Source: Rhizobacter sp. AJA081-3
GTDB lineage: Bacteria > Pseudomonadota > Gammaproteobacteria > Burkholderiales > Burkholderiaceae_C
Direction of reading: 5' to 3'
NCBI RefSeq assembly: GCF_017795745.1
Contig: NZ_CP059067.1
Coordinates: forward strand, 1,302,001-1,366,000
DNA length: 64,000 nt
The translations under genes and the position numbers were made by a program. Positions 1 to 64,000 of this stretch are shown here, one piece after another; the first letter of the stretch is position 1, and each line of letters begins with the position of its first letter. A model generated the notes under the pieces. It was given only the letters and a program-made list of their open reading frames with translations. It was not told the DNA's origin and searched no databases.

Positions 1-816
1 AAGGAAGCGAAGGTGCGCCGCTTCCTGGCGCGCCAGCCGGAATCGAAGTGGCGCGGCCGCATCCTCGAGCGGCTCTATCCCTACCTGCAGCATTCGCCCG
101 CGGCTGGCCGCGCATTCACGCAGCGCTTCTTCAGCGAGGGGCTGGACGAGATCCGCGAGCCCTGGTTCGCGCACATCCCGCGCATGACGACGACGCGCCG
201 TGCGCTGCAGTTCCTGCGGCCCGAGCTCCACGAGCGCGCGATGGCCTGGGATCCGAAGGCTGCCCTGCGCGCCACGCTGCCCGAGGGCATCGACCGCTGG
301 CTGCCGCAAGGTCGCGACCAGTACGTCGAGGCACACACGCTGATGTCGGGCTACCTTCTGTCGTCGCAGGGTGACCGCATGGCGATGGCAGCCTCGATCG
401 AGGCGCGCTTTCCCTTCCTCGACCACCGCGTCATCGAGTTCGCCAACCGGCTGCCGCCGCAGTACAAGCTGCGCGGGCTGACCGAGAAGTACATTCTCAA
501 GAAGGCGATGGCAGCCGAGCTGCCCGCCTCGATCACCAATCGCAGCAAGCAGCCCTACCGCTCGCCGGACAGCTCCAGCTTCTTCGTCGACGGCCAGCCG
601 CTGGAGTACGTGGCCGAGCTGCTGAGCAAGAAGCGCATCGAGGACGCCGGCGTGTTCGACGCCACCGCGGTCGGCAAGCTGACCGAGAAGTGCCGCACCG
701 GCAAGGCGCTGGGCTTCGGCGACAACATGGCCTTCGTCGGCGTGCTGTCGACGATGCTGCTGCACGACCAGTTCATCGCCCCGGCAGGCGGGCCGCGGCC
801 GCTGACGGCGCTCTGA
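1..816 (+). CDS. Asparagine synthase-like amidotransferase, C-terminal part (5' end outside window)
   Basis: The reading frame is open from base 1, so only the last 271 residues of a larger protein are present. The visible part is the synthetase half of class II glutamine-dependent asparagine synthases, with the typical SIEARFPFLDHR stretch, the KYILKKAM helix and the late KQPYR motif. The glutaminase and SGGxDS segments would lie upstream of the window. It ends 7 bases before an acyl/AMP ligase and belongs to a four-gene run with that ligase, an ACP and a NAD-synthase-like gene. The same kind of set (amidotransferase, ligase, ACP) occurs in exosortase-A polysaccharide loci, so an amide-forming role on a carrier-bound or sugar substrate is more likely than bulk asparagine synthesis. 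That role is inference. Confidence 0.85.
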   Translation, partial: KEAKVRRFLARQPESKWRGRILERLYPYLQHSPAAGRAFTQRFFSEGLDEIREPWFAHIPRMTTTRRALQFLRPELHERAMAWDPKAALRATLPEGIDRWLPQGRDQYVEAHTLMSGYLLSSQGDRMAMAASIEARFPFLDHRVIEFANRLPPQYKLRGLTEKYILKKAMAAELPASITNRSKQPYRSPDSSSFFVDGQPLEYVAELLSKKRIEDAGVFDATAVGKLTEKCRTGKALGFGDNMAFVGVLSTMLLHDQFIAPAGGPRPLTAL

Positions 817-823
817 TCGACCC

Positions 824-2344
824 ATGCTGCTGCACCACGCCTTCGAATCGAGCTGCGCCCGGCTGCCGGCGAAGACCGCCATCGTTTGCGGCGACGAGCG
901 TGTCAGCTACGGCGACCTTGCCGGGCGCGTCGATGCGCTCGCCTCGCTGCTGCGCAGGCGCGGCGTGGAGCACGGCGACCGCGTGGCGCTGTTCCTCGAC
1001 AGCAGTGTCGAGTTTGCCGTCGCGGTGCATGCGGTGTTGCGGCTGGGGGCGGTGTTCATGCCGATCTCGCCGCTGACCAAGGCCGACAAGCTGGCCTACA
1101 TGCTGGGCGATACGCGCGCCGCGGCGCTGCTCACACAGGCCAGGCTGCAGCCGGTCTGGCAGGACGCACTCGAGCGCAGCGCCAGCGTGCACAGCTGTGT
1201 CGTGCAGGGCGGTCAGGCCGGCGGCGACCGCGTGCTCGGCTGGCCGACAGGCGCGGCCGCCGGCGACGGTTCCCGCTCGCCGGAGCTGATCGACCAGGAC
1301 CTCGCCGCCATCATCTACACCTCGGGCACCACCGGCGTGCCCAAGGGCGTGATGCTCACGCACCTGAACATGTGCAGCGCCTGGCGCTCGGTGCAGGCCT
1401 ACATCGGCTTTCGCGAGGACGACGTGATCGGTCTGGCGCTGTCGCCCTCGTTCAGCTACGGCCTCTACCACGTGCTGATGGCCCTGGGCCTGGGCGCCAC
1501 GCTGGTGCTCGAGCGCTCGGTGTCCTTCCCGGTCAAGGTGGTCGAGAACCTGGCCCGTGAGCGGGTGACCGTGTTCCCCGGCGTGCCGACGCTGTATTCG
1601 TCGATCCTCGGCCTGTCCAACCTCGCCAGCTTCGACCTGTCGGCGCTGCGCATCGTCACCAATGCCGCGGCCGCGCTGCCCGACGAACATGTGCGCCGGC
1701 TGGCCGAGTTGCTGCCCGGCGCGCGGCTTTTCTCGATGTACGGCATGACCGAGTGCAAGCGCATAAGCTTCCTGCCGCCCGAGCAGCTGACGATCCGTCC
1801 CACCAGCGTGGGCCGGGGCATGCCCAACCAGGAATGCTGGCTGGTCGACGAACTCGGCCGGCGGCTGCCGAACGGGTCCACCGGCGAACTGGTGGTGCGT
1901 GGCAGCCACGTCATGCGCGGCTACTGGGAAAAGCCGGTCGAGACCGCCGAGCGGCTCAAGCCCGGTGGCATCGAGGGCGAGCGGGTGCTGTACACCGGCG
2001 ACATCTTCCGCACCGACGCGCAAGGCTGGCTCTACTTCGTCGCCCGAGGCGACGACATCATCAAGAGCCGCGGCGAGAAAGTTGCGCCGCGCGAGGTCGA
2101 AAACGCGATCTATGCGCTGGATGGCGTGCTCGACTGTGCCGTCATCGGCGTGCCTGACGAGCTGCTCGGCCAGGCCGTGAAGGCCTTCGTCACCCTCAAG
2201 CCCGACGTCGCCATGAGCGAGCGCGACGTCATCCGGCACTGCCTTGCGAGGCTGGAAAGCTACATGGCCCCCAAATCGGTGGTGTTCATGGACGATCTGC
2301 CGCGCACGGATTCCGGGAAAATCCGCAAGTTGGACCTGCGCTGA
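824..2344 (+). CDS. AMP-forming acyl-CoA/acyl-ACP ligase
   Basis: A 506-residue adenylate-forming enzyme. The phosphate-binding motif YTSGTTGVPKG is at residues 165-175, the YGMTE motif near 305, the TGD hinge near 390, and the C-terminal catalytic lysine in SGKIRK. Such enzymes activate a carboxylic acid as acyl-AMP and pass it to CoA or to a carrier protein. Because an acyl carrier protein follows 46 bases downstream, loading of that ACP is the likely job (inference). It starts 7 bases after the amidotransferase stop, so the two are co-transcribed. It resembles the exosortase-A-associated acyl-CoA ligase family in length and context. The acid substrate cannot be read from sequence. Confidence 0.85.
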   Translation: MLLHHAFESSCARLPAKTAIVCGDERVSYGDLAGRVDALASLLRRRGVEHGDRVALFLDSSVEFAVAVHAVLRLGAVFMPISPLTKADKLAYMLGDTRAAALLTQARLQPVWQDALERSASVHSCVVQGGQAGGDRVLGWPTGAAAGDGSRSPELIDQDLAAIIYTSGTTGVPKGVMLTHLNMCSAWRSVQAYIGFREDDVIGLALSPSFSYGLYHVLMALGLGATLVLERSVSFPVKVVENLARERVTVFPGVPTLYSSILGLSNLASFDLSALRIVTNAAAALPDEHVRRLAELLPGARLFSMYGMTECKRISFLPPEQLTIRPTSVGRGMPNQECWLVDELGRRLPNGSTGELVVRGSHVMRGYWEKPVETAERLKPGGIEGERVLYTGDIFRTDAQGWLYFVARGDDIIKSRGEKVAPREVENAIYALDGVLDCAVIGVPDELLGQAVKAFVTLKPDVAMSERDVIRHCLARLESYMAPKSVVFMDDLPRTDSGKIRKLDLR

Positions 2345-2390
2345 ACACCGAACCGTGTCGGCGCATCACGATCATCACAGGAGAACCTTC

Positions 2391-2642
2391 ATGGCAGACC
2401 ACAAGGCCGCGCTGCGCCAGTACATCCAGGACAACTTCATCATGGGCAGCAACGGCACGAAGTTCGCCGACGGCGACTCCTTCATGGAGTTGCACATCCT
2501 CGACTCGACCGGCTTTCTCGAGCTGATCTCGCACCTCGAGGAGACCTACGGCATCGCCGTGAAGGACGAGGAGATGGTTCCCGAGAACCTCGATTCGCTC
2601 AACGCGATCGACGCTTTCGTCGCGCGCAAGCTCGCAGCCTGA
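2391..2642 (+). CDS. Acyl carrier protein
   Basis: An 83-residue acidic four-helix carrier protein. The phosphopantetheine attachment serine is S39 in the motif LDSTGFLEL; the family consensus is DSL, and here the third position is Thr. The ATG at 2391 follows a clear AGGAGA ribosome binding site at 2379-2384. A longer in-frame start at 2244 would run back over the ligase gene and is rejected. It sits between a ligase and a NAD-synthase-like gene, which suggests it carries an intermediate of a dedicated pathway and is not the fatty-acid-synthesis AcpP. It should need a phosphopantetheinyl transferase; a Sfp-type one is encoded at 36151-36852. Confidence 0.88.
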   Translation: MADHKAALRQYIQDNFIMGSNGTKFADGDSFMELHILDSTGFLELISHLEETYGIAVKDEEMVPENLDSLNAIDAFVARKLAA

Positions 2643-2670
2643 AACCGAAAACACGAACGAGGACCGCGCC

Positions 2671-3660
2671 ATGAGCCAACCCACCCTGAGCCCCGACGTG
2701 CTGAAGATCGACCTGGCCGCCGAGGCCGACCGCATCGGCCGCTGGATGGTCGACACCCTGTCCAACAAGCTGCACCGCCGCGGCATCGTCGTGGCCATGT
2801 CCGGCGGCATCGACAGCTCGGCCTGCGCGGCGCTGGCGGTGCATGCGCTCGGCCCGAAGAAGGTCTTCGGCCTGCTGCTGCCCGAGCGCGACTCCAGCTC
2901 CTTCAGCTCGCACCGCGGGCGGATGCTCGCCGAGCACCTGGGCATCTCGTACGAGGTGCAGGACATCGCGCCGGCTCTCGAAGGCCTGGGCTGCTACGAG
3001 AAGCGCGACGAGGCGATCCGGCGTGTCTTCCCGGCCTACGGCGATGGCTGGAAGAACAAGATCGTCATCGCCGGCGGCACCGAGCGCGGCATCAACTTCT
3101 TCAAGCTGGTGGTGCAGTCGCCCGACGGCCAGATGCACGAAGCCCGGCTGCCGGTGAAGGAATACCTGCAGATCGTGGCGGCCACCAACTTCAAGCAGCG
3201 CATTCGCAAGACCATGGAGTACTTCCATGCCGACCGCTTGAACTACGCTGTCATCGGCACACCCAACCGGCTCGAGTACGACCAGGGCTTCTTCGTCAAG
3301 AACGGCGATGGCGCGGCCGACCTCAAGCCCATCGCGCACCTGTACAAGACCCAGGTCTACGCGATGGCCCGCCACCTCGGCGCGCCGGAAGAGGTGTGCA
3401 ACGCGGTGCCCACCACCGACACCTACACGCTCGCGCAGGGCCAGGACGAGTTCTACTTCGCGCTGCCTTACGCGCAGATGGACCTGGCGGTGTGGGCGCA
3501 CAACCATGGCCGGCCGGCCGCCGAGCTGGCCAAGGCGCTGGGCATCGACGAAGCGCATGCCCAACGCATCTACGGCGACATCGAGGCCAAGCGCCGCACC
3601 ACCCACTATCTGCACGCACGGCCGGAGCTGGTCGAGCCGATCCCGCAAGTGCACGCCTGA
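2671..3660 (+). CDS. NAD synthase-like ATP pyrophosphatase (N-type amidoligase)
   Basis: A 329-residue protein of the NadE family without the glutaminase (nitrilase) domain. The ATP pyrophosphatase P-loop SGGIDSS is near residue 46 and the KNGDGAADL segment near 210. The usual NadE tract (PTADL followed by Q-x-DE) reads PTTDTY, then QGQDEFYFALPY, so the substrate side differs from housekeeping NadE. True NadE makes NAD from deamido-NAD and ammonia. Because it is coupled to an amidotransferase, a ligase and an ACP, it may amidate another carboxylate (inference). It starts 28 bases after the ACP with AACGAGGA as ribosome binding site, and it converges on the regulator gene with a 15-base gap. 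Confidence 0.75.
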   Translation: MSQPTLSPDVLKIDLAAEADRIGRWMVDTLSNKLHRRGIVVAMSGGIDSSACAALAVHALGPKKVFGLLLPERDSSSFSSHRGRMLAEHLGISYEVQDIAPALEGLGCYEKRDEAIRRVFPAYGDGWKNKIVIAGGTERGINFFKLVVQSPDGQMHEARLPVKEYLQIVAATNFKQRIRKTMEYFHADRLNYAVIGTPNRLEYDQGFFVKNGDGAADLKPIAHLYKTQVYAMARHLGAPEEVCNAVPTTDTYTLAQGQDEFYFALPYAQMDLAVWAHNHGRPAAELAKALGIDEAHAQRIYGDIEAKRRTTHYLHARPELVEPIPQVHA

Positions 3661-3675
3661 GCGACGCGCTGCCTG

Positions 3676-4749
3676 TCAGGGCAGCCGTTCGAACGCCTCG
3701 CCCAGGCGCTGGATGCGGCCGGTCTCGGCCGCGTGGTAACCCGCCAGCGACGAGATCGCCGCGCGTGAGGCGGGTGATCCGAGCATGGCCAGCACCGCCT
3801 GCACGTGCGGCTGCTCCAGGCCGGCGATGCGCAGCGCGAAGAAGTAGCGCTCGCGCAGCAGCGGGATGAAGTGCAGGCCGAAACGCTGCGCCGCGGTCTG
3901 CACGCCGATGCCCACGTCGGCCATGCCGCTGGCGATGTAGGCCGCCACCGCGGCATGCGTCAGCTCGGTGTCGTCGAAGCCGAGCACGGCGCTCTCCGGG
4001 ATGTGTTCGCGCTCCAGCAGCAGCTCAGTGAGCACGCGCGTGCCGGAGCCCTCGGGCCGGTTGACGAAGCGCAGGTCGGGCCGGGTCAGGTCGGCAATGC
4101 CGCGCACCTTCTTCGGGTTGTCACGCGCGATGAACAGGCCCTGCGTGCGCACCGCCACGTGCACCAGGCAATGCGTGTCGGCGCGCAGCCAGCGCATGTA
4201 GCGTCTCAGCGCGTGGGCTTCGAACTCGCCGATCGGCACGTGCAGGCCGGCCAGGTCGCAGTCGCCGCGGGCGAGCGAGGCGACCGACTCCAGGCTGTTG
4301 CGGTAGCGCAGTTCGACCGGCAACTGCGAGGCGTGCATCTGCTCGAGCAGCCGCGCGACGGCAAAGCCGTGGCTGGCGTCGATGCGTACCGCCGAACGCA
4401 GCGGCGTCAGGCTGCGGTCGAGGTCGCGCTCGAGTTCCGAGGCCAGCGATTCGAGCAGCGGCGACAGCCGCGCCGCGATGCGCCGGTCGGCCCAGATCAG
4501 CTTGTGCGCCAGCTCGGTGAGCGTGGAGCCGCGGCCGCGGCCGGAGTCGATCAGCGCCGCGCCGAACAGCGACTCGGCGTCCTTCACCAGGCCCCAGGCA
4601 TGCCGGTACGACTGCCCGACACCCCTCGCGGCCTGCGCCAGCGAGCCGGTCTCCTGCACGCCGGCCAGCAGCGCGAGCAAGGCGGCGGTATCGACGCGGG
4701 CGCCGCCGGGCGGGCCCACGTCCCACTGGGGACGGAGGGTGATGTTCAT
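3676..4749 (-). CDS. ModE-like HTH regulator with periplasmic-binding-protein-like sensor domain
   Basis: A 357-residue regulator. Residues 20-90 form a ModE/LysR-type winged helix (QETGSLAQAARGVGQSYRHAW), followed by a PBP-type ligand domain to residue 340 (SGTRVLTELLLE, DVGIGVQTAAQ). The start at 4749 is chosen because the homology begins there; the longer in-frame ORF runs into the divergent dehydrogenase gene. Only 52 bases separate its start from the formate dehydrogenase start, and this stretch is AT-rich compared with its surroundings. Regulation of that operon, possibly in response to molybdate/tungstate or formate, is a reasonable inference. The ligand is unknown. Confidence 0.82.
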   Translation of the reverse strand: MNITLRPQWDVGPPGGARVDTAALLALLAGVQETGSLAQAARGVGQSYRHAWGLVKDAESLFGAALIDSGRGRGSTLTELAHKLIWADRRIAARLSPLLESLASELERDLDRSLTPLRSAVRIDASHGFAVARLLEQMHASQLPVELRYRNSLESVASLARGDCDLAGLHVPIGEFEAHALRRYMRWLRADTHCLVHVAVRTQGLFIARDNPKKVRGIADLTRPDLRFVNRPEGSGTRVLTELLLEREHIPESAVLGFDDTELTHAAVAAYIASGMADVGIGVQTAAQRFGLHFIPLLRERYFFALRIAGLEQPHVQAVLAMLGSPASRAAISSLAGYHAAETGRIQRLGEAFERLP

Positions 4750-4801
4750 TATGCAATCCGGAACATATTGTGCCGCGGTCCCGGCCGTACCCTGCCGGCC
4801 C

Positions 4802-6532
4802 ATGAACACGACCGCCATTCCGCTGCAAAAGGTCAGCGACCAGTTGCCGCGCCGCAAGCAGGCCCGCCGCAACGGCCGCAGCGTGGCCACCTCCACGCTC
4901 GACGAGGTGCACGAAGCCCTGGGCGCGATGCCGCTGCGCCGCGACCTGCTGATCGAGCACCTGCATGCCCTGAACGACCGCCACGGCCAGCTGCGCAGCG
5001 ACCACATCGCGGCGCTGGCACAGTTGCTAAAGCTCTCGCAGGTCGAGGTCTACGAGGTGGCGAGCTTCTATCACCACTTCGACGTGGTGCGCGAGGACGC
5101 ACAGGGCGGCTTCGCCGCCGCGCCGAAGCTGACCGTGCGCGTGTGCAACGGCCTGTCCTGCGAGCTGGCCGGCGCGCAGGACTTGCTGGCAAAATTGCCG
5201 AAGCTGCTCGGCGCCGAGGTGCGTGTGCTCGAAGCCCCCTGCGTGGGCCGCTGCGAACAGGCTCCGGTGGCGGTGGTGCACCAGCGCGCCGTGCCGCGGG
5301 CCGACGGCGCCACGGTGCAGGCCCTGGTCGAGAAGGATCAGCGCCACGACGCACTCCCCGATGCGCTCGACATGACGGCCTACCAGGCACAAGGCGGTTA
5401 CCGCCTGCTGCGCGATTGCCACGCCGGCACGCGCGACGTCGAATCGGTCATCAAGACGATGGAGGACTCGGGCCTGCGTGGCCTCGGCGGCGCCGGCTTC
5501 CCGGCCGGCCGCAAGTGGCGCATTGTGCGCGCCGAGGCAGCGCCGCGCCTGATGGCGGTGAACATCGACGAGGGCGAGCCCGGCACCTTCAAGGACCGGC
5601 ACTACCTCGAGCGCGACCCGCACCGCTTCATCGAAGGCATGCTGGTCGCCGCGTGGGCGGTGGGCATCGACAGGATCTTCGTCTACCTGCGCGACGAGTA
5701 CCACGGCTGCCGCGCGCTGCTCGAACGCGAACTCGCCGCGTTGCGCGCCGATCCGCCGGTGGCCGGGCTGCCCGAGATCGAACTGCGCCGCGGCGCCGGT
5801 GCCTATATCTGCGGCGAGGAGTCCGCGATGATCGAGTCGATCGAAGGCAAGCGCGGCATGCCGCGGCTGCGGCCGCCCTACGTGGCGCAGGTCGGCCTGT
5901 TCGGCCGGCCGACGCTGGAGCACAACTTCGAGACGCTGTTCTGGGTGCGCGACATCGTCGAGCGCGGCCCGCAGTGGTTCGCGTCCCACGGCCGCCACGG
6001 CCGCCACGGACTGCGCTCCTTCTCGGTGTCCGGCCGCGTGCGCGAGCCGGGCGTCAAGCTGGCGCCGGCCGGCATCACGCTGCGCGAGCTGGTCGACGAA
6101 TACTGCGGCGGCCTGCCCGAGGGTCACGAGTTGTACGGCTACCTGCCCGGCGGCGCCTCCGGCGGCATCCTGCCGGCCTCGATGGCCGACATCCCGCTGG
6201 ACTTCGACACGCTGCAGCCGCACGGCTGCTTCATCGGCTCGGCGGCGGTGATGGTGCTGAGCAAGAGCGCGGGCCACGTCGACCGCGCGGTGGATGCGGC
6301 ACGCAACCTGATGCGCTTCTTCGAGGACGAGTCCTGCGGCCAGTGCACGCCCTGCCGTGCCGGCACCACGAAGACGCGCGCGCTGATCGAGAGTGACCGC
6401 TGGGACACGGCGCTGCTCGCCGAGCTCTCGCAGGTGATGCGCGACGCTTCGATCTGCGGCCTGGGTCAGGCCGCGCCGAACCCGGTGGACTGCGTGGTCC
6501 GCTACTTCCCGCACGAGCTGGGGGCGAAATGA
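4802..6532 (+). CDS. NAD-dependent formate dehydrogenase, beta subunit (NuoE-NuoF fusion)
   Basis: A 576-residue diaphorase subunit. Residues 35-160 are a NuoE-like domain with [2Fe-2S] cysteines C115, C120, C147 and C151. Residues 200-570 are a NuoF-like domain with FMN/NAD motifs (GLGGAGFPAGRKW at 228-240, NIDEGEPGTFKDR, GAYICGEES) and a [4Fe-4S] ligand set C512, C515, C518 and C552. It transfers electrons from the catalytic subunit to NAD. This fused form matches the roughly 570-residue FDH1 beta subunit of Methylorubrum; Cupriavidus has separate FdsG and FdsB. The start ATG at 4802 has no obvious Shine-Dalgarno. The stop overlaps the next start (ATGA), so the two subunits are translationally coupled. 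Confidence 0.9.
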   Translation: MNTTAIPLQKVSDQLPRRKQARRNGRSVATSTLDEVHEALGAMPLRRDLLIEHLHALNDRHGQLRSDHIAALAQLLKLSQVEVYEVASFYHHFDVVREDAQGGFAAAPKLTVRVCNGLSCELAGAQDLLAKLPKLLGAEVRVLEAPCVGRCEQAPVAVVHQRAVPRADGATVQALVEKDQRHDALPDALDMTAYQAQGGYRLLRDCHAGTRDVESVIKTMEDSGLRGLGGAGFPAGRKWRIVRAEAAPRLMAVNIDEGEPGTFKDRHYLERDPHRFIEGMLVAAWAVGIDRIFVYLRDEYHGCRALLERELAALRADPPVAGLPEIELRRGAGAYICGEESAMIESIEGKRGMPRLRPPYVAQVGLFGRPTLEHNFETLFWVRDIVERGPQWFASHGRHGRHGLRSFSVSGRVREPGVKLAPAGITLRELVDEYCGGLPEGHELYGYLPGGASGGILPASMADIPLDFDTLQPHGCFIGSAAVMVLSKSAGHVDRAVDAARNLMRFFEDESCGQCTPCRAGTTKTRALIESDRWDTALLAELSQVMRDASICGLGQAAPNPVDCVVRYFPHELGAK

Positions 6533-9345
6533 ACAAGCCGGTCGACTTCATCGAGTTTTCGCTCAACGGCAAGACGGTGGCCGCGGCACCGGGCGAGACG
6601 CTGCTCAACGTCGCCAAGCGTTCCGGCGTGCGCATTCCGCACCTGTGCGCGAAGAACGGCCTCGAACCGGCCGGCAACTGCCGCGCCTGCGTCGTCGAGG
6701 TCAAGGGCGAACGCACGCTCGCGCCTTCATGCTGCCGCACGCCCACGCCGGGCATGGCGGTGGACAGCGCCAGCGACCGCGCCGTGGCCGCGCAGAAGAT
6801 GGTGCTGGAGCTGCTCACCAGCGACGCCGGCGCGGCCAGCGCCGAGCACACCCACGAGTCGGAACTGCTGTTCTGGGCCGACAAGTGGAAGGTTCCGCGC
6901 GGCCGCCTGCCGGGTCGCGCCCCGGTGGCGAAGGACGCCTCGCACCCGGCCTTCGAGGTCAACCTCGACGCCTGCATCCAGTGCACGCGCTGCATCCGCG
7001 CCTGCCGTGACATCCAGGTCAACGATGTGCTCGGCCTGGCGATGCGCGGCGCGCACGCGAAGATCGTCTTCGACCAGGACGACGCCGTCGTCGCGTCGAG
7101 CTGCGTGGCCTGCGGCGAGTGCGTGCAGGCCTGCCCGACCGGCGCGCTGATGCCCGCACGCGGCGCGGGCCTCGCGAAGATCGATCGCGAGGTCGAGTCG
7201 GTCTGCCCCTACTGCGGCGTCGGCTGCCAGCTCACGCTGCACGTCGGCCACGACGACCAGGGCGAGGAGAAGATCCACGTCGTCACCGGCCGCGACGGCC
7301 CGGCCAACCATGGCCGGCTGTGCGTGAAGGGCCGCTTCGGCTTCGATTACGTGCACAACGAACGCCGCCTCACCGCGCCGCTGGTGCGCCGTGCCGGCGT
7401 GGCCAAGGACCCGGCCGACATCGAGCGTTTCAAGCGCGGCGAGCTGTCGCTCGCGGCGCTGTTCCGCGAGGCGAGCTGGGACGAGGCGCTGGACCTCGCC
7501 GCTGGCGGCCTGGCGCGCATCCGCGACACCACGCCGCCCGGCACGCCCAGCCGCCTGGCCGGCTTCGGCTCGGCCAAGGGCAGCAACGAAGAGGCCTACC
7601 TGTTCCAGAAGCTGGTGCGCACCGGGCTGCGCACGCACAACGTCGACCATTGCACGAGGCTGTGCCATGCGAGCTCGGTCGCTGCCCTGCTCGAAGGGCT
7701 GGGCTCGGGCGCGGTGTCGAATCCGGTGGAAGACGTGGCGCAGGCCGATGTCATCCTGCTCATCGGCGCCAACCCGGCGTCCAATCATCCGGTGGCGGCG
7801 AGCTGGATCAAGAACGCGGTGCAGCGCGGCGCACGCCTGATCCTGGCCGACCCGCGTGCGACGCCGATGGCGCGTTTCGCGCAATGGCACCTGGCGTTCC
7901 GGCCGGACACCGACGTGGCACTGCTGACCGGCATGCTGCACGTCATCGTGGCCGAAGGCCTGGTCGACGAAGCTTTCGTCGCGGCACGCGTGAACGGCTA
8001 CGAGGCGGTGAAAGCCTCGGTCGCGGAAGCCACGCCCGAGCGCATGGCCGAGATCTGCGGCATCGAAGCGGACACGATCCGCGAGGTGGCGCGGGCCTTT
8101 GCGACGTCCAAGGGCTCGATGATCCTGTGGGGCATGGGCGTCAGCCAGCACGTGCACGGCACCGACAACGCGCGCTGCCTGATCGCGCTGTCGCTGCTCA
8201 CCGGCCAGATCGGCCGCCCGGGCACCGGGCTGCATCCGCTGCGCGGGCAGAACAACGTGCAGGGTGCCAGCGATGCGGGGCTGATCCCGATGATGTATCC
8301 CAACTACCAGCGCGTGGTCCGCGACGACGCGCATGCGCACTTCGAGGCGATGTGGGGCACGCCGCTCGGCCGCGAGCCGGGCCTGACGGTGGTCGAGATC
8401 ATCAAGGAGGCGGCGGCCGGGCGCATCACCGGCATGTACGTCGAGGGCGAGAACCCGGCGATGAGCGACCCTGACCTCGACCATGCGCGCGCCGCCATGG
8501 CGCGCCTCGAGCACATGGTCGTGCAGGACATCTTCGCCACCGAGACGGCGATCCTCGCCGACGTCGTGCTGCCGGCCTCGGCCTTCGCCGAGAAGTGGGG
8601 CAGCGTGACCAACACCGACCGCTTGATCCAGATCGGCCGCCCGGCGCTCAAGCCGCCCGGCCAGGCGCGCCAGGACCTGTGGGCGATCGAGCAGGTCGGC
8701 CGCCGGCTCGGCCTGGGCTGGAACTACTGGCGCGCCGAAGACGGCGACGGCCATGCCGCGGCCGAGGCGCCGACGGCACGTGTCTACGAGGAGATGCGCA
8801 CCGTGATGGAGCCATTGGCCGGCGTGCCGTGGAGCCGCCTGGTGCGCGAGGATGCGGTCGTCACGCCCGCCGAGCGCGAGGACCAGCCGGGCCACGCCGT
8901 CGTCTTCACCGAGAACTTCCCGACCGCCGACGGTCGCGCGATGCTGGTGCCGGCGCGTTTCGTGGCCGGCCCCGAGCAGCCCGACAGCGAGTTCCCGTTC
9001 GTGATCTCCACCGGCCGCGTGCTCGAACACTGGCACACCGGCGCGATGACGCGCCATGCCGGCGTGCTCGACGCGCTGGCGCCGGTGCCCACCATCAGCC
9101 TGCATCCGGACGATGCGCAGCGCCTGGGCGCCGTGCACGGCAGCGCGCTGCGGGTGGAGTCGCGCCACGGCGCGATCGAAGGCGTGGCCGAGGTGACGCG
9201 GGCGGTGAACCCTGGCCACCTGTTCGTGCCCTTCGCCTACTGGGAGGCGGCGGCCAACAAGCTGACCGGTTCGGCGCTCGACGCTTTCGGGAAAATTCCC
9301 GGTTTCAAAGTCACGGCGGTGCGAGCTTTCGCGCTGCCGGGATAG
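6529..9345 (+). CDS. Formate dehydrogenase, catalytic alpha subunit
   Basis: A 938-residue molybdenum/tungsten bis-MGD enzyme that oxidises formate to CO2 in the cytoplasm. Residues 5-80 are a [2Fe-2S] ferredoxin domain (C40, C51, C54 and C68 or C69). Two ferredoxin [4Fe-4S] clusters follow (C149/152/155/159 and C192/195/198/202). The MopB cluster starts at C226. The active-site Cys-His pair is C379-H380, the position held by selenocysteine in some enzymes. The HxxxCxxC ligand set of NuoG-type subunits is not visible between residues 75 and 145. No fdsC/fdhD-like chaperone or fdsD gene follows; the next gene is unrelated. Confidence 0.92.
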   Translation: MNKPVDFIEFSLNGKTVAAAPGETLLNVAKRSGVRIPHLCAKNGLEPAGNCRACVVEVKGERTLAPSCCRTPTPGMAVDSASDRAVAAQKMVLELLTSDAGAASAEHTHESELLFWADKWKVPRGRLPGRAPVAKDASHPAFEVNLDACIQCTRCIRACRDIQVNDVLGLAMRGAHAKIVFDQDDAVVASSCVACGECVQACPTGALMPARGAGLAKIDREVESVCPYCGVGCQLTLHVGHDDQGEEKIHVVTGRDGPANHGRLCVKGRFGFDYVHNERRLTAPLVRRAGVAKDPADIERFKRGELSLAALFREASWDEALDLAAGGLARIRDTTPPGTPSRLAGFGSAKGSNEEAYLFQKLVRTGLRTHNVDHCTRLCHASSVAALLEGLGSGAVSNPVEDVAQADVILLIGANPASNHPVAASWIKNAVQRGARLILADPRATPMARFAQWHLAFRPDTDVALLTGMLHVIVAEGLVDEAFVAARVNGYEAVKASVAEATPERMAEICGIEADTIREVARAFATSKGSMILWGMGVSQHVHGTDNARCLIALSLLTGQIGRPGTGLHPLRGQNNVQGASDAGLIPMMYPNYQRVVRDDAHAHFEAMWGTPLGREPGLTVVEIIKEAAAGRITGMYVEGENPAMSDPDLDHARAAMARLEHMVVQDIFATETAILADVVLPASAFAEKWGSVTNTDRLIQIGRPALKPPGQARQDLWAIEQVGRRLGLGWNYWRAEDGDGHAAAEAPTARVYEEMRTVMEPLAGVPWSRLVREDAVVTPAEREDQPGHAVVFTENFPTADGRAMLVPARFVAGPEQPDSEFPFVISTGRVLEHWHTGAMTRHAGVLDALAPVPTISLHPDDAQRLGAVHGSALRVESRHGAIEGVAEVTRAVNPGHLFVPFAYWEAAANKLTGSALDAFGKIPGFKVTAVRAFALPG

Positions 9346-9390
9346 GTTCGAGGGATCGGGGCCGGGGCGAGCCCGGGGCATACTCGTAGG

Positions 9391-11619
9391 ATGTACGAGA
9401 CCCACTTCGGGATCAGCGGGCCGCCCTTCCAGCTCAGCCCCGACCCGAGCTTCTATTTCGACAGCCAGGGCCACCACGAGGCCCTGGCCACACTGCGCCG
9501 CGGGCTGGCCGACCCGACAGGTTTCGTGGTCGTCAGCGGCGAGATCGGTGCGGGCAAGACCACGCTGGTGCGCACGCTGCTGGCGGAGCTCGACTCCTCG
9601 CGGCTGGTGGTCGGCCAGGTGCTGACGACGCAGCTCGACGACACCGAGCTGATGCGCAGCCTCGTGCTGTCCTTCGGACTGCCGGCGAATGCCGATTCGC
9701 CAGGTGCGCTCAACGAGATCCTGCAGAACTTCCTGGCCACGCTGACGCAGGATGGGCGCCGCGCCGTCCTCATCGTCGACGAGGCGCAGAACCTGCACCG
9801 CAGTGCCTTCGACTGGCTGGTGCAGATGGAGAAGGGCAAGGTCGCGGGCCGGGCGCCCTTGAAGATCTGCCTGGTGGGCCAGCCGGAGCTGCGCGACCTG
9901 GTCGCGTCGGGGGACCTGCTGGCGCTGCGCGAACGTGTCAGCGCGCAGTGCCACCTCGGGCCGCTGGGCCTGAACGAAACCGGTGCCTACATCCGCCACC
10001 GCCTGTCCAAGGTCGGCTGGAGCGGCGTTCCCAGCTTCGAGCCCGGCGCCTTCGAGGAGATCCATCGCTGGACGGGCGGCATCCCGCGGCGCATCAACCT
10101 GCTGTGCAACCGGTTGATGCTGTCGAGATTCCTGTCGTCGCAGGTCAAGATCGACGTCGAGGCCGTGGCCGCCACGGCGCAAGACCTGCGCGCCGAGATC
10201 GGCGACACCTCGGCACCGCCGCCGCCCGCTGCGGCGGCGCCGCCTGCCGCAGCCTCACCGGTTGCCACACCGGCTCCATCTCCCGCACCGGCGTTGCCGG
10301 TGTTGCGCGAAGCCGTCGCACCCGCACGCCCCTCGGCGCCGATCAAGGTCAAGGCGCCTGCGCCGGCTCCGGCGCCTGCCGCCGTCGACGTGGATCTGGA
10401 AGTCGACATCGGCGAGCCCCTCGGCGCAGCGCAGCCGGCGTTGCCGCCACTGCGCAGTGGCGAGGAGTCGCGCCCCCTGCTGTGCGTGGTCGGCGGGCAG
10501 GGCGAGCACGTCAAGGCCGCAGCGCTGATGCATGCCCTCGCGGGCCGGCCCGAACTGCCTGTGACGCTGCTGGTGCGCTGTTACGCCAACAGTGCCTTCG
10601 AGCGGCATCGCGACATGTTCGCCGGCCTCGACGTGGCCGGCCGGCTGGTCAGCCTGGGCATCGCCGGGGGCACCTATGCCGGCCGGGCCGCCGAGCTGAT
10701 GAAGCGCTTCGAGTTCGTCGTCGACCACTGCCAGCCGGCCGCCGTGATCGTGTTCGACGGCAGTGACGCGGCCTTGTCCTGCGGGCTGGTGGCCAGCCGC
10801 AAGGGCCTGCCGGTGCTGCACGTGGGTGCCGGCCTGCGCAGCGGCAGCAACGCCGATGCGGCCGACATCACCCGGCGCCTGGCCGACCAGCTCTCCGACG
10901 TTCTCTACACCGCCGAGCCGCAGGCCAACCAGCAGCTCGCGCAGGAAGGTGTCGCCAGCGAGCGCATCCAGTTCGTCGGCAACCCGCTCGCCGACGCGCT
11001 GCAGATCGCCCTGCGCACCAAGCTGCCGGTGGCCAATCCGCGTGAGCGCCTGGGCCTGCCCGCCAACCTGCTGTCCGACCGCAACGGCTACGGCGTGGTC
11101 ATCCTCGATGCCATGCCCAACGTGGGCGATCGGCAGGTGCTGTCGGAGCTGATCGCGATCATGCGTGCCGTCGCGCACGACGTGCCGCTGGTCTGGCCGA
11201 TGCACACGCGCACTCGCGAGCAGCTCTCGCGCTTCAAGCTCGACGCCATCGTCGCCAGCGAGCGCATCGCCACGCTGCCCTCGCAGAGCTACCCGTCGCT
11301 CGTACAGCTGATGTCCAACGCCACCTGCGTGATCACCGATTCGTGGAACGTGCAGGAAGAAGCCACCGTGTTGTCGATCCCGTGCCTGACCATCGGTCTC
11401 GGACAGGAGCGCGCGACGACGGTGGCGGTGGGCTCCAACCTCGTCGTCGGCCGCAACAAGGCGCTGGCCACGCGTGCCGTGTGGGACTGCATCTTCAACG
11501 GCGGCAAGCGCGGCCGCTTGCCCGAACTGTGGGACGGCCACGCCGCCACGCGCATCGCCGAGCACATGTCGGGCTTCCTGCAGGCGCGGCGCAGCGCGCG
11601 CAGCAGCGTCACCGCTTGA
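9391..11619 (+). CDS. ExeA-type AAA ATPase fused to a degenerate UDP-GlcNAc 2-epimerase-like domain
   Basis: A 742-residue fusion. Residues 1-270 are an ExeA/GspA-type AAA+ ATPase (Walker A GEIGAGKTT at 50-58, Walker B VLIVDE at 126-131), the type found as the XrtA/PEP-CTERM-associated ATPase. Residues 275-345 are a Pro/Ala-rich linker. Residues 360-735 match the WecB/MnaA epimerase fold: HVGAGLRS at 477-484, VGNPLADAL near 530, TDSWNVQEEA at 649-658. The WecB catalytic residues are not kept: the HVEAGLRT glutamate is Gly479, the HRREN histidine region reads AMPNV (574-578), and DSGG is DSWN. It is probably a sugar-nucleotide-binding or scaffold domain and not an active epimerase. Its last 11 bases overlap the convergent transporter gene. 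Confidence 0.85.
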   Translation: MYETHFGISGPPFQLSPDPSFYFDSQGHHEALATLRRGLADPTGFVVVSGEIGAGKTTLVRTLLAELDSSRLVVGQVLTTQLDDTELMRSLVLSFGLPANADSPGALNEILQNFLATLTQDGRRAVLIVDEAQNLHRSAFDWLVQMEKGKVAGRAPLKICLVGQPELRDLVASGDLLALRERVSAQCHLGPLGLNETGAYIRHRLSKVGWSGVPSFEPGAFEEIHRWTGGIPRRINLLCNRLMLSRFLSSQVKIDVEAVAATAQDLRAEIGDTSAPPPPAAAAPPAAASPVATPAPSPAPALPVLREAVAPARPSAPIKVKAPAPAPAPAAVDVDLEVDIGEPLGAAQPALPPLRSGEESRPLLCVVGGQGEHVKAAALMHALAGRPELPVTLLVRCYANSAFERHRDMFAGLDVAGRLVSLGIAGGTYAGRAAELMKRFEFVVDHCQPAAVIVFDGSDAALSCGLVASRKGLPVLHVGAGLRSGSNADAADITRRLADQLSDVLYTAEPQANQQLAQEGVASERIQFVGNPLADALQIALRTKLPVANPRERLGLPANLLSDRNGYGVVILDAMPNVGDRQVLSELIAIMRAVAHDVPLVWPMHTRTREQLSRFKLDAIVASERIATLPSQSYPSLVQLMSNATCVITDSWNVQEEATVLSIPCLTIGLGQERATTVAVGSNLVVGRNKALATRAVWDCIFNGGKRGRLPELWDGHAATRIAEHMSGFLQARRSARSSVTA

Positions 11620-12496
11620 GCGACGCGAATCGAGGTGGCTTGAGCACCCCTGTGGCCAGCGCGGTACCGAGCAGGATGACGGCGCAGCCGACGGCCATCG
11701 CCGCGGTGAGCGGCTCGGCCAGGAACAGCCAGCCCCACAGCACTGCGAAGGCCGGGATCAGGAAGGTCACCGTGATCGCATTGGCCGGCCCGATGTGCGC
11801 GATGAGCCGGAAGTAGATCAGGTAGGCCACGCCGGTGCACAGCACGGCCAGCAGCGCCACCATGGCCCAGGCGTGCGCCGAGGGCATCGCCGCCGGCCAC
11901 CACCACAGCGCCGGCAACGCCAGCACCAGTGCCGCCGAGAGCTGGCTGCCGGCGGCCACCGCCAGCGGCGCCACGCCCTGCAGCCGGCGCTTGGTGTAGT
12001 TGGCCGACAGGCCGTACATCAGCGCTGCCGCCAGGCAAGCGACGATGGCCCAGCCGGATCCGCCCGGCTTGAACGAGGCCTTCTCCCAGGCGAGGCCGAG
12101 TACGCCGGCGAATCCGATCGCCAGCCCGGCGATGCGCGGCCCGCTTGGCCGGTCCTTCAGCCACAGCCAGCCGAGCACCGCGCCGAACAGCGGTGTCGAT
12201 GCATTGAAGATCGACGACAGGCCGGCGGTGATCGACAGCGCGGCGTAGCTGAAGCACAGGAAGGGCAGCGCCGAGTTGGTGATGCCGACGACGAAAATGC
12301 TGCGCCAGTGGCGGCGTAGCTCGCCGACCTGGCCGCGCCAGCGCAACAGCGGCAGCAGCACCAGTGCGGCGCCGGCGACGCGCACTGCGGAGAGCGCCAC
12401 CGGGCCGAACTCCGCGGCGCCCAGGCGCATGAACAGGAACGACGCGCCCCATAGCGCGGCGAGGCCGACCAGTTCGCTGAGATCGGACGTCTTCAT
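11609..12496 (-). CDS. EamA/DMT-family transporter
   Basis: A 295-residue inner-membrane protein with about ten hydrophobic helices arranged as two EamA repeats (ALWGASFLFMRLGA near the N terminus; a second repeat from about residue 150). Members of the drug/metabolite transporter superfamily export metabolites or amino acids; the substrate is not predictable. The start ATG at 12496 overlaps the stop of the upstream ogt-like gene by 4 bases, so it is the last cistron of the alkylation-repair operon. That coupling is common in Burkholderiales and does not prove a repair role. The 3' end overlaps the ATPase fusion gene on the other strand. Confidence 0.85.
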   Translation of the reverse strand: MKTSDLSELVGLAALWGASFLFMRLGAAEFGPVALSAVRVAGAALVLLPLLRWRGQVGELRRHWRSIFVVGITNSALPFLCFSYAALSITAGLSSIFNASTPLFGAVLGWLWLKDRPSGPRIAGLAIGFAGVLGLAWEKASFKPGGSGWAIVACLAAALMYGLSANYTKRRLQGVAPLAVAAGSQLSAALVLALPALWWWPAAMPSAHAWAMVALLAVLCTGVAYLIYFRLIAHIGPANAITVTFLIPAFAVLWGWLFLAEPLTAAMAVGCAVILLGTALATGVLKPPRFASLKR

Positions 12497-13002
12497 CCGC
12501 GGCCTTCGAGCGCGAGCAGCGCCTGCTTGCGCTGCACGCCGCCTGCATAGCCCGTCAGCGAGCCGTCGCGGCCGAGCACGCGGTGGCAGGGCACGACCAG
12601 CGAGGCGGGGTTGCGGCCGACGGCGGCGCCCACGGCCCGCACCGCCTGCGGCGCGCCGATCGCCGACGCGATCTCGCCGTAGCTGCAGGTGCGCCCGGCC
12701 GGGATGCGCAGCAGCGCCTGCCACACCGAGCGCTGGAACGGCGTGCCGTGCAGGTCCAGCGGCAGATCGAAGGCGGCCGCCTCGCCGGCGAAGTAGCGCT
12801 GCAGCGCCTGCGCGGCGCGGCGCAGCAGCGGGTCGTCGGGGCGCATCGGTGCCTCGAGTTCGCCCGGGTGGTGCTTCTGCCCTTCGAACCACAGCCCGGC
12901 GATGCCCGCGGCGGTGCGCGCCACGCGCACCGGTCCGAGCGGGGTGTCGACCAGCGCTTGCGCGGTACAGAGGGTGTTCAAGGTGTCGCTGAGGGTGCTC
13001 AT
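12493..13002 (-). CDS. ogt: Methylated-DNA--protein-cysteine methyltransferase
   Basis: A 169-residue suicide DNA-repair protein that removes O6-alkyl groups from guanine. The acceptor motif PCHRVLGRDGSLTGYAGG is near residue 130, with the acceptor cysteine in VPCHR and the SYGEIA helix upstream. Length matches Ogt. It overlaps the Ada-AlkA gene upstream and the EamA gene downstream by 4 bases each (ATGA at both joints), so the three genes are translationally coupled on the minus strand. Because the upstream protein carries the Ada regulatory module, the operon is probably self-induced by methylation damage (inference from the Ada family). Confidence 0.92.
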   Translation of the reverse strand: MSTLSDTLNTLCTAQALVDTPLGPVRVARTAAGIAGLWFEGQKHHPGELEAPMRPDDPLLRRAAQALQRYFAGEAAAFDLPLDLHGTPFQRSVWQALLRIPAGRTCSYGEIASAIGAPQAVRAVGAAVGRNPASLVVPCHRVLGRDGSLTGYAGGVQRKQALLALEGRG

Positions 13003-14471
13003 GTCGGAGTCTCCAGGCTGTTCCACAGGCGCAGCACGGCGTAGGCGCGCCACGGCCGCCAGGCCTGCGCCTGGGCGTCGGCGTCGCGCTGGTTCTGCGT
13101 GCCGAAGAGCAGGCGCATCGCCTTCAGCACGGCCACGTCGTTGGGCGGGAAGGCGTCGGGCCAGCCGAGCGCCCGCATCGCGATGTAGTGCGCCGTCCAC
13201 GGGCCGATGCCGGGCAGCTCGCACAGCGCGGCGATGAAGTCGTCCGGCGACGCCATCGCCGCTTCGAGTCCGGGCCAGGCCTGCGCCAGGGCGATCAGGG
13301 CATTCGCTCGCGTGCGCACGATGCCCAGGCTGGCGACGCTGTCCAGCGTGGCCTCTGCCAGGGCCTGCGGCGAGGGGAACGCGCGCGCGAGCGAGGGCCA
13401 CGGCGTGGCCAGCGGCGTGTCGAAACGCTCGACGACGCGGCGTGCCAGCGTGCGCGCCGCCGCCACCGTGACCTGCTGGCCGAGCACGGCGCGCACCGCG
13501 AGCTCGAAGGCGTCGAGGCTGCCCGGCAGGCGGATGCCCGGCGGCCCGGGCAGGTCGGCCAGCGCGGCGTCGATGCTCGCGGGCGCCGCATCGAGGTCGA
13601 GCCAGCGCCGCGCCGCCGCGACGATGCGCGCGCTCGACGCGGCGAGCGCCGGCGCGAAGCGCAGCTGCACGCGGCCGCGCGAGGGGTCGAAACGCGCCTC
13701 CACCCAACCCGGCTGCGCGGCCACACTGCCGGCGCGCAGCGTGCGGCGGATCGTCGCGCCGTCGACCTCCTCGATGCCGGGGATGGCGCGCTGCGCGACG
13801 AAGCGCAGCAGCGCCGCGTGGTCGAACGGCGCGCGGTAGGCGAGCGTCAGCGTGATCGCATCCGGCGTCGCGTCGGCGCGATCCGGCTCGTCGCCGGCCG
13901 CGCCGCGCAAGCGGCTCGGGCTCATGCGGTACTGCTGGGCGAACGCCGCATTGAAGCGGCGCAGGCTGCGGAATCCGCTGGCCAGCGCCACCTGCGCGAC
14001 CGGCAGCGCTGAATCGGTCAGCAGCTGCTTGGCGAGCAGCAGGCGGCGCGTCTGCAGGTACTGCATCGGCGTGACGCCCTGGTCGGCGGCGAAGATGCGG
14101 CGCAGGTGGCGGTCGCTGACGCCGAGCTTCGCGGCCAGTGCGGAGAGTGACGCCGCCTCGCCGCTGGCCGCCTGCGCGTTGAGTTCCTGCGCAGCCTGCC
14201 GCGCCAGCGTGCGCGACGCGTCCATCACGCTCCACGGCAGCCCGGCGCCCGGCGCGATCTCGGGGCGGCATTTCAGGCAGGGGCGGAACGAGGCGGCCTC
14301 GGCCTGCGCCGGCGTCTCGAAGAAGCGGCAGTTGCGCTGCAGCGGCGTGCGCACGCGACAGATCGGCCGGCAGTACACGCCGGTGGAGGTGACACCGACG
14401 AACAGGCGGCCGTCGAAGCGCGCATCGCGGGCGATGAGCACCTGGTAGGCGGCGTCGGGATCGAATGTCAT
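12999..14471 (-). CDS. Ada-type regulator fused to AlkA 3-methyladenine DNA glycosylase
   Basis: A 490-residue bifunctional protein. Residues 1-75 are the Ada zinc/methyl-acceptor domain with C34, C38, C65 and C68 matching the four zinc cysteines of Ada. Residues 85-190 are an AraC-type double HTH. Residues 200-310 are the AlkA N-terminal domain. Residues 315-485 are the HhH-GPD glycosylase with the hairpin LPGIGPWTAHYIA and the catalytic aspartate in PPNDVAV. Methylation of the acceptor cysteine turns such proteins into activators, so it likely controls its own operon. The start is the first ATG of the frame and the Ada domain begins directly at it. Confidence 0.93.
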   Translation of the reverse strand: MTFDPDAAYQVLIARDARFDGRLFVGVTSTGVYCRPICRVRTPLQRNCRFFETPAQAEAASFRPCLKCRPEIAPGAGLPWSVMDASRTLARQAAQELNAQAASGEAASLSALAAKLGVSDRHLRRIFAADQGVTPMQYLQTRRLLLAKQLLTDSALPVAQVALASGFRSLRRFNAAFAQQYRMSPSRLRGAAGDEPDRADATPDAITLTLAYRAPFDHAALLRFVAQRAIPGIEEVDGATIRRTLRAGSVAAQPGWVEARFDPSRGRVQLRFAPALAASSARIVAAARRWLDLDAAPASIDAALADLPGPPGIRLPGSLDAFELAVRAVLGQQVTVAAARTLARRVVERFDTPLATPWPSLARAFPSPQALAEATLDSVASLGIVRTRANALIALAQAWPGLEAAMASPDDFIAALCELPGIGPWTAHYIAMRALGWPDAFPPNDVAVLKAMRLLFGTQNQRDADAQAQAWRPWRAYAVLRLWNSLETPT

Positions 14472-14483
14472 GCGGTCGATTAT

Positions 14484-14514
14484 GGCCAGCGCTCCGCCCG
14501 GCGCTGGCCGTTTT
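14484..14514. terminator. Hairpin between the TetR gene and the Ada-AlkA gene
   Basis: A perfect 9-base inverted repeat, GGCCAGCGC / GCGCTGGCC, with an 8-base loop, followed on the plus strand by GTTTT. Both neighbouring genes are on the minus strand, where no T-run follows the stem. It may therefore be a weak terminator for the TetR transcript or a regulatory hairpin in front of the Ada-AlkA gene. Confidence 0.4.
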
Positions 14515-14540
14515 CGGACATGCCGTCCGGGTGGCCCGGA

Positions 14541-15170
14541 TCAGCGCTGCAGGACGAGCGAAACGGTCTGCGCGGCGAGTTCGTCGAGTCCGACGCGTTC
14601 GCGCTTGCGCGAGTTCGCCTGGTACCAGGTCGCCGAGAAGTTGATCGCGCCGAGGATCATCAGTCGCGCGAGCTTCGGGTCGGCACGCAGAAGGCCGGCG
14701 GCGTGAAGTTCGTCGAGTGTGTTCTGCCAGAGTGTGTCGTAGCGGTTCTTCAGCGCGACGATGCGGCGCCGGTAGGGCGCCGGCAGCGAGCGCCAGTCGT
14801 ACAGCATCACGGGAACGAAGTCACTGCCGGTGTCGTGCAGGATGCCGTAGTGCGTGCGCACGAGGCGCTCGAAGCGCTGCGCCGGCGGCAGTGCGTCGTC
14901 GCCGAGGACGGCATGCGCGCGCTCGAGCCCCTGGCGCAGCCCTTCCTCCATCACGGCCATCAGCAGCTCGTGCTTGTTGGCAAAGTGATAGAACGGACTG
15001 CCCGACTGCATGCCCACCGCACGCGCGATATCGCGGATCGTGGTGCCATCGAAGCCCTTTTCACGGAACAGCTGTGCCGCGGCGCGCACGAGCTCACCCC
15101 TGCGGTTCGGTGTCTCGGAGGTGACTGCAGCCCGGGTTTTCACGCTGACGTGTGGATTAGCGCTTCGCAT
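14541..15170 (-). CDS. TetR-family transcriptional regulator
   Basis: A 209-residue repressor-like protein. Residues 22-70 hold the TetR helix-turn-helix (TTIRDIARAVGMQSG, then the FYHF and KHEL signatures), and the rest is a ligand-binding helical domain. The start at 15170 (MRSANPH) is preferred; an upstream ATG at 15314 would run through the divergent permease gene. It is divergent from the ABC uptake operon with 97 bases between starts. That gap carries AAGCA-AC-TGCTT at 15174-15185, directly next to its own start codon. A near-identical core lies upstream of the beta-oxidation genes at 29160-29179, so control by acyl-CoA is a plausible inference. Confidence 0.88.
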   Translation of the reverse strand: MRSANPHVSVKTRAAVTSETPNRRGELVRAAAQLFREKGFDGTTIRDIARAVGMQSGSPFYHFANKHELLMAVMEEGLRQGLERAHAVLGDDALPPAQRFERLVRTHYGILHDTGSDFVPVMLYDWRSLPAPYRRRIVALKNRYDTLWQNTLDELHAAGLLRADPKLARLMILGAINFSATWYQANSRKRERVGLDELAAQTVSLVLQR

Positions 15171-15173
15171 ACA

Positions 15174-15185
15174 AAGCAACTGCTT
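15174..15185. promoter_or_regulatory. Putative TetR operator (AAGCA-N2-TGCTT)
   Basis: A 12-base inverted repeat, AAGCAACTGCTT, lies 4 bases upstream of the TetR start codon, in the 97-base gap to the divergent permease gene. Eleven of its 12 bases are the same as the core of the larger palindrome at 29160-29179. Position and symmetry fit autoregulation by the TetR protein. Confidence 0.55.
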
Positions 15186-15267
15186 GCTTGGCAGCCACAG
15201 AATAACAACGCCATGGTGGTGTCGCAATGGCGACAGCCCTCGCAAGCGCCCCGTCCGGAGACCCCGC

Positions 15268-16143
15268 TTGCAGCTTCTGCAGATCATCATCAGTGGCATC
15301 GCGCAAGGCTGCATCTACGGCCTGATCGCGCTGGGCTTCGTGCTGATCTACAAGGCCACCGAAACCGTCAACTTCGCGCAGGGCGAATTGATGATGCTCG
15401 GTGCGTTCTGCGGCCTCGGGCTGATGACGATGCTCGGCTTTCCGTTCTGGCTCGCGGTGCTCGCCGCCATCGCCGCCATGGCCGTGTTCGGCATCGCCCT
15501 GGAACGTGTCGTCGTGCGGCCCATCCTCGGCCAGCCGGCCTTCTCGGTGGTGATGCTGACCATCGGCATCGGCTACGTCGCGCGCGGCCTGATCACGATG
15601 ATCCCGACCATCGGCACCGAGACGCACACGCTGCCCGTGCCCTACAAGGACCAGGCCTGGAAGCTCGGCGCGCTGGTGCTCAACGTCGAGCAGCTGGTGG
15701 TGATCGCCGCCACTGCCGTGCTGAGCGCGCTGCTGTACCTGATGTTCCGCTACAGCAAGCTGGGCATCGCGATGCAGGCCGCGTCGCAGAACCAGCTGGC
15801 GGCCTACTACATGGGCATCCCGGTCAAGCGCCTGAACGGCCTCGTGTGGGGCCTGGCTGCAGCGGTGGCCGCGATCGCCGGGCTGCTGCTCGCGCCGATC
15901 ACCTTCGTGCACGCGAACATGGGCTTCATCGGGCTGAAGGCCTTCCCGGCGGCGGTGGTCGGTGGCTTCGGCAGCCTGCCCGGCGCCATCGTCGGCGGCC
16001 TGGTCATCGGGCTGGTCGAGTCGCTGTCGGGCTTCTACCTGCCCGAAGGCTTCAAGGACATCGCCGCCTACGTCGTCGTGCTGGTGATGCTGGTCGTGCG
16101 GCCGAACGGGCTGTTCGGCGAGAAGCTGCGCAAGAAAGTCTGA
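15268..16143 (+). CDS. Branched-chain-type ABC transporter permease (LivH family)
   Basis: A 291-residue inner-membrane permease with about eight helices and the LivH signatures GIAQGCIYGLIALGFVLIYK near the start and NFAQGELMM. The start is a TTG at 15268, chosen because the LivH homology begins there and a GGAG ribosome binding site lies at 15257-15260; no ATG is available at that place. It is the first gene of a six- or seven-gene operon (two permeases, two ATPases, ligase, binding proteins). The HAAT family takes up amino acids but also aromatic acids, fatty acids and dicarboxylates. The downstream acyl-CoA synthetase points to a carboxylic acid (inference). Confidence 0.88.
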   Translation: MQLLQIIISGIAQGCIYGLIALGFVLIYKATETVNFAQGELMMLGAFCGLGLMTMLGFPFWLAVLAAIAAMAVFGIALERVVVRPILGQPAFSVVMLTIGIGYVARGLITMIPTIGTETHTLPVPYKDQAWKLGALVLNVEQLVVIAATAVLSALLYLMFRYSKLGIAMQAASQNQLAAYYMGIPVKRLNGLVWGLAAAVAAIAGLLLAPITFVHANMGFIGLKAFPAAVVGGFGSLPGAIVGGLVIGLVESLSGFYLPEGFKDIAAYVVVLVMLVVRPNGLFGEKLRKKV

Positions 16144-16150
16144 GTACCCG

Positions 16151-17227
16151 ATGCGCTTCATCTTCAAGACCCGCTACGACCAGGACATCCGCATCGCCAA
16201 GCATGGCGGCTACCTGTTCTGGTACGGCGCGCTGATGCTCGTGCTGCTCGCCGCGCCCTGGGTCTTCCCGGAGTACTGGCTCGCGCAGGTCACCTTCGTT
16301 CTGATCTACGGCATCGTCGGCCTCGGGCTGATGCTGCTGTCGGGCTTCACCGGGCAGTTCTCGCTGGGACATGCCGCGTTTCTCGGCGTCGGCGCCTACA
16401 CGCAGGCCGCGCTCACCGGCATGGGCGTGCCGTTTCCGCTGGCGCTGGTCGCCGCGGCGGCGGTGTCGGCATTCGTCGGCGTGATCGTCGGCTTGCCGGC
16501 GCTGCGCCTCAAGGGCATCTACCTGGGCATCGCGACGCTGGCGTTTGGCTTCATCGTCGAGGAGGTGTTCGCGCGCTGGGAGAGCGTGACCGGCGGCAAT
16601 GCCGGCAAGCACGTCAAGGCGCCCGACCTGTTCGGCTGGAAGCTCGACACCGGCGAGTCCTTCTACTACCTGTGCCTCGTGCTCGCGGTGCTGGCCACGC
16701 TGGCGATCCTCAACCTGCTGCGCTCGCCCACCGGACGCGCGTTCGTGGCCATCCGAGACTCGGAGATCTCGGCGCAGAGCATGGGTATCCACCTGGCGCG
16801 CTTCAAGACGCTCTCGTTCGCGATCTCGGCGGCGCTGGCCGGTGTGGGTGGGGCGCTGTACGCGCACAAGCTGATGTTCATCTCGCCGGATCAGTTCGGC
16901 GTGCTGCAGTCGATCGACCTGATCCTGATGATCGTCATCGGCGGCCTGGGCTCGGTGCACGGCGCCTTCCTCGGCGCGATCTTCCTCATCACGATGCCGC
17001 AGGTCATCGCGCTGGCCAAGGACTACCTGCCCGAGGCCATCGGCATGGCGCCGGGCCTGCAGGGCCTGGTGTACGGCGTGGTGCTGATCGCCTTCGTGCT
17101 GTTCGAGCCGCTCGGCCTGTACGGCCGCTGGCTGAAGTTCCGCACCTGGTTCCAGATCTTCCCGTTCTACCGGCGCGGCATGTTCAAGCGGCAGAAGTCG
17201 TTCCAGAAGTCGGAGCGCCTGAAATGA
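16151..17227 (+). CDS. Branched-chain-type ABC transporter permease (LivM family)
   Basis: A 358-residue second permease of the HAAT importer, with multiple membrane helices and the LivM signatures GLGLMLLSGFTGQFSLGHAAF and IGGLGSVHGAFLG. It starts 7 bases after the first permease. Its stop overlaps the start of the ATPase gene (ATGA at 17224-17227). The C-terminal tail is basic (RRGMFKRQKSFQKSERLK), as in relatives that carry a cytoplasmic extension. It works with the LivH-like subunit as the membrane channel of the importer. Confidence 0.9.
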   Translation: MRFIFKTRYDQDIRIAKHGGYLFWYGALMLVLLAAPWVFPEYWLAQVTFVLIYGIVGLGLMLLSGFTGQFSLGHAAFLGVGAYTQAALTGMGVPFPLALVAAAAVSAFVGVIVGLPALRLKGIYLGIATLAFGFIVEEVFARWESVTGGNAGKHVKAPDLFGWKLDTGESFYYLCLVLAVLATLAILNLLRSPTGRAFVAIRDSEISAQSMGIHLARFKTLSFAISAALAGVGGALYAHKLMFISPDQFGVLQSIDLILMIVIGGLGSVHGAFLGAIFLITMPQVIALAKDYLPEAIGMAPGLQGLVYGVVLIAFVLFEPLGLYGRWLKFRTWFQIFPFYRRGMFKRQKSFQKSERLK

Positions 17228-18024
17228 GCGGCGTGCTGCTCTCCGCCAAGGACCTGAGCGTGCGCTTCGGCGGTGTGCTCGCGGTCAACCAGGTCGGCTT
17301 CGATGTCCACCGCGGCGAGGTGTTCACGCTGATCGGGCCCAATGGCGCCGGCAAGACGACGGTGTTCAACCTGATCAGCCGCATCTACACGCCGACCTCC
17401 GGCTCGATCGACTTCGACGGCACGCCGCTGCTCGCCCACGCGCCGCACGAGATCGCCCAGCTCGGCATCGCGCGCACCTTCCAGAACATCGAACTGTTCG
17501 AGCACGCCACCGTGCTGCAGAACCTGCTGATCGGCCGCCACGTGCACCGCGAGACGGGCTTCTGGAGCCAGCTCTTCTTCACGCCGGCCACGCGCGCCGC
17601 CGAAATCCGCACGCGCCACAAGGCCGAGGAGGTGATCGAGCTGCTCGACCTGCAGCACCACCGCGAGTCGCTCGTCGCCGGGCTGCCCTACGGCGTGCGC
17701 AAGGTGGTCGAGCTGGCGCGGGCGCTGTGCACCGAGCCGAAGCTGCTGCTGCTGGACGAGCCTTCGTCGGGCCTGAACGTCGAGGAAACCGACGACATGG
17801 CCTTCTGGATCGGCGACATCCGCGACGAACTCGGCGTCACGGTGCTGATGGTCGAGCACGACATGTCGCTCGTCTCCAAGGTGTCCGACCGCGTGCTGGC
17901 GATGAACCAGGGCGAGGTGCTGGCGCTGGGCACGCCGGCCGAGGTGCAGCGGCACCCGGGCGTGATCGAGGCCTACCTCGGCGCCGCCGGCGACGTGGAA
18001 AGCCTGCGGAGGAAGGCGGCATGA
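17224..18024 (+). CDS. ABC transporter ATP-binding protein (LivG family)
   Basis: A 266-residue nucleotide-binding subunit on the cytoplasmic face of the importer. Walker A GPNGAGKTT is at residues 38-46. The signature motif is the LivG form LPYGVRKVVELARAL in place of LSGGQ, and Walker B is LLLLDEPSSGLN with MVEHDM as switch. It overlaps the permease upstream and the second ATPase downstream by 4 bases each, so the importer components are translationally coupled. Confidence 0.92.
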   Translation: MSGVLLSAKDLSVRFGGVLAVNQVGFDVHRGEVFTLIGPNGAGKTTVFNLISRIYTPTSGSIDFDGTPLLAHAPHEIAQLGIARTFQNIELFEHATVLQNLLIGRHVHRETGFWSQLFFTPATRAAEIRTRHKAEEVIELLDLQHHRESLVAGLPYGVRKVVELARALCTEPKLLLLDEPSSGLNVEETDDMAFWIGDIRDELGVTVLMVEHDMSLVSKVSDRVLAMNQGEVLALGTPAEVQRHPGVIEAYLGAAGDVESLRRKAA

Positions 18025-18800
18025 GCGAAGGCCAGGCCATCCTCGCGCTCGCCAACGTGGAGAGCAGCTACGGGCCGATCCGCGCCATCCGCGGCGTCAG
18101 CCTGAAGGTCGTGAAGGGCCAGATCGCCACCGTGCTCGGCTCCAACGGCGCGGGCAAGACGACCATCCTCAAGACCATCTCCGGCATCCTCGACCCGACC
18201 AAGGGCTCGGTGAGCTTCAAGGGCGAGGACATCACCGCACGAGACCCGGCGCTGATCGTGCAGCGCGGCCTCAGCCACGTGCCCGAGGGCCGCGAGGTGT
18301 TCCCTCTGCTGTCGGTGCACGACAACCTGCTGATGGGTGCCTACACGCGAAAGGACCGCGATGGCGTGGCGCGCGACATCGAGACGGTGTACGGCTATTT
18401 CCCGATCCTGCGCGAGCGGCGCGCGCAGGACGCCGGCCTGCTGTCGGGCGGGCAGCAGCAGATGCTGGCCATCTCGCGCGCTCTGATGGCCGCGCCCGAA
18501 CTGATGCTGCTCGACGAGCCCAGCCTCGGCCTGTCGCCACGGCTGACGCGCGAGATCTTCGAGATCGTCATCCGCATCAATCGCGAGCGCGGCACCACGC
18601 TGCTGCTGGTGGAGCAGAACGCCAACATGGCACTGAACGTGGCCGACCACGGCTATGTGCTGGAGAACGGCCGCATCGTCATGGAAGACACCTGCGAACG
18701 CCTGCGCGAGAAGGACGACATCAAGGAGTTCTACCTCGGCATGAAGGAAGCCGGCGCCCGTGGCGACCGGCGCTGGAAGAAGAAGAAGACGTGGAGGTGA
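18021..18800 (+). CDS. ABC transporter ATP-binding protein (LivF family)
   Basis: A 259-residue partner ATPase. Walker A GSNGAGKTT is at residues 40-48, the signature is LLSGGQQQMLAISRAL, and Walker B is LMLLDEPSLGLSP. The start ATG at 18021 has GGAGGAAGG just upstream. The C-terminal tail ends in a short lysine-rich stretch (RRWKKKKTWR) not usual for LivF. One base separates its stop from the ligase start, so the ligase is part of the same transcript. Confidence 0.92.
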   Translation: MSEGQAILALANVESSYGPIRAIRGVSLKVVKGQIATVLGSNGAGKTTILKTISGILDPTKGSVSFKGEDITARDPALIVQRGLSHVPEGREVFPLLSVHDNLLMGAYTRKDRDGVARDIETVYGYFPILRERRAQDAGLLSGGQQQMLAISRALMAAPELMLLDEPSLGLSPRLTREIFEIVIRINRERGTTLLLVEQNANMALNVADHGYVLENGRIVMEDTCERLREKDDIKEFYLGMKEAGARGDRRWKKKKTWR

Positions 18801-18801
18801 C

Positions 18802-20658
18802 ATGGCCAACCTCTGGGATCTGAGCGCCCTGAAGCCCCGCGAAGACGTCGTCGTCCCCGGCGAGACCCTGCCCGCGATGTTCTGGAACGCCGTGGCACAG
18901 CGTGGCGAGCGCGTCTTCATGCGCCAGAAGGAACTCGGCCTGTGGCGCGAGTGGACCTGGGCGCAGACCGGCGAAGCGGTGCGCGAGATCGCCAACGGCC
19001 TGCTCAGCCTGGGCTTTCAGCGTGGCGAATGCGCCTCGATCCTGTCCAACACGGTGGTCGAGTGGATGCTGGCCGACATGGCCATCCTGTCGTGCGCTGG
19101 CGTGAGCAACGGCATCTACCCGACCGATGCGGCCGAGCAGGCACAGTACCTGTGCGAGGACTCGCGCACCACCGTGATGTTCGTCGAGGACGAAGAGCAA
19201 CTCGACAAGGCGCTCGAGGTGCGCGAGCGGCTGCCACTGCTGCGCAAGATCGTCGTCTTCGACACCAAGGGCCTGCGCGACTTCCGCGACGAGGGCGTGA
19301 TCGACCTGGCCGCGCTGCGCGAACTCGGGCGTATCCACGCGAAGGACCACCCCGGCGCGATGCAGGCGCGCGTGGCGGCCTGCCGGCCGGAAGACCTGGC
19401 CATCCTCGTCTACACCTCGGGCACGACCGGCAAGCCCAAGGGCGCGATGCATTCGCACGCCGGGCTCGTCTACACCGTGCGCGGCTACAACCGCATCGTC
19501 GCGCAGGACGAGCGCGACGAGCGCATGTGCTTCCTGCCTCTGTGCCACATCGCCGAGCGCATCGGCGGCGCCTTCTTCGCCGTCTACACCGGCTCGGTGC
19601 TCAACTTCGTCGAGCGGCCCGAGACGGTGCCCGAGAACGTGCGCGAGATTTCGCCGACCGTGTTCACCGCCGTGCCGCGCGTGTGGGAGAAGTTCTACTC
19701 CGCGGTGACGATCGCGCTTCGCGAATCGAGCCGCCTGCAGCAGCTGGCCTATGGCTGGGGCATCGGCGTGGGCATGCGCATCGCCGACCGCATACTGGCC
19801 CGCCAGCCGGTGAGTGCCTGGCTGAAGCTGCAGTTCCACGTCGCCCGCCTGATCGCGCTGAACAACGTGCGCAAGCTGATCGGCGTGCATCGCGCGCGCT
19901 TCTGCGTCACCGGCGCGGCGCCGATCTCGCCCGATCTCGTCAAGTGGTATCTGGCGCTGGGCGTGCCGATGGCCGAGGTCTGGGGCATGACCGAGACCTG
20001 CGGCGCGGCCACGTCGACGCCCGCCGGCGGCATCAAGCCCGGCATGGTCGGCCCGGCCTGCCCGTTCAACGAAGTGCGGCTCGACCCGATCACCAGCGAG
20101 ATCCAGGTGCGTGGGCCGAACGTCTTCATGGGCTACCTGAACCTGCCGGAGAAGACCGCCGAGACCTTCACGCCCGACGGCTGGCTGCGCACCGGCGACG
20201 TCGGCCAGGTCGACGAGGACGGCTACTACCGCATCACCGACCGGATGAAGGACATCATCATCACGGCCGGCGGCAAGAACGTCACGCCCAGCGAGATCGA
20301 GAACGACCTGAAGTTCTCGCCCTACATCACCGACGCGGTGGTGATCGGCGACAAGCGGCCCTACCTGACGGTGATCGTGATGATCGACCAGGAGAACGTC
20401 GAGAAGTTCGCCCAGGACCGCGACATCCCCTTCAGCAACTACACGAGCCTGACCCGCGCGGCGGAAGTGCAGGAACTGATCTGGGCCGAGATCGAGCGCG
20501 TCAACCGGAAATTCGCCCGCGTCGAGCAGATCAAGAAGTTCTTCCTGCTCGAGACGCAGCTCAGCGCCGAGGACGAGGAACTCACCCCGACGATGAAGCT
20601 CAAGCGCAAGCTCGTCGAGAAGAAATACGCCGAGCGCATCGAGGCGCTCTACCGCTGA
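18802..20658 (+). CDS. Long-chain-type acyl-CoA synthetase (AMP-forming)
   Basis: A 618-residue ligase of the long-chain acyl-CoA synthetase group. YTSGTTGKPKG is at residues 204-214, the WGMTETCG motif near 395, and TGDVGQVDEDG with DRMKDIIITAGGKNVTP near 475-500. It makes acyl-CoA at the membrane from the acid brought in by the transporter encoded around it. The start at 18802 is preferred over an upstream ATG at 18760 because GGAGGTGA lies 3-10 bases before it. The gene sits between the ATPase genes and the binding-protein genes, an arrangement repeated in many betaproteobacteria. Whether the substrate is fatty, aromatic or dicarboxylic cannot be told. Confidence 0.9.
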   Translation: MANLWDLSALKPREDVVVPGETLPAMFWNAVAQRGERVFMRQKELGLWREWTWAQTGEAVREIANGLLSLGFQRGECASILSNTVVEWMLADMAILSCAGVSNGIYPTDAAEQAQYLCEDSRTTVMFVEDEEQLDKALEVRERLPLLRKIVVFDTKGLRDFRDEGVIDLAALRELGRIHAKDHPGAMQARVAACRPEDLAILVYTSGTTGKPKGAMHSHAGLVYTVRGYNRIVAQDERDERMCFLPLCHIAERIGGAFFAVYTGSVLNFVERPETVPENVREISPTVFTAVPRVWEKFYSAVTIALRESSRLQQLAYGWGIGVGMRIADRILARQPVSAWLKLQFHVARLIALNNVRKLIGVHRARFCVTGAAPISPDLVKWYLALGVPMAEVWGMTETCGAATSTPAGGIKPGMVGPACPFNEVRLDPITSEIQVRGPNVFMGYLNLPEKTAETFTPDGWLRTGDVGQVDEDGYYRITDRMKDIIITAGGKNVTPSEIENDLKFSPYITDAVVIGDKRPYLTVIVMIDQENVEKFAQDRDIPFSNYTSLTRAAEVQELIWAEIERVNRKFARVEQIKKFFLLETQLSAEDEELTPTMKLKRKLVEKKYAERIEALYR

Positions 20659-20680
20659 CCACCCCCGAAGGAGTCCGACC

Positions 20681-21850
20681 ATGAAGCCCGTTCTCAGTGT
20701 CCTGGCCGCGCTGTTCGCGCTGGCCGCCCCGGCCGCCTTCGCCCAGGCGAGCCAGGGCGTGAGCAAGACCGAAATCACCATCGGCTCGATCCAGGACTTG
20801 TCCGGACCGATCGCCGGCTTCGGCAAGCAGATCCGACTGGGCATGCTGCTGCGCATCGACGAGATCAACGAGCAGGGTGGCATCAACGGCCGCAAGATCA
20901 AGCTGTTGATCGAGGACTCCGCCTACGACCCGAAGAAGGCCGTGCTGGCGGCGCAGAAGCTCGTCAACCAGGACAAGATCTTCGCGATGGTCGGCCACCT
21001 GGGCACGGCGCAGAACAACGCCGCGATGCCGGTGCAGTTCGAGAAGAACGTCGTCAACTTCTGGCCGGTGACCGCCGCCCGCGAGATGTTCGACCCGTTC
21101 CACAAGCTGAAGTACGCCTATGCCGTGCCGTACTTCGACCAGATGCGTCAGTGGCTGCCGCTGATGGTCAAGGAGAAGGGCGCCAAGAAGGTCTGCGCGA
21201 TCTACCAGGACGACGAGTTCGGCCTGGAGGTGCTGCGCGGCGGCGAGGCGGGCCTGAAGACCATCAACATGGAGTTCACCGAGAAGACCAGCTTCAAGCG
21301 CGGCGCGACCGACTTCTCGTCGCAGGTGGCGCGCATGAAGGCGGCGTCGTGCGAGATGGTCGTGCTCGGCACCATCATTCGCGAGACCATCGGCACCATC
21401 GGCGAGTCGCGCAAGACCGGCTTCAGCCCGGTGTTCATCGGCTCCAGCGCGGCCTACACCGACCTGATCCACAAGCTCGGCGGCAAGGCGATGGACGGCC
21501 TGTACGCCACCATGGGCGCGGCCAACCCCTACACCGACGACGCGTCGCCCAAGGTGGCGTTCTGGGCCAACAAATACAAGACGAAGTTCAACGAGGACCC
21601 GACAGTGTTCTCGGTGTACGGCTACCAGATCATCGACGCCTTCGCAGCGGCGGCGCAGAAAGCCGGCAACAACCTGACGACCGACAGCTTCATCAAGTCG
21701 ATGGACACGATGACGATCGCGCCGGACATGTTCGGCAGCGCCGCCATGAGCTTCTCGCCGACCAAGCGGCTGGGCAGCAGCGCCTCGCGCCTGTCGCAGA
21801 TCGTCGACGGGCGCTGGAAGGTGGTGCAGGACTACCCGAAGGCGCCCTGA
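20681..21850 (+). CDS. ABC transporter substrate-binding protein, copy 1
   Basis: A 389-residue periplasmic binding protein of the Leu/Ile/Val type (Peripla_BP_6). The signal peptide covers residues 1-22 with cleavage near AAFAQA. The mature part begins with the family pattern SKTEITIGSIQDLSGPIAGFG and has the RGATDFSSQVARMK segment. It captures the ligand for the permeases upstream. A GAAGGAG ribosome binding site lies at 20666-20672. It is one of two tandem copies of exactly equal length. Confidence 0.93.
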   Translation: MKPVLSVLAALFALAAPAAFAQASQGVSKTEITIGSIQDLSGPIAGFGKQIRLGMLLRIDEINEQGGINGRKIKLLIEDSAYDPKKAVLAAQKLVNQDKIFAMVGHLGTAQNNAAMPVQFEKNVVNFWPVTAAREMFDPFHKLKYAYAVPYFDQMRQWLPLMVKEKGAKKVCAIYQDDEFGLEVLRGGEAGLKTINMEFTEKTSFKRGATDFSSQVARMKAASCEMVVLGTIIRETIGTIGESRKTGFSPVFIGSSAAYTDLIHKLGGKAMDGLYATMGAANPYTDDASPKVAFWANKYKTKFNEDPTVFSVYGYQIIDAFAAAAQKAGNNLTTDSFIKSMDTMTIAPDMFGSAAMSFSPTKRLGSSASRLSQIVDGRWKVVQDYPKAP

Positions 21851-21907
21851 TCCCGACGCGTCACGCCGATCCTCCCGATTTCCCACCGATTCCCAAGGAG
21901 ACAGACC

Positions 21908-23077
21908 ATGAAAGAGGTTCTCAGCTTCGCTGCCGCGCTGCTCGCGCTGGCCGGCGCATCGAGCCAGGCGCAGACGTCGCAGGGCGTCAGCAAGAACGAG
22001 ATCGTGCTCGGCTCGATCCAGGACCTGTCGGGCCCGATCGCCGGCTTCGGCAAGCAGGTGCGCCAGGGCATGCTGCTGCGCGTGGACGAGCTCAACGAGC
22101 AGGGCGGCATCAACGGCCGCAAGATCAAGCTGCTCATCGAAGACTCGGCCTACGACCCGAAGAAGGCCGTGCTGGCGGCGCAGAAGCTCGTCAACCAGGA
22201 CAAGATCTTCGCGATGGTCGCCCACATCGGCACGCCGACGAACAACGCCGCGATGCCGGTGCAGTTCGAGAAGAACGTGATCAACTTCTTCCCGGTGACC
22301 GCGGCACGCGAGATGACCGAGCCGGTGCACAAGCTCAAGTTCGCCGGCGGCTCGAGCTACTTCGACCAGATGCGCGTTGCCTTGCCGCGCCTGATCAAGG
22401 ACAAGGGCGCGAAGAAGATCTGCACGATCTACCAGGACGACGAATTCGGTCTGGAGGTGTTTCGTGGCGCCGAGGCCGGGCTGAAGGCCGTGGGCATGGA
22501 CTTCACCGAGAAGACCACCTACAAGCGCGGCGCGACCGACTTCTCGTCGCAGGTGGCGCGCATGAAGGCGGCCAACTGCGAGCTCGTGGTGCTGGGCACG
22601 ATCATCCGCGAGACCATCGGCACCATTGCCGAGGGCCGCAAGACGGGCTTCAACCCGGTCTACCTGGGCTCCAGCGCCACCTACACCGACCTGATCCACA
22701 AGCTCGGCAAGAAGGCGATGGACGGCCTGTATTCCACGCACACCGTGCAGCACCCGTACATGGACGACATCTCGCCGAAGGTGGCGTTCTGGGCGAAGAA
22801 GTACCAGACCAAGTTCAGCGACGATCCGACGGTGTTCTCGGTGTACGGCTACTCGGCGATCGATACCTTCATCCAGGCCGCGCAGAAGGCCGGCCCGAAC
22901 CTGACCACCGACAGCTTCATCAAGGCGATGGAGTCGCTGACTTTCCCGCCCGACATGTTCGGCTCGGCCGAGCTGACCTTCGGGCCGGCCAAGCGCGCCG
23001 GCAGCAACATGACGCGCATGTCGCAGCTGCAGGATGAGCGCTGGAAGCCGGTGACCGAGTACGTCAAGCCGCAGTGA
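21908..23077 (+). CDS. ABC transporter substrate-binding protein, copy 2
   Basis: A 389-residue paralogue of the preceding protein, with a signal peptide ending near QAQTSQ and long identical tracts (for example KIKLLIEDSAYDPKKAVLAA). Differences concentrate in the middle, such as the segment following TAAREM and the PYTDDASP/PYMDDISP region, where ligand contacts usually lie. So the two copies may have different ligand ranges (inference). It starts 57 bases after copy 1 with AAGGAGA as ribosome binding site. It is the last gene of the operon and a GC-rich hairpin follows. Confidence 0.93.
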   Translation: MKEVLSFAAALLALAGASSQAQTSQGVSKNEIVLGSIQDLSGPIAGFGKQVRQGMLLRVDELNEQGGINGRKIKLLIEDSAYDPKKAVLAAQKLVNQDKIFAMVAHIGTPTNNAAMPVQFEKNVINFFPVTAAREMTEPVHKLKFAGGSSYFDQMRVALPRLIKDKGAKKICTIYQDDEFGLEVFRGAEAGLKAVGMDFTEKTTYKRGATDFSSQVARMKAANCELVVLGTIIRETIGTIAEGRKTGFNPVYLGSSATYTDLIHKLGKKAMDGLYSTHTVQHPYMDDISPKVAFWAKKYQTKFSDDPTVFSVYGYSAIDTFIQAAQKAGPNLTTDSFIKAMESLTFPPDMFGSAELTFGPAKRAGSNMTRMSQLQDERWKPVTEYVKPQ

Positions 23078-23086
23078 GTCTTCGGG

Positions 23087-23116
23087 GCCGCCGCCGCGCG
23101 CGGGTGCGGCGGCGGC
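23087..23116. terminator. GC-rich hairpin after the uptake operon
   Basis: A perfect 11-base stem, GCCGCCGCCGC / GCGGCGGCGGC, with an 8-base loop, starts 10 bases after the binding-protein stop. No T-run follows, so it is an atypical terminator or a transcript-end stabiliser. Confidence 0.5.
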
Positions 23117-23249
23117 ACCACGGGGTGGCAACCCCTAGCGACGTCGGCCCTCCAAAGCGCTTAGAGTGTGATCATTGCGCACACAGATGTGCGAGCTCAC
23201 CACGAGTGACGTGAAGCGCACGGATGCTCGGCGTACCGAGGGGACCGAC

Positions 23250-25181
23250 ATGAATGCACGCAACACCGCGGGCCGCGCCCGCAGGACTCCCGTTTCCGCG
23301 CTGGTCGCGGCATTGTTCGTCGTGCCGGCATGCGCGCACGCGCAGACGTCCACCACCGAACTCGCGCCGGTGCTGATCACCGGTTCGCGCCTGCCCAGCA
23401 CACCCAGCGGCCTGGCGCAGAACGTGACTGTCATCGACCAGAAGCAGATCCAGGAGAGCCATCCCGGGCGCATCGAGGACGTGCTCGGCCGAATCACCGG
23501 CGTCTACGTCGACCAGGCGGGGCAGGCGGGAGGGTTCTCGTCGCTGTACATGCGCGGCGCGGAGCAGAGCCACCTGTTGATCATGGTCGACGGCGTCAAG
23601 GTCAACGACCCGACCACGACGCGCGGCAGCGCCTACGACCTGTCGTCGATCGACGTGAACCAGATCGAGCGCATCGAGGTGCTGCGAGGTCCGGCGTCGG
23701 CCATCCATGGCGGCGAGGCACTCGCGGGCGTGATCAACATCATCACGCGCCGGCCGGTCCAGGCCGGCGTGAGCGGCAGCGGCTACCTCGCGGCCGGCCA
23801 GGACCGCTACGGCAAGATCGGCGGCTCGGTGGCGGCAGGTAACGAGACGCTGCGTGCGCAGCTCGGCGTCGGCAGCAGCCGCGAAGGCAGCGCCACGAGC
23901 GACGGCGAGCTCAAGCAGAACAACCTGTCCGGATCGCTGCGCTTCGTGCCCGGCGGCACGATCGGCGGGGAGCTCTTCTTCCACCGCAGCGACCGTAAGA
24001 GCAGCGCCTTCCCCGACGACAGCGGCGGCCCGCGTCTGGCCGTCAACCGCGAGAAGACCACGCGCGATGCGACCGACACGATCTACGGCGCCAGCCTGGG
24101 CGGCGGGGACGCCGCGACGCTGCGCGTGCAGGCGGCCGTGTCGGTCTATGAACGCGACGAAGACGCGAACAACGCCTTCATCGACGGCGGCGTGCGCTTC
24201 CCGGTGCCGGCCTTCACCAGCGACACCCACTTCAAGCGCACGACCGCGACGATCACGGCCACGCACGAGTACAACGAGCGCGCCAGCGTCGTGGCCGGCC
24301 TGGAGCGCCAGACCGAGGACGGCGAGCTCACCAGCGTCGGCGATTTCGACTTCGACGGCCTGCCCGACACACTGCAATTCGGCCTGAAACGCAGCACCAG
24401 CTCGGTCTTCGTCGAGGGGCGCTTTCGTGTTGCCGACCCGGTGTCGTTGCAGATCGGGGTGCGGCGCGACAAGGTCGAAGGGCTGGACGCCGAGACCACG
24501 CCCCACCTCGGCGCGGTGTGGGATCTTCCCGGCGGAGCCACCACGCTGAAGGCCACCTACAGCAAGGGCTTCAAGCCACCGAGCTTCTTCGCGTTGGGCT
24601 TCCCGATCGGCGGCAACCCGGCATTGCGGCCGGAGCGCAGCCGCAATGCCGAGCTGACGGTGGCGCACCGCTTCGACGGCGAGGCCAACTCGCTGCACGT
24701 CAGCGTCTTCCGCATCGACTACAAGGGACCGGTCGACTTCGACGGCAACACCTTCCAGAACGTCAACCGCGGTGCGATCGTCGTCAAGGGCATCGAACCG
24801 ACGCTCAAGCTGCAGCTGGGCAGGCAGCTGCGCACGCAACTCGGCGTGACGCTGCTCAACATCGACGAGAAGGACGGCCTGGCGACCTTGCGCAACCGAC
24901 CCGAGAAGCGTGCCGCGGCCAGCCTCGTGTACGACATCGACGACCGGGCCTCGCTGTTCGCGGGCTTGTCCTACACGGGCAGCTACCTCGATCGGTCCAA
25001 CCCGACCGGTGACATCACCATGCCCGGCTACTCGACCGTCGATCTGGCCTATTCAAGGCGCTTCGGACCGCTGCAGGCGAAGTTCGCGCTGGACAACCTG
25101 TTCGACAAGAACTACGAACAGTTCGTCGGATTCCCGGCACGCGAGCGCCGGCTGCGCGTCGAACTGCGCGCCGAGTTCTAG
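23250..25181 (+). CDS. TonB-dependent outer-membrane receptor (BtuB-like)
   Basis: A 643-residue outer-membrane receptor. The signal peptide covers residues 1-31 (cleavage AHA-Q). A plug domain follows from about residue 40 (LAPVLITGSR, YMRGAEQSHLLIMVDGVKVND, RIEVLRGPASAIHG), then a 22-strand barrel ending in the aromatic C-terminal residue F (ELRAEF). The start at 23250 is preferred to 23175 because the signal peptide begins there. No cobalamin riboswitch fold was recognised in the 172 bases upstream. The neighbours are a cytochrome c and a PQQ-dependent dehydrogenase, so the cargo could be PQQ, as for E. coli PqqU, or a cobalamin or siderophore. This is inference. Its last 4 bases overlap the convergent gene. 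Confidence 0.88.
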   Translation: MNARNTAGRARRTPVSALVAALFVVPACAHAQTSTTELAPVLITGSRLPSTPSGLAQNVTVIDQKQIQESHPGRIEDVLGRITGVYVDQAGQAGGFSSLYMRGAEQSHLLIMVDGVKVNDPTTTRGSAYDLSSIDVNQIERIEVLRGPASAIHGGEALAGVINIITRRPVQAGVSGSGYLAAGQDRYGKIGGSVAAGNETLRAQLGVGSSREGSATSDGELKQNNLSGSLRFVPGGTIGGELFFHRSDRKSSAFPDDSGGPRLAVNREKTTRDATDTIYGASLGGGDAATLRVQAAVSVYERDEDANNAFIDGGVRFPVPAFTSDTHFKRTTATITATHEYNERASVVAGLERQTEDGELTSVGDFDFDGLPDTLQFGLKRSTSSVFVEGRFRVADPVSLQIGVRRDKVEGLDAETTPHLGAVWDLPGGATTLKATYSKGFKPPSFFALGFPIGGNPALRPERSRNAELTVAHRFDGEANSLHVSVFRIDYKGPVDFDGNTFQNVNRGAIVVKGIEPTLKLQLGRQLRTQLGVTLLNIDEKDGLATLRNRPEKRAAASLVYDIDDRASLFAGLSYTGSYLDRSNPTGDITMPGYSTVDLAYSRRFGPLQAKFALDNLFDKNYEQFVGFPARERRLRVELRAEF

Positions 25182-25537
25182 GCGGCTTCGGGCCGCTGGC
25201 GGCGCACCGTCAGCGCCGCCACCAGCACGACCACCCACGCGATCATCATGCCCATGCCTTCGCGGGCGGTTTCTTCTTCCCACCAGACTTCGCGGCGCCA
25301 GAAGTTGGGCATGGTCGGCCAGTAGAAGACCATCAGGCCGAACCACACGGCCACGGTCGCCCACAGCAGCGGCATCGCTGCCGGGGCGCGCAACACCTGC
25401 GGCCGCAGCGCGACGAGCAGGCACCAGACGGCCGGCACGGCGTAGTAGACCGCCCACAGCGGGCCGTCGGGGTCGTTGTACTGCACCCCGACGAAGGCGA
25501 TCATGACGAGGGCGAGGAAGATGTTCAGGATGCGCAC
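25178..25537 (-). CDS. TMEM220-like small membrane protein
   Basis: A 119-residue protein with about four membrane helices. The conserved pattern VGVQYNDPDGPLWAVYY after the first helix is the hallmark of the TMEM220 family, whose function is unknown. The start is a GTG at 25537 (MRILNIF), chosen because an AAGG lies upstream and the first helix begins there; the longer frame to 25774 runs antisense over the cytochrome gene region. It follows the cytochrome gene on the same strand, 41 bases downstream of it, and is likely co-transcribed with it. Confidence 0.78.
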   Translation of the reverse strand: MRILNIFLALVMIAFVGVQYNDPDGPLWAVYYAVPAVWCLLVALRPQVLRAPAAMPLLWATVAVWFGLMVFYWPTMPNFWRREVWWEEETAREGMGMMIAWVVVLVAALTVRRQRPEAA

Positions 25538-25578
25538 GGTCGACCTTGTCTCCCGGGATGCGGGGTTCGGCGTCGCAT

Positions 25579-25968
25579 TCAGGGCGAGAAGCTGTCGCTC
25601 TTGATGTAGGCGACCACGCCCATGCGCTGCTGGTACGAGAAGACCTGCTTCCACGACGGCATCTTGCGGAAGCCGTTGGTCACGCGGTCGAAGATGTGGT
25701 CGGCATCCATCGCCCCCGGGTTGAGCTTCGGAGCCTTGCCGGGGTAGGCGCTGTTGCCGTGACAGTGGCGGCACTGCTCCTGCCAGACCTGTTCGCCGAG
25801 CTTGATGTTCGCGGCGTTGTTCATGTAGGCGACGTCGAACGTCGGCACCGGTTCGTCGGCGGCCGGCTTGCCGGCTTCCTGGGCACGCACCGGCGCCAGG
25901 CCGGTGGCCACCGGGGCCAGCAGCCCGGTCAGCAGGGCGAAGGTCGCATACCGGTGTCGAACGTTCAT
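25579..25968 (-). CDS. Periplasmic c-type cytochrome
   Basis: A 129-residue protein. The signal peptide covers residues 1-29 (ending VRA-QE), with one haem-binding CRHCH at 66-70 and a candidate axial methionine in RKMPSW. It is a class I monohaem cytochrome c in the periplasm. It lies 77 bases downstream of the PQQ-dependent dehydrogenase on the same strand, so it is a plausible electron acceptor for that enzyme (inference from the usual pairing of quinoprotein dehydrogenases with cytochromes c). Confidence 0.88.
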   Translation of the reverse strand: MNVRHRYATFALLTGLLAPVATGLAPVRAQEAGKPAADEPVPTFDVAYMNNAANIKLGEQVWQEQCRHCHGNSAYPGKAPKLNPGAMDADHIFDRVTNGFRKMPSWKQVFSYQQRMGVVAYIKSDSFSP

Positions 25969-26045
25969 CGCTTCAGCTTCCCATGCAGCTCAACAAACGG
26001 AAAGGCCACCGCGGCCCGCAGGTCGCGGTGGTGTCGCGCCGCGGC

Positions 26046-27350
26046 TTACGGAACGATCTTGTAGATCGTGTCCAGCGAGCCGTTCGGGCCGGTGGTGATG
26101 GAGGTCAGCACGTAGACCTCGCCATTGGCATCCTGCGCAAAGGCCAGCACGTAGGGCAGCTTGCCCGGCATGTTGGTGACTTCGGCGACTTCCATCGACC
26201 ACTTGCCGTCGCCGCCCTTCGTGCCGATGAAGATCTGGCCGTCCATCTCGGCGAACGACTTGCTCCAGTCGCCGAAGATGTACTTGCCCTTCATCGCCGC
26301 GTTGGCGCCGCGGTACACGTAGCCGCCGGTCACCGAGATGCCCTTGCAGCCGTTCGGCTTGGCCGTGCAGTTGTTGTACTCGATGATGGCTGGTGTGATG
26401 CCCGACTTGTCGCAGCTGGCCGGGTGGTCATCGGGCTTCAGGTAGTCGAAGCAGCGCATGTTGCCTTCGATCCGACGCCAGCCCATGTTCTGGCCCTTGC
26501 CGATCAGCTTGATCGTCTCGTAGCTGTTCTGCTGCACGTCGCCGCAATAGAGCTCGGCCGCGGTGCTGCCCATGTCGAACGAGCAGCGCCACGGATTGCG
26601 CACGCCGTAGGCCCAGATCTCCGGGTTCACGTCCTTCTTGCCGGCGAAGGGGTTGTCCGGCGGGATGCCGTACGGCTTGCCCGGCGATCGCGTGTCGACA
26701 TCGATGCGCAGGATCTTGCCCAGGTTGATGGTCAGGTCCTGGCCGTTGCCGATCATCGGGTTGTGGCCGATGCCCCAGTCGTTCGCGTAGCCGCCGTCGC
26801 CCGTGGAGACGTAGAGCTTGCCGTCCGGGCCGAATCCGATCCAGTGGCCGTTGTGGTTGAACTGCGGCCACGAGTTCGACATGATCCGGCGCGCGCTGCT
26901 CGGGTCGGCCGCGTTGCGGTCGGACGCCGACACGGTGTACTCCTCGACCACGTTGCTGTGGTCGTACCAGAGCATCTGGCCGAGGTCGCTCTGGTAGTCG
27001 AGGTGGGCGCTGTAGGCCACGTAGAACTTGCCGTTCTCCTTGAACTTCGGATGGAACGCAAGGCCGAGCAGGCCGCGCTCGTCGAAGTCATGGAACAGCG
27101 GCTTGATCTTGCTGCGGATGTCGAGGAACGGGTTCGGCGCGAGCTTGCCGTTGTCCAGGATCCTGATCCGGCCGTTCTGCTCGACGATGAACATGCGGCT
27201 GTCGCCGGGCGGCTGCACCATGGCCAGCGGCGTGTTGATGCCGGTGATCACCTTCTCGAGCTTGATCTTGGCCTGCGCGAACACCGTGGTGCTCGACAAG
27301 GCCATGACGGCGCAGGCGGCCGCGGCCGCCAGGTACTTCTTTGCACTCAT
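26046..27350 (-). CDS. PQQ-dependent sugar/aldose dehydrogenase (soluble GDH family)
   Basis: A 434-residue periplasmic beta-propeller. The signal peptide covers residues 1-25 (VFAQA). Family motifs are ERGLLGLAFHP, the HNGHWIGFGPDGKLYVSTGDGG block whose first histidine matches the catalytic base of soluble glucose dehydrogenase, and NLGKILRIDVD. It carries extra cysteines (RCSFD, LYCGD, MRCFD, CDKSG, CTAKPNGCK) that could form disulfides. The start at 27350 has GAGGAG just upstream. The substrate is unknown; many family members are uncharacterised aldose-like dehydrogenases. The 180 bases upstream hold three consecutive palindromes. Confidence 0.85.
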   Translation of the reverse strand: MSAKKYLAAAAACAVMALSSTTVFAQAKIKLEKVITGINTPLAMVQPPGDSRMFIVEQNGRIRILDNGKLAPNPFLDIRSKIKPLFHDFDERGLLGLAFHPKFKENGKFYVAYSAHLDYQSDLGQMLWYDHSNVVEEYTVSASDRNAADPSSARRIMSNSWPQFNHNGHWIGFGPDGKLYVSTGDGGYANDWGIGHNPMIGNGQDLTINLGKILRIDVDTRSPGKPYGIPPDNPFAGKKDVNPEIWAYGVRNPWRCSFDMGSTAAELYCGDVQQNSYETIKLIGKGQNMGWRRIEGNMRCFDYLKPDDHPASCDKSGITPAIIEYNNCTAKPNGCKGISVTGGYVYRGANAAMKGKYIFGDWSKSFAEMDGQIFIGTKGGDGKWSMEVAEVTNMPGKLPYVLAFAQDANGEVYVLTSITTGPNGSLDTIYKIVP

Positions 27351-27467
27351 CTGTCTCCTCCAATACTGTCGTTGAGAACTTCGAGACATCGGGCATGCCG
27401 TCAGTCGTCTGCCTCGAAGTGCAAACCGACAGCCATCCCCCGAAAGGGATCATTCGAGTGTAGGAAT

Positions 27468-27505
27468 GTCATTTGATGACCCTATAGGGACTTGTATGTA
27501 TACAA
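27468..27505. promoter_or_regulatory. Cluster of three palindromes upstream of the PQQ-dehydrogenase gene
   Basis: Within 38 bases are GTCAT-TTG-ATGAC (27468-27480), CCCTATAGGG (27480-27489) and TTGTAT-GT-ATACAA (27492-27505). The patch is AT-rich in a GC-rich genome. It lies 118 bases upstream of the dehydrogenase start codon and 25 bases past the thioesterase stop, both on the minus strand. The last element resembles GntR-type operators. No T-run is seen, so termination is less likely than regulation. Confidence 0.5.
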
Positions 27506-27530
27506 AGACGCCACGCCGGGTTCCTGCGGC

Positions 27531-28001
27531 TCAGGAAACGATGTAGGCCGCTGCTCCGGTGGACAGCAGCTTGCCGTCGGCGTCGAGGAACTCCATGCGC
27601 GTGGACGCCACGCGCGAACCCAGGCGCAGCACCTGCGCCCGAAGTTCGAAACGCTCGCCGATGGCCGGCCGAAGGTAGTCGATGCGCAGGTCGATGGTGC
27701 CCAGCTTCCCGAAACGGTGCAGCCGCTGCAGCGCAGGCTCGTCCATGTGGCGCGCGCCGATGGCGGCCATCACGGCCAGGCCGCCCATCGCATCGAGCCC
27801 GGCGCTGACCACGCCGCCGTGCAGCCGCTGGTGCGTGTAGTGGCCGATCAGGTCGTTGCGCATCTCGATGTGGCCGGTCACGCCTTCGGCCGACACCGTG
27901 CTGATGCGCAGCCCGAGCAGCCGATTGAAGACGATGCGCTGCTCGAAGATGTCCTTCAGGCCGCTGACGAACTCGGGCTCGAAACCTGGCGTGCCGGGCA
28001 T
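27531..28001 (-). CDS. PaaI-type hotdog-fold thioesterase
   Basis: A 156-residue acyl-CoA thioesterase-like protein. The hotdog signature HQRLHGGVVSAGLDAMGGLAVMAA (shown here as adjoining parts HQRLHGGVV and SAGLDAMGGLA) lies at residues 57-80, with the HGG active-site loop. Such enzymes hydrolyse acyl-CoA and can free CoA during beta-oxidation overload. It starts 9 bases after the acyl-CoA dehydrogenase stop on the same strand, so the two form an operon divergent from thiolase and FadB. The acyl specificity is not readable. Confidence 0.85.
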   Translation of the reverse strand: MPGTPGFEPEFVSGLKDIFEQRIVFNRLLGLRISTVSAEGVTGHIEMRNDLIGHYTHQRLHGGVVSAGLDAMGGLAVMAAIGARHMDEPALQRLHRFGKLGTIDLRIDYLRPAIGERFELRAQVLRLGSRVASTRMEFLDADGKLLSTGAAAYIVS

Positions 28002-28010
28002 GCTGTCTCC

Positions 28011-29147
28011 TCAGAGGCCGAGCTGTCGCGCGGCCAATTCCTTCATGATCTCCTCGGCGCCGCCGCCGATCATCATGACCTTGGCTTCGCGGTAGATGCG
28101 CTCGCACTTCGTGCCCCGCATGAAGCCCATGCCGCCGAGGATCTGCACGGCCTGGTCGGCGGCGTGCTGCATGGTCTGCGTGGCATGGTTCTTCAGCAGG
28201 CACAGGTCGGCCACCCACTCGGGCCCGGTGTCGCCGGCCTCCCGGCGCTCGACCAGCGCGTGCAGCCAGGCCCGCGCGCTGGCGATGCGCATGCGCATGT
28301 CCATCAGCTTGTGGCGGATCACCTGGTGCTCGACGAGGGCAGCGCCGAAGGTCTTGCGCTGGCGTGCCCAGTCGATCGCTTCGTCGAGGCAGACCTGCGC
28401 GAAGGCGATGGCGCCGGCGGACATCAGCAACCTCTCGCCGTTGAAGTTCTGCATGATCATGCGAAAGCCCGCGCCTTCGTCGCCGATCAGGTGGTCCAGC
28501 GGCACGCGCACGCCATCGAACCGCAGCTGCGCGGTGTCGCTGCACCACCAGCCCATCTTGGCCAGCGGCGAACGTGTCAGCCCCGGCGCGTCGCCGGGCA
28601 CCGCGATCAGCGAGATGCCGGCCGCACCCGGGCCGCCGGTGCGCACGGCCAGTGTGATCCAGTCGGCCCGCATCCCGGAGGTGATGAAGGTCTTCTCGCC
28701 GTCGATGACCCATTCCTTGCCGTCACGCCGCGCCCCCGTGCGCAGGCGCGCCACATCGGAGCCGCCGCCCGGCTCGGTGATGGCCAGTGCGGCGATCTTC
28801 GCGCCGGCCAGGACCTCCGGAACGATGCGCCGCTGCAGTGCAGGGCTGCCATGCGCCACGATGGGCGGCAGGCCGATGCTGTGCGAGAACAGGCTGGCCA
28901 GCAGGCCGCCGCTGCCGGCGCGCGCGATCTCCTCGGTGGCGACGAGCCGGTACCAGCCATCGGCCGGCGTGCCGCCCAGCGATTCGGGATAGCCCAGGCC
29001 GAGCAGGCCCATCTCGGCCGCGCGACGGTACAGCGCGCGGGGGAAGCTCTCGGCCTCGTCCCACGCGTTGACATGCGGCGCGATCTCGCGCTCGACGAAC
29101 GTGCGCACGCTGTCGCGAAAGGTCTCGTGTTCGGGGGCGAAGGGCAT
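28011..29147 (-). CDS. Acyl-CoA dehydrogenase
   Basis: A 378-residue FAD flavoprotein that introduces the first double bond of beta-oxidation. Motifs are ITEPGGGSDVARLRT and EWVIDGEKTFITSG (flavin and acyl binding), with AVQILGGMGFMRG near the C terminus. At the place where medium-chain enzymes have the catalytic Glu in YEG, the sequence reads GGGAEEI, so the base is probably the Glu in NGERLL, as in isovaleryl/long-chain types. The ATG at 29147 is chosen because homology begins there. The gap to the divergent thiolase gene is 111 bases and holds two palindromes. Confidence 0.9.
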   Translation of the reverse strand: MPFAPEHETFRDSVRTFVEREIAPHVNAWDEAESFPRALYRRAAEMGLLGLGYPESLGGTPADGWYRLVATEEIARAGSGGLLASLFSHSIGLPPIVAHGSPALQRRIVPEVLAGAKIAALAITEPGGGSDVARLRTGARRDGKEWVIDGEKTFITSGMRADWITLAVRTGGPGAAGISLIAVPGDAPGLTRSPLAKMGWWCSDTAQLRFDGVRVPLDHLIGDEGAGFRMIMQNFNGERLLMSAGAIAFAQVCLDEAIDWARQRKTFGAALVEHQVIRHKLMDMRMRIASARAWLHALVERREAGDTGPEWVADLCLLKNHATQTMQHAADQAVQILGGMGFMRGTKCERIYREAKVMMIGGGAEEIMKELAARQLGL

Positions 29148-29159
29148 GCGCGAAGGGTT

Positions 29160-29179
29160 CACCAAGCAAATGCTTGGTG
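29160..29179. promoter_or_regulatory. Perfect 20-base palindrome, putative TetR operator
   Basis: CACCAAGC-AAAT-GCTTGGTG lies in the divergent promoter gap between the acyl-CoA dehydrogenase and the thiolase. Its centre AAGCA-AA-TGCTT matches 11 of 12 bases of the site beside the TetR gene at 15174-15185. It sits just upstream of the proposed -35 box of the thiolase promoter, a place suited for repression of both directions. Confidence 0.65.
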
Positions 29180-29180
29180 A

Positions 29181-29209
29181 TTGCCCGACAGTGTGTCGGC
29201 CTCGATAAT
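29181..29209 (+). promoter_or_regulatory. Putative sigma-70 promoter of the thiolase operon
   Basis: TTGCCC at 29181-29186 and GATAAT at 29204-29209 are separated by 17 bases, 50 bases before the GTG start. The spacer holds a second inverted repeat, CCGACA-GTG-TGTCGG at 29185-29199. Box match is moderate. Confidence 0.45.
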
Positions 29210-29258
29210 GCACTGTCAATTCGGACAACACAGAGCCGAACGCACTCAGGAGACGACG

Positions 29259-30464
<1,206 letters not shown>

Positions 30465-30466
30465 CC

Positions 30467-32605
30467 TTGAACACGATCCGCTACGAACTTGCCGCCGACG
30501 GCATTGCGACGATCACCCACGACGCGCCCGGCGCGCCGGTGAATACCATGACCGAGCAGTGGCAGGCCGACCTGGCCGAGGCCGTGGCGCGTGTCGAGGC
30601 CGACAAGGAACGCATCAAAGGTGTGCTCGTCACATCAGCCAAGAAGACCTTCTTCGCCGGTGCGCAGCTCGACAACGTGCTCAAGCTCAAGGCTGAGGAT
30701 GCGGCTGCCGGCTTCAAGGGCATCGAGGCCATGAAGGCCTGCTTCCGCCGGCTGGAGACGATGGGCCGCCCAGTGGTGGCGCTGCTCGGCGGCGCCGCGC
30801 TCGGCGGCGGCTGGGAGGTGGCGCTGGCGGCGCACGCGCGCTTTGCGCTGGACGACCGCAAGATCCAGTTCGGCACGCCGGAGGTGTCGCTCGGCCTGAT
30901 CCCCGGCGCCACCGGCATCACCAAGACCGTGCGACTGCTCGGCCTGATGGCGGCGCAGCCTTACCTGATGGAGGGCAAGCTGTTCGGCCCGCGCGAGGCG
31001 CTCGAGCTCGGTCTTGTCAACGGCGTCGGCGCGACGATGGACGACCTGCGCGATCTCGCGCTGGCCTGGATCGCCGAGAACCCGCAAGCGGTGCAGCCCT
31101 GGGACCGCAAGGACTACCGAATGCCCGGCGGCTCGCCGAGCAGCCCGAAGATCGCCATGGGGCTGACGGTGGCGCCGGCCATGCTGGCGGCGAAGACGCA
31201 CGGCCTGTACCCCGCGGCGCAGGCCATCCTCGAGACCATGGTCGAGGGCGCGATGGTCGACTACGACACCGCCACGCGCATCGAGAGTCGCAAGCTCGCC
31301 AAGATCATGGTCGGCCAGAACGCCAAGAACATGATCACGGCCTTCTTCTTCAACTTGAACGCGATCAAGTCGGGCAAGTCGCGGCCGCCGGGCTTCGCGC
31401 CGTGGAAGCCCGCGAAGGTGGGCGTGCTCGGTGCCGGCATGATGGGTGCGGGCATCGCGCACGCGAATGCGGCGCGCGGCATCCCCTGTGTGCTGAAGGA
31501 CGTTTCGATCGACAAGGCGCGCGCCGGCCATGAGGCCGTGCGCAAGGTCACCGCGCCGCTGGTGGCCAAGGGCCGCATGGACGAGTTCAAGCAGGCGGCG
31601 CTGCTGAACCTGGTCACGCCTACCGCCGATGCGGCCGACCTGAAGGGCTGCGAGCTGATCATCGAGGCGGTGTTCGAGCAGCGCGAGCTGAAGGCGCAGG
31701 TGACGCGCGAGGCCGAGCCGATGCTCGCTGCCGGCGGCGTGTTCGCATCCAACACCTCCACGCTGCCGATCGGCGGCCTCGCCCGGGCCAGTGCCGCGCC
31801 GCAGCGCTTCGTCGGGCTGCACTTCTTCTCGCCGGTGCACAAGATGAAGCTGGTCGAGATCATCCGCGGCCCCGCCACCGACGACGAGACCGTGGCGCGT
31901 GCCTACGACTACGTGCTGGCGCTGGGCAAGACGCCGATCGTCGTCAACGATTCGCGCGGCTTCTTCACCAGCCGGGTGTTCGGCACCTACGTGATGGAAG
32001 GCGCCGCGATGCTCGCCGAGGGCATCGCCGCGCCGCTGATCGAACATGCGGCGGTGGCTGCAGGCATGCCGGTCGGCCCGCTGGCGGTGATCGACGAGAC
32101 GTCGCTCTCGCTGTCCGTCCACGTGATGGAGCAGACACGCGCCGACCTGGCTGCGGCCAGGCAGGCCCATCAGCCGGGCGCCGGCGAACTGCTCATCGAG
32201 CGCATGGTCAAGGAGTTCAAGCGTCCCGGCCGGGCTGGCGGCGGCGGCTTCTACGACTACCCGGCGGGCCAGCCCAAGCACTTGTGGCCGGGCCTGAAAC
32301 AGCACTTCGAACGCGCCACAGGCGCAGTCGACGTCGCGGAACTGCAGCAGCGGCTGCTGTACCGGCAGTCCATCGAGACAGCGCGCTGCCTGGCCGAGAA
32401 CGTGTTGACGAGCGTGCACGAGGCCAACATCGGCTCGATCTTCGGCATCGGCTTCCCGGCCCTGGACGGGCGGGCACTGCAGTTCGTCGCCTCGGAAGGG
32501 CTCGACAGCTTCCTGCGCAACGCCGAGGCACTGGCCACACGCCATGGCGAGCGCTTCGCCCTGGCGCCGGCCGTGCAGGAGACGTTGCGCCGGGCGCTGG
32601 CCTGA
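30467..32605 (+). CDS. FadB/FadJ-like enoyl-CoA hydratase/3-hydroxyacyl-CoA dehydrogenase
   Basis: A 712-residue multifunctional beta-oxidation enzyme. Residues 1-190 form the enoyl-CoA hydratase domain ([37 protein letters not shown]). Residues 315-500 form the NAD-binding 3-hydroxyacyl-CoA dehydrogenase domain ([17 protein letters not shown] from residue 319, [14 protein letters not shown]). The C-terminal helical domain follows. The start is TTG at 30467: no ATG exists near the N terminus of the homology, and GAGAGAG precedes the TTG. It shares an operon with the thiolase upstream. A strong hairpin at 32629 follows 23 bases after the stop. Confidence 0.92.
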
Positions 32606-32616
32606 TCCGACGGCGG

Positions 32617-32648
32617 CCGGAAATGAAAAGGCCCCGCAAGCGGGGCCT
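32617..32648. terminator. Bidirectional rho-independent terminator
   Basis: The stem AGGCCCCG (32629-32636) / CGGGGCCT (32641-32648) has a CAAG loop. On the minus strand the stem is followed by TTTTCATTT, a good T-run for the cytochrome gene. On the plus strand it can end the thiolase-FadB transcript less strongly. Confidence 0.85.
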
Positions 32649-32668
32649 CGTTCAAGAGCGAGAAGTGA

Positions 32669-32980
32669 TCACTTCAGGCTCAGGATCCAGGCGACGAGCT
32701 TCTTCGACTCGGCTTCGTTGACCTGCGCGTTGGCAGGCATCGGGATCTGGCCCCAGACGCCCACGCCGCCCTTGATGATCTTGGCAGCCAGCTTGTCGGC
32801 CGCGTCCTTCTGGCCGGCGTACTTGGCAGCCACTTCCTTGTAGGACGGGCCGAGGACCTTCTTGTCCGTGGCGTGGCAGGCCAGGCAGTTCTTGGCCTTG
32901 GCCAGGGCTTCGTCGGCCACGGCGGGGGCAGAAATGGTGGTGGCAGCGGCCACGAGGGCGAGAACGGGGAACAGCTTCAT
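32669..32980 (-). CDS. Small periplasmic cytochrome c (class I)
   Basis: A 103-residue protein. The signal peptide covers residues 1-22 (PAVA-DE), with haem motif CLACH at 32-36 and axial methionine in GQIPMPAN. This size and the KKVLGPSYKEVAAKY pattern fit the cytochrome c551/c552 electron carriers of betaproteobacteria. AAGGAAATC precedes the ATG. It is a single-gene unit ended by the hairpin at 32629-32648. It could serve respiration or donate to the photosynthetic reaction centre if the organism is phototrophic; the latter is speculation. Confidence 0.92.
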   Translation of the reverse strand: MKLFPVLALVAAATTISAPAVADEALAKAKNCLACHATDKKVLGPSYKEVAAKYAGQKDAADKLAAKIIKGGVGVWGQIPMPANAQVNEAESKKLVAWILSLK

Positions 32981-33127
32981 GATTTCCTTTCGGGGTCAAA
33001 CGGGAAATTCTGCGGATGTTTCGGCACCCGCCCAACCGAACGGTCGGCTACATTGGCTCTAACGGATTGTAGGGGCCGCGGTTGACGCGCATCTTGCAGC
33101 GGTTTCCCGCACCCTGGGGTTTCATAC

Positions 33128-33409
33128 ATGTTTTTCGTGATCATCGGCGTGCTCATCATCCTGGCCAACCTGCTCGGTTTCGGCCCGATGGCCAACTGGA
33201 CCTGGAACATCTCCGGCGACCTGTGGAAGTTCTGTGTCCCGTTCGGACTGGCGGCGGTGTGGTGGGCCTGGGCCGACGCCACCGGCTACAACAAGCGCCG
33301 CGAGATGGAGAAGATGGACGAGCGCCGCCGCAACCGGCGTGAGCAGAACCTCGTGGCGCTGGGCATGGACAAGACCGCCCGCCGCGGCAAGAAAGCCGCC
33401 AAGCGCTGA
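33128..33409 (+). CDS. TIGR04438-type small Trp-rich membrane protein
   Basis: A 93-residue protein. Two hydrophobic segments (residues 1-20 and about 30-52, the second with the tryptophans of KFCVPFGLAAVWWAWAD) precede a strongly basic and charged tail (RREMEKMDERRRNRREQ). The pattern fits the small Trp-rich protein family TIGR04438 of betaproteobacteria, which has no known function. It is a lone gene on the plus strand between two minus-strand genes, and a hairpin follows at 33421. Confidence 0.82.
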   Translation: MFFVIIGVLIILANLLGFGPMANWTWNISGDLWKFCVPFGLAAVWWAWADATGYNKRREMEKMDERRRNRREQNLVALGMDKTARRGKKAAKR

Positions 33410-33420
33410 AGGCGGCTTGC

Positions 33421-33443
33421 CGGGCCGACTTGGCTTCGGCCCG
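33421..33443. terminator. Hairpin between convergent genes
   Basis: CGGGCCGA / TCGGCCCG, a perfect 8-base stem with a 7-base loop, lies between the stop of the Trp-rich gene (33409) and the stop of ilvD (33446). No long T-run is present on either strand, so efficiency is uncertain. Confidence 0.55.
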
Positions 33444-33445
33444 TC

Positions 33446-35128
33446 TCAGTCGAACTTGTCCAGCACGGCACCCGAGCTCGCGCTCGAGGCGTTCATTGCG
33501 AACTTGGCCAGCACGCCGCGGGTGTAACGCGGCGACGGGCGCTTCCAAGACTGCCGGCGCTTCGCCAGTTCCTCGTCGCTCACGTTGAGTTGCAGCGTCA
33601 AGGTGCGGGCATCGATGGTGATCGAGTCGCCTTCGTTGACCAGCGCGATGTTGCCGCCCTCGTAGGCTTCGGGGGCCACGTGGCCGACCACCATGCCCCA
33701 GGTGCCGCCGGAGAAGCGCCCGTCGGTGACCAGGCCGACCGATTCGCCCAGGCCCTGGCCGATCAGCGCGCCGGTGGGTGCGAGCATTTCCGGCATGCCC
33801 GGTCCGCCCTTCGGGCCGAGGTAGCGCAGCACCATCACGTCGCCTGCGACGATCTTGTTGGCCATGATGGCCGCCAGCGCCGACTGCTCGTCGTCGAACA
33901 CCCGCGCCGGGCCGGTGATGGTCGGGTTCTTCAGGCCGGTGATCTTGGCCACGCAGCCTTCGGGCGACAGGTTGCCGCGCAGGATGGCCAGGTGGCCCTG
34001 CGCGTACATCGGCTTGTCGATGGTGCGGATCACGTCCTGGTCGGCACGCGGAACGTCCGGCACCTCGGCCAGCGACTCGGCGATCGTCTTGCCGGTGATC
34101 GTCATGCAGTCGCCGTGCAGCAGCCCGGCCTTGAGCAGCACCTTCATGACCTGCGGAATGCCGCCCGCCCGGTGCAGGTCGACCGCGAGGTAGCGGCCGC
34201 TGGGCTTGAGGTCGCAGAGCACCGGGGTGCGCTGGCGCACGCGCTCGAAATCGTCGATCGTCCACTCGACACCGGCCGCGTGGGCGATGGCCAGGAAGTG
34301 CAGCACCGCATTGGTGGAGCCACCGGTGGCCATGATCACCGCCACCGCGTTCTCGATCGCCTGCTTGGTGACGATGTCGCGCGGCTTCAGGTCCTTCTTG
34401 ATCGCCTCGACCAGCACGCGTGCCGACTCCTTCGCCGAGTTCATCTTCTCGTCGTGCGGGTTGGCCATGGTCGACGAATAAGGCAGTGACAGGCCCAGCG
34501 CCTCGAAGGCCGAACTCATCGTGTTGGCGGTGTACATGCCGCCGCAGGAGCCGGGGCCGGGGATGGCGCGGCGCTCGATCTGGCAGAAGTCCTCTTCGCT
34601 CATCTTGCCGGCGCTGAACTGGCCGACGGCCTCGAACACGCTGACGATGTTCAGGTCCTGGCCCTTGTAGTGGCCGGGCAGGATGGTGCCGCCGTAGACG
34701 TAGATGGCTGGCACGTTGGCGCGCAGCATGCCCATCATGCCGCCGGGCATGTTCTTGTCGCAGCCGCCGACGACGACCACGCCGTCCATCCACTGGCCAC
34801 CGACGCAGGTCTCGATGCAGTCGGCGATGACCTCGCGCGACACCAGGCTGTATTTCATGCCCTCGGTGCCCATGGCCATGCCGTCGCTGATGGTCGGCGT
34901 GCCGAAGATCTGCGCATTTCCGCCGGCGGCCTCGATGCCTTCCACGGCGGCGTCGGCCAGCTTCTGCAGGCCCGAGTTGCAGGGCGTGATCGTCGAGTGG
35001 CCGTTGGCCACGCCGACCATCGGCTTCTTGAAGTCGCCTTCCTCGTAGCCCAGCGCGTAGTACATCGAGCGGTTCGGCGCACGGGCCGTGCCCTCGGTGA
35101 TGTTGGCGGAACGGCGGTTGATCTTCAT
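33446..35128 (-). CDS. ilvD: Dihydroxy-acid dehydratase
   Basis: A 560-residue iron-sulfur dehydratase of valine and isoleucine synthesis, converting 2,3-dihydroxy-3-methyl acids into 2-keto acids. Cluster cysteines are C50 (TPCNSG), C123 ([10 protein letters not shown]) and C195 ([12 protein letters not shown]). The C-terminal part has [16 protein letters not shown]. The length is normal for the family. The ATG at 35128 is preceded by AGGAGTG. It is divergent from a LysR gene with 91 bases between starts, suggesting LysR control. Confidence 0.95.
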
Positions 35129-35206
35129 GGACACACTCCTTCGGCAGGGAGCCGAAGTATCGGGCCGGCGCAGCTGTGCGTCCAATCGATCTGAAGTACG
35201 GTATTG

Positions 35207-35221
35207 ATATGCTGTGCATAT
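35207..35221. promoter_or_regulatory. Inverted repeat over the LysR start codon
   Basis: ATATGC-TGT-GCATAT is a perfect 6-base-arm repeat ending at the second base of the ATG at 35220. It lies in the gap to divergent ilvD and could be the autoregulatory site of the LysR protein. Confidence 0.45.
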
Positions 35222-36134
35222 GAGAGATGCCGACAGCCCTGCGCCAGAGATCGAGTTGCGCCTGTGGCGGCAATTCCTCGCCGTGGCCGAGTCGCTGCAC
35301 TTCGGCCGCGCCGCGCAGCGGCTGCAAATGACGCAGCCGCCGCTGACGCAGGCGATCCAGCAGCTCGAGCGGCGGCTGGGCACGGCCTTGTTCGAACGAA
35401 CGCGGCGCAGCGTCGTGCTGACGCCGACCGGCGCCGCGCTGGTGGAGCCGGTCCGGCAACTGTTGCAGCAGGCCGCCGCGCTGGGTGTGCGCGCGCGCGA
35501 CGCTGCCGGCGGCGAGGTCGGCCGCATCCGGCTCGGCTTCGTCTCGACCGTCGGATTCGGGCCGCTGCCGGCGTGGCTGCGCGCCTTTCGCGAGGCGCAC
35601 CCGGGCATCGCGATGGAGCTGCGCGAGGCCACCGGCGACGTGCAGTTCGAAGCCTTCTCGCAGCGCGAGCTCGATGCGGGCTTCGTGCTGCATGCGCCGG
35701 GCATCGCGCCGCCGCCGCCGTTGCAGCGGCTGTCGCTGGGCATCGAGCCGATGCTCCTGGTGCTGCCCGAGTCGGCGCCGAAGCGGCCGAGCGCGGCGCA
35801 ACTGCTGGGCGAGCCGCTGGTGATCTTCCCGCGCGCCATCGCACCCTCCCTGTACGACGCGGTGCTGGCCTTTTATCACCGCCATGGCGCGACGCCGGTG
35901 ATCGCGCAGGAGGCCATCCAGATGCAGACCATCGTCAACCTGGTGTCGGCCGGCCTCGGGCTTGCGCTGGTGCCGGAGTCGATGCGCCTGCTGCAGCGGC
36001 CGGGCGTGGTCTATCGAGGCCTGCCAGCGGCCCTGGCCGACGGGGCACCGCGCTGCGAGACGAGCCTGCTGTGGCGGCCCGACGCGCCGCCGGCGGCGCT
36101 GCGTTTCGTGGCCTTCGTGCGCGAGCGCTGCTGA
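35220..36134 (+). CDS. LysR-family transcriptional regulator
   Basis: A 304-residue regulator. The N-terminal winged helix covers residues 10-70 ([32 protein letters not shown], given here as [15 protein letters not shown] and [11 protein letters not shown]), followed by a LysR substrate-binding domain to the end. The start at 35220 is preferred; a GTG six bases earlier is possible. Orientation divergent from ilvD suggests it regulates ilvD or an adjacent function. It converges on the phosphopantetheinyl transferase gene with 16 bases between stops. Confidence 0.9.
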
Positions 36135-36150
36135 GCGCCGCGATCGCGGC

Positions 36151-36852
36151 TCAGCGCGGTGCACGCGGCACAGCGATCGCGCCGATGGTGTCGCCGTGCC
36201 GGAAGGAGCGCACGGCCAGGTGGAAATCGCGGCCGTCCCAGCGCAGGCGCACGTCGCGCGGGCCCGGCGCCAAACCGGCCTCGAAGCTCGCGGGCTCCAG
36301 CGACAGGCCGCTGCCCACCACCTTCAAGCAGGCTTCCTTGCGCGTCCAGCCGTGCAGGAACAGGGTGTCGCGCGCCGTCTCGTCCTGGCCGCAGCGATCG
36401 AACTCGCTCAGCTCGGCCGGGGTGAAGCAGCGCTGGGCCAGCGCGTCGAGGTCGTCTACGCGGTGCAGCAGTTCGACGTCCACGCCGATCTCGCCCAGGG
36501 CTGCCAGCGCGAGCGCACCGACATCGCCGCTGTGGCTGAGGTTGAAGGCCAGCGGTATCGCGCCTTCCAGCCGCGGCTTCCCGTGCCGCGATTCGCTGAA
36601 GCGCAACGAGGCCGGCGGGTTGCGGGTGGCCTGGGCGAGCAGCGAGCGCAGCTGCACGTGCGCGGCTCGATAGCGCCGGCGATCGCGTTCGAACGCGAAG
36701 CGCGCGGCGCGTGCCTGCTCGTCGGCCGACAGCCCGCCGAGCTGCTCGGCCGAAGGCTCCACGGTCAGGTCGAGCAGCCACAGTCGCACGTCGGGCCAGC
36801 CGGCCAGCGAACTCAAGTCCGTGGCGCCCGCCGGCGCGGCGGCACCCGTCAT
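36151..36852 (-). CDS. Sfp-type 4'-phosphopantetheinyl transferase
   Basis: A 233-residue enzyme that attaches the phosphopantetheine arm to carrier domains. The magnesium-binding motif GVDVE is at residues 123-127, WTRKEACLK at 169-177, and the FNLSHSGD substrate loop at 103-110. It is the last gene of the minus-strand synthetase operon, 3 bases after the stop of the C-A-PCP-C-A-PCP gene. It should prime the five carrier domains of the two synthetases and perhaps the lone ACP at 2391-2642. The size fits the Sfp/Gsp class, not AcpS. Confidence 0.92.
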   Translation of the reverse strand: MTGAAAPAGATDLSSLAGWPDVRLWLLDLTVEPSAEQLGGLSADEQARAARFAFERDRRRYRAAHVQLRSLLAQATRNPPASLRFSESRHGKPRLEGAIPLAFNLSHSGDVGALALAALGEIGVDVELLHRVDDLDALAQRCFTPAELSEFDRCGQDETARDTLFLHGWTRKEACLKVVGSGLSLEPASFEAGLAPGPRDVRLRWDGRDFHLAVRSFRHGDTIGAIAVPRAPR

Positions 36853-36855
36853 GCC

Positions 36856-39800
36856 TCAGCCGCGCAGGCCCTTGACGATGCGGCCGAGCCAGCCGGAGCC
36901 GGCTGCCGCCGTGCCGTCGGGCGTGGCCGCAGCAGCGGCCGCGGCCGAAGCCACCGCGTCAGGCTGCGCCGCGACCTGCGCCAGCGTCTCGAAGATCAGC
37001 CGGCGCACGCCCAGCCGCAGGCCGAGCCGCTTCTCGATCTCGACGACCGCGCGCATCGCCAGCAGCGAATGCCCGCCGAGGTCGAAGAAGTTGTCGGCCA
37101 CGCCTACGCGCTCCACGCCGAGCAGTTTCTGCCAGATATCGGCGATGGTGATCTCGGCCGGCGTGGCCGGCGCCGTGAAGGCGCTGCGTCGACCGTCGTC
37201 GGCTGCACCGTCGATGCCCGGCAACGCCTGCGTCGCCACCTTGCCGTTGGGTAGCAGCGGCACCGCGTCGATCGCGACGTAGTGCTGCGGCAGCATGTAC
37301 TCAGGAAGCTGGGTGCGCAGATGCTCGCGCAACTCGGCCGCCGCTGGCAGCGTGCCGCGGGCCACGATGTAGGCGACCAGGCGCGCATCGCCCGGTTGCA
37401 CCTCGCGCACTGCCGCGACGACACGCGCCACCGCCGGGTGCGCGGCGAGCTGCGCCTCGATCTCGCCGATTTCGATGCGGTGGCCGCGCAGCTTGACCTG
37501 CGAGTCCAGCCGGCCCAGGTGCTCCAGCAGACCCTCGGCCCGCCAGCGGCCCTGGTCGCCCGTGCGGTACAGGCCGGCGCCGGGGTTCAGCGGATCGGCG
37601 ATGAAGCGTTCGGCCGTGAGCTCGGGGCGGTCCAGGTAGCCGCTGGCCAGGCCCGAGCCACCGATGAAGATCTCGCCGGCCACGCCGGTCGGGCAGGGTG
37701 CGCCGCGTGCATCGAGCACGCGCAGCGTGGTGTTGGCGATCGGCGTACCGATGCTGATGCCGTGCTCCGGCGACTGCACGCGCCAGCAACTCGACCACAC
37801 CGTGGTCTCGGTCGGGCCGTACATGTTCCACAGCGCGCCGCTCCGTTGCATCAGCTGCATGGCCAGGTCCAGGGGCAGCGCCTCGCCGCCGACCAAGGCG
37901 CTGAAATGCGCGCCGCCTTCCCAGCCGGCGTCGATCAGCATGTGCCAGGTCGAAGGCGTGGCCTGCATGACGGTGGCCGCGCTGCTCTCGACGAGCGCAC
38001 GCAGCGCGCGGCCGTCGCTCACGTCGTCGCGGCTGGCCAGCACCACCGTGGCGCCGACTGTCAGCGGCAGCAGCAGTTCGAGCACGGCGATGTCGAACGA
38101 CAGCGTGGTCACTGCGACGATGCGGTCGGCCGCCGTCAGGCCCGGCTCGGCCTGCATGCTGAGCAGGAAGTTGACGACGGCTCGGTGCGGCAGCACCACG
38201 CCCTTGGGCCGGCCGGTGGAGCCGGAGGTGTAGATCACGTAGGCCGGATCCTCGGGGCGGGCGTCGTGTTCGGCATCGGCCTGGAGAGCTTCGTCGCTTT
38301 GGCGGTCGATCGCCGCGACGTCGATGTCGAGCAGCACCGCGCTCTGGCGCGGCCAGTCGATGGCCTGGATGGTCGAGGAGTCGGCCACCAGCATCGCCAA
38401 TTTCGCGTCGGTGGCCATGTACTGCAGCCGCTCGCCGGGGTAGGCCGGATCGAGCGGCACGTAGGCTGCGCCGGCCCGCATGATGGCGTGCTGCGCGACC
38501 AGCATCGCCGGCGAACGCTCCAGGCACAGGCCGACCAGGGATCCACGACCGATACCGCGCGAGCGCAGCAGCCGGGCGAGCCGGTTGGCGCGCCGGTCGA
38601 GCTCGGCGTAGTCGAGCGTCTCTTCGCTGGAGACGACGGCCTCGTGCTGCGGCGTGCGCTGCATCTGCGCGGCGACCAGGTCGACCACGGTGACAGGCGG
38701 CAAGGCCATGGCGCGGCCCTCGCTCCAGGCGGCGATGGCGTCCCGCTCGGCCGGCGTGGCCACGTCGATCTGGTCGACGCGCGCATCCGGCGCCTGCAGC
38801 GCGGCGCCCAGCACGCCGGAGAAGCGCTCGACCAGCCGCTGCGCGGTGGCGTCGGTGAAGATGTCGGTGTTGAAGGTCAGGCCGCCGGTCAGGCCGCCCT
38901 CGTGCTCGAGGAACCACAGGCCCAGGTCCTCCGCTGAGCCGGGCTGGAACAGCAGCACCTGCTCCTGCTGCAGGCTGCCCCACTGGCGCAGGCGCTGGCG
39001 AGCGTCCTGGAAGGAGAAGAAGGCCTGGTAGATCGGCGAGCGACTCTCGTCGCGGGCCACCCGCAGCTCGCGCACCAGGTGCTCGAAGGGAACGTCCGGC
39101 GCGCCGAAGGCGTCGAGCACGGCGCCGCGAACATGGTTCACCAACTCGCGGAAGCTGCCTTCGGGCCGCACGGTCAGACGCAGCGGTAGCGCGTTCACGA
39201 AGAAGCCCATCACCTTCTCGAGCGCGCTGTCGTTGCGCCCCCGCACCGGCGTGCCGATGACGATGTCGTGCTGGCCGCTCAAGCGGCTGAGCAGCAGCGC
39301 ATAGGCCGCCAGCAGCGTCATGAACAGCGTCGCGTCGGAACTGCGGCCGAACTGCCTCGCGGCGTCGACCAGCTCCTTCGAGCAGTTCAGCCACTGCGTG
39401 CTGCCCTCGCCGGATGCGCGCGCGGGGCGGCTGCGGTCGGTGGGCAGGGCCAGCGGCTCGGGCAGGTCGGACAGGCGCTGCTTCCAGTGCTGCACCTGCT
39501 CGCGCAATTCTTCGCTTTGCAGCCACTGCTGCTGGCCGGCGGCGAAGTCGGCATAGGTGATCGGCAGCGGCGGCAGCGAGTGGGGTTTGCCTGCCACGTA
39601 GGCGCCGTAGATCGCCGCCATCTCCTCGTAGAACAGGTCGAACGACCAGCCGTCCCAAATTGCATGGTGCGGCATGAAGAACAGCACGTGCTCCTGCGGG
39701 CCGAGCCGGTACAGACCGTGGCGGAACATCGGCGCGGTGCCGATGTCGATGGGCACGGCCACCCGCGCCTTCATGCGCTCGAGCAGTTCGGCCTCGCGCT

Positions 39801-42800
39801 CGGCGGCGGGCAGATTGGAGAGGTCCTCGACCGGGCCGAGCGAGAGCACGAGCTCGGGCGCGATGCGCTGCATCGGCTCGCCGTCGGCATCGGCCACCAG
39901 CGCGGTGCGCAGGATGGGCTGGCGGCGCACCATCTCGTTGAGGGCGCGCTCCAGGGCCGCGACGTCGAGCGGGCCGGTCAGCCGGTGCGCCGACGGCGTG
40001 TTGTAGGTGACGCGGCCGGGCTCGAGCTGCTCGAGGAACCACAGGCGCTGCTGCATCAGCGACAGTGGCGCGCGGTCGGCTTGCGCGCGCGGCGGGGCGG
40101 CGGCCGGTGTCGCCGGCGCGGGAGTGGCCGGCGCGGCAGCCACCGAGCGCGCATCCAGCCAGGCGGCCAGCTGCGTCACCGTCGGCGCCTCGAAGATCGC
40201 GCGCAGGGGCACACGCGCGCCGGTGCTGCGGCCCAGTGCGTTGGCCAGCTGCGTGGCAAGCAGCGAGTGCCCGCCGAGCTGGAAGAAGTTGTCGTCGTCG
40301 CCGAGGCCGGGCAGGGCCAGAACAGTCTCCATCGCCGAAGCGACAATCTGTTCGGTCGGCGTACGGGGTGTCGTGCGGCGCGCCGCTTCGGAGGCGGCCA
40401 GCACTGGCGCAGGCAGGGCGCGGCGATCGATCTTGCCGTTGGGCAGCAGCGGAATCGTGTCGAGCGCAACGAAGTGCTGCGGAATCATGTATTCCGGCAG
40501 CAGGGTGGACAGGTGCTGGCGAAGTTCGGCGGCCTCGGCTGCGGTGCCCTGGGGTACCACGTAGGCGACGATGCGCACATCGCCGGGGCGCATCTCCCGT
40601 GTCACCGCCAGTGCTCTCTGCACCTTCGGGTGCGAAACGAGATTGGATTCGATGTCGCCGAGCTCGATGCGGTAGCCGCGCAGTTTGATCTGGTGGTCGA
40701 TGCGGCCCAGGCATTCCAGCAACCCGTCGTTGCGCCAGCGGCCCAGGTCGCCGGTGCGATAGCGCGTGGCGCCAAGGGCTCCAAGGGGGTCGGCCACGAA
40801 GCGATCCGCGTTCAGATCGGGTCGTTCGTGGTAGCCCAGCGTGACACCTTCGCCGGCAATGACCAGTTCACCGATGGCGCCCACCGGCAGCAGGCGCAGC
40901 TTGTCGTCGACCACGTCGAAGCGCGTGTTGGCGATCGGCGCACCGATGGGAATGCCGGAGTCCGGATCGTGGACCCGCCAGCAGCTCGACCACACGGTGG
41001 TCTCGGTGGGGCCGTACATGTTCCAGAGTTCGCTGGTGCGGGCCAGCAGCTGTTGGGCCAGATCGGTCGGCAACGGCTCGCCGCCGACCAGGGCCTTGAA
41101 CGAGCCGCCGCCTTGCCAGCCGGCGTCGATCAGCAGCCGCCAGCTCGACGGCGTGGCCTGCATCACCGTGGCGCCGCTGTTTTCGACCAGGCTGCGCAGC
41201 GCCTGACCGTCGCCCACCTCGTCGCGACTGGCGAGCACCACCGTGGCGCCGACTGAGAGAGGCAGCAAGAGTTCCAGAACTGCGATGTCGAACGACAGCG
41301 TCGTGACGGCGACGAGGCGGTCCGCGGCCGTCAGCCCTGGCTGCCGCTTCATGCTGTGCAGGAAGTTGACGACCGAACGATGCGGCACCAGCACACCCTT
41401 CGGACGACCCGTCGATCCGGAGGTATAGATCACATAGGCGACGTCGTCCACGCTTCGCGCAGGGCCCTGGAAGCCCTGCAGCGGTGCCAGCGTGTCCACT
41501 GGCAGCGGCTCGGCATCGGCGAAGCGCCAGGGGCCGTCGACGCCGGCATCGGTGGCGACGATGCGCAGTTTCGCGTCGCTGGCCATGAAGGCCAGCCGAT
41601 CGGCCGGGAACGACGGGTCCAGCGGCACGTAGCCCGCGCCGCAGCGCAGCACGCCGAGCATTGCGACGAGCATGTGCTCGTTACGCGAGCAGGAGATGCC
41701 CACGAGTTCGCCGGGGCCGACACCGCGAGCCTGCAGCGCCTGCGCCATTGCATCGGCGCGCGCCAGCAATTCGCCGTAGCGCATGGAGCGGTCCCCGCTG
41801 ACCACGGCCACTGCGTCGGGCGTGGTGCTCGCCTGCGCGGCAATCAGGTCGTCGACGGCCTGGATGCGGTCATGGTCAGCGGCACTCGCGTTGAAGCGGG
41901 CCAGCAAGCCTCGTTCGGCATCTGTCGGGGCCAAGGCATCGGCCAGCGTGCACGCATCGTCCGCGGCCAGTCGCCGCAGGGCGGCGACATACAGCCCCAG
42001 CCAGCGCTGCACCGTGGCGGTATCGAAGAGATCGGTGTTGTACTGGCACTCGAGCACCAGCGTGTCGTCGATCTGGCTGACGTTGAGGAACAGCTCGAAG
42101 TTCTCGAAGCTGCGTGGATTGCCGCGCACCGAGACACGCATCGATTCGTCCGACAGCTCGCTTTCGGCGATGGCGGTATCGAGGTTGAACAGCACCGACA
42201 CCAGCGGCAGACGGCTCGGATCGCGTGGCAGTTGCAGCTTCTGCAGCAGGCCGCCGAGCGTGCATTGCTGGTGGTCGTAGGCGTCCAGCGTGGCCGTGCG
42301 CGAGGTCTCCAGGAGCGTCTTTGCACCGTGGTCGATGTCGAACGACAGACGCACCGGGAGCAGGTTCAGGCAGTGCCCGACCAGATCGTCGTGACCGGCG
42401 GCGGCTTGACCGGCCGCGGGAACGCCGACGACCACATCCGAACTGCCACTCAGGCGGCCGACGAGCGCGCCGAACAGGCCGAACAAGGTGCTGAACAGAC
42501 TGCTGCCGTGGCGTGCAGCCAGCTTGCGTGCGGCCTGCGACAGCACGGCGTCGATGACGACGTCTTCACGCCGAGATGCGAAGCTGCGGTAGGCCGGCCT
42601 TGGCCGGTCGCACGGCAGCTCCAGCGGCATGCCGCCGCCGTCGTGCACGCCGATCCAGTAGCGCTCGTCGCGCTCACGTTCCGCCTGCGCCTCGGGGGTG
42701 GCCAGCGCGAGCGCATGGTCGCCGAACGGGTAGGCCGGCGCCATCGCCGCGCCCTGGCCGCTGCGCTGCGCGCGGTACAGGCGCATCAGGTCGTGCGACA

Positions 42801-43338
42801 TCACGCCGAGCGACCAGCCGTCGCAGACGATGTGGTGCGCGGTGAGGATCAGCTCGTGCGACGTGTCGCTGGTCGAGGCCAGCGCCGCGCGCACCAGCGG
42901 GCCGTTGCCCAGGTCGAAGGGCGTCTCGACCGCGAGGCGTCGCGCGCCGGCGAGCCGCTTGGCGGCCGCGTCGGCGCCCAGGTCACGCAGGTCGAGCCGC
43001 TCCAGCGCCAGCCGTGGCTCGGCGCTGATGACCAGTTCGGTGCCCTCGGGGCCGATCGTGCTGCGCAGCGCCTCGTGCCGCTCGCACAGAGCGAGCAGCG
43101 CGGCCTGCAGTGCCTGGGCATCGACAGGCCCCGTCATGCGCAGCGAGGCCGATTCGTTGTAGGCGAGCGAGGCTTCGGTGCCGAGCTGGTCGGCGTGCCA
43201 GATCTCGCGCTGCGCCTCGGTCGTCGGAACGACGCGCTGGATCTCTCCGCCGGCAAAGGGGTCGAAGTCGTCGTCGTTGCCGCTCAAGCTCGGGTCATCC
43301 TGCATGCTGCTGATCAAGGGGCTGCATCGATCGTTCAT
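36856..43338 (-). CDS. Two-module nonribosomal peptide synthetase (C-A-PCP-C-A-PCP)
   Basis: A 2160-residue synthetase. Condensation domain 1 has the intact HHIVCDG motif near residue 167; A1 has [11 protein letters not shown] near 637; PCP1 has GGHSLLA near 1024. Condensation domain 2 has HHAIWDG near 1223; A2 has [11 protein letters not shown] near 1701; PCP2 has GGHSLLA near 2088. Both A domains read the same pocket residues, D-I-L-Q-L-G-M-V-W, by hand alignment with GrsA, close to codes reported for glycine. No thioesterase or reductase follows; the protein ends in a short basic tail. The start overlaps the stop of the hybrid synthetase gene (ATGA), so it is the next station of the same assembly line. 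Confidence 0.93.
37720..41445. repeat. Duplicated adenylation-domain core within the NRPS gene
   Basis: The segment about 37720-38250 (module 2) and the segment about 40950-41445 (module 1) are near-copies at protein level from the [11 protein letters not shown] motif through [15 protein letters not shown], and also closely similar in DNA. The condensation domains before them differ strongly (HHIVCDG against HHAIWDG types). This points to recent duplication or gene conversion of the A-domain core. Confidence 0.75.
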
Positions 43339-46300
43339 GACACCGCCACGAACTTGCCGGGTTGCTGCGGATGCGGCACGAACCATTGCGGCTTGCCGTC
43401 CGGGCCGCGGCCCAGTCGCGCGCCCGGCACCGGCGGCTTCGACGCATCGACGGCAGCCGGCATGTCGGCGCGGCGCGGCAGGAACTCGGCCTGCTGCAGC
43501 TCGGCGATGGACTCGCGGAAGGCCGACTTGATGACGGCGATGTCGGCCGCGCTGTGCGCCGTGGTCATGAAGCAGGGGAAGTTGTCGAGGATGTGCACAC
43601 CGCGGCTGCGCATCATCGCGAACAGCAGGTCCTGCAGCGGGTGGTCCTCGAGCCAGCTGACGCGCCACAGCGACGCAAAGTGGCGGATCTCCAGCGGCGC
43701 GCCGACCTCGCGGCAATAGGCGTTGAGCTCGTCCGCGAAGGCGCCGGTCAGGTCGTTCAGACCGGACTGCAGCGCAGGGCCCGCCTGCTTGAGGTGCAGC
43801 AGCGAGGCCTTGGCCGCGGCCAGCGCCAGCGGATGCCGCACGAAGGTGCCGGCGAAGTAGGTCACGCCCACGGTGGGCACCGAGTCGTCGCCGAACTGCC
43901 AGGCGCCGCCGTCCAGCGCGTCCATGAACTCGCGTTTGCCGGCCACCACGCCGATCGGGAAGCCGCCGCCCACCACCTTGCCGTAGCAGGCCAGGTCGGC
44001 GCGGATGTCGAACAGCGCCTGCACGCCGCCCGGGTGCGAGCGGAAGCCGGTGATGACCTCGTCGAAGATCAGGCAGCTGCCGGCCTTTGTGGTGATCTCG
44101 CGCAGTTCCTTGAGGAAGGCGACCGGGCGGAAGTCGGGGCGGCGGCTCTGCACCACCTCGACCAGCACGGCGGCGAGGTCGTCGGCGTTGCTGCGTATGA
44201 ACTCCAGCGCCTCGGGCGTGCCGTACTCGAGCACGCGCACGTCGCCGAACACGCCCGGCATGATGCCCGGCGCCGCCGGGATGCCTTTGCCGCCGCGGCC
44301 GGCGCGCACCAGCACTTCGTCGAAGGTGCCGTGATAGGAGCCGGTGAACAGCACCACCGTGTTGCGGCCCGTGACGGTGCGCGCCATGCGGATGGCCGCC
44401 ATCACCGCCTCGGAACCGGTATTGCAGAGGCCCGCGCGATCGAAGCCGGTGAACTCGCAGATCAGCTTTGCAACTTCGCCGGCCAGCGGATGCTGCGGGC
44501 CGATGTCGTAGCCATCATCGAGCTGCTTGCGCACCGCGTCGTTGATGAAGTCGGGCTGCCAGCCGAACAGGTTCATGCCAAAGCCGTTGAGTACGTCGAC
44601 GTACTCGTTGCCGTCCAGGTCCCACATGCGCGAGCCCTTGCTGCGTTCGATGACGAGCTGGTAGACGATCTCCTTGATCGTCGGGCGGAAGCCGTTGACG
44701 ACGCGCGGGTCGGCAAGGTGTGGCCGGTGCTCGACGGTGTAGGCCTTGCTCTTGGCGGTGCGCTCGATGTAGCGGCGCATGAAGGCATCGAGCCGGGCGC
44801 GCTGCCGGTCGGTGATGCTGCCCGGCTGGGTGTGGATGCGGGCGATGGCGCCGAAGGCCTTCTTGACGTCGTAGGTGATCGGCTTGGCCGGCTCGTCGGC
44901 CGCGGTGGCAGATTCGGCGGCGGGGGCGGGGGCAGCGACTTGCACCGTTGCCGCAGCCGTGGGTGCTGCGGTCGGGGCCGGCAGCGCAGCCATCGGCGCT
45001 GCGCCGGCAGCGCCCAGCAGCGCGAGCTGTTGCGACATCAGCTGCATCTGCTGCTGGATCAGTTGCTGGAGCATCGGGCTCGACGCATTCACCGGCTGCA
45101 TCGCCATCGACTGGAAGACCGGAGCGGCGGCCATCGCCGGCATCGCCGCGGCGGCTTGCGCGGCCACTGGTTGCGCGTCCAAGGGGGCCACGGCCGGAGC
45201 CGCTTCGGCGGGAAGCGTCTCGTCGAGGTACTGCGCCAGCGCGTCGAGGCTGCGCAGCTTCTCCATCAGCTGGCGGAAGGTGACCGCCACGCCGAACTGG
45301 CGCTTCACCTGCAGCGCCGCTTGCGTCAGCGTGAGCGAGTCCAGTCCGAGCTGCAGGAAGTCCATCGACGTGTCGGCCTGTGCGAGGTCGACGCCGGCAA
45401 CGTCCTCGAACACCGTTCGCAGGCGCGTCACGAGCTGCGGTCGGCGCGAGGCCGAAGGTGCAGCAACGGGATTGGAAGCCGGGGCAGAGGTGTTTGAAGT
45501 CATGGTGGCAGTGGCTGCGGGAGCAACAGGAATCGAAACGGGGGTGGCGTCGAGCCAGTGGCGCTTGCGCTCGAAGGCATAGCCGGGCAGAGGCACGCGC
45601 CGGCGCCGTGTGGCGGACGATGCGGCGAAGGGCAGCTCGCGGCCCAGCGTCCACAGCTCGCCCTGGGCGAGCGCGAAGCGGGTGAGTTCGGCCTCGGGCG
45701 ATTCGCCCAGGCTGGGCACGGCGGCGATGCTCTGCTGGCGGGCCAGCGCAGTGAGGGCGCCGCGCGGGCCGAGCTCGATGAAGATGCCCGGATGGCGTTC
45801 CTTCGCCGTGCGCAGCGCCGGCGCGAAACGCACCGGCTCGCGCAGCTGGCGGGCCCAGTACTGCGGGTCGCGGGCCTGCGCGTCGGTCAGCCAGGTGCCG
45901 GTCATGGTGGAGACGATCGGAATCGCCGGTGCGTTCAGGCGCGCCTGGCGCACCTCGCGCTCGAAGGGCTCGACCGCTGGCCCCATCTGCGCCGAATGGA
46001 AGGCGTGAGATGTGTGCAGCACGCGCACCGCGAGGCCTTGCGCTTCGAACGACGCAGCGCAGGCGTCGATGGCCTCGGCCGGGCCGGCCAGCACGCAGGC
46101 GTTCGGGCCGTTCTCGGCGGCCAGCGAGATCTGCGGTGGCAGCAGCGGCGCCAGTGCCTCGGCCCCGAGCCGCACCGACAGCATGCGGCCTGCGGGCAGC
46201 GCCTGCATCAGCGCGCCGCGGCGCGCGACCAGCCGGGCTGCGTCGGCCAGCGACATCACGCCGGCGACCACTGCCGCGGCGAACTCGCCGATGCTGTGGC

Positions 46301-49300
46301 CGAGCAACGCCGCCGGCTGCGCGCCGCGCGCCAGCCAGGCCTGCGCGAGCGCATATTCAAGGCAGAACAGCGCCGGCTGGGTGGTACCGGTGTGCGACAA
46401 ATCGTCCTCGCCATCGAACATGCGCGAGCGGATGTCAAAGCCCAGCCAGGGCTGCAGCGCGGCGGCGCAGGCGTCGAAGGCCTCGCGGAAGGCGGTGTCC
46501 TGCGCGTGCAGCTGGCGGCCCATGCCGGCGTACTGCGAGCCCTGGCCAGTGAACATCCATACCAGCGCCGGGCTGGAGCCGAGCGACTTGCCCGTGACAC
46601 GCTGTGCCCCATCGGCGCCGCGCAGTGCGGCCACGGCCTCGGCGATGGATTCGGCGCGAACGACCAGGCGCTCGGCAAAGCGGCTGCGGCCGGCGCGCAG
46701 CGTGTGCGCCACATCAGCGAGGTCGAGCTGCGGATTCGCTTCGAGATGGGCGGCGAGTTGTACCGCCATCGTGTCCAGCGCGCCGCGAGTGCGCGCCGAC
46801 AACTGCAGAAGTTCAGGCCCGTGGCCGCGCGGCAGCGGCACCGGCAGCGGCGCTTCTTCCATCACCACGTGCGCGTTGGTGCCGCCGATGCCGAAGGCGC
46901 TGACGCCGGCGCGGCGCGGCGCGTGGCCCCGCGGCCAGGCCGTCAGGCTGGTGTTGACGAAGAAGGGGCTGGACGCGAAGTCGATCGACGGATGCGGCGT
47001 GTCGTGGTGGATGCTCGGCGGCATCTGTTCGCGCGCCAGCGACAGCGCGGTCTTGATGACGCCGGCAGCACCGGCGGCGATGACCATGTGGCCGACGTTG
47101 CTCTTCAGCGAGCCGACGCGGCAGAAGCCGGTGTCGGCGGTGCTGCGGCGGAAGGCGCGGGTCAGGCCCTCGATCTCGATCGGGTCGCCCATCGGTGTGG
47201 CGGTGCCATGCGTCTCGACATAGGAGACGCTGCGCGCGTCGATGCCGGCGTCCTGCTGCGCGGCGGCGATCACGGCGGCCTGGCCGACCGAACTCACCGC
47301 GGTGAAGCTGGCCTTGTCGCGGCCGTCGTTGTTGACGGCGACGCCGCGGATCAACGCGTAGACGGTGTCGCCGTCGGCCTGCGCATCGCTCAGCCGTTTG
47401 AGCACCACGACGGCGGAGCCGTCGCTGAACACCGTGCCGGCGGCCTGCGCGTCGAAACTGCGCGTGCGCGCATCGGGCGACAGGATCGAGCCTTCCTGGT
47501 GCAGGTAGCCGCTCTTCGGCGGGCAGTGAATGGAGCTGCCACCGGCCAGCGCCATGCCGCACTGGCCGGCGCGCAGGCTGAGCACCGCCTGCGCGATGGC
47601 CACCAGCGAAGTCGAACAGGCGGTGTTCATGCTGACCGCCGGGCCGGTCAGGTCGAGCCGGTTGGCGACGCGCGTGGCGATGTAGTCCTTCTCGTTGGCC
47701 AGCATGGCCTGGAACTCGCCGAAGGCCTCCACGCGCTGCGGATGGGACGACAGGTGCCGTTGGAAGTAGGTGGCGTTGTGCATGCCGGCGAACACACCGA
47801 CCGGCACGCTGCTGCCATCGGGTGCGTGGCCGGCGTGCTCCAGCGCGTGCCAGCACAGCTCGAGGAAGACGCGCTGCTGCGGGTCCATCAGCTCGGCTTC
47901 GCGCGGCGGGATGCCGAAGAAGGCGGCGTCGAACAGTTCCACGCCATCGACGACGCCGCGCGCCTTCACGTAGAGCGGATCGGACGTCAGCGCGGCGGGC
48001 AAGCTGGGGTCGAGCTCCTCGACGCTGAAGTGGCGGATGCTGTCGCGGCCGTGGCACAGGTTGTCCCAGAACTGCTCGACGTCGGCCGCGCCGGGGAAGC
48101 GGCCGGCCATGCCGATGATGGCGATCGGCTCGTCCACGCGGGACGGGTCGACGCGGCGTGCAACGCGGCGTGCTTCACCGGACGCGTCGCCACCCGTTCC
48201 GGCGATTTCGCGGGCCAGCGCGGCCGGCGTGGGCAGGCGCAGGAACGCGGTGGTCGACAGCGCGCCCGTGCCGTTGCGCTTGAGCGCAGCGAGCACCTTC
48301 AGCACGAGCAGCGAGTTGCCGCCGAGCTCGAAGAAGTTGTCGTCGCGGCCGACTGTGTCGATCTTCAGCACCGCGCCGAAAGCGGCGCAGATCGCCTGCT
48401 CGATCGCGCCTTCCGGAGCCTCGAAGGGCGTGCCCAGGTCCGGGCGGCCGGCAGGGGCGGCGGGCAGGGCACGCCGGTCCAGCTTTCCATTCAGCGTGAT
48501 CGGCAGCGCGTCCAGCCACACCCAGGTGTTGGGCACCATGAATTCGGGCAGGCGCGCACCGAGGTGGGTGCGCAGATCGGCGGCCGTCGGCGCGCTGCCG
48601 GCCGGCACGATGTAGCCGACGAGCCGGGCCGCATTGCCGTTCTCGGCAGGTGCGGCCACGGCACAGGACTTCACCTGCGGGTGGGTGGCCAGCGCGGCTT
48701 CGATCTCGCCCAGCTCGATGCGGAAACCGCGGATCTTGACCTGTGCGTCGGCGCGGCCGACGAACTCGATGCGGCCGTCAAGCAGGAAGCGCACACGGTC
48801 GCCGGTGCGGTAGAGGCGATCGCCCGCGGCACCGAAGGGATCGGGCACGAATCGCTCGGCGGTCAGCGCTTCGCGCTTGAGGTAGCCCCGGGCGAGACCC
48901 GGCCCGCCGACGAACAGCTCGCCGACCAGTCCGGCAGGCAGCGGCTGCAGGCTCGGGCTCAGCACATAGGCCAGCGTGTCGTTGATCGGCCTGCCGATCG
49001 GCACCGAGCGCGCGTCCGCGGGCAGGTCGTGCGGGATCGTGCAGGTGGTCGTGAAGGTCGTGCACTCGGTCGGGCCGTAGCCGTTGATCAGCGTGAGGCC
49101 GGGCAGGGCCTGCAAGGCGCGACGCACGTGTGCGACCGACAGTGCCTCGCCGCCGATGAGCAGCTGGCGCAGGCCGGCCAGGTGCGAAGGATCGTCGTCG
49201 ACCACGGCGTTGAACAGTGCGGCGGTCAGCCAGGCGGTCGTCACCTCGCCGTCGCGGATGCTGCGCGCGAGGCCGGCGGCGGTGGGCAGGGCCTCGTCGT

Positions 49301-50492
49301 GCAGCACGCAGCGGCCGCCGTTGAGCAACGGGCCCCAGACTTCCAGAGTCGACGCGTCGAAGCCCAGCGGCGCGGCGTGCAGCATGGCCCGGCCCGGCAG
49401 GTCGACGTAGCGCGCGTCGACGACCAGGCGCAGTATCGAGCGGTGCCGGATCTCGATGCCCTTGGGCGTGCCGGTCGAGCCGGATGTGTACATCACGTAA
49501 GCGACGCTGTCGCCGTCGGCCTGCGCAGGGCGCAGTGTCTCTGCCGGACCCGACTGCAGGTCTTCGATCGCCAGCACCGACAGGCCCGCGGGCAGCAGCG
49601 CGCGCTGCGCGCTCGACCCGATCGCCACGCGCACGTCGGCATCTGCGACCGTGAAGGCCAGCCGCTCGGCGGGATGGTGCGTGTCCAGCGGCACGTAGGC
49701 TGCGCCGACCTTCAGGATGCCGAGCAGGGCGACGATGCCGTCGATCGAGCGCTCGAGCGCCACGCCGACGCGCTCGCCGGCCTGCACGCCGGCAGCTTGG
49801 AGCTGCGCCCCCAGGCGCGTCGAAGCGGCATCGAGCGCGTGATAGCTCAGCCGCTGCGCGCCGAGCTGCAGCGCGGTGGCGTCGCCGTGCCCTTGCACCA
49901 CCCGGGCGAACAGGCCATGCACCGTGAGTGCGGTTTCGCGCGGCTGCAGCGGCGGGTTCCAGTCGACGAACTGGCGCTGCTGCTCGTCGGCCGGCAAGTT
50001 GTCGATCTCGGCCAGGCGTGCCTGCGGCCGCTCGGCGAACTGGCGTGCCACATGCACGACGCAGGCGAGCACGGCCTCGGCCTGCGCGCGGTCGAGCCGT
50101 CGGGCATCGAAGTCGAGCTGGAACTCTGCACCATCGGGCGTGACCCGCCGGATCTCGATCAGCGTGTCGGTCGCATCGTCGGGGAGCTGGCGGCGCTGCG
50201 CGTCGATGTGGGCGATCCACTGCGTCGCGTCCAGCGTCGCATCGGCCGTGGACGGATGCGTCCCGAGCCAGCGGCCCGAGACCAGGTGCCAGGCAGCGGC
50301 GGCCATGGATTCCGGCATCCAGCCGGCCTGGCGAGACGTCTCGTTCATCTGCGCCACCAAGCGAGGTTCCAGCGCAACAGCCACCTGATCGCGGGGGGCG
50401 TCGTCGCGGGCCGGCTGCGGTGGCACGAAAAGGTCGGCCACGGTCAGCGAAGGCGCGTCGAGCTCCACGGGGGAGAGTGGCTTCGTCTGCAT
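43335..50492 (-). CDS. Hybrid NRPS-PKS with aminotransferase (A-PCP-KS-AT-ACP-AMT)
   Basis: A 2385-residue enzyme. Residues 1-160 look like the C-terminal remnant of a condensation domain without HHxxxDG. The A domain spans about 165-690 ([11 protein letters not shown] near 335); PCP has GGNSLL near 722. KS has NTACSTS near 957-963, with the His residues in ETHGTA and KSNVGH. AT has GHSIGEF near 1398 and HAFHS, the malonyl-CoA type. ACP has LGLDSL near 1718. A Pro/Ala/Gln-rich linker follows, then a PLP aminotransferase of the glutamate-semialdehyde type from 1880 with the lysine of [10 protein letters not shown] near 2171. No ketoreductase is seen. The A pocket reads D-A-L-W-L-G-G-T-F, near valine-type codes. 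Start 50492 (MQTKPLS) is chosen over 50591; neither has a strong Shine-Dalgarno. Confidence 0.92.
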
Positions 50493-50723
50493 GCGGGATT
50501 CGCCAGTGAAGGTCCTGTTCGTCCAGGAGGACCGCGCAGCGGTGCGTTGCGCTCGCAAACGGGTTTCTGGACGAGGGTGCGAAACCCGCACGACCTGTGA
50601 GCCGGTGCCGGTGGCCCGACCTTCTGAGGGTGAGGGTCATTATCGTGGGCGAGTGCTTGCTGCGGACCCCTAAGACGGGTGGATCAAGCCCCGCAAAGCG
50701 ATGCGCATACTGCGAGTGTGCAA
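50493..50723. promoter_or_regulatory. Divergent intergenic region of the synthetase locus
   Basis: A 231-base gap between the minus-strand hybrid synthetase and the plus-strand SGNH hydrolase. It likely holds both promoters. A GATAAT-like -10 on the minus strand is at 50639-50644, but no convincing -35 partner was found. No operator palindrome was recognised. Confidence 0.4.
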
Positions 50724-51830
50724 ATGTCGACATTACTCAGAGGGCTGCTCACAACGACGTGGACTGTGTCTGCACTCGGCGTGGCCGCGCTCGTGTTCTT
50801 CGCCGACGGATTTCAGTTCGCCGGGCCCGATGGTTTGCAGACGCGCCCCGAGTCGGCCGCGCCGCTGGCTGTGCTCGGAGACTCGGACAGCCACTCGTAC
50901 CAGGACAAGGTCTCCTTCCCCGCAGGCAGTGGCAAGCGCGGCGGGGCGTACCGCGCCACCACGCTGCAATGGACCGAGGTGCTCGCGCGCCTGAGGCCCC
51001 AGGAACTCGACCAGGGTGAGTGGGGTGTGTGGGGCGTGCACCGGGTCGTGGCGCGGGTGCAGGATTGGGTGGGCCTGCAGAACCGGGCGCCTCGCAAGGA
51101 GGACTACCAGTACAACTTCGCCATCTCCGGGGCGGGCTGCGAAACGCTCACCACGGGCGGCGGCCGCCAGGTGCAGCGCTTGCTGTCGCTGATGGACCGC
51201 GAGCCGGCACGCTGGCGCGATGGCGTGGTCGTGCTGCGCATCGGTGCCAACAGCTTCGGCATGGACGACGGACTCGATCAGTTCGCCCGCGATCCGATGG
51301 GTGCCGGCATCCAGGGCGAAGTGGCGAAGTGCCTGTCGCAGGTGCGAACGGCCATCGCGCTCGTGCACGCGAAGCACCCGCAGACGCGTTTCGTGCTGGT
51401 GGGCATTTTCGACAACACCCACTGGCCGCGCTACTTCGACCGCTGGCAGTCGCCGCAGGCGCTGGCGAATGTGGCTCGCGGCCTGGATGTTTACGACAAG
51501 GCGCTGCAGCGCATGGCCGCCGTTGACCCGCGCATCGCCTTCCTCGACGATCGTGCCTGGTTCGCTGCGCGCTGGGGGACCCGCGACGCGCAGGGCCGGC
51601 CCGCGTATCGGCCGGTTGTTCTGCCCTCGGGCCTGACGGTGCACAACACGATCGGCGACGAGCCGCAGCACGCGGTCATCGCCGACGGGCATGCCGGGCT
51701 GGTGTGGAACGTGCTGTGGGCCCAGTCCTTGGTCGAATTGCTGAACCAGCGCCTTGGCTTGAAGATCACCCCGATCGGCGACGCCGAGGCCTCGCGTCTC
51801 GTCGACTCGCTGCTCGCCTCGAATCGTTGA
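50724..51830 (+). CDS. SGNH/GDSL-type hydrolase with N-terminal membrane anchor
   Basis: A 368-residue protein. Residues 8-27 form a hydrophobic anchor or signal segment. The catalytic serine block is GDSDSHSY (S54), a GAN block III is in RIGANSFG, and the Asp-His pair is D321-G-H323 in the block V position. It probably acts in the periplasm as an esterase or O-acyl hydrolase. The start ATG at 50724 is preferred; GTG alternatives at 50679 and 50718 are possible. It is divergent from the hybrid synthetase and followed after 11 bases by a methyltransferase-like gene. A role in maturing or releasing the product, or in polysaccharide modification, is inference. Confidence 0.8.
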   Translation: MSTLLRGLLTTTWTVSALGVAALVFFADGFQFAGPDGLQTRPESAAPLAVLGDSDSHSYQDKVSFPAGSGKRGGAYRATTLQWTEVLARLRPQELDQGEWGVWGVHRVVARVQDWVGLQNRAPRKEDYQYNFAISGAGCETLTTGGGRQVQRLLSLMDREPARWRDGVVVLRIGANSFGMDDGLDQFARDPMGAGIQGEVAKCLSQVRTAIALVHAKHPQTRFVLVGIFDNTHWPRYFDRWQSPQALANVARGLDVYDKALQRMAAVDPRIAFLDDRAWFAARWGTRDAQGRPAYRPVVLPSGLTVHNTIGDEPQHAVIADGHAGLVWNVLWAQSLVELLNQRLGLKITPIGDAEASRLVDSLLASNR

Positions 51831-51841
51831 ATGGAGCTGGA

Positions 51842-52657
51842 ATGGGTCCCTTTGGATTGATGCACGGCCTGGTGGATGCGCTCAAGGTGGCGCCCGGTGT
51901 GCTGCAACTGCGTCGCGCCTCGGCCGAACGCAACTTCGCGAACAACTTGCGCTCGAACCTGTTCCGCGGCGTATTCGACACGGCACAGGCGGCCCTGGCC
52001 AGCGCGCCGCCGACCCGGCCGCTGAGCTACGACAACGAAGGCTCGGCCAACCTGTACCTCGAGCGCCTGCAGATCGACGACTACGACTACCCTTCAATGT
52101 TCTGGTTGAAGCAATCGTTCGACGAGGGCATGACGAGCCTGGTGGATGTCGGCGGCAGCATCGGCATCAAGTACTTCGCCTTTGGCGAGCTGATGAGCTA
52201 TCCATCGAACCTGCTCTGGCGCGTCATCGACATGCCGGCGGTGGCCGAGCGCGGGCGGCAGTTCGCCGCGAGCCGCGGCGCTCCCGCGGCACTTCAGTTC
52301 TCCGGCGACATCGCCGACGCCGACGGGGTGGACATCATCTACGCCTCGGGCGTGCTGCAGTACCTTCCGCAGACACTCGCGGAGATCGTCGCGGGGCTGA
52401 CGCGCAAGCCGCGCCGCATCATCGTGAACACCGCGGCGATCCATCCGAGCAAGAGCTTCTTCACCCTCAACAGCATCGGAACGGCGTTCTGTGCCTACCG
52501 CGTGCAGTCGCGCGATGAATTCGTCGCTGGCGTCATCGCCCAGGGCTACACGCTGCGGCACGAGTGGCGCAACATCGGCAAGCCGCTGCGCCTGCCCTTC
52601 GAGCCCGGCCACAGCCTCGAGGACTACGCTGGCTTCTGCTTCGACGTGGTGTCCTGA
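51842..52657 (+). CDS. TIGR04325-type putative methyltransferase
   Basis: A 271-residue protein with a Rossmann-type SAM-binding pattern (SLVDVGGSIGIKYFAFG near residues 100-116) and the overall pattern of the TIGR04325 family, often found in polysaccharide and natural-product loci. GGAG at 51833-51836 sets the ATG at 51842; an upstream in-frame ATG at 51704 lies inside the hydrolase gene and is rejected. It forms a two-gene operon with the SGNH hydrolase. Its last 34 bases overlap the convergent hydrolase gene. The acceptor is unknown. Confidence 0.8.
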   Translation: MGPFGLMHGLVDALKVAPGVLQLRRASAERNFANNLRSNLFRGVFDTAQAALASAPPTRPLSYDNEGSANLYLERLQIDDYDYPSMFWLKQSFDEGMTSLVDVGGSIGIKYFAFGELMSYPSNLLWRVIDMPAVAERGRQFAASRGAPAALQFSGDIADADGVDIIYASGVLQYLPQTLAEIVAGLTRKPRRIIVNTAAIHPSKSFFTLNSIGTAFCAYRVQSRDEFVAGVIAQGYTLRHEWRNIGKPLRLPFEPGHSLEDYAGFCFDVVS

Positions 52658-53505
52658 GCGCCGAAGACCTCGCCGGCCCAGCCGGCGATGGCGTCGATGA
52701 CACGGCGCTGGGCCGACAGCGTGCTCAGCGTGTGGTCGATGTCGGGCAGGAAGTCGCAGCGCACGCGCGCGGCGAACGGCCGGTCGCCGAACACGTCATG
52801 GAACTGCTTCGCGTAGCTGTACCGCCACAGCATGCCGCCGGAGTGCATCAGGAACATGCGGCCACCGCGCCGGTCCAGCGTGTCGAGCATCGCGGCAAAG
52901 TCTTCGAGCGGCGGGGTGCTCTGGCCGTAGTCGATCTCCAGCGGCTCGCCGCCGTCGACAGCCGGCGCTGGCCGCGACAAGCGTGCCGCCAGCGATCTCA
53001 GAGGCCAGGCCGCCCAGGCGCGCAACGTGGCTGCAGGATCACGCCGCCACTGCAGCAGGTAACGCTCCAGGCGCGACCGGCGGCCCGGGTAGGCGTAGCC
53101 GTCGAGCATCCACAGGCCGACCACGCGCTCGTCTTCCTGCGCCACCGCCAGACCGCGGTGCGCGCCCGAGCAGATTCCGGCGATCACGAACCGCTTCAGC
53201 CCAGTGGTGCGCTCGAGGTGATCCATCGCCGCGCGCAGGTCGGCGACGATCTGCCGCTCGAAGGGCTGCGCCTGTGGCGCGTTGTCGCTGTCGCCCTGGC
53301 CGGCGAGGTCGAAGCGCAGGCTCGGCCAACCTTGTGACGCGAGCTGCCGCGCCAGCTTGACGTTGAAGCGGTGTGGCCCGATGCGGTGGATCACGCCCGC
53401 ATTGAGCATCAGGAAGCCGACGTCGCGCTGGCCGAGTTCGTCGGGCAGCGCCAGGGTGCCCGACAGATGCTTGGCCGGACCGAAGCTGACGGCGATCTCA
53501 TTCAT
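52624..53505 (-). CDS. Alpha/beta hydrolase, exosortase-A-associated hydrolase-1 type
   Basis: A 293-residue alpha/beta hydrolase. The nucleophile elbow reads G110-I-C112-S-G114, so the nucleophile position is Cys, not Ser, as in dienelactone hydrolase and in the hydrolase-1 family of exosortase-A loci. A late Asp-His pair (DIDHT) can complete a triad. It starts at 53505, overlapping the stop of the upstream hydrolase by 8 bases (ATGAATGA), so the two are coupled. Its 3' end overlaps the methyltransferase gene by 34 bases. The substrate is unknown; with no thioesterase domain in the synthetases, it is a candidate releasing or editing enzyme (inference). Confidence 0.82.
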   Translation of the reverse strand: MNEIAVSFGPAKHLSGTLALPDELGQRDVGFLMLNAGVIHRIGPHRFNVKLARQLASQGWPSLRFDLAGQGDSDNAPQAQPFERQIVADLRAAMDHLERTTGLKRFVIAGICSGAHRGLAVAQEDERVVGLWMLDGYAYPGRRSRLERYLLQWRRDPAATLRAWAAWPLRSLAARLSRPAPAVDGGEPLEIDYGQSTPPLEDFAAMLDTLDRRGGRMFLMHSGGMLWRYSYAKQFHDVFGDRPFAARVRCDFLPDIDHTLSTLSAQRRVIDAIAGWAGEVFGAQDTTSKQKPA

Positions 53506-54301
53506 CGGCGGCCGCCCCGATGTGTGTGGCAAGCATCTCGAGCACTGGCGCCGGGACCAGGGCGGTGCTCAGGGCTTCTTCCGAAGACCAGTCGAACACG
53601 TGCGAGAACTCGTCGACGTGGGTCTGCAGCCCCGCACGGGAAAGGCCCTGCGCGAGCGCAGCGCCGGCGGCGTGATGGGGCGGCAGTACCAGGGTGAGCT
53701 GCTTCGCCTTCGCCGCTTCGAGGTCGGCCGGAGCGAGCTGGCCGAGCTGATCGAGCAGGGCCGCGCCCACGCCGAAGCCCAGCGCTTCGTCGACGATGGC
53801 CGGCTTCACCGCGCTCGTGCGCAGCGCGCCCGCCTCGGCCATGGCGCGGCCATGGGCCGCATTGAGTTCACCGAGGTATTGGTGTCCATCGACCACCGGC
53901 TCCCACAGGATCAATCGATCGACCGGTGAGGGCAGCTGGCTCGAGGCCAGTGCCGCGATCGTCGCACCCAGGCGTGCGCCGAGCCAGATGACGCGAGTGG
54001 CACGGCTGCGGCGCAGGAGTTCGTTGTGGGCGAGCAGCACATCGTCGCGCCAGCCGTGAAGCTCGCCGTCTTCGTCCTCGCCGGCGGATTCGCCCACGCC
54101 GAAGTAGTCGAAGCGCAACACACCGATGCCGCCGCTGGCCAGCCGGTCGCTGAGCACGCGCAGCATGCGGTGGAAACGAACCGCCTCCTGGCCGAGCGGG
54201 TTGCACACGAGCACGCCGACGCCCTTCGTGCGGGCGGGTGCCGCCGGGTGGAAGACACCGTACAGCTGCCTTGCCGCCGGGCCGAAACGGAACGGATTCA
54301 T
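53498..54301 (-). CDS. Alpha/beta hydrolase-like protein, hydrolase-2 type (no Ser/Cys nucleophile)
   Basis: A 267-residue alpha/beta-fold protein. The elbow that normally carries the nucleophile reads G108-A-R110-L-G112, with Arg in the nucleophile place, a feature of the exosortase-A-associated hydrolase-2 group. So it may be a non-catalytic partner of the next gene, to which it is coupled by an 8-base overlap. The first ATG of the frame at 54301 is used. The gap to divergent lgt is 230 bases. Pairs of this kind usually lie beside exosortase or exopolysaccharide genes; here they lie beside the synthetase locus. Confidence 0.78.
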   Translation of the reverse strand: MNPFRFGPAARQLYGVFHPAAPARTKGVGVLVCNPLGQEAVRFHRMLRVLSDRLASGGIGVLRFDYFGVGESAGEDEDGELHGWRDDVLLAHNELLRRSRATRVIWLGARLGATIAALASSQLPSPVDRLILWEPVVDGHQYLGELNAAHGRAMAEAGALRTSAVKPAIVDEALGFGVGAALLDQLGQLAPADLEAAKAKQLTLVLPPHHAAGAALAQGLSRAGLQTHVDEFSHVFDWSSEEALSTALVPAPVLEMLATHIGAAADE

Positions 54302-54531
54302 GAACGGATCTTGGTGGTCACTGCGGACCTTTTCTCCCTGGCTCGATTCTGGCGCAGGCGGAAGGCTTCGATCCTCACAGCCCGCTCAAGTTCGTGCGCA
54401 GTGCGACATGCGCACCCCCCCGATTCCCGGAGGGTGACGCGAGCGCAGGCCGCTGGCGGCGCTCGCAGCGGGCAGGAGTCGGCCGACAGGCGACTGGGTT
54501 ATCGTTCGCGCTGCTTCCCGATCCCGCCGCC

Positions 54532-55329
54532 ATGCTCGTTCATCCCCAATTCAGCCCCATCGCCCTGCAACTCGGGCCTGTGGCGATCCATTGGTACGGC
54601 ATCACCTACCTGGTGGCGTTCGGCCTGTTCTTGTGGCTGGCCGGGCGGCGTGCCGCGATGCCTCAGTTCGCCAGCGTCGGCTGGACGCGCAAGGACGTCG
54701 AGGACCTGCTCTTCTACGGCGTGCTCGGCGTGGTGATTGGCGGGCGCCTGGGCTACGTGCTGTTCTACAAGCCGGGCTACTACGCGGCGCATCCGCTGGA
54801 GGTGTTCGCGGTCTGGAAGGGCGGCATGGCTTTCCACGGCGGGCTGCTCGGCGTGATCGCCGCGATGGCGCTGTTCGCGCGGCTCAAGCAGCGGCCCTTC
54901 CTGCAGGTGATGGACCTGATCGCGCCCTGCGTGCCCACCGGCCTCGCCTCGGGGCGCGTCGGCAACTTCATCAACGGCGAGTTGTGGGGACGCGAGGCCG
55001 AGGCGTCGCTGCCCTGGGCGATGGCCTTTCCGCAATCGGGCGGCATGATCCCGCGCCACCCGTCGCCGCTGTACCAGTTCCTGCTCGAGGGCCTGCTGTT
55101 GTTCGTGATCCTGTGGCTTTACGCGCGCAAGCCGCGCGGGCCGGGGCAGGTGTCCGGGCTGTTCCTCGTTGGCTACGGTCTGTTCCGCTTCATCGCCGAG
55201 TTCTTCCGTGAACCCGATGCCTTCCTTGGCCTGCTGGCGCTGAACATGAGCATGGGTCAGTGGCTGTGCGTGCCGATGGTGGTGGCGGGTGCGCTCCTGT
55301 GGGCGCGCGGGGCCAGGCAGGGAGCCTGA
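54532..55329 (+). CDS. lgt: Prolipoprotein diacylglyceryl transferase
   Basis: A 265-residue inner-membrane enzyme that transfers diacylglycerol to the lipobox cysteine of prolipoproteins. There are seven membrane helices, with the conserved FHGGLLG region and the signature [14 protein letters not shown] near residues 145-158. The start at 54532 ([10 protein letters not shown]) is the normal Lgt N terminus; the frame is open further upstream without homology. One base separates its stop from the dnaQ start. Confidence 0.95.
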
Positions 55330-55330
55330 G

Positions 55331-56044
55331 ATGCGACAGATCTTCCTCGACACCGAGACCACCGGCCTGAATGCCGAATCGGGTGACCGCGTCATCGAGA
55401 TAGGCTGCGTGGAGATGCTCAATCGCCGCCTGTCGGGGCGCAACCTGCACTTCTACCTGAACCCGGAGCGGCCCAGCCACGAGGACGCGGTCAAGGTGCA
55501 CGGCCTGACCGACGAGTTCCTCGCCGACAAGCCGCTGTTCGCGGCGGTGGCGGACGAACTCATGGCATACCTCGCCGGCGCCGAGATCCTCATCCACAAC
55601 GCGGCCTTCGACATTGGCTTCCTCAACGCTGAGCTGCGCCGGCTCGGCCGGCCGGCGTTCGAGACGCAGGTGGGGGGCATCACCGACACGCTGCTGATGG
55701 CACGCGAGATGTTCCCCGGCAAGTCGAATTCGCTCGATGCGCTGTGCAAGCGGCTCGAAGTCGACAATGCGAGCCGCAGCCTGCACGGCGCGCTGCTCGA
55801 TGCCGGGCTGCTGGCCGAGGTCTACATCCGCATGACGCGCGGGCAGGATTCGCTGGTCATCGACGAGGTCGAGGCATCCGGCACCGAACTGTCGCTGGAG
55901 GCGATCGACCTGTCGCGCTTCGAGCTCAAGGTGATCGCCGCCGATGTCGACGAGGCGGCGGCCCATGCGGCGCTGATCGCTGAGCTCGACAAGTCCAGTG
56001 GCGGCAAGGTGGTCTGGAGGGCGCCGGAGCCGGCTGTGGCATAA
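55331..56044 (+). CDS. dnaQ: DNA polymerase III epsilon subunit (proofreading exonuclease)
   Basis: A 237-residue DEDD 3'-5' exonuclease. Exo I is FLDTETTG at residues 5-12, Exo II is in HNAAFDIGF, and Exo III carries the HGALLDA histidine and aspartate. The length fits betaproteobacterial DnaQ. It follows lgt directly with GGAG upstream. The end of the gene overlaps the probable -10 box of the tRNA-Val gene that follows. Confidence 0.95.
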   Translation: MRQIFLDTETTGLNAESGDRVIEIGCVEMLNRRLSGRNLHFYLNPERPSHEDAVKVHGLTDEFLADKPLFAAVADELMAYLAGAEILIHNAAFDIGFLNAELRRLGRPAFETQVGGITDTLLMAREMFPGKSNSLDALCKRLEVDNASRSLHGALLDAGLLAEVYIRMTRGQDSLVIDEVEASGTELSLEAIDLSRFELKVIAADVDEAAAHAALIAELDKSSGGKVVWRAPEPAVA

Positions 56045-56045
56045 T
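56040..56045 (+). promoter_or_regulatory. Probable -10 box of tRNA-Val
   Basis: CATAAT lies 21 bases before the mature tRNA 5' end and overlaps the dnaQ stop codon. The -35 region is poor (TCTGGA near 56013). Confidence 0.4.
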
Positions 56046-56066
56046 CCAAGGCTCTGCGGATCGCGA

Positions 56067-56141
56067 GGGCGGCTAGCTCAGGGGTAGAGCATCGCATTCA
56101 CACTGCGGGGGTCGGGGGTTCGAAACCCTCGCCGCCCACCA
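56067..56141 (+). tRNA. tRNA-Val (anticodon CAC)
   Basis: A 75-base tRNA including encoded CCA. The acceptor arms GGGCGGC / GCCGCCC pair fully with A as discriminator. The D arm is GCTC-AGGGGTA-GAGC. The anticodon stem TCGCA/TGCGG encloses TTCACAC with the anticodon CAC at 56099-56101. The variable loop has 5 bases, and the T arm GGGGG-TTCGAAA-CCCTC has one G-T pair. It reads GTG codons. Confidence 0.95.
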
Positions 56142-56164
56142 ACGATCCAGCAAGCACAACGTTC

Positions 56165-56196
56165 ACGGCCGGGCACCCACCCGGCCGTTTGCTTTT
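56165..56196 (+). terminator. Rho-independent terminator after tRNA-Val
   Basis: ACGGCCGGG / CCCGGCCGT, a perfect 9-base stem with loop CACCCA, is followed by TTGCTTTT. It lies 23 bases after the tRNA CCA end. Confidence 0.88.
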
Positions 56197-56224
56197 GCGC
56201 AGGTGAGCAGGGAGAAGGGCCGCG

Positions 56225-57355
56225 ATGGACAGTGTCGATGCGGTGGTGATCGGAGCCGGCGTGGTCGGCCTGGCGGTGGGGCGCGCGCTCGCGCGCACTG
56301 GCCTCGAGACCATCGTGCTCGAACGCGGCAGTGCCATCGGCACGGGCACCAGCTCGCGCAACAGCGAAGTCATCCACGCGGGCATCTACTACCCGGCCGG
56401 GTCCCTGAAGGCGCGGCTGTGCGTGCAGGGCCGCCGCATGCTCTATGCCTTCTGCGAGTCGCACGGCGTGTCGCACCGGCGCTGCGGCAAGCTGGTGGTG
56501 GCCACTTCGGCCGGGCAGCATGGCGCGCTGCGGGCTACGCAGGAGAAGGCGGCGGCCAACGGCGTCGAACTGAGCTGGCTCGATGCGGACGCGGCACGCG
56601 CGCTCGAGCCGGCGCTGAATTGCACCGCGGCGCTGCTCTCGCCGGACACCGGCATCGTCGACAGCCATGGACTGATGCTCGCGCTGCAGGGCGATCTGGA
56701 ACGGTATGGCGGCGCACTCGCGCTGCAGTCGCCGGTGCTGGGCGTGCAGTGCGGCACCGATGCGCATGTGGTCGAGGTCGGCGGCGAGATGCCGATGGCG
56801 CTGTCGACCCGGATCGTCGTCAACGCCGCCGGACTGTGGGCGCCGGGGCTCGCGGCAGTCGAACGCGGCTTGCCCGACGCACAGCGGCCACAGGCCTTTC
56901 ACGCCAAGGGCAACTACTTCTCGCTGGCCGGCCGCGCGCCGTTCGGCCACCTCATCTACCCGGTGCCCGAGCAGGCGGGGCTGGGCGTGCACCTCACGCT
57001 GGATCTCGCCGGCCAGGCCCGCTTCGGCCCCGACGTGCAGTGGCTCGAACCCGGCGATCCCGACACTATCGACTACCGCGTTGATCCGGCGCGTGCCGAA
57101 GGCTTCTATGCCGAGATCCGCCGCTACTGGCCAGGCCTGCGCGACGGCGCATTGCAGCCGGCCTACAGCGGCGTGCGGCCCAAGCTGCACGGGCCTGGCG
57201 AGCCGGCCGGCGACTTTGTGCTGCAGGGGCCCGCGGAGCACGGCCTCGCTGGCCTGATGAACCTGTTCGGCATCGAGTCGCCCGGTCTCACCGCCAGCCT
57301 CGCGCTGGCCAACGAGGCGCTTCACCGGCTCGGGTTCGAGGCTTCAGCCGACTGA
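56225..57355 (+). CDS. FAD-dependent oxidoreductase, L-2-hydroxyglutarate dehydrogenase-like
   Basis: A 376-residue flavoprotein of the DAO/LhgO family. The dinucleotide motif [12 protein letters not shown] is at residues 8-19, the [16 protein letters not shown] signature at about 41-56 is typical of L-2-hydroxyglutarate oxidases, and the C-terminal segment has YSGVRPKL and [11 protein letters not shown]. It probably oxidises L-2-hydroxyglutarate or a related 2-hydroxy acid at the membrane. It starts 29 bases after the tRNA terminator and converges with bpt, the two genes overlapping by 12 bases. Confidence 0.87.
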
Positions 57356-58090
57356 GCCCGGCGGAGCCTGCCAGCGCCCGTCGAGCAGCAGTTCGTGCGG
57401 TCCGAACTGTGCCTTGTAGGCCATCTTGTCGCTCTGCGCGATCCAGTAGCCGAGGTAGACGTGCGGGAGCTTCAGCGAGCGTGTCTGCTCGATCTGCCAC
57501 ATCACGTTGTAGGTGCCGTAGCTGGCGCGCGCCTCGGGCTCGAAGAAGGTGTAGACCGCCGACAGCCCGTCGTTGAGGATGTCGAGGATGGAGACCATCT
57601 TCAGCGCGCCCAGGCCGTTCTCGGCCGGCTCGCGGAACTCCACCAGCCGCGAGTTGACGCGGCTTTGCAGCAGGAACTGCGTGTACTGGTCGATCGAATC
57701 GTGGTCCATGCCGCCGCCGCTGTGGCGGCCGGCCTGGTAGCGCAGGTAGAGCTGGTAGTGCTCGGGCACGAAGCAAAGGCGCAGCACGCGGGCCTGCAGG
57801 TGCTGGTGTGCCTTCCACGCACGGCGCTGGCTGCGCGTCGGCTCGAAGCTGGCCACCGGCACGCGCAGCGGCACGCAGGCGCGGCAGCCGTCGCAGTAGG
57901 GGCGGTAGGTGAACATGCCGCTGCGGCGAAAGCCGTTGGCGACGAGGCCGGAGTAGGCGTCGGCGTGGATCAGGTGGCTCGGCGTGGCGACCTGCGAGCG
58001 GGCCATGCGCCCGGCCACGTAGCTGCACGGGTACGGTGCGGTGGCATAGAACTGCAGCGAGGCGAGCGGTAGCTCTTTGGGATGCGTCAC
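57344..58090 (-). CDS. bpt: Aspartate/glutamate leucyltransferase (arginyltransferase family)
   Basis: A 248-residue N-end-rule enzyme that adds Leu to N-terminal Asp or Glu, marking proteins for ClpS-ClpAP. N-terminal cysteines are in YPCSY and in [14 protein letters not shown], and the C-terminal part has GYWI and MAYKA. The start is a GTG at 58090 that overlaps the aat stop (GTGA), so aat and bpt are coupled, as in many proteobacteria. The length fits the family (about 240-250). Confidence 0.92.
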
Positions 58091-58860
58091 GGGCCGGTGT
58101 CCTGCTCGGCGTCGGCGCCCCCGGCCGAGATACCGAGGTGGCGCCACAGCGACGGATCATAGGTCCATTCGCCGATCGGGGGCTCCCCCAGACCGCGGGT
58201 CAGGCGCTGCTCGAACTCCGCGCGCGGTAACTCGCGACCGCCCAGCGACGCGAGGTGGCCGGTGCGCTGCTGGCAGTCGATCATCGCCACTCCATGCTCG
58301 CGGCAGAAGCACACCAGTGCGGCCAGTGCGATCTTCGACGCGTCGGTGCGGTGCGAGAACATCGACTCGCCGAACACCATGCGGCCCAGGCTGACGCCGT
58401 ACAGCCCGCCGACCAGTTCGCCGCCCATCCAGGTCTCGACACTGTGCACCGTGCCGAGCTTGTGCCAAGCGACGTAGGCCTCGACCATCTCCGGCACGAT
58501 CCAGGTGCCGTCCTGGCCTTCGCGCGGCGTGCCGGCGCAGGCGGTGATGACCTGGCGGAACGCGCTGTCGATGCGCACTTCGTTGCCCGGTGTGTGGATG
58601 AACTTCGCGATCGTCTTGCGCAGCGAGCGCTTGAGGCGGAACTCATCGACCAGCAGCACCATGCGCGGGTCGGGCGACCACCACAGCACCGGCTGGCCCT
58701 CGCTGTACCAGGGGAACACGCCTTTGGAATAGGCCTCGCGCAGGCGCTGCGGCGTCAGCTCGCCGCCGGCGGCGAGCAGCCCCGGCGCCTCGGAGCCGGG
58801 CGGCAGCGCACGGCGCGTGTCGGGCAGCGCGTCTTCGGGGCCGCGCAGCCAGGGGATCAC
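58087..58860 (-). CDS. aat: Leucyl/phenylalanyl-tRNA--protein transferase
   Basis: A 257-residue N-end-rule enzyme that adds Leu or Phe to N-terminal Lys or Arg. The signature [20 protein letters not shown] is near residues 50-69 and the FGESMFS block near 170. Its stop overlaps the bpt start. It starts 27 bases after the stop of the upstream acyl-CoA dehydrogenase gene on the same strand, so read-through from that gene is possible. Confidence 0.95.
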
Positions 58861-58887
58861 GCGCCGGCGTCCCGCATCAGCCCGGCC

Positions 58888-60075
58888 TCAGTTCGCGAAC
58901 GCCGGAATGCCGGTGATCGCGCGGCCGAGGATCAGCGCATGCACGTCGTGCGTGCCCTCGTAAGTGTTGACGACTTCCAGGTTGACGAGGTGGCGGGCCA
59001 CGCCGAACTCGTCGCTGATGCCGTTGCCGCCCATCATGTCGCGCGCCATTCGCGCGATGTCGAGCGCCTTGCCACAGCTGTTGCGCTTCATGATGGAGGT
59101 GACTTCGACGGAGGCGGTGCCTTCATCCTTCATGCGCCCGAGGCGCAGGCAGCCCTGCAGGCCCAGCGTGATCTCGGTCTCCATGTCGGCCAGCTTCTTC
59201 TGGATCAGTTGGTTGGCGGCGAGCGGCCGGCCGAACTGCTGGCGGTCGAGCACGTACTGGCGGGCGCGGGTGAAGCAGTCTTCCGCCGCGCCGAGCGCCC
59301 CCCAGGCGATGCCGTAGCGCGCGCTGTTCAGGCAGGTGAACGGGCCCTTCAGGCCGCGCACCTCGGGGAAGGCGTTCTCCTCGGGGCAGAACACGCGGTC
59401 CATGACGATCTCGCCGGTGATACTGGCGCGCAGGCCCACCTTGCCGTGCACTGCCGGCGCGCTCAGGCCCTTCCAGCCCTTCTCGAGCACGAAGCCGCGG
59501 ATCTGGCCACCGTCGTCCTTCGCCCAGACGACGAACACGTCGGCGATCGGGCTGTTGCTGATCCACATCTTCGAGCCGCTGAGCTCGAAGCCGCCATCGA
59601 CCTTGCGGGCACGCGTGATCATGCTGCCGGGGTCGGAGCCGTGGTTGGGCTCGGTCAGGCCGAAGCAGCCGATCCATTGGCCGGTGGCCAGCTTGGGCAG
59701 GTACTTTTGCTTCTGCGCCTCGGTGCCGAACTCGTTGATCGGCACCATCACCAGCGAGCTCTGCACGCTCATCATCGAGCGGTAGCCGGAGTCGACACGC
59801 TCCACCTCGCGCGCGATCAGGCCGTAGCAGACGTAGTTCAGGCCGGAGCCGCCGTAGGCTTCGGGAATGGTCGGCCCGAGCAGGCCGAGCTCTCCCATCT
59901 CGCGGAAGATCGCCGGGTCGGTCTTCTCGTGGCGGAAGGCCTCGAGCACGCGCGGCGCCAGGCGGCCCACGCAGTAGTCGCGCGCGGCGTCGCGCACGGC
60001 CCGTTCGTCTTCGGTGAGCTGCTGGTCGAGCAGCAGGGGGTCGTCCCACTGGAAAGCGGCGGCTTTGCTGGCCAT
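58888..60075 (-). CDS. gcdH: Glutaryl-CoA dehydrogenase-type acyl-CoA dehydrogenase
   Basis: A 395-residue FAD enzyme. Motifs are [15 protein letters not shown], an [15 protein letters not shown] segment typical of glutaryl-CoA dehydrogenase, and the catalytic Glu E373 in [19 protein letters not shown]. The enzyme converts glutaryl-CoA to crotonyl-CoA in lysine, tryptophan or aromatic acid breakdown. The start at 60075 has AAGGAG upstream. It is divergent from an acyl-CoA ligase gene with 94 bases between starts. The acyl specificity is judged from pattern only. Confidence 0.88.
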
Positions 60076-60169
60076 GATCACACTCCTTCGCGTGGCGTCG
60101 AGTATGGCAGCGCGGGCGTGTCGCCCCGGTGCCAGGCGGCGCATGCGCAGCATGGTATACGCAGCGTCC

Positions 60170-61729
60170 ATGAACCACGAGACTGGCCCCGGCATCGCCG
60201 ATCGCCCCTTCGCCACCATCGCCGAGTGCATCCGCCGGCACGCGCGCGATCGACCTGGCGCGCCGGCGCTGTCGGACGCCGACGAGTCGCTCGACTACGC
60301 GGCGCTCGACGCTCGAATGGACCGCGTCGCAGCAGCCTTGCAGCGCGAAGGCATCGCGCCAGGCGACACGATCGCGCTGTGCGGCGCAGCGTCGGTGGAA
60401 CAGGCGGTGGTGTTTCTCGGCGCGCTGCGCGCCGGCGTGGTGGTGGCGCCGCTCGCGCCGGGCAGCACGCCGGCCAGCCTGGCGCGCATGCTCGCCGACG
60501 CACAGGCGCGGCGCCTTTTCGTTGATGCCGGCACGGCGGGCGACTTCGCAGGCAGCGCGGTGCCGATCACGGGGCTCGACAACGGCTTCGAAGCCTGGCT
60601 AGCGCCGCCAGGGGCCACGCCGCAGCCGGTGACGATGGTCCCGGAGTCGCCCTTCAACATCATCTACTCGTCGGGCACCACCGGCGAGCCCAAGGGCATC
60701 GTGCAGCCGCATGGCATGCGCTGGGCCCACGTGCGCCGCGGGCTGCCCTACGGCTACGGGCCCGGCGCGGTCACGCTGCTGGCCACGCCGCTGTACTCGA
60801 ACACCACGCTGGTGGTGTTCTTCCCGTCGCTCGCGTTCGGCGGCAGCGTGGTGCTGATGCGCAAGTTCGACACCCTCGGCTACCTGCGACTGGCCGAACG
60901 CGTGCGCGCCACCCACACGATGCTGGTGCCTGTGCAGTACCAGCGGCTGATGGCGCACGCGGACTTCGGCCGCTTCGACCTGTCGTCGTTCCGCATGAAG
61001 TTCAGTACCAGCGCGCCGTTCTCCGCCGCGCTGAAGGCCGATGTGCTGGCGCGCTGGCCCGGCGGGCTGGTCGAGTTCTACGGCATGACCGAAGGCGGCG
61101 GCACCTGCCTGCTCGAGGCGCACCTGCACCCCGACAAGCTGCACACCGTCGGCCGGCCCGCGCCCGGCACCGACATGCGCCTGATCGACGAGGCCGGCCA
61201 TGAACTGCCCGCCGGCGCGGCCGACGCAACGGGCGAGGTCGTCGGCCACTCGCCCGGAATGATGGTGGGCTACCGCGGCCGGCCCGAGGCGACACGCGAG
61301 GCCGAGTGGTTCGACGCCGCCGGCAAGCGCTTCATCCGCACCGGCGACATCGGCCGTTTCGACTCCGACGGCTTCCTGATCCTGATGGACCGCCGCAAGG
61401 ACATGATCATCTCCGGCGGCTTCAACATCTACCCGAGCGACCTTGAAGCGCAGTTGGGCGAGCACCCGGCGGTGGCGGAGGTGGCGGTGGTGGGCGTGCC
61501 GTCGGAGCAGTGGGGCGAGACGCCGGTGGCCTTCGTGGTGCGCCGGGCCGGGCACGACGCCGCGGCAGACGACTTGCGCGAGTGGCTGAATCAGCGTGTG
61601 GGCAAGACGCAGCGCCTGGCGGCCGTACACCTCGTCGATGAACTTCCGCGCAGCGCCATCGGCAAGGTGCTCAAGCGCGAGCTTCGCGATCGCCACGCGT
61701 TGTACAGTGTCGCCAACACCGATCGCTGA
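60170..61729 (+). CDS. AMP-dependent acyl-CoA synthetase/ligase
   Basis: A 519-residue class I adenylate-forming enzyme. [11 protein letters not shown] is at residues 166-176, then YGMTEGGG near 304, [12 protein letters not shown] with [15 protein letters not shown] near 390-420, and the [11 protein letters not shown] end with the catalytic lysine. It makes a CoA thioester of an unidentified acid. It is divergent from the glutaryl-CoA-type dehydrogenase. No strong ribosome binding site is seen before the ATG at 60170. The last 29 bases of the gene contain one of the two TGT-N12-ACA sites in front of bchI. Confidence 0.87.
61701..61718. promoter_or_regulatory. PpsR/CrtJ-type site 1 (TGT-N12-ACA)
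   Basis: TGTACAGTGTCGCCAACA fits the TGT-N12-ACA consensus for the aerobic photosynthesis repressor PpsR (CrtJ). It lies 49 bases upstream of the bchI start, inside the 3' end of the ligase gene. The inner bases are not symmetric. Confidence 0.55.
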
Positions 61730-61733
61730 ATTC

Positions 61734-61751
61734 TGTCAGCGGTCCATGACA
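61734..61751. promoter_or_regulatory. PpsR/CrtJ-type site 2 (TGTC-N10-GACA)
   Basis: TGTCAGCGGTCCATGACA matches the extended palindromic form TGTC-N10-GACA. It lies 16 bases before the bchI start codon and 33 bases (centre to centre) from site 1, about three helical turns. A pair of sites is the usual arrangement for cooperative PpsR binding. Confidence 0.7.
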
Positions 61752-61767
61752 AGCTCCTGGAGAGGCA

Positions 61768-62787
61768 ATGGCCTGGACGTTCCCGTTTTCCGCCCTGGTC
61801 GGTCAGGACGAGATGAAGCTCGCCATCCTGATCGCCGCGATCGACCCGAGCGTCGGCGGCGTGCTGGTGTTCGGCGACCGCGGCACCGGCAAGTCCACCG
61901 CCGTGCGTGCGCTGGCCGCGCTGTTGCCGAAGATGCATGCAGTGGTCGGCTGCGCCTACCAGTGCGATCCGGCCACGCCCTGCGGCGATTGCCAGGCGCG
62001 CAGAGCCGGCGGCGCGGCGCTGAAGTCGCATCGTGTGTCCGTACCGGTGGTCGACCTGCCGCTGGGCGCCACCGAAGACCGCGTGGTCGGCGCGCTCGAT
62101 CTCGAGAAGGCGCTGGCACAGGGCGTGAAGGCCTTCGAACCGGGCCTGCTGGCGCGCGCCAACCGCGGCTTTCTCTACATCGACGAGGTCAACCTGCTCG
62201 AGGATCACCTGGTCGACCTGCTGATCGACGTGGCCGCCTCGGGCGAGAACGTGGTCGAGCGCGAGGGCCTGAGCGTGCGCCACCCGGCGCGCTTCGTGCT
62301 GGTGGGCAGCGGCAACCCCGAAGAGGGCGAGCTGCGTCCGCAGCTGCTCGACCGCTTCGGCCTGTCGGTCGAGGTGCGCACGCCGACCGAACTCGCCATG
62401 CGCGTAGAGGTGGTGCGCCGCCGCGACCGTTTCGAGCGCGACCCCGAGGCCTTCGTCGCACAGTGGCAGAAGGACGAAGAGAAGCTGCGCCGGCGCATCG
62501 TCAAGGCGCGCGAGCGCGTGGCGACCATCGATGCCGGCGACGCCGCGCTCGAATCGGCGGCGCGGCTGTGCATGGCGGTCGGCACCGACGGCCTGCGCGG
62601 CGAGCTCACGCTGATCCGCGCGGCGCGCGCGCTGGCCGCCTTCGAGGGCGACGACAAGGTCACCGACGCGCACCTGCGCCGCATCGCCACGCCGGCGCTG
62701 CGCCACCGCCTGCGCCGCGACCCGCTCGACGAAGCCGGCTCGACGGTGCGTGTGGAGCGCGCGCTGGCCGAGCACTTCGGCGCCTGA
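61768..62787 (+). CDS. bchI: Magnesium chelatase ATPase subunit I
   Basis: A 339-residue AAA+ ATPase that drives magnesium insertion into protoporphyrin IX with BchD and BchH in bacteriochlorophyll synthesis. Walker A GDRGTGKS is at residues 36-43, Walker B is FLYIDEVNLLEDH, and sensor 1 is VGSGNPEEGELRPQLLDRFG. A cysteine-rich insert (C62, C66, C72, C75) is typical of BchI. GGAGAGG precedes the ATG. Two TGT-N12-ACA sites upstream suggest oxygen control by PpsR. bchD follows after 32 bases. Confidence 0.95.
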   Translation: MAWTFPFSALVGQDEMKLAILIAAIDPSVGGVLVFGDRGTGKSTAVRALAALLPKMHAVVGCAYQCDPATPCGDCQARRAGGAALKSHRVSVPVVDLPLGATEDRVVGALDLEKALAQGVKAFEPGLLARANRGFLYIDEVNLLEDHLVDLLIDVAASGENVVEREGLSVRHPARFVLVGSGNPEEGELRPQLLDRFGLSVEVRTPTELAMRVEVVRRRDRFERDPEAFVAQWQKDEEKLRRRIVKARERVATIDAGDAALESAARLCMAVGTDGLRGELTLIRAARALAAFEGDDKVTDAHLRRIATPALRHRLRRDPLDEAGSTVRVERALAEHFGA

Positions 62788-62819
62788 GCTTGCGGCGCTG
62801 ACTCCGGCATGACCCGCGC

Positions 62820-64000
62820 ATGAACGAGACGGCGGCCCGCTGGCGCGACGCCTGCCTGGCGGCGGCCCTGTTCGCCGTGGCGCCGCCTGCGCTCGGCGGT
62901 GTGCTGCTGCGCAGCGGCGCCGGGCCGGTGCGCGACCGCTGGGTGGCCTGGTTGACCACCTGGCTGCCCGCAGGCACGCCGATGCGCCGCATGCCGCACG
63001 GCATCGCCGACGAGCGCCTGCTCGGCGGGCTCGATCTCACCGCCACGCTGCGCCTCGGCCGCCCCGTCGCGCAGCGCGGCCTGCTTGCCGAAGCCGATGG
63101 CGGGGTGCTGCTGCTGCCGATGGCCGAGCGCTTGCCGCCCGGCACCGCCGCACGGCTGGCCTCGGCGATGGACCGTGGCGAGGTGCAGGTGGCGCGCGAC
63201 GGCATCGTCGCCACCTTGCCCAGTCGCATCGGCGTGGTCGCCTTCGACGAGGGCGTGCTCGACGACGAGCCGCTCAGCCCGGTGCTCGCCGAGCGTCTGG
63301 CCTTTCGCCTCGACCTCGACGGCATCGGCTGGCGCGAGGTGCAGGGCGAGCCCGAGGGCCTGCCCACGCGCGAGGCGATAACCCGTGCCCGCGACGGCTG
63401 GGCGAAGGTGGACGCCGACGACGCCGTGCTGGAGGCGCTGTGCGCTGCCTGCGTTGCGCTGGGCATCGGCTCGGCGCGCGCGCCATGGTATGCATTGCAG
63501 GCTGCACGCATCGCCGCGGCGCTGGCCGGGCGCGACAGCATCGAGCACGACGATGCCGAACTGGCCGCGCGACTCGTGCTCGCGCCGCGCGCGCGGCAGT
63601 TGCCTGCGCCACCCCCGCAGGCCGAACAGGACGAGACCCCGCCGCCACCGCCGCAGAACGAGCCGAAGGAACAGCAGGAAGAGGAAGAGATGGCCGTGCC
63701 CGACCAGCCGCTGGACGAGCAGGTGCTCGCCGCCGCGGCGGCCGCCATCCCGGCCGGGCTGCTCGCTCGATTGAAGATGGAACAGCGCGCCGCCGGCGCC
63801 GCGCGCTCGATGGGCCGCAGCGGCGCCACGCGCATGGCCTGGCGCCAGGGCCGGCCGGCCGGCACGCGTGCCGGCAACATCCAGCGTGGCGCTCGCCTGA
63901 ACCTGATCGAGACGTTGCGCGCGGCGGCGCCGTGGCAGGCGCTGCGCCGGCGCGAACGCGGCGGTGGCGAGGGCGTGGCGGTGCGGCCGGAGGATTTCCG
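62820..64000 (+). CDS. bchD: Magnesium chelatase subunit D, N-terminal part (3' end outside window)
   Basis: The frame is open from ATG 62820 to the window end without a stop (393 codons visible). The N-terminal AAA-like domain lacks a Walker A motif, as usual for BchD. A proline/acid-rich linker follows at about residues 265-295 (runs of P and E). The visible part ends in the link before the von Willebrand A domain, with the conserved GRSGATRM and GNIQRGARLNLIETLRAAAPW regions (given as GNIQRGARL and ETLRAAAPWQ). It forms with BchI the double-ring ATPase of the chelatase. No clear Shine-Dalgarno is seen before the start. Confidence 0.9.
   Translation, partial: MNETAARWRDACLAAALFAVAPPALGGVLLRSGAGPVRDRWVAWLTTWLPAGTPMRRMPHGIADERLLGGLDLTATLRLGRPVAQRGLLAEADGGVLLLPMAERLPPGTAARLASAMDRGEVQVARDGIVATLPSRIGVVAFDEGVLDDEPLSPVLAERLAFRLDLDGIGWREVQGEPEGLPTREAITRARDGWAKVDADDAVLEALCAACVALGIGSARAPWYALQAARIAAALAGRDSIEHDDAELAARLVLAPRARQLPAPPPQAEQDETPPPPPQNEPKEQQEEEEMAVPDQPLDEQVLAAAAAAIPAGLLARLKMEQRAAGAARSMGRSGATRMAWRQGRPAGTRAGNIQRGARLNLIETLRAAAPWQALRRRERGGGEGVAVRPEDF

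Follow-up and report, generated by a model that had tools for sequence, protein, structure and literature searches.

A thioesterase-less PKS/NRPS operon with a paired hydrolase and a possible role in exopolysaccharide decoration in Rhizobacter sp. AJA081-3

The synthetase operon and its genomic surroundings

The window, i.e., the whole 64,000-nucleotide stretch analysed here, carries on its minus strand a hybrid synthetase with the domain order A-PCP-KS-AT-ACP-aminotransferase (gene A) followed by C-A-PCP-C-A-PCP (gene B) and a gene for a phosphopantetheinyl transferase (PPTase; Table 1). This order, including the dedicated PPTase, had been proposed in a preliminary description and was confirmed by Pfam, which listed AMP-binding, PP-binding, KS, AT, PP-binding and Aminotran_3 domains in gene A and two Condensation/AMP-binding/PP-binding sets in gene B, as well as by motif reading. 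In genes A and B, both HHxxxDG motifs, the four carrier serines and the HAFHS motif of the AT domain are intact; the last of these bears out the malonyl-type assignment made earlier, and no KS, AT or aminotransferase (AMT) domain appears dead by its catalytic motifs. The amino-acid adenylation domain model TIGR01733 scored 424 bits in the synthetase, with a cut-off of 317. Neither a ketoreductase, whose absence had already been noted, nor a thioesterase was listed by Pfam in the two genes at E 1e-5.

Genes A and B are joined by an ATGA overlap, and the PPTase gene starts 3 bases past the stop codon of gene B. The gene A start codon (ATG at 50492) matches the end assigned earlier, and an alternative in-frame GTG is located at 50591. 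By eye, residues 1-225 of gene A look like the C-terminal portion of a Condensation domain, and the alignment to an NCBIfam NRPS model begins at residue 134; Pfam listed no Condensation domain in these 225 residues.

Table 1. Features of the window discussed in the text
Feature	Position	Strand	Basis
End of XrtA-type exopolysaccharide locus	1..11619	+	Profile matches
4'-Phosphopantetheinyl transferase (PPTase)	36151..36852	-	Pfam ACPS 3e-14
Gene B: C-A (Gly-like)-PCP-C-A (Gly-like)-PCP, without thioesterase	36856..43338	-	Pfam, motifs, A codes
Gene A: (C-remnant by eye)-A (Val-like)-PCP-KS-AT (HAFHS)-ACP-class III aminotransferase	43335..50492	-	Pfam, motifs, A codes
Core of the gene A aminotransferase; YGKVVGGG holds the catalytic Lys	43587..44660	-	Aminotran_3 1.3e-43; 6kfm 3.6e-119
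GDSL/SGNH hydrolase, divergent, N-terminal hydrophobic stretch (by eye)	50679..51830	+	
TIGR04325-family methyltransferase (ORF listed from 51704)	51959..52657	+	193.6 bits, cut-off 80
abh1, alpha/beta hydrolase akin to hydrolase 1 of XrtA loci; nucleophile elbow GICSG with Cys	52624..53505	-	NCBIfam, alignment
abh2, alpha/beta-hydrolase fold akin to hydrolase 2 of XrtA loci; elbow GARLG with Arg in place of the nucleophile	53498..54301	-	

Based on synteny, we assigned the synthetase and the hydrolases abh1 and abh2 to one cluster. The TIGR04325 methyltransferase is found near the synthetase in relatives too, and GDSL/SGNH hydrolase matches also occur in L016, L030, L043 and L009/L022, the last two being one organism. 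The names of some flanking genes, given by eye, are presumptive. A TonB receptor is located at 23175, which may hint at a siderophore.

The XrtA-type locus that ends in the window starts at about 1254 kb in the genome. It includes export, chain-length, kinase and outer-membrane proteins of XrtA type over cut-off (TIGR03027, TIGR03007, TIGR03018 and TIGR03016), and its end comprises an Asn-synthase part, a ligase_PEP_1-like ligase below cut-off and an XrtA ATPase fused to a UDP-GlcNAc 2-epimerase. The synthetase lies about 24.5 kb from this end and 87 kb from Wza, with unrelated genes between. This genome has two exosortase matches, XrtB and XrtQ, both over cut-off; XrtA was not found in it, the XrtA model staying under cut-off.

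Predicted product and distribution of the synthetase family

The AMT domain, a class III PLP aminotransferase, is clearly homologous to that of the iturin/mycosubtilin type, as had been suggested, with the AMT of MycA as its best match (6kfm, 3.6e-119), and its catalytic Lys was kept in 88/88 sources read. In MycA, KS-AT-ACP precedes the aminotransferase. The window line differs from MycA in that an amino-acid A domain takes the place of the fatty-acyl ligase at its start, in that it is much shorter and without a thioesterase, and in its tie to polysaccharide genes.

The A codes, placed by our own mapping onto what we take to be the GrsA positions, are DALWLGGTFK (A1), DILQLGMVWK (A2) and DILQLGMVWK (A3), whose substrate meaning is presumably Val-like, Gly-like and Gly-like, in agreement with the previous assignment. 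Since the codes read in this way, (diamino-methylhexanoyl)-Gly-Gly is a fair prediction for the product. Guadinomine-type pathways, in which a transaminase makes a vicinal diamine while the chain is on a hybrid line, are a candidate parallel to the predicted product. A recent duplication of A2 into A3 was considered and rejected, as 59% identity and the A-domain tree (without support values) speak against it; this tree pairs both A domains of L089 as sisters.

Substrates predicted from codes only leave room for a different short peptide, either through another module 1 starter or through a chain that is not beta-aminated despite the AMT. The A1 codes do vary in the family, with readings that we take to be Thr-like and Pro-like, but DAxWxGGTF is present in 54/75 sources, the AMT Lys is invariant and a ketoreductase match is lacking, which makes this alternative improbable. 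Downstream of the AMT, one A domain was counted in 75/84 sources, two in 6 and none in 3 (a count that includes truncated and duplicate loci), which leaves the final module without an A domain in most relatives.

This kind of synthetase is not unique to the genome studied here. Relatives are carried by Variovorax, Thiomonas, Rhodanobacter and other soil and water bacteria, the best 80 that we kept having an AMT identity of at least 72%. Their distribution is sporadic: among 399 genomes of the order, 12 bear one, 7 of these 12 at an identity of at least 67%. On a Variovorax WDL1 replicon, the annotation shows neither a PPTase nor a hydrolase in the 16 kb around the AMT. The preliminary description had not recognised the order of the line; the architecture is as it described, yet it has at least 80 relatives, and a similar hybrid had already been noticed in 2014. 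In Burkholderia terrae BS001, a PKS/NRPS hybrid of unknown product with A domains predicted for Val and Gly, KS, AT and an aminotransferase was reported, with homologs in two more Burkholderia strains (PMC4122924). Compared by description only, it resembles the window synthetase in all of these domains; the figure legend, common to another NRPS, lists a TE, which the window synthetase does not have, and the accessible portion of that text mentions no polysaccharide link or hydrolase pair (PMC4122924).

A hydrolase pair proposed to replace the thioesterase

In 73 of the 75 loci having a stop codon, the synthetase ends 22-46 residues past the last carrier match (36 residues in gene B of the window), so that there is no room for a thioesterase in the window and in 72 more loci. 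The other two, L030 and L043, resemble NRPS lines with a C-terminal thioesterase: a Pfam Thioesterase domain, also with GxCxG, is present.

The end of abh2 overlaps the start of abh1. Their best NCBIfam matches are hydr1_PEP (TIGR03100; abh1, 80.1 bits vs. a cut-off of 168.45) and hydr2_PEP (TIGR03101; abh2, 97 bits vs. a cut-off of 202.75), and a structure search with abh1 returned generic alpha/beta hydrolases with a TM of about 0.5-0.6. Among relatives, the nucleophile position is Cys in 66/66 abh1 and Arg in 59/65 abh2 sequences, duplicates included. Both genes are present in 60 of the 69 loci of at least 19 kb, and in all 60 abh2 precedes abh1 and abh1 is on the synthetase strand; two natural abh2-abh1 fusions were also found. 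The full pair is missing from the examined stretch in nine loci: L030 and L043, which have the fused thioesterase instead; L015, L017, L089 and L101, with an abh1 homolog at another site in the genome or immediately past the stretch; L067, with abh1 and no abh2; and L075 and L020, where the full pair was not found in the stretch. A search of 12 genomes gave no abh1 match in G073 and G072, the genomes of L030 and L043, and a match in the other 10, weak in G075 and corresponding in G056 to the genome's true hydr1. The fused thioesterase and abh1 are therefore mutually exclusive in both loci with such a fusion, which may, however, be related to each other. Additionally, another thioesterase-less NRPS adjoins such a hydrolase pair in G006, and likewise in G004 with broken frames. 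We infer from these patterns that a live/dead hydrolase pair may stand in for the thioesterase and unload the last PCP; an editing role would be another way to account for their conservation.

The exosortase-A (XrtA/PEP-CTERM) loci with hydr1_PEP, hydr2_PEP and ligase_PEP_1 share with the window a Cys hydrolase preceded by an Arg-elbow partner. In 12 loci over the hydr1 cut-off, the Cys was found in 12/12 and the upstream Arg elbow in 12/12, in L174 within a poorly aligned string. Their export genes are related to those of the XrtA-type locus neighbouring the operon. The XrtA loci looked at have a discrete ligase near the pair and no PKS/NRPS match, whereas the window pair accompanies a PKS/NRPS, falls below the NCBIfam cut-offs and occurs in a genome with no XrtA found. 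Across 60 relatives, a true hydr1 and the synthetase coincide in 1 genome vs. 1.6 expected, a count that gives no indication of exclusivity. Word searches in PMC1569441 and PMC9850573 returned nothing on these hydrolases or an NRPS, and a limited literature search found no earlier description of a role for the abh pair or of the polysaccharide link.

The resemblance of abh1 and abh2 to exosortase-A associated proteins, together with the amine-rich predicted product and the XrtB and XrtQ of this genome, would fit a product that serves as the amine acceptor for an exosortase anchoring sorted proteins. We consider this very unlikely: neither of the two exosortases found here is XrtA, and G023 and G044 gave no exosortase match. 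The same holds for 6 of 20 synthetase genomes, on which ground a general dependence on an exosortase was rejected.

Proximity to polysaccharide-export genes and proposed function

Of 28 genomes, 16 have the polysaccharide-export gene Wza within 50 kb of the synthetase (15 if a match below cut-off is left out), vs. 1.23 expected under a uniform null that is blind to clustering of accessory genes. Five of the 16 (G060-G064) are not independent, because all are Variovorax. Among other NRPS loci taken as a control, Wza was within 50 kb in 3/34, all three on contigs also bearing the synthetase; within 20 kb, the counts were 11/28 synthetase genomes vs. 0/34 control loci. The control was run on 150 rows, and a subset of 69 rows gave the same result. 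On an annotated Variovorax paradoxus replicon, genes for the TIGR04325 methyltransferase, the synthetase, the PPTase, an alpha/beta hydrolase, a hypothetical protein, polysaccharide export, a tyrosine autokinase and a sugar transferase follow one another in this order, and in other genomes the synthetase is adjoined by homologs of the polysaccharide locus found here. In Rhodanobacter and Luteibacter, the abh1 homolog is not beside the synthetase but some 5 kb from Wza. These arrangements suggest that the product decorates or works with the sugar coat of the cell.

There is an appreciable possibility that the product is instead a free secreted small molecule, such as a protease inhibitor of the aminostatine type or a metal-binding compound, with the Cys hydrolase acting as a plain thioesterase and the nearness to polysaccharide genes reflecting shared accessory islands or biofilm regulation. 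The fused thioesterases of L030 and L043 imply that ordinary release is possible, occurrence in the order is sporadic, and for 12 of the 28 genomes the contig, in some cases a short one, shows no Wza up to 50 kb away. An RND efflux gene downstream of abh1, on the opposite strand, in 16 of 80 loci (ACR_tran in the one tested) would also suit an exported molecule. Against this stand the other NRPS loci of the same genomes, which are seldom near Wza, and the abh pair, which is related to polysaccharide-locus hydrolases and in some genomes lies in such a region and not beside the synthetase.

Building on the observed domain order, intact motifs, conserved Cys/Arg pair, thioesterase exclusion in two cases and Wza enrichment, our best explanation, which we give somewhat less than an even chance, is that the operon makes a beta-amino peptide for exopolysaccharide, unloaded by the live/dead hydrolase pair. 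Module 1 would load a valine-like amino acid, and KS-AT would add one malonyl unit; with no reductase in the line, a beta-keto thioester would result. Its ketone would be converted to an amine by the fused PLP aminotransferase, yielding a 3,4-diamino acyl group, to which gene B would add two identical small residues, probably glycine. From the last PCP, the chain would be taken by abh1 through its Cys nucleophile, held by the predicted catalytically dead abh2, and transferred, most likely in the cytoplasm, to a putative acceptor made by the XrtA-type polysaccharide locus; no enzyme was assigned to the role of sugar acceptor. Counting against this explanation are the genomes with no Wza nearby, the distances seen in this genome, the RND efflux gene and the WDL1 replicon. 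More doubtful is the specific version in which abh1 and abh2 pass the 3,4-diamino acid with two glycines from the last carrier to a sugar intermediate as a heterodimer, the pair of XrtA loci doing the same job with simpler acyl groups.

A Val/Gly hybrid with an aminotransferase was already known; new here are the missing thioesterase with its proposed hydrolase stand-in and the proximity to polysaccharide export, both of which, like the wide family, the preliminary description had overlooked. If our explanation is true, the hydrolases of exosortase-A loci gain a function: unloading a carrier-bound aminoacyl group is offered as a testable role for hydrolase 1 and hydrolase 2 of XrtA loci, and a two-protein replacement for the NRPS thioesterase is proposed. 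It would also suggest that soil and water bacteria use an assembly line to decorate polysaccharides; a basic peptide attached to a biofilm polymer would alter the charge and metal binding of that polymer.

Assembly line and predicted product

The window spans positions 1302001-1366000 of a single 5.4-Mb contig, and its synthetase comprises genes A and B. The domain order given in the preliminary description, A-carrier-KS-AT-carrier-AMT (AMT, class III aminotransferase) and then C-A-PCP-C-A-PCP with a phosphopantetheinyl transferase (PPTase), was borne out by Pfam. An ATGA overlap joins genes A and B, and 3 bases separate the gene B stop from the PPTase start. As to a possible loss of activity in KS, AT or AMT, the catalytic motifs searched for in the synthetase were present. 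In the whole genome, Condensation matches at E 1e-20 were the two C domains of gene B only.

Features of the assembly line, the hydrolase pair and the fused hydrolases of relatives
Feature	Location	Strand	Basis
Gene A: A, carrier, KS, AT, carrier, class III aminotransferase	43335-50492	minus	Pfam
Gene B: C-A-PCP-C-A-PCP	36856-43338	minus	Pfam
PPTase	after gene B	minus	Pfam
abh1, alpha/beta hydrolase with Cys	52624-53505	minus	
abh2, Arg-elbow partner	53498-54301	minus	
Fused halves, one open frame, Arg elbow then Cys elbow	L198:9454 onward	plus	
Fused halves, one open frame, Arg elbow then Cys elbow	L201:9256-11070	minus	

Based on structure-sequence matches, the gene A AMT is homologous to that of mycosubtilin synthetase (E 3.6e-119 and 6.2e-119), the next-best match being glutamate-1-semialdehyde aminomutase (5.1e-51). 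The claimed lack of a ketoreductase held, with no match in the synthetase; thus, a beta-keto thioester would reach the AMT. The first A domain reads DALWLGGTFK, and the second and third both read DILQLGMVWK, which we read as Val and Gly codes, respectively, as had been proposed. From the AMT homology, the missing ketoreductase match and these codes, the product is predicted to be (3,4-diamino-5-methylhexanoyl)-Gly-Gly.

Distribution and module variation

Scanned at E 1e-3, 266 stretches encode an AMT relative, and the best 80 of these (AMT identity at least 72%) formed our family study. Variovorax is named in 48 of these 80 titles, counted by hand; the others name Xenophilus, Thiomonas, Rhodanobacter, Lysobacter, Luteibacter, Ideonella, Methylibium and MAGs. 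A Piscinibacter MAG holds a 99% copy. Within the order, the synthetase is sporadic, being matched at E 1e-60 in 12 of 399 genomes and with at least 67% identity in 7 of these. Close copies occur on Variovorax records listed as plasmids (CP063167.1, NZ_LR594691.1 and NZ_LR594664.1), and many Rhizobium and Agrobacterium plasmids carry AMT relatives at about 50%. A Burkholderia terrae hybrid described in 2014 (PMC4122924) is reported to combine an aminotransferase with A domains for Val and Gly; it has homologs and no known product.

Downstream of the AMT, one A domain is found in 75 of 84 sources, two in six and none in three, a count that takes in truncated and duplicate loci. The six are the window and loci L009, L022, L020, L089 and L101; L009 and L022 represent one organism, and the second A code of L101 is odd. 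Since HHxxxDG is present in the last C domain of at least 82/88 sources, a single downstream A domain may load both last carriers, again yielding two identical residues. In L062, the first A domain nearly copies the second, both Gly-like by code, which suggests a change of starter.

Proposed off-loading by a hydrolase pair

No thioesterase was found in the window synthetase. The stop could be read in 75 loci and in 73 of them lies 22-46 residues past the last carrier match. The other two, L030 and L043, have 320 and 325 further residues there, with a Pfam Thioesterase carrying GxCxG. Both hydrolases are present in 60 of the 69 AMT-bearing loci of at least 19 kb, always with abh2 before abh1; they lie downstream of the AMT in 58 and upstream in two. 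The abh1 Cys and His are kept in 66/66 sources, and abh2 has Arg at the nucleophile place in 59/65. In AlphaFold models (mean pLDDT 89.7 for abh1 and 89.4 for abh2), these Cys and Arg residues are placed between strand and helix, as expected of a nucleophile elbow.

At E 1e-8, abh1 had no match in the two fused-thioesterase genomes and matched in the other 10 of the 12 searched, weakly in G056 and G075. In two other proteins, abh2-like and abh1-like halves are fused. Genome G006 encodes a second multi-module NRPS (L196:1-11032) with no room for a thioesterase, whose stop is overlapped by its own abh2-abh1 pair; G004 (L197) likewise has a second NRPS and pair, but with broken NRPS frames. Taken together, the absent thioesterase, the conserved pair, the fused-thioesterase genomes without abh1, the fusions and the second NRPS pairs lead us to read abh1 and abh2 as a split off-loader.

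Link to polysaccharide loci

The best matches of abh1 and abh2 were hydrolases 1 and 2 of exosortase-A (XrtA) polysaccharide loci, but both scored under cut-off; the same Cys and an upstream Arg elbow were read in 12 relatives' loci over the hydrolase 1 cut-off. This genome has an XrtA-type locus that starts near 1254 kb, reaches window position 11619 and encodes four proteins scoring over cut-off; the two exosortases found are XrtB and XrtQ. Homologs (50-71%) of its WcaJ, Wza, Wzc, kinase and ATPase adjoin the synthetase in Methylibium, and those of its JmjC/cupin-like protein lie beside it in Thiomonas and others. Window 9391-11619 encodes a fusion of an XrtA-associated ATPase (under cut-off) with a UDP-GlcNAc 2-epimerase.

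Of 28 genomes (20 hand-picked for spread from the 80 loci plus 8 others), 16 have Wza (PF02563) no more than 50 kb from the AMT, against 1.23 expected under a uniform null, a count inflated by related strains and reduced to 15 without the sub-cut-off match of G074. These genomes have 34 further NRPS loci, and Wza was this close in three of them; within 20 kb, the counts were 11/28 versus 0/34. The remaining 12 genomes show no Wza within 50 kb, and the link is not universal.

In Variovorax loci, Wza- and Wzc-type genes continue the hydrolase run on the same strand (clusters comprising 13 and 16 loci, with one member of each verified by Pfam), and the gene names of a V. paradoxus replicon give the same order. 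Another 16 loci have, in place of these genes, an oppositely oriented RND efflux gene after the hydrolases, and the WDL1 replicon annotation lists neither PPTase nor hydrolase near the synthetase. The distance from abh1 to Wza is about 5 kb in Rhodanobacter and Luteibacter, where abh1 is away from the synthetase, and G044 has two abh1 copies in regions with polysaccharide-type matches. Small carrier proteins, ligases and an Asn-synthase-like gene were seen by eye close to the synthetase in L157 and L151 (G075), as if the region were shared by two related pathways. A strongly repetitive Val-Gln ORF inside a polysaccharide locus (L159:12850-13314) is probably a repeat and not a gene.

Considering all steps together, our best explanation, to which we give a little less than an even chance, is that the synthetase makes a beta-amino peptide for exopolysaccharide, unloaded from the last PCP by the abh1/abh2 pair. 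The product would then be transferred onto sugar, the alternative being a free product.
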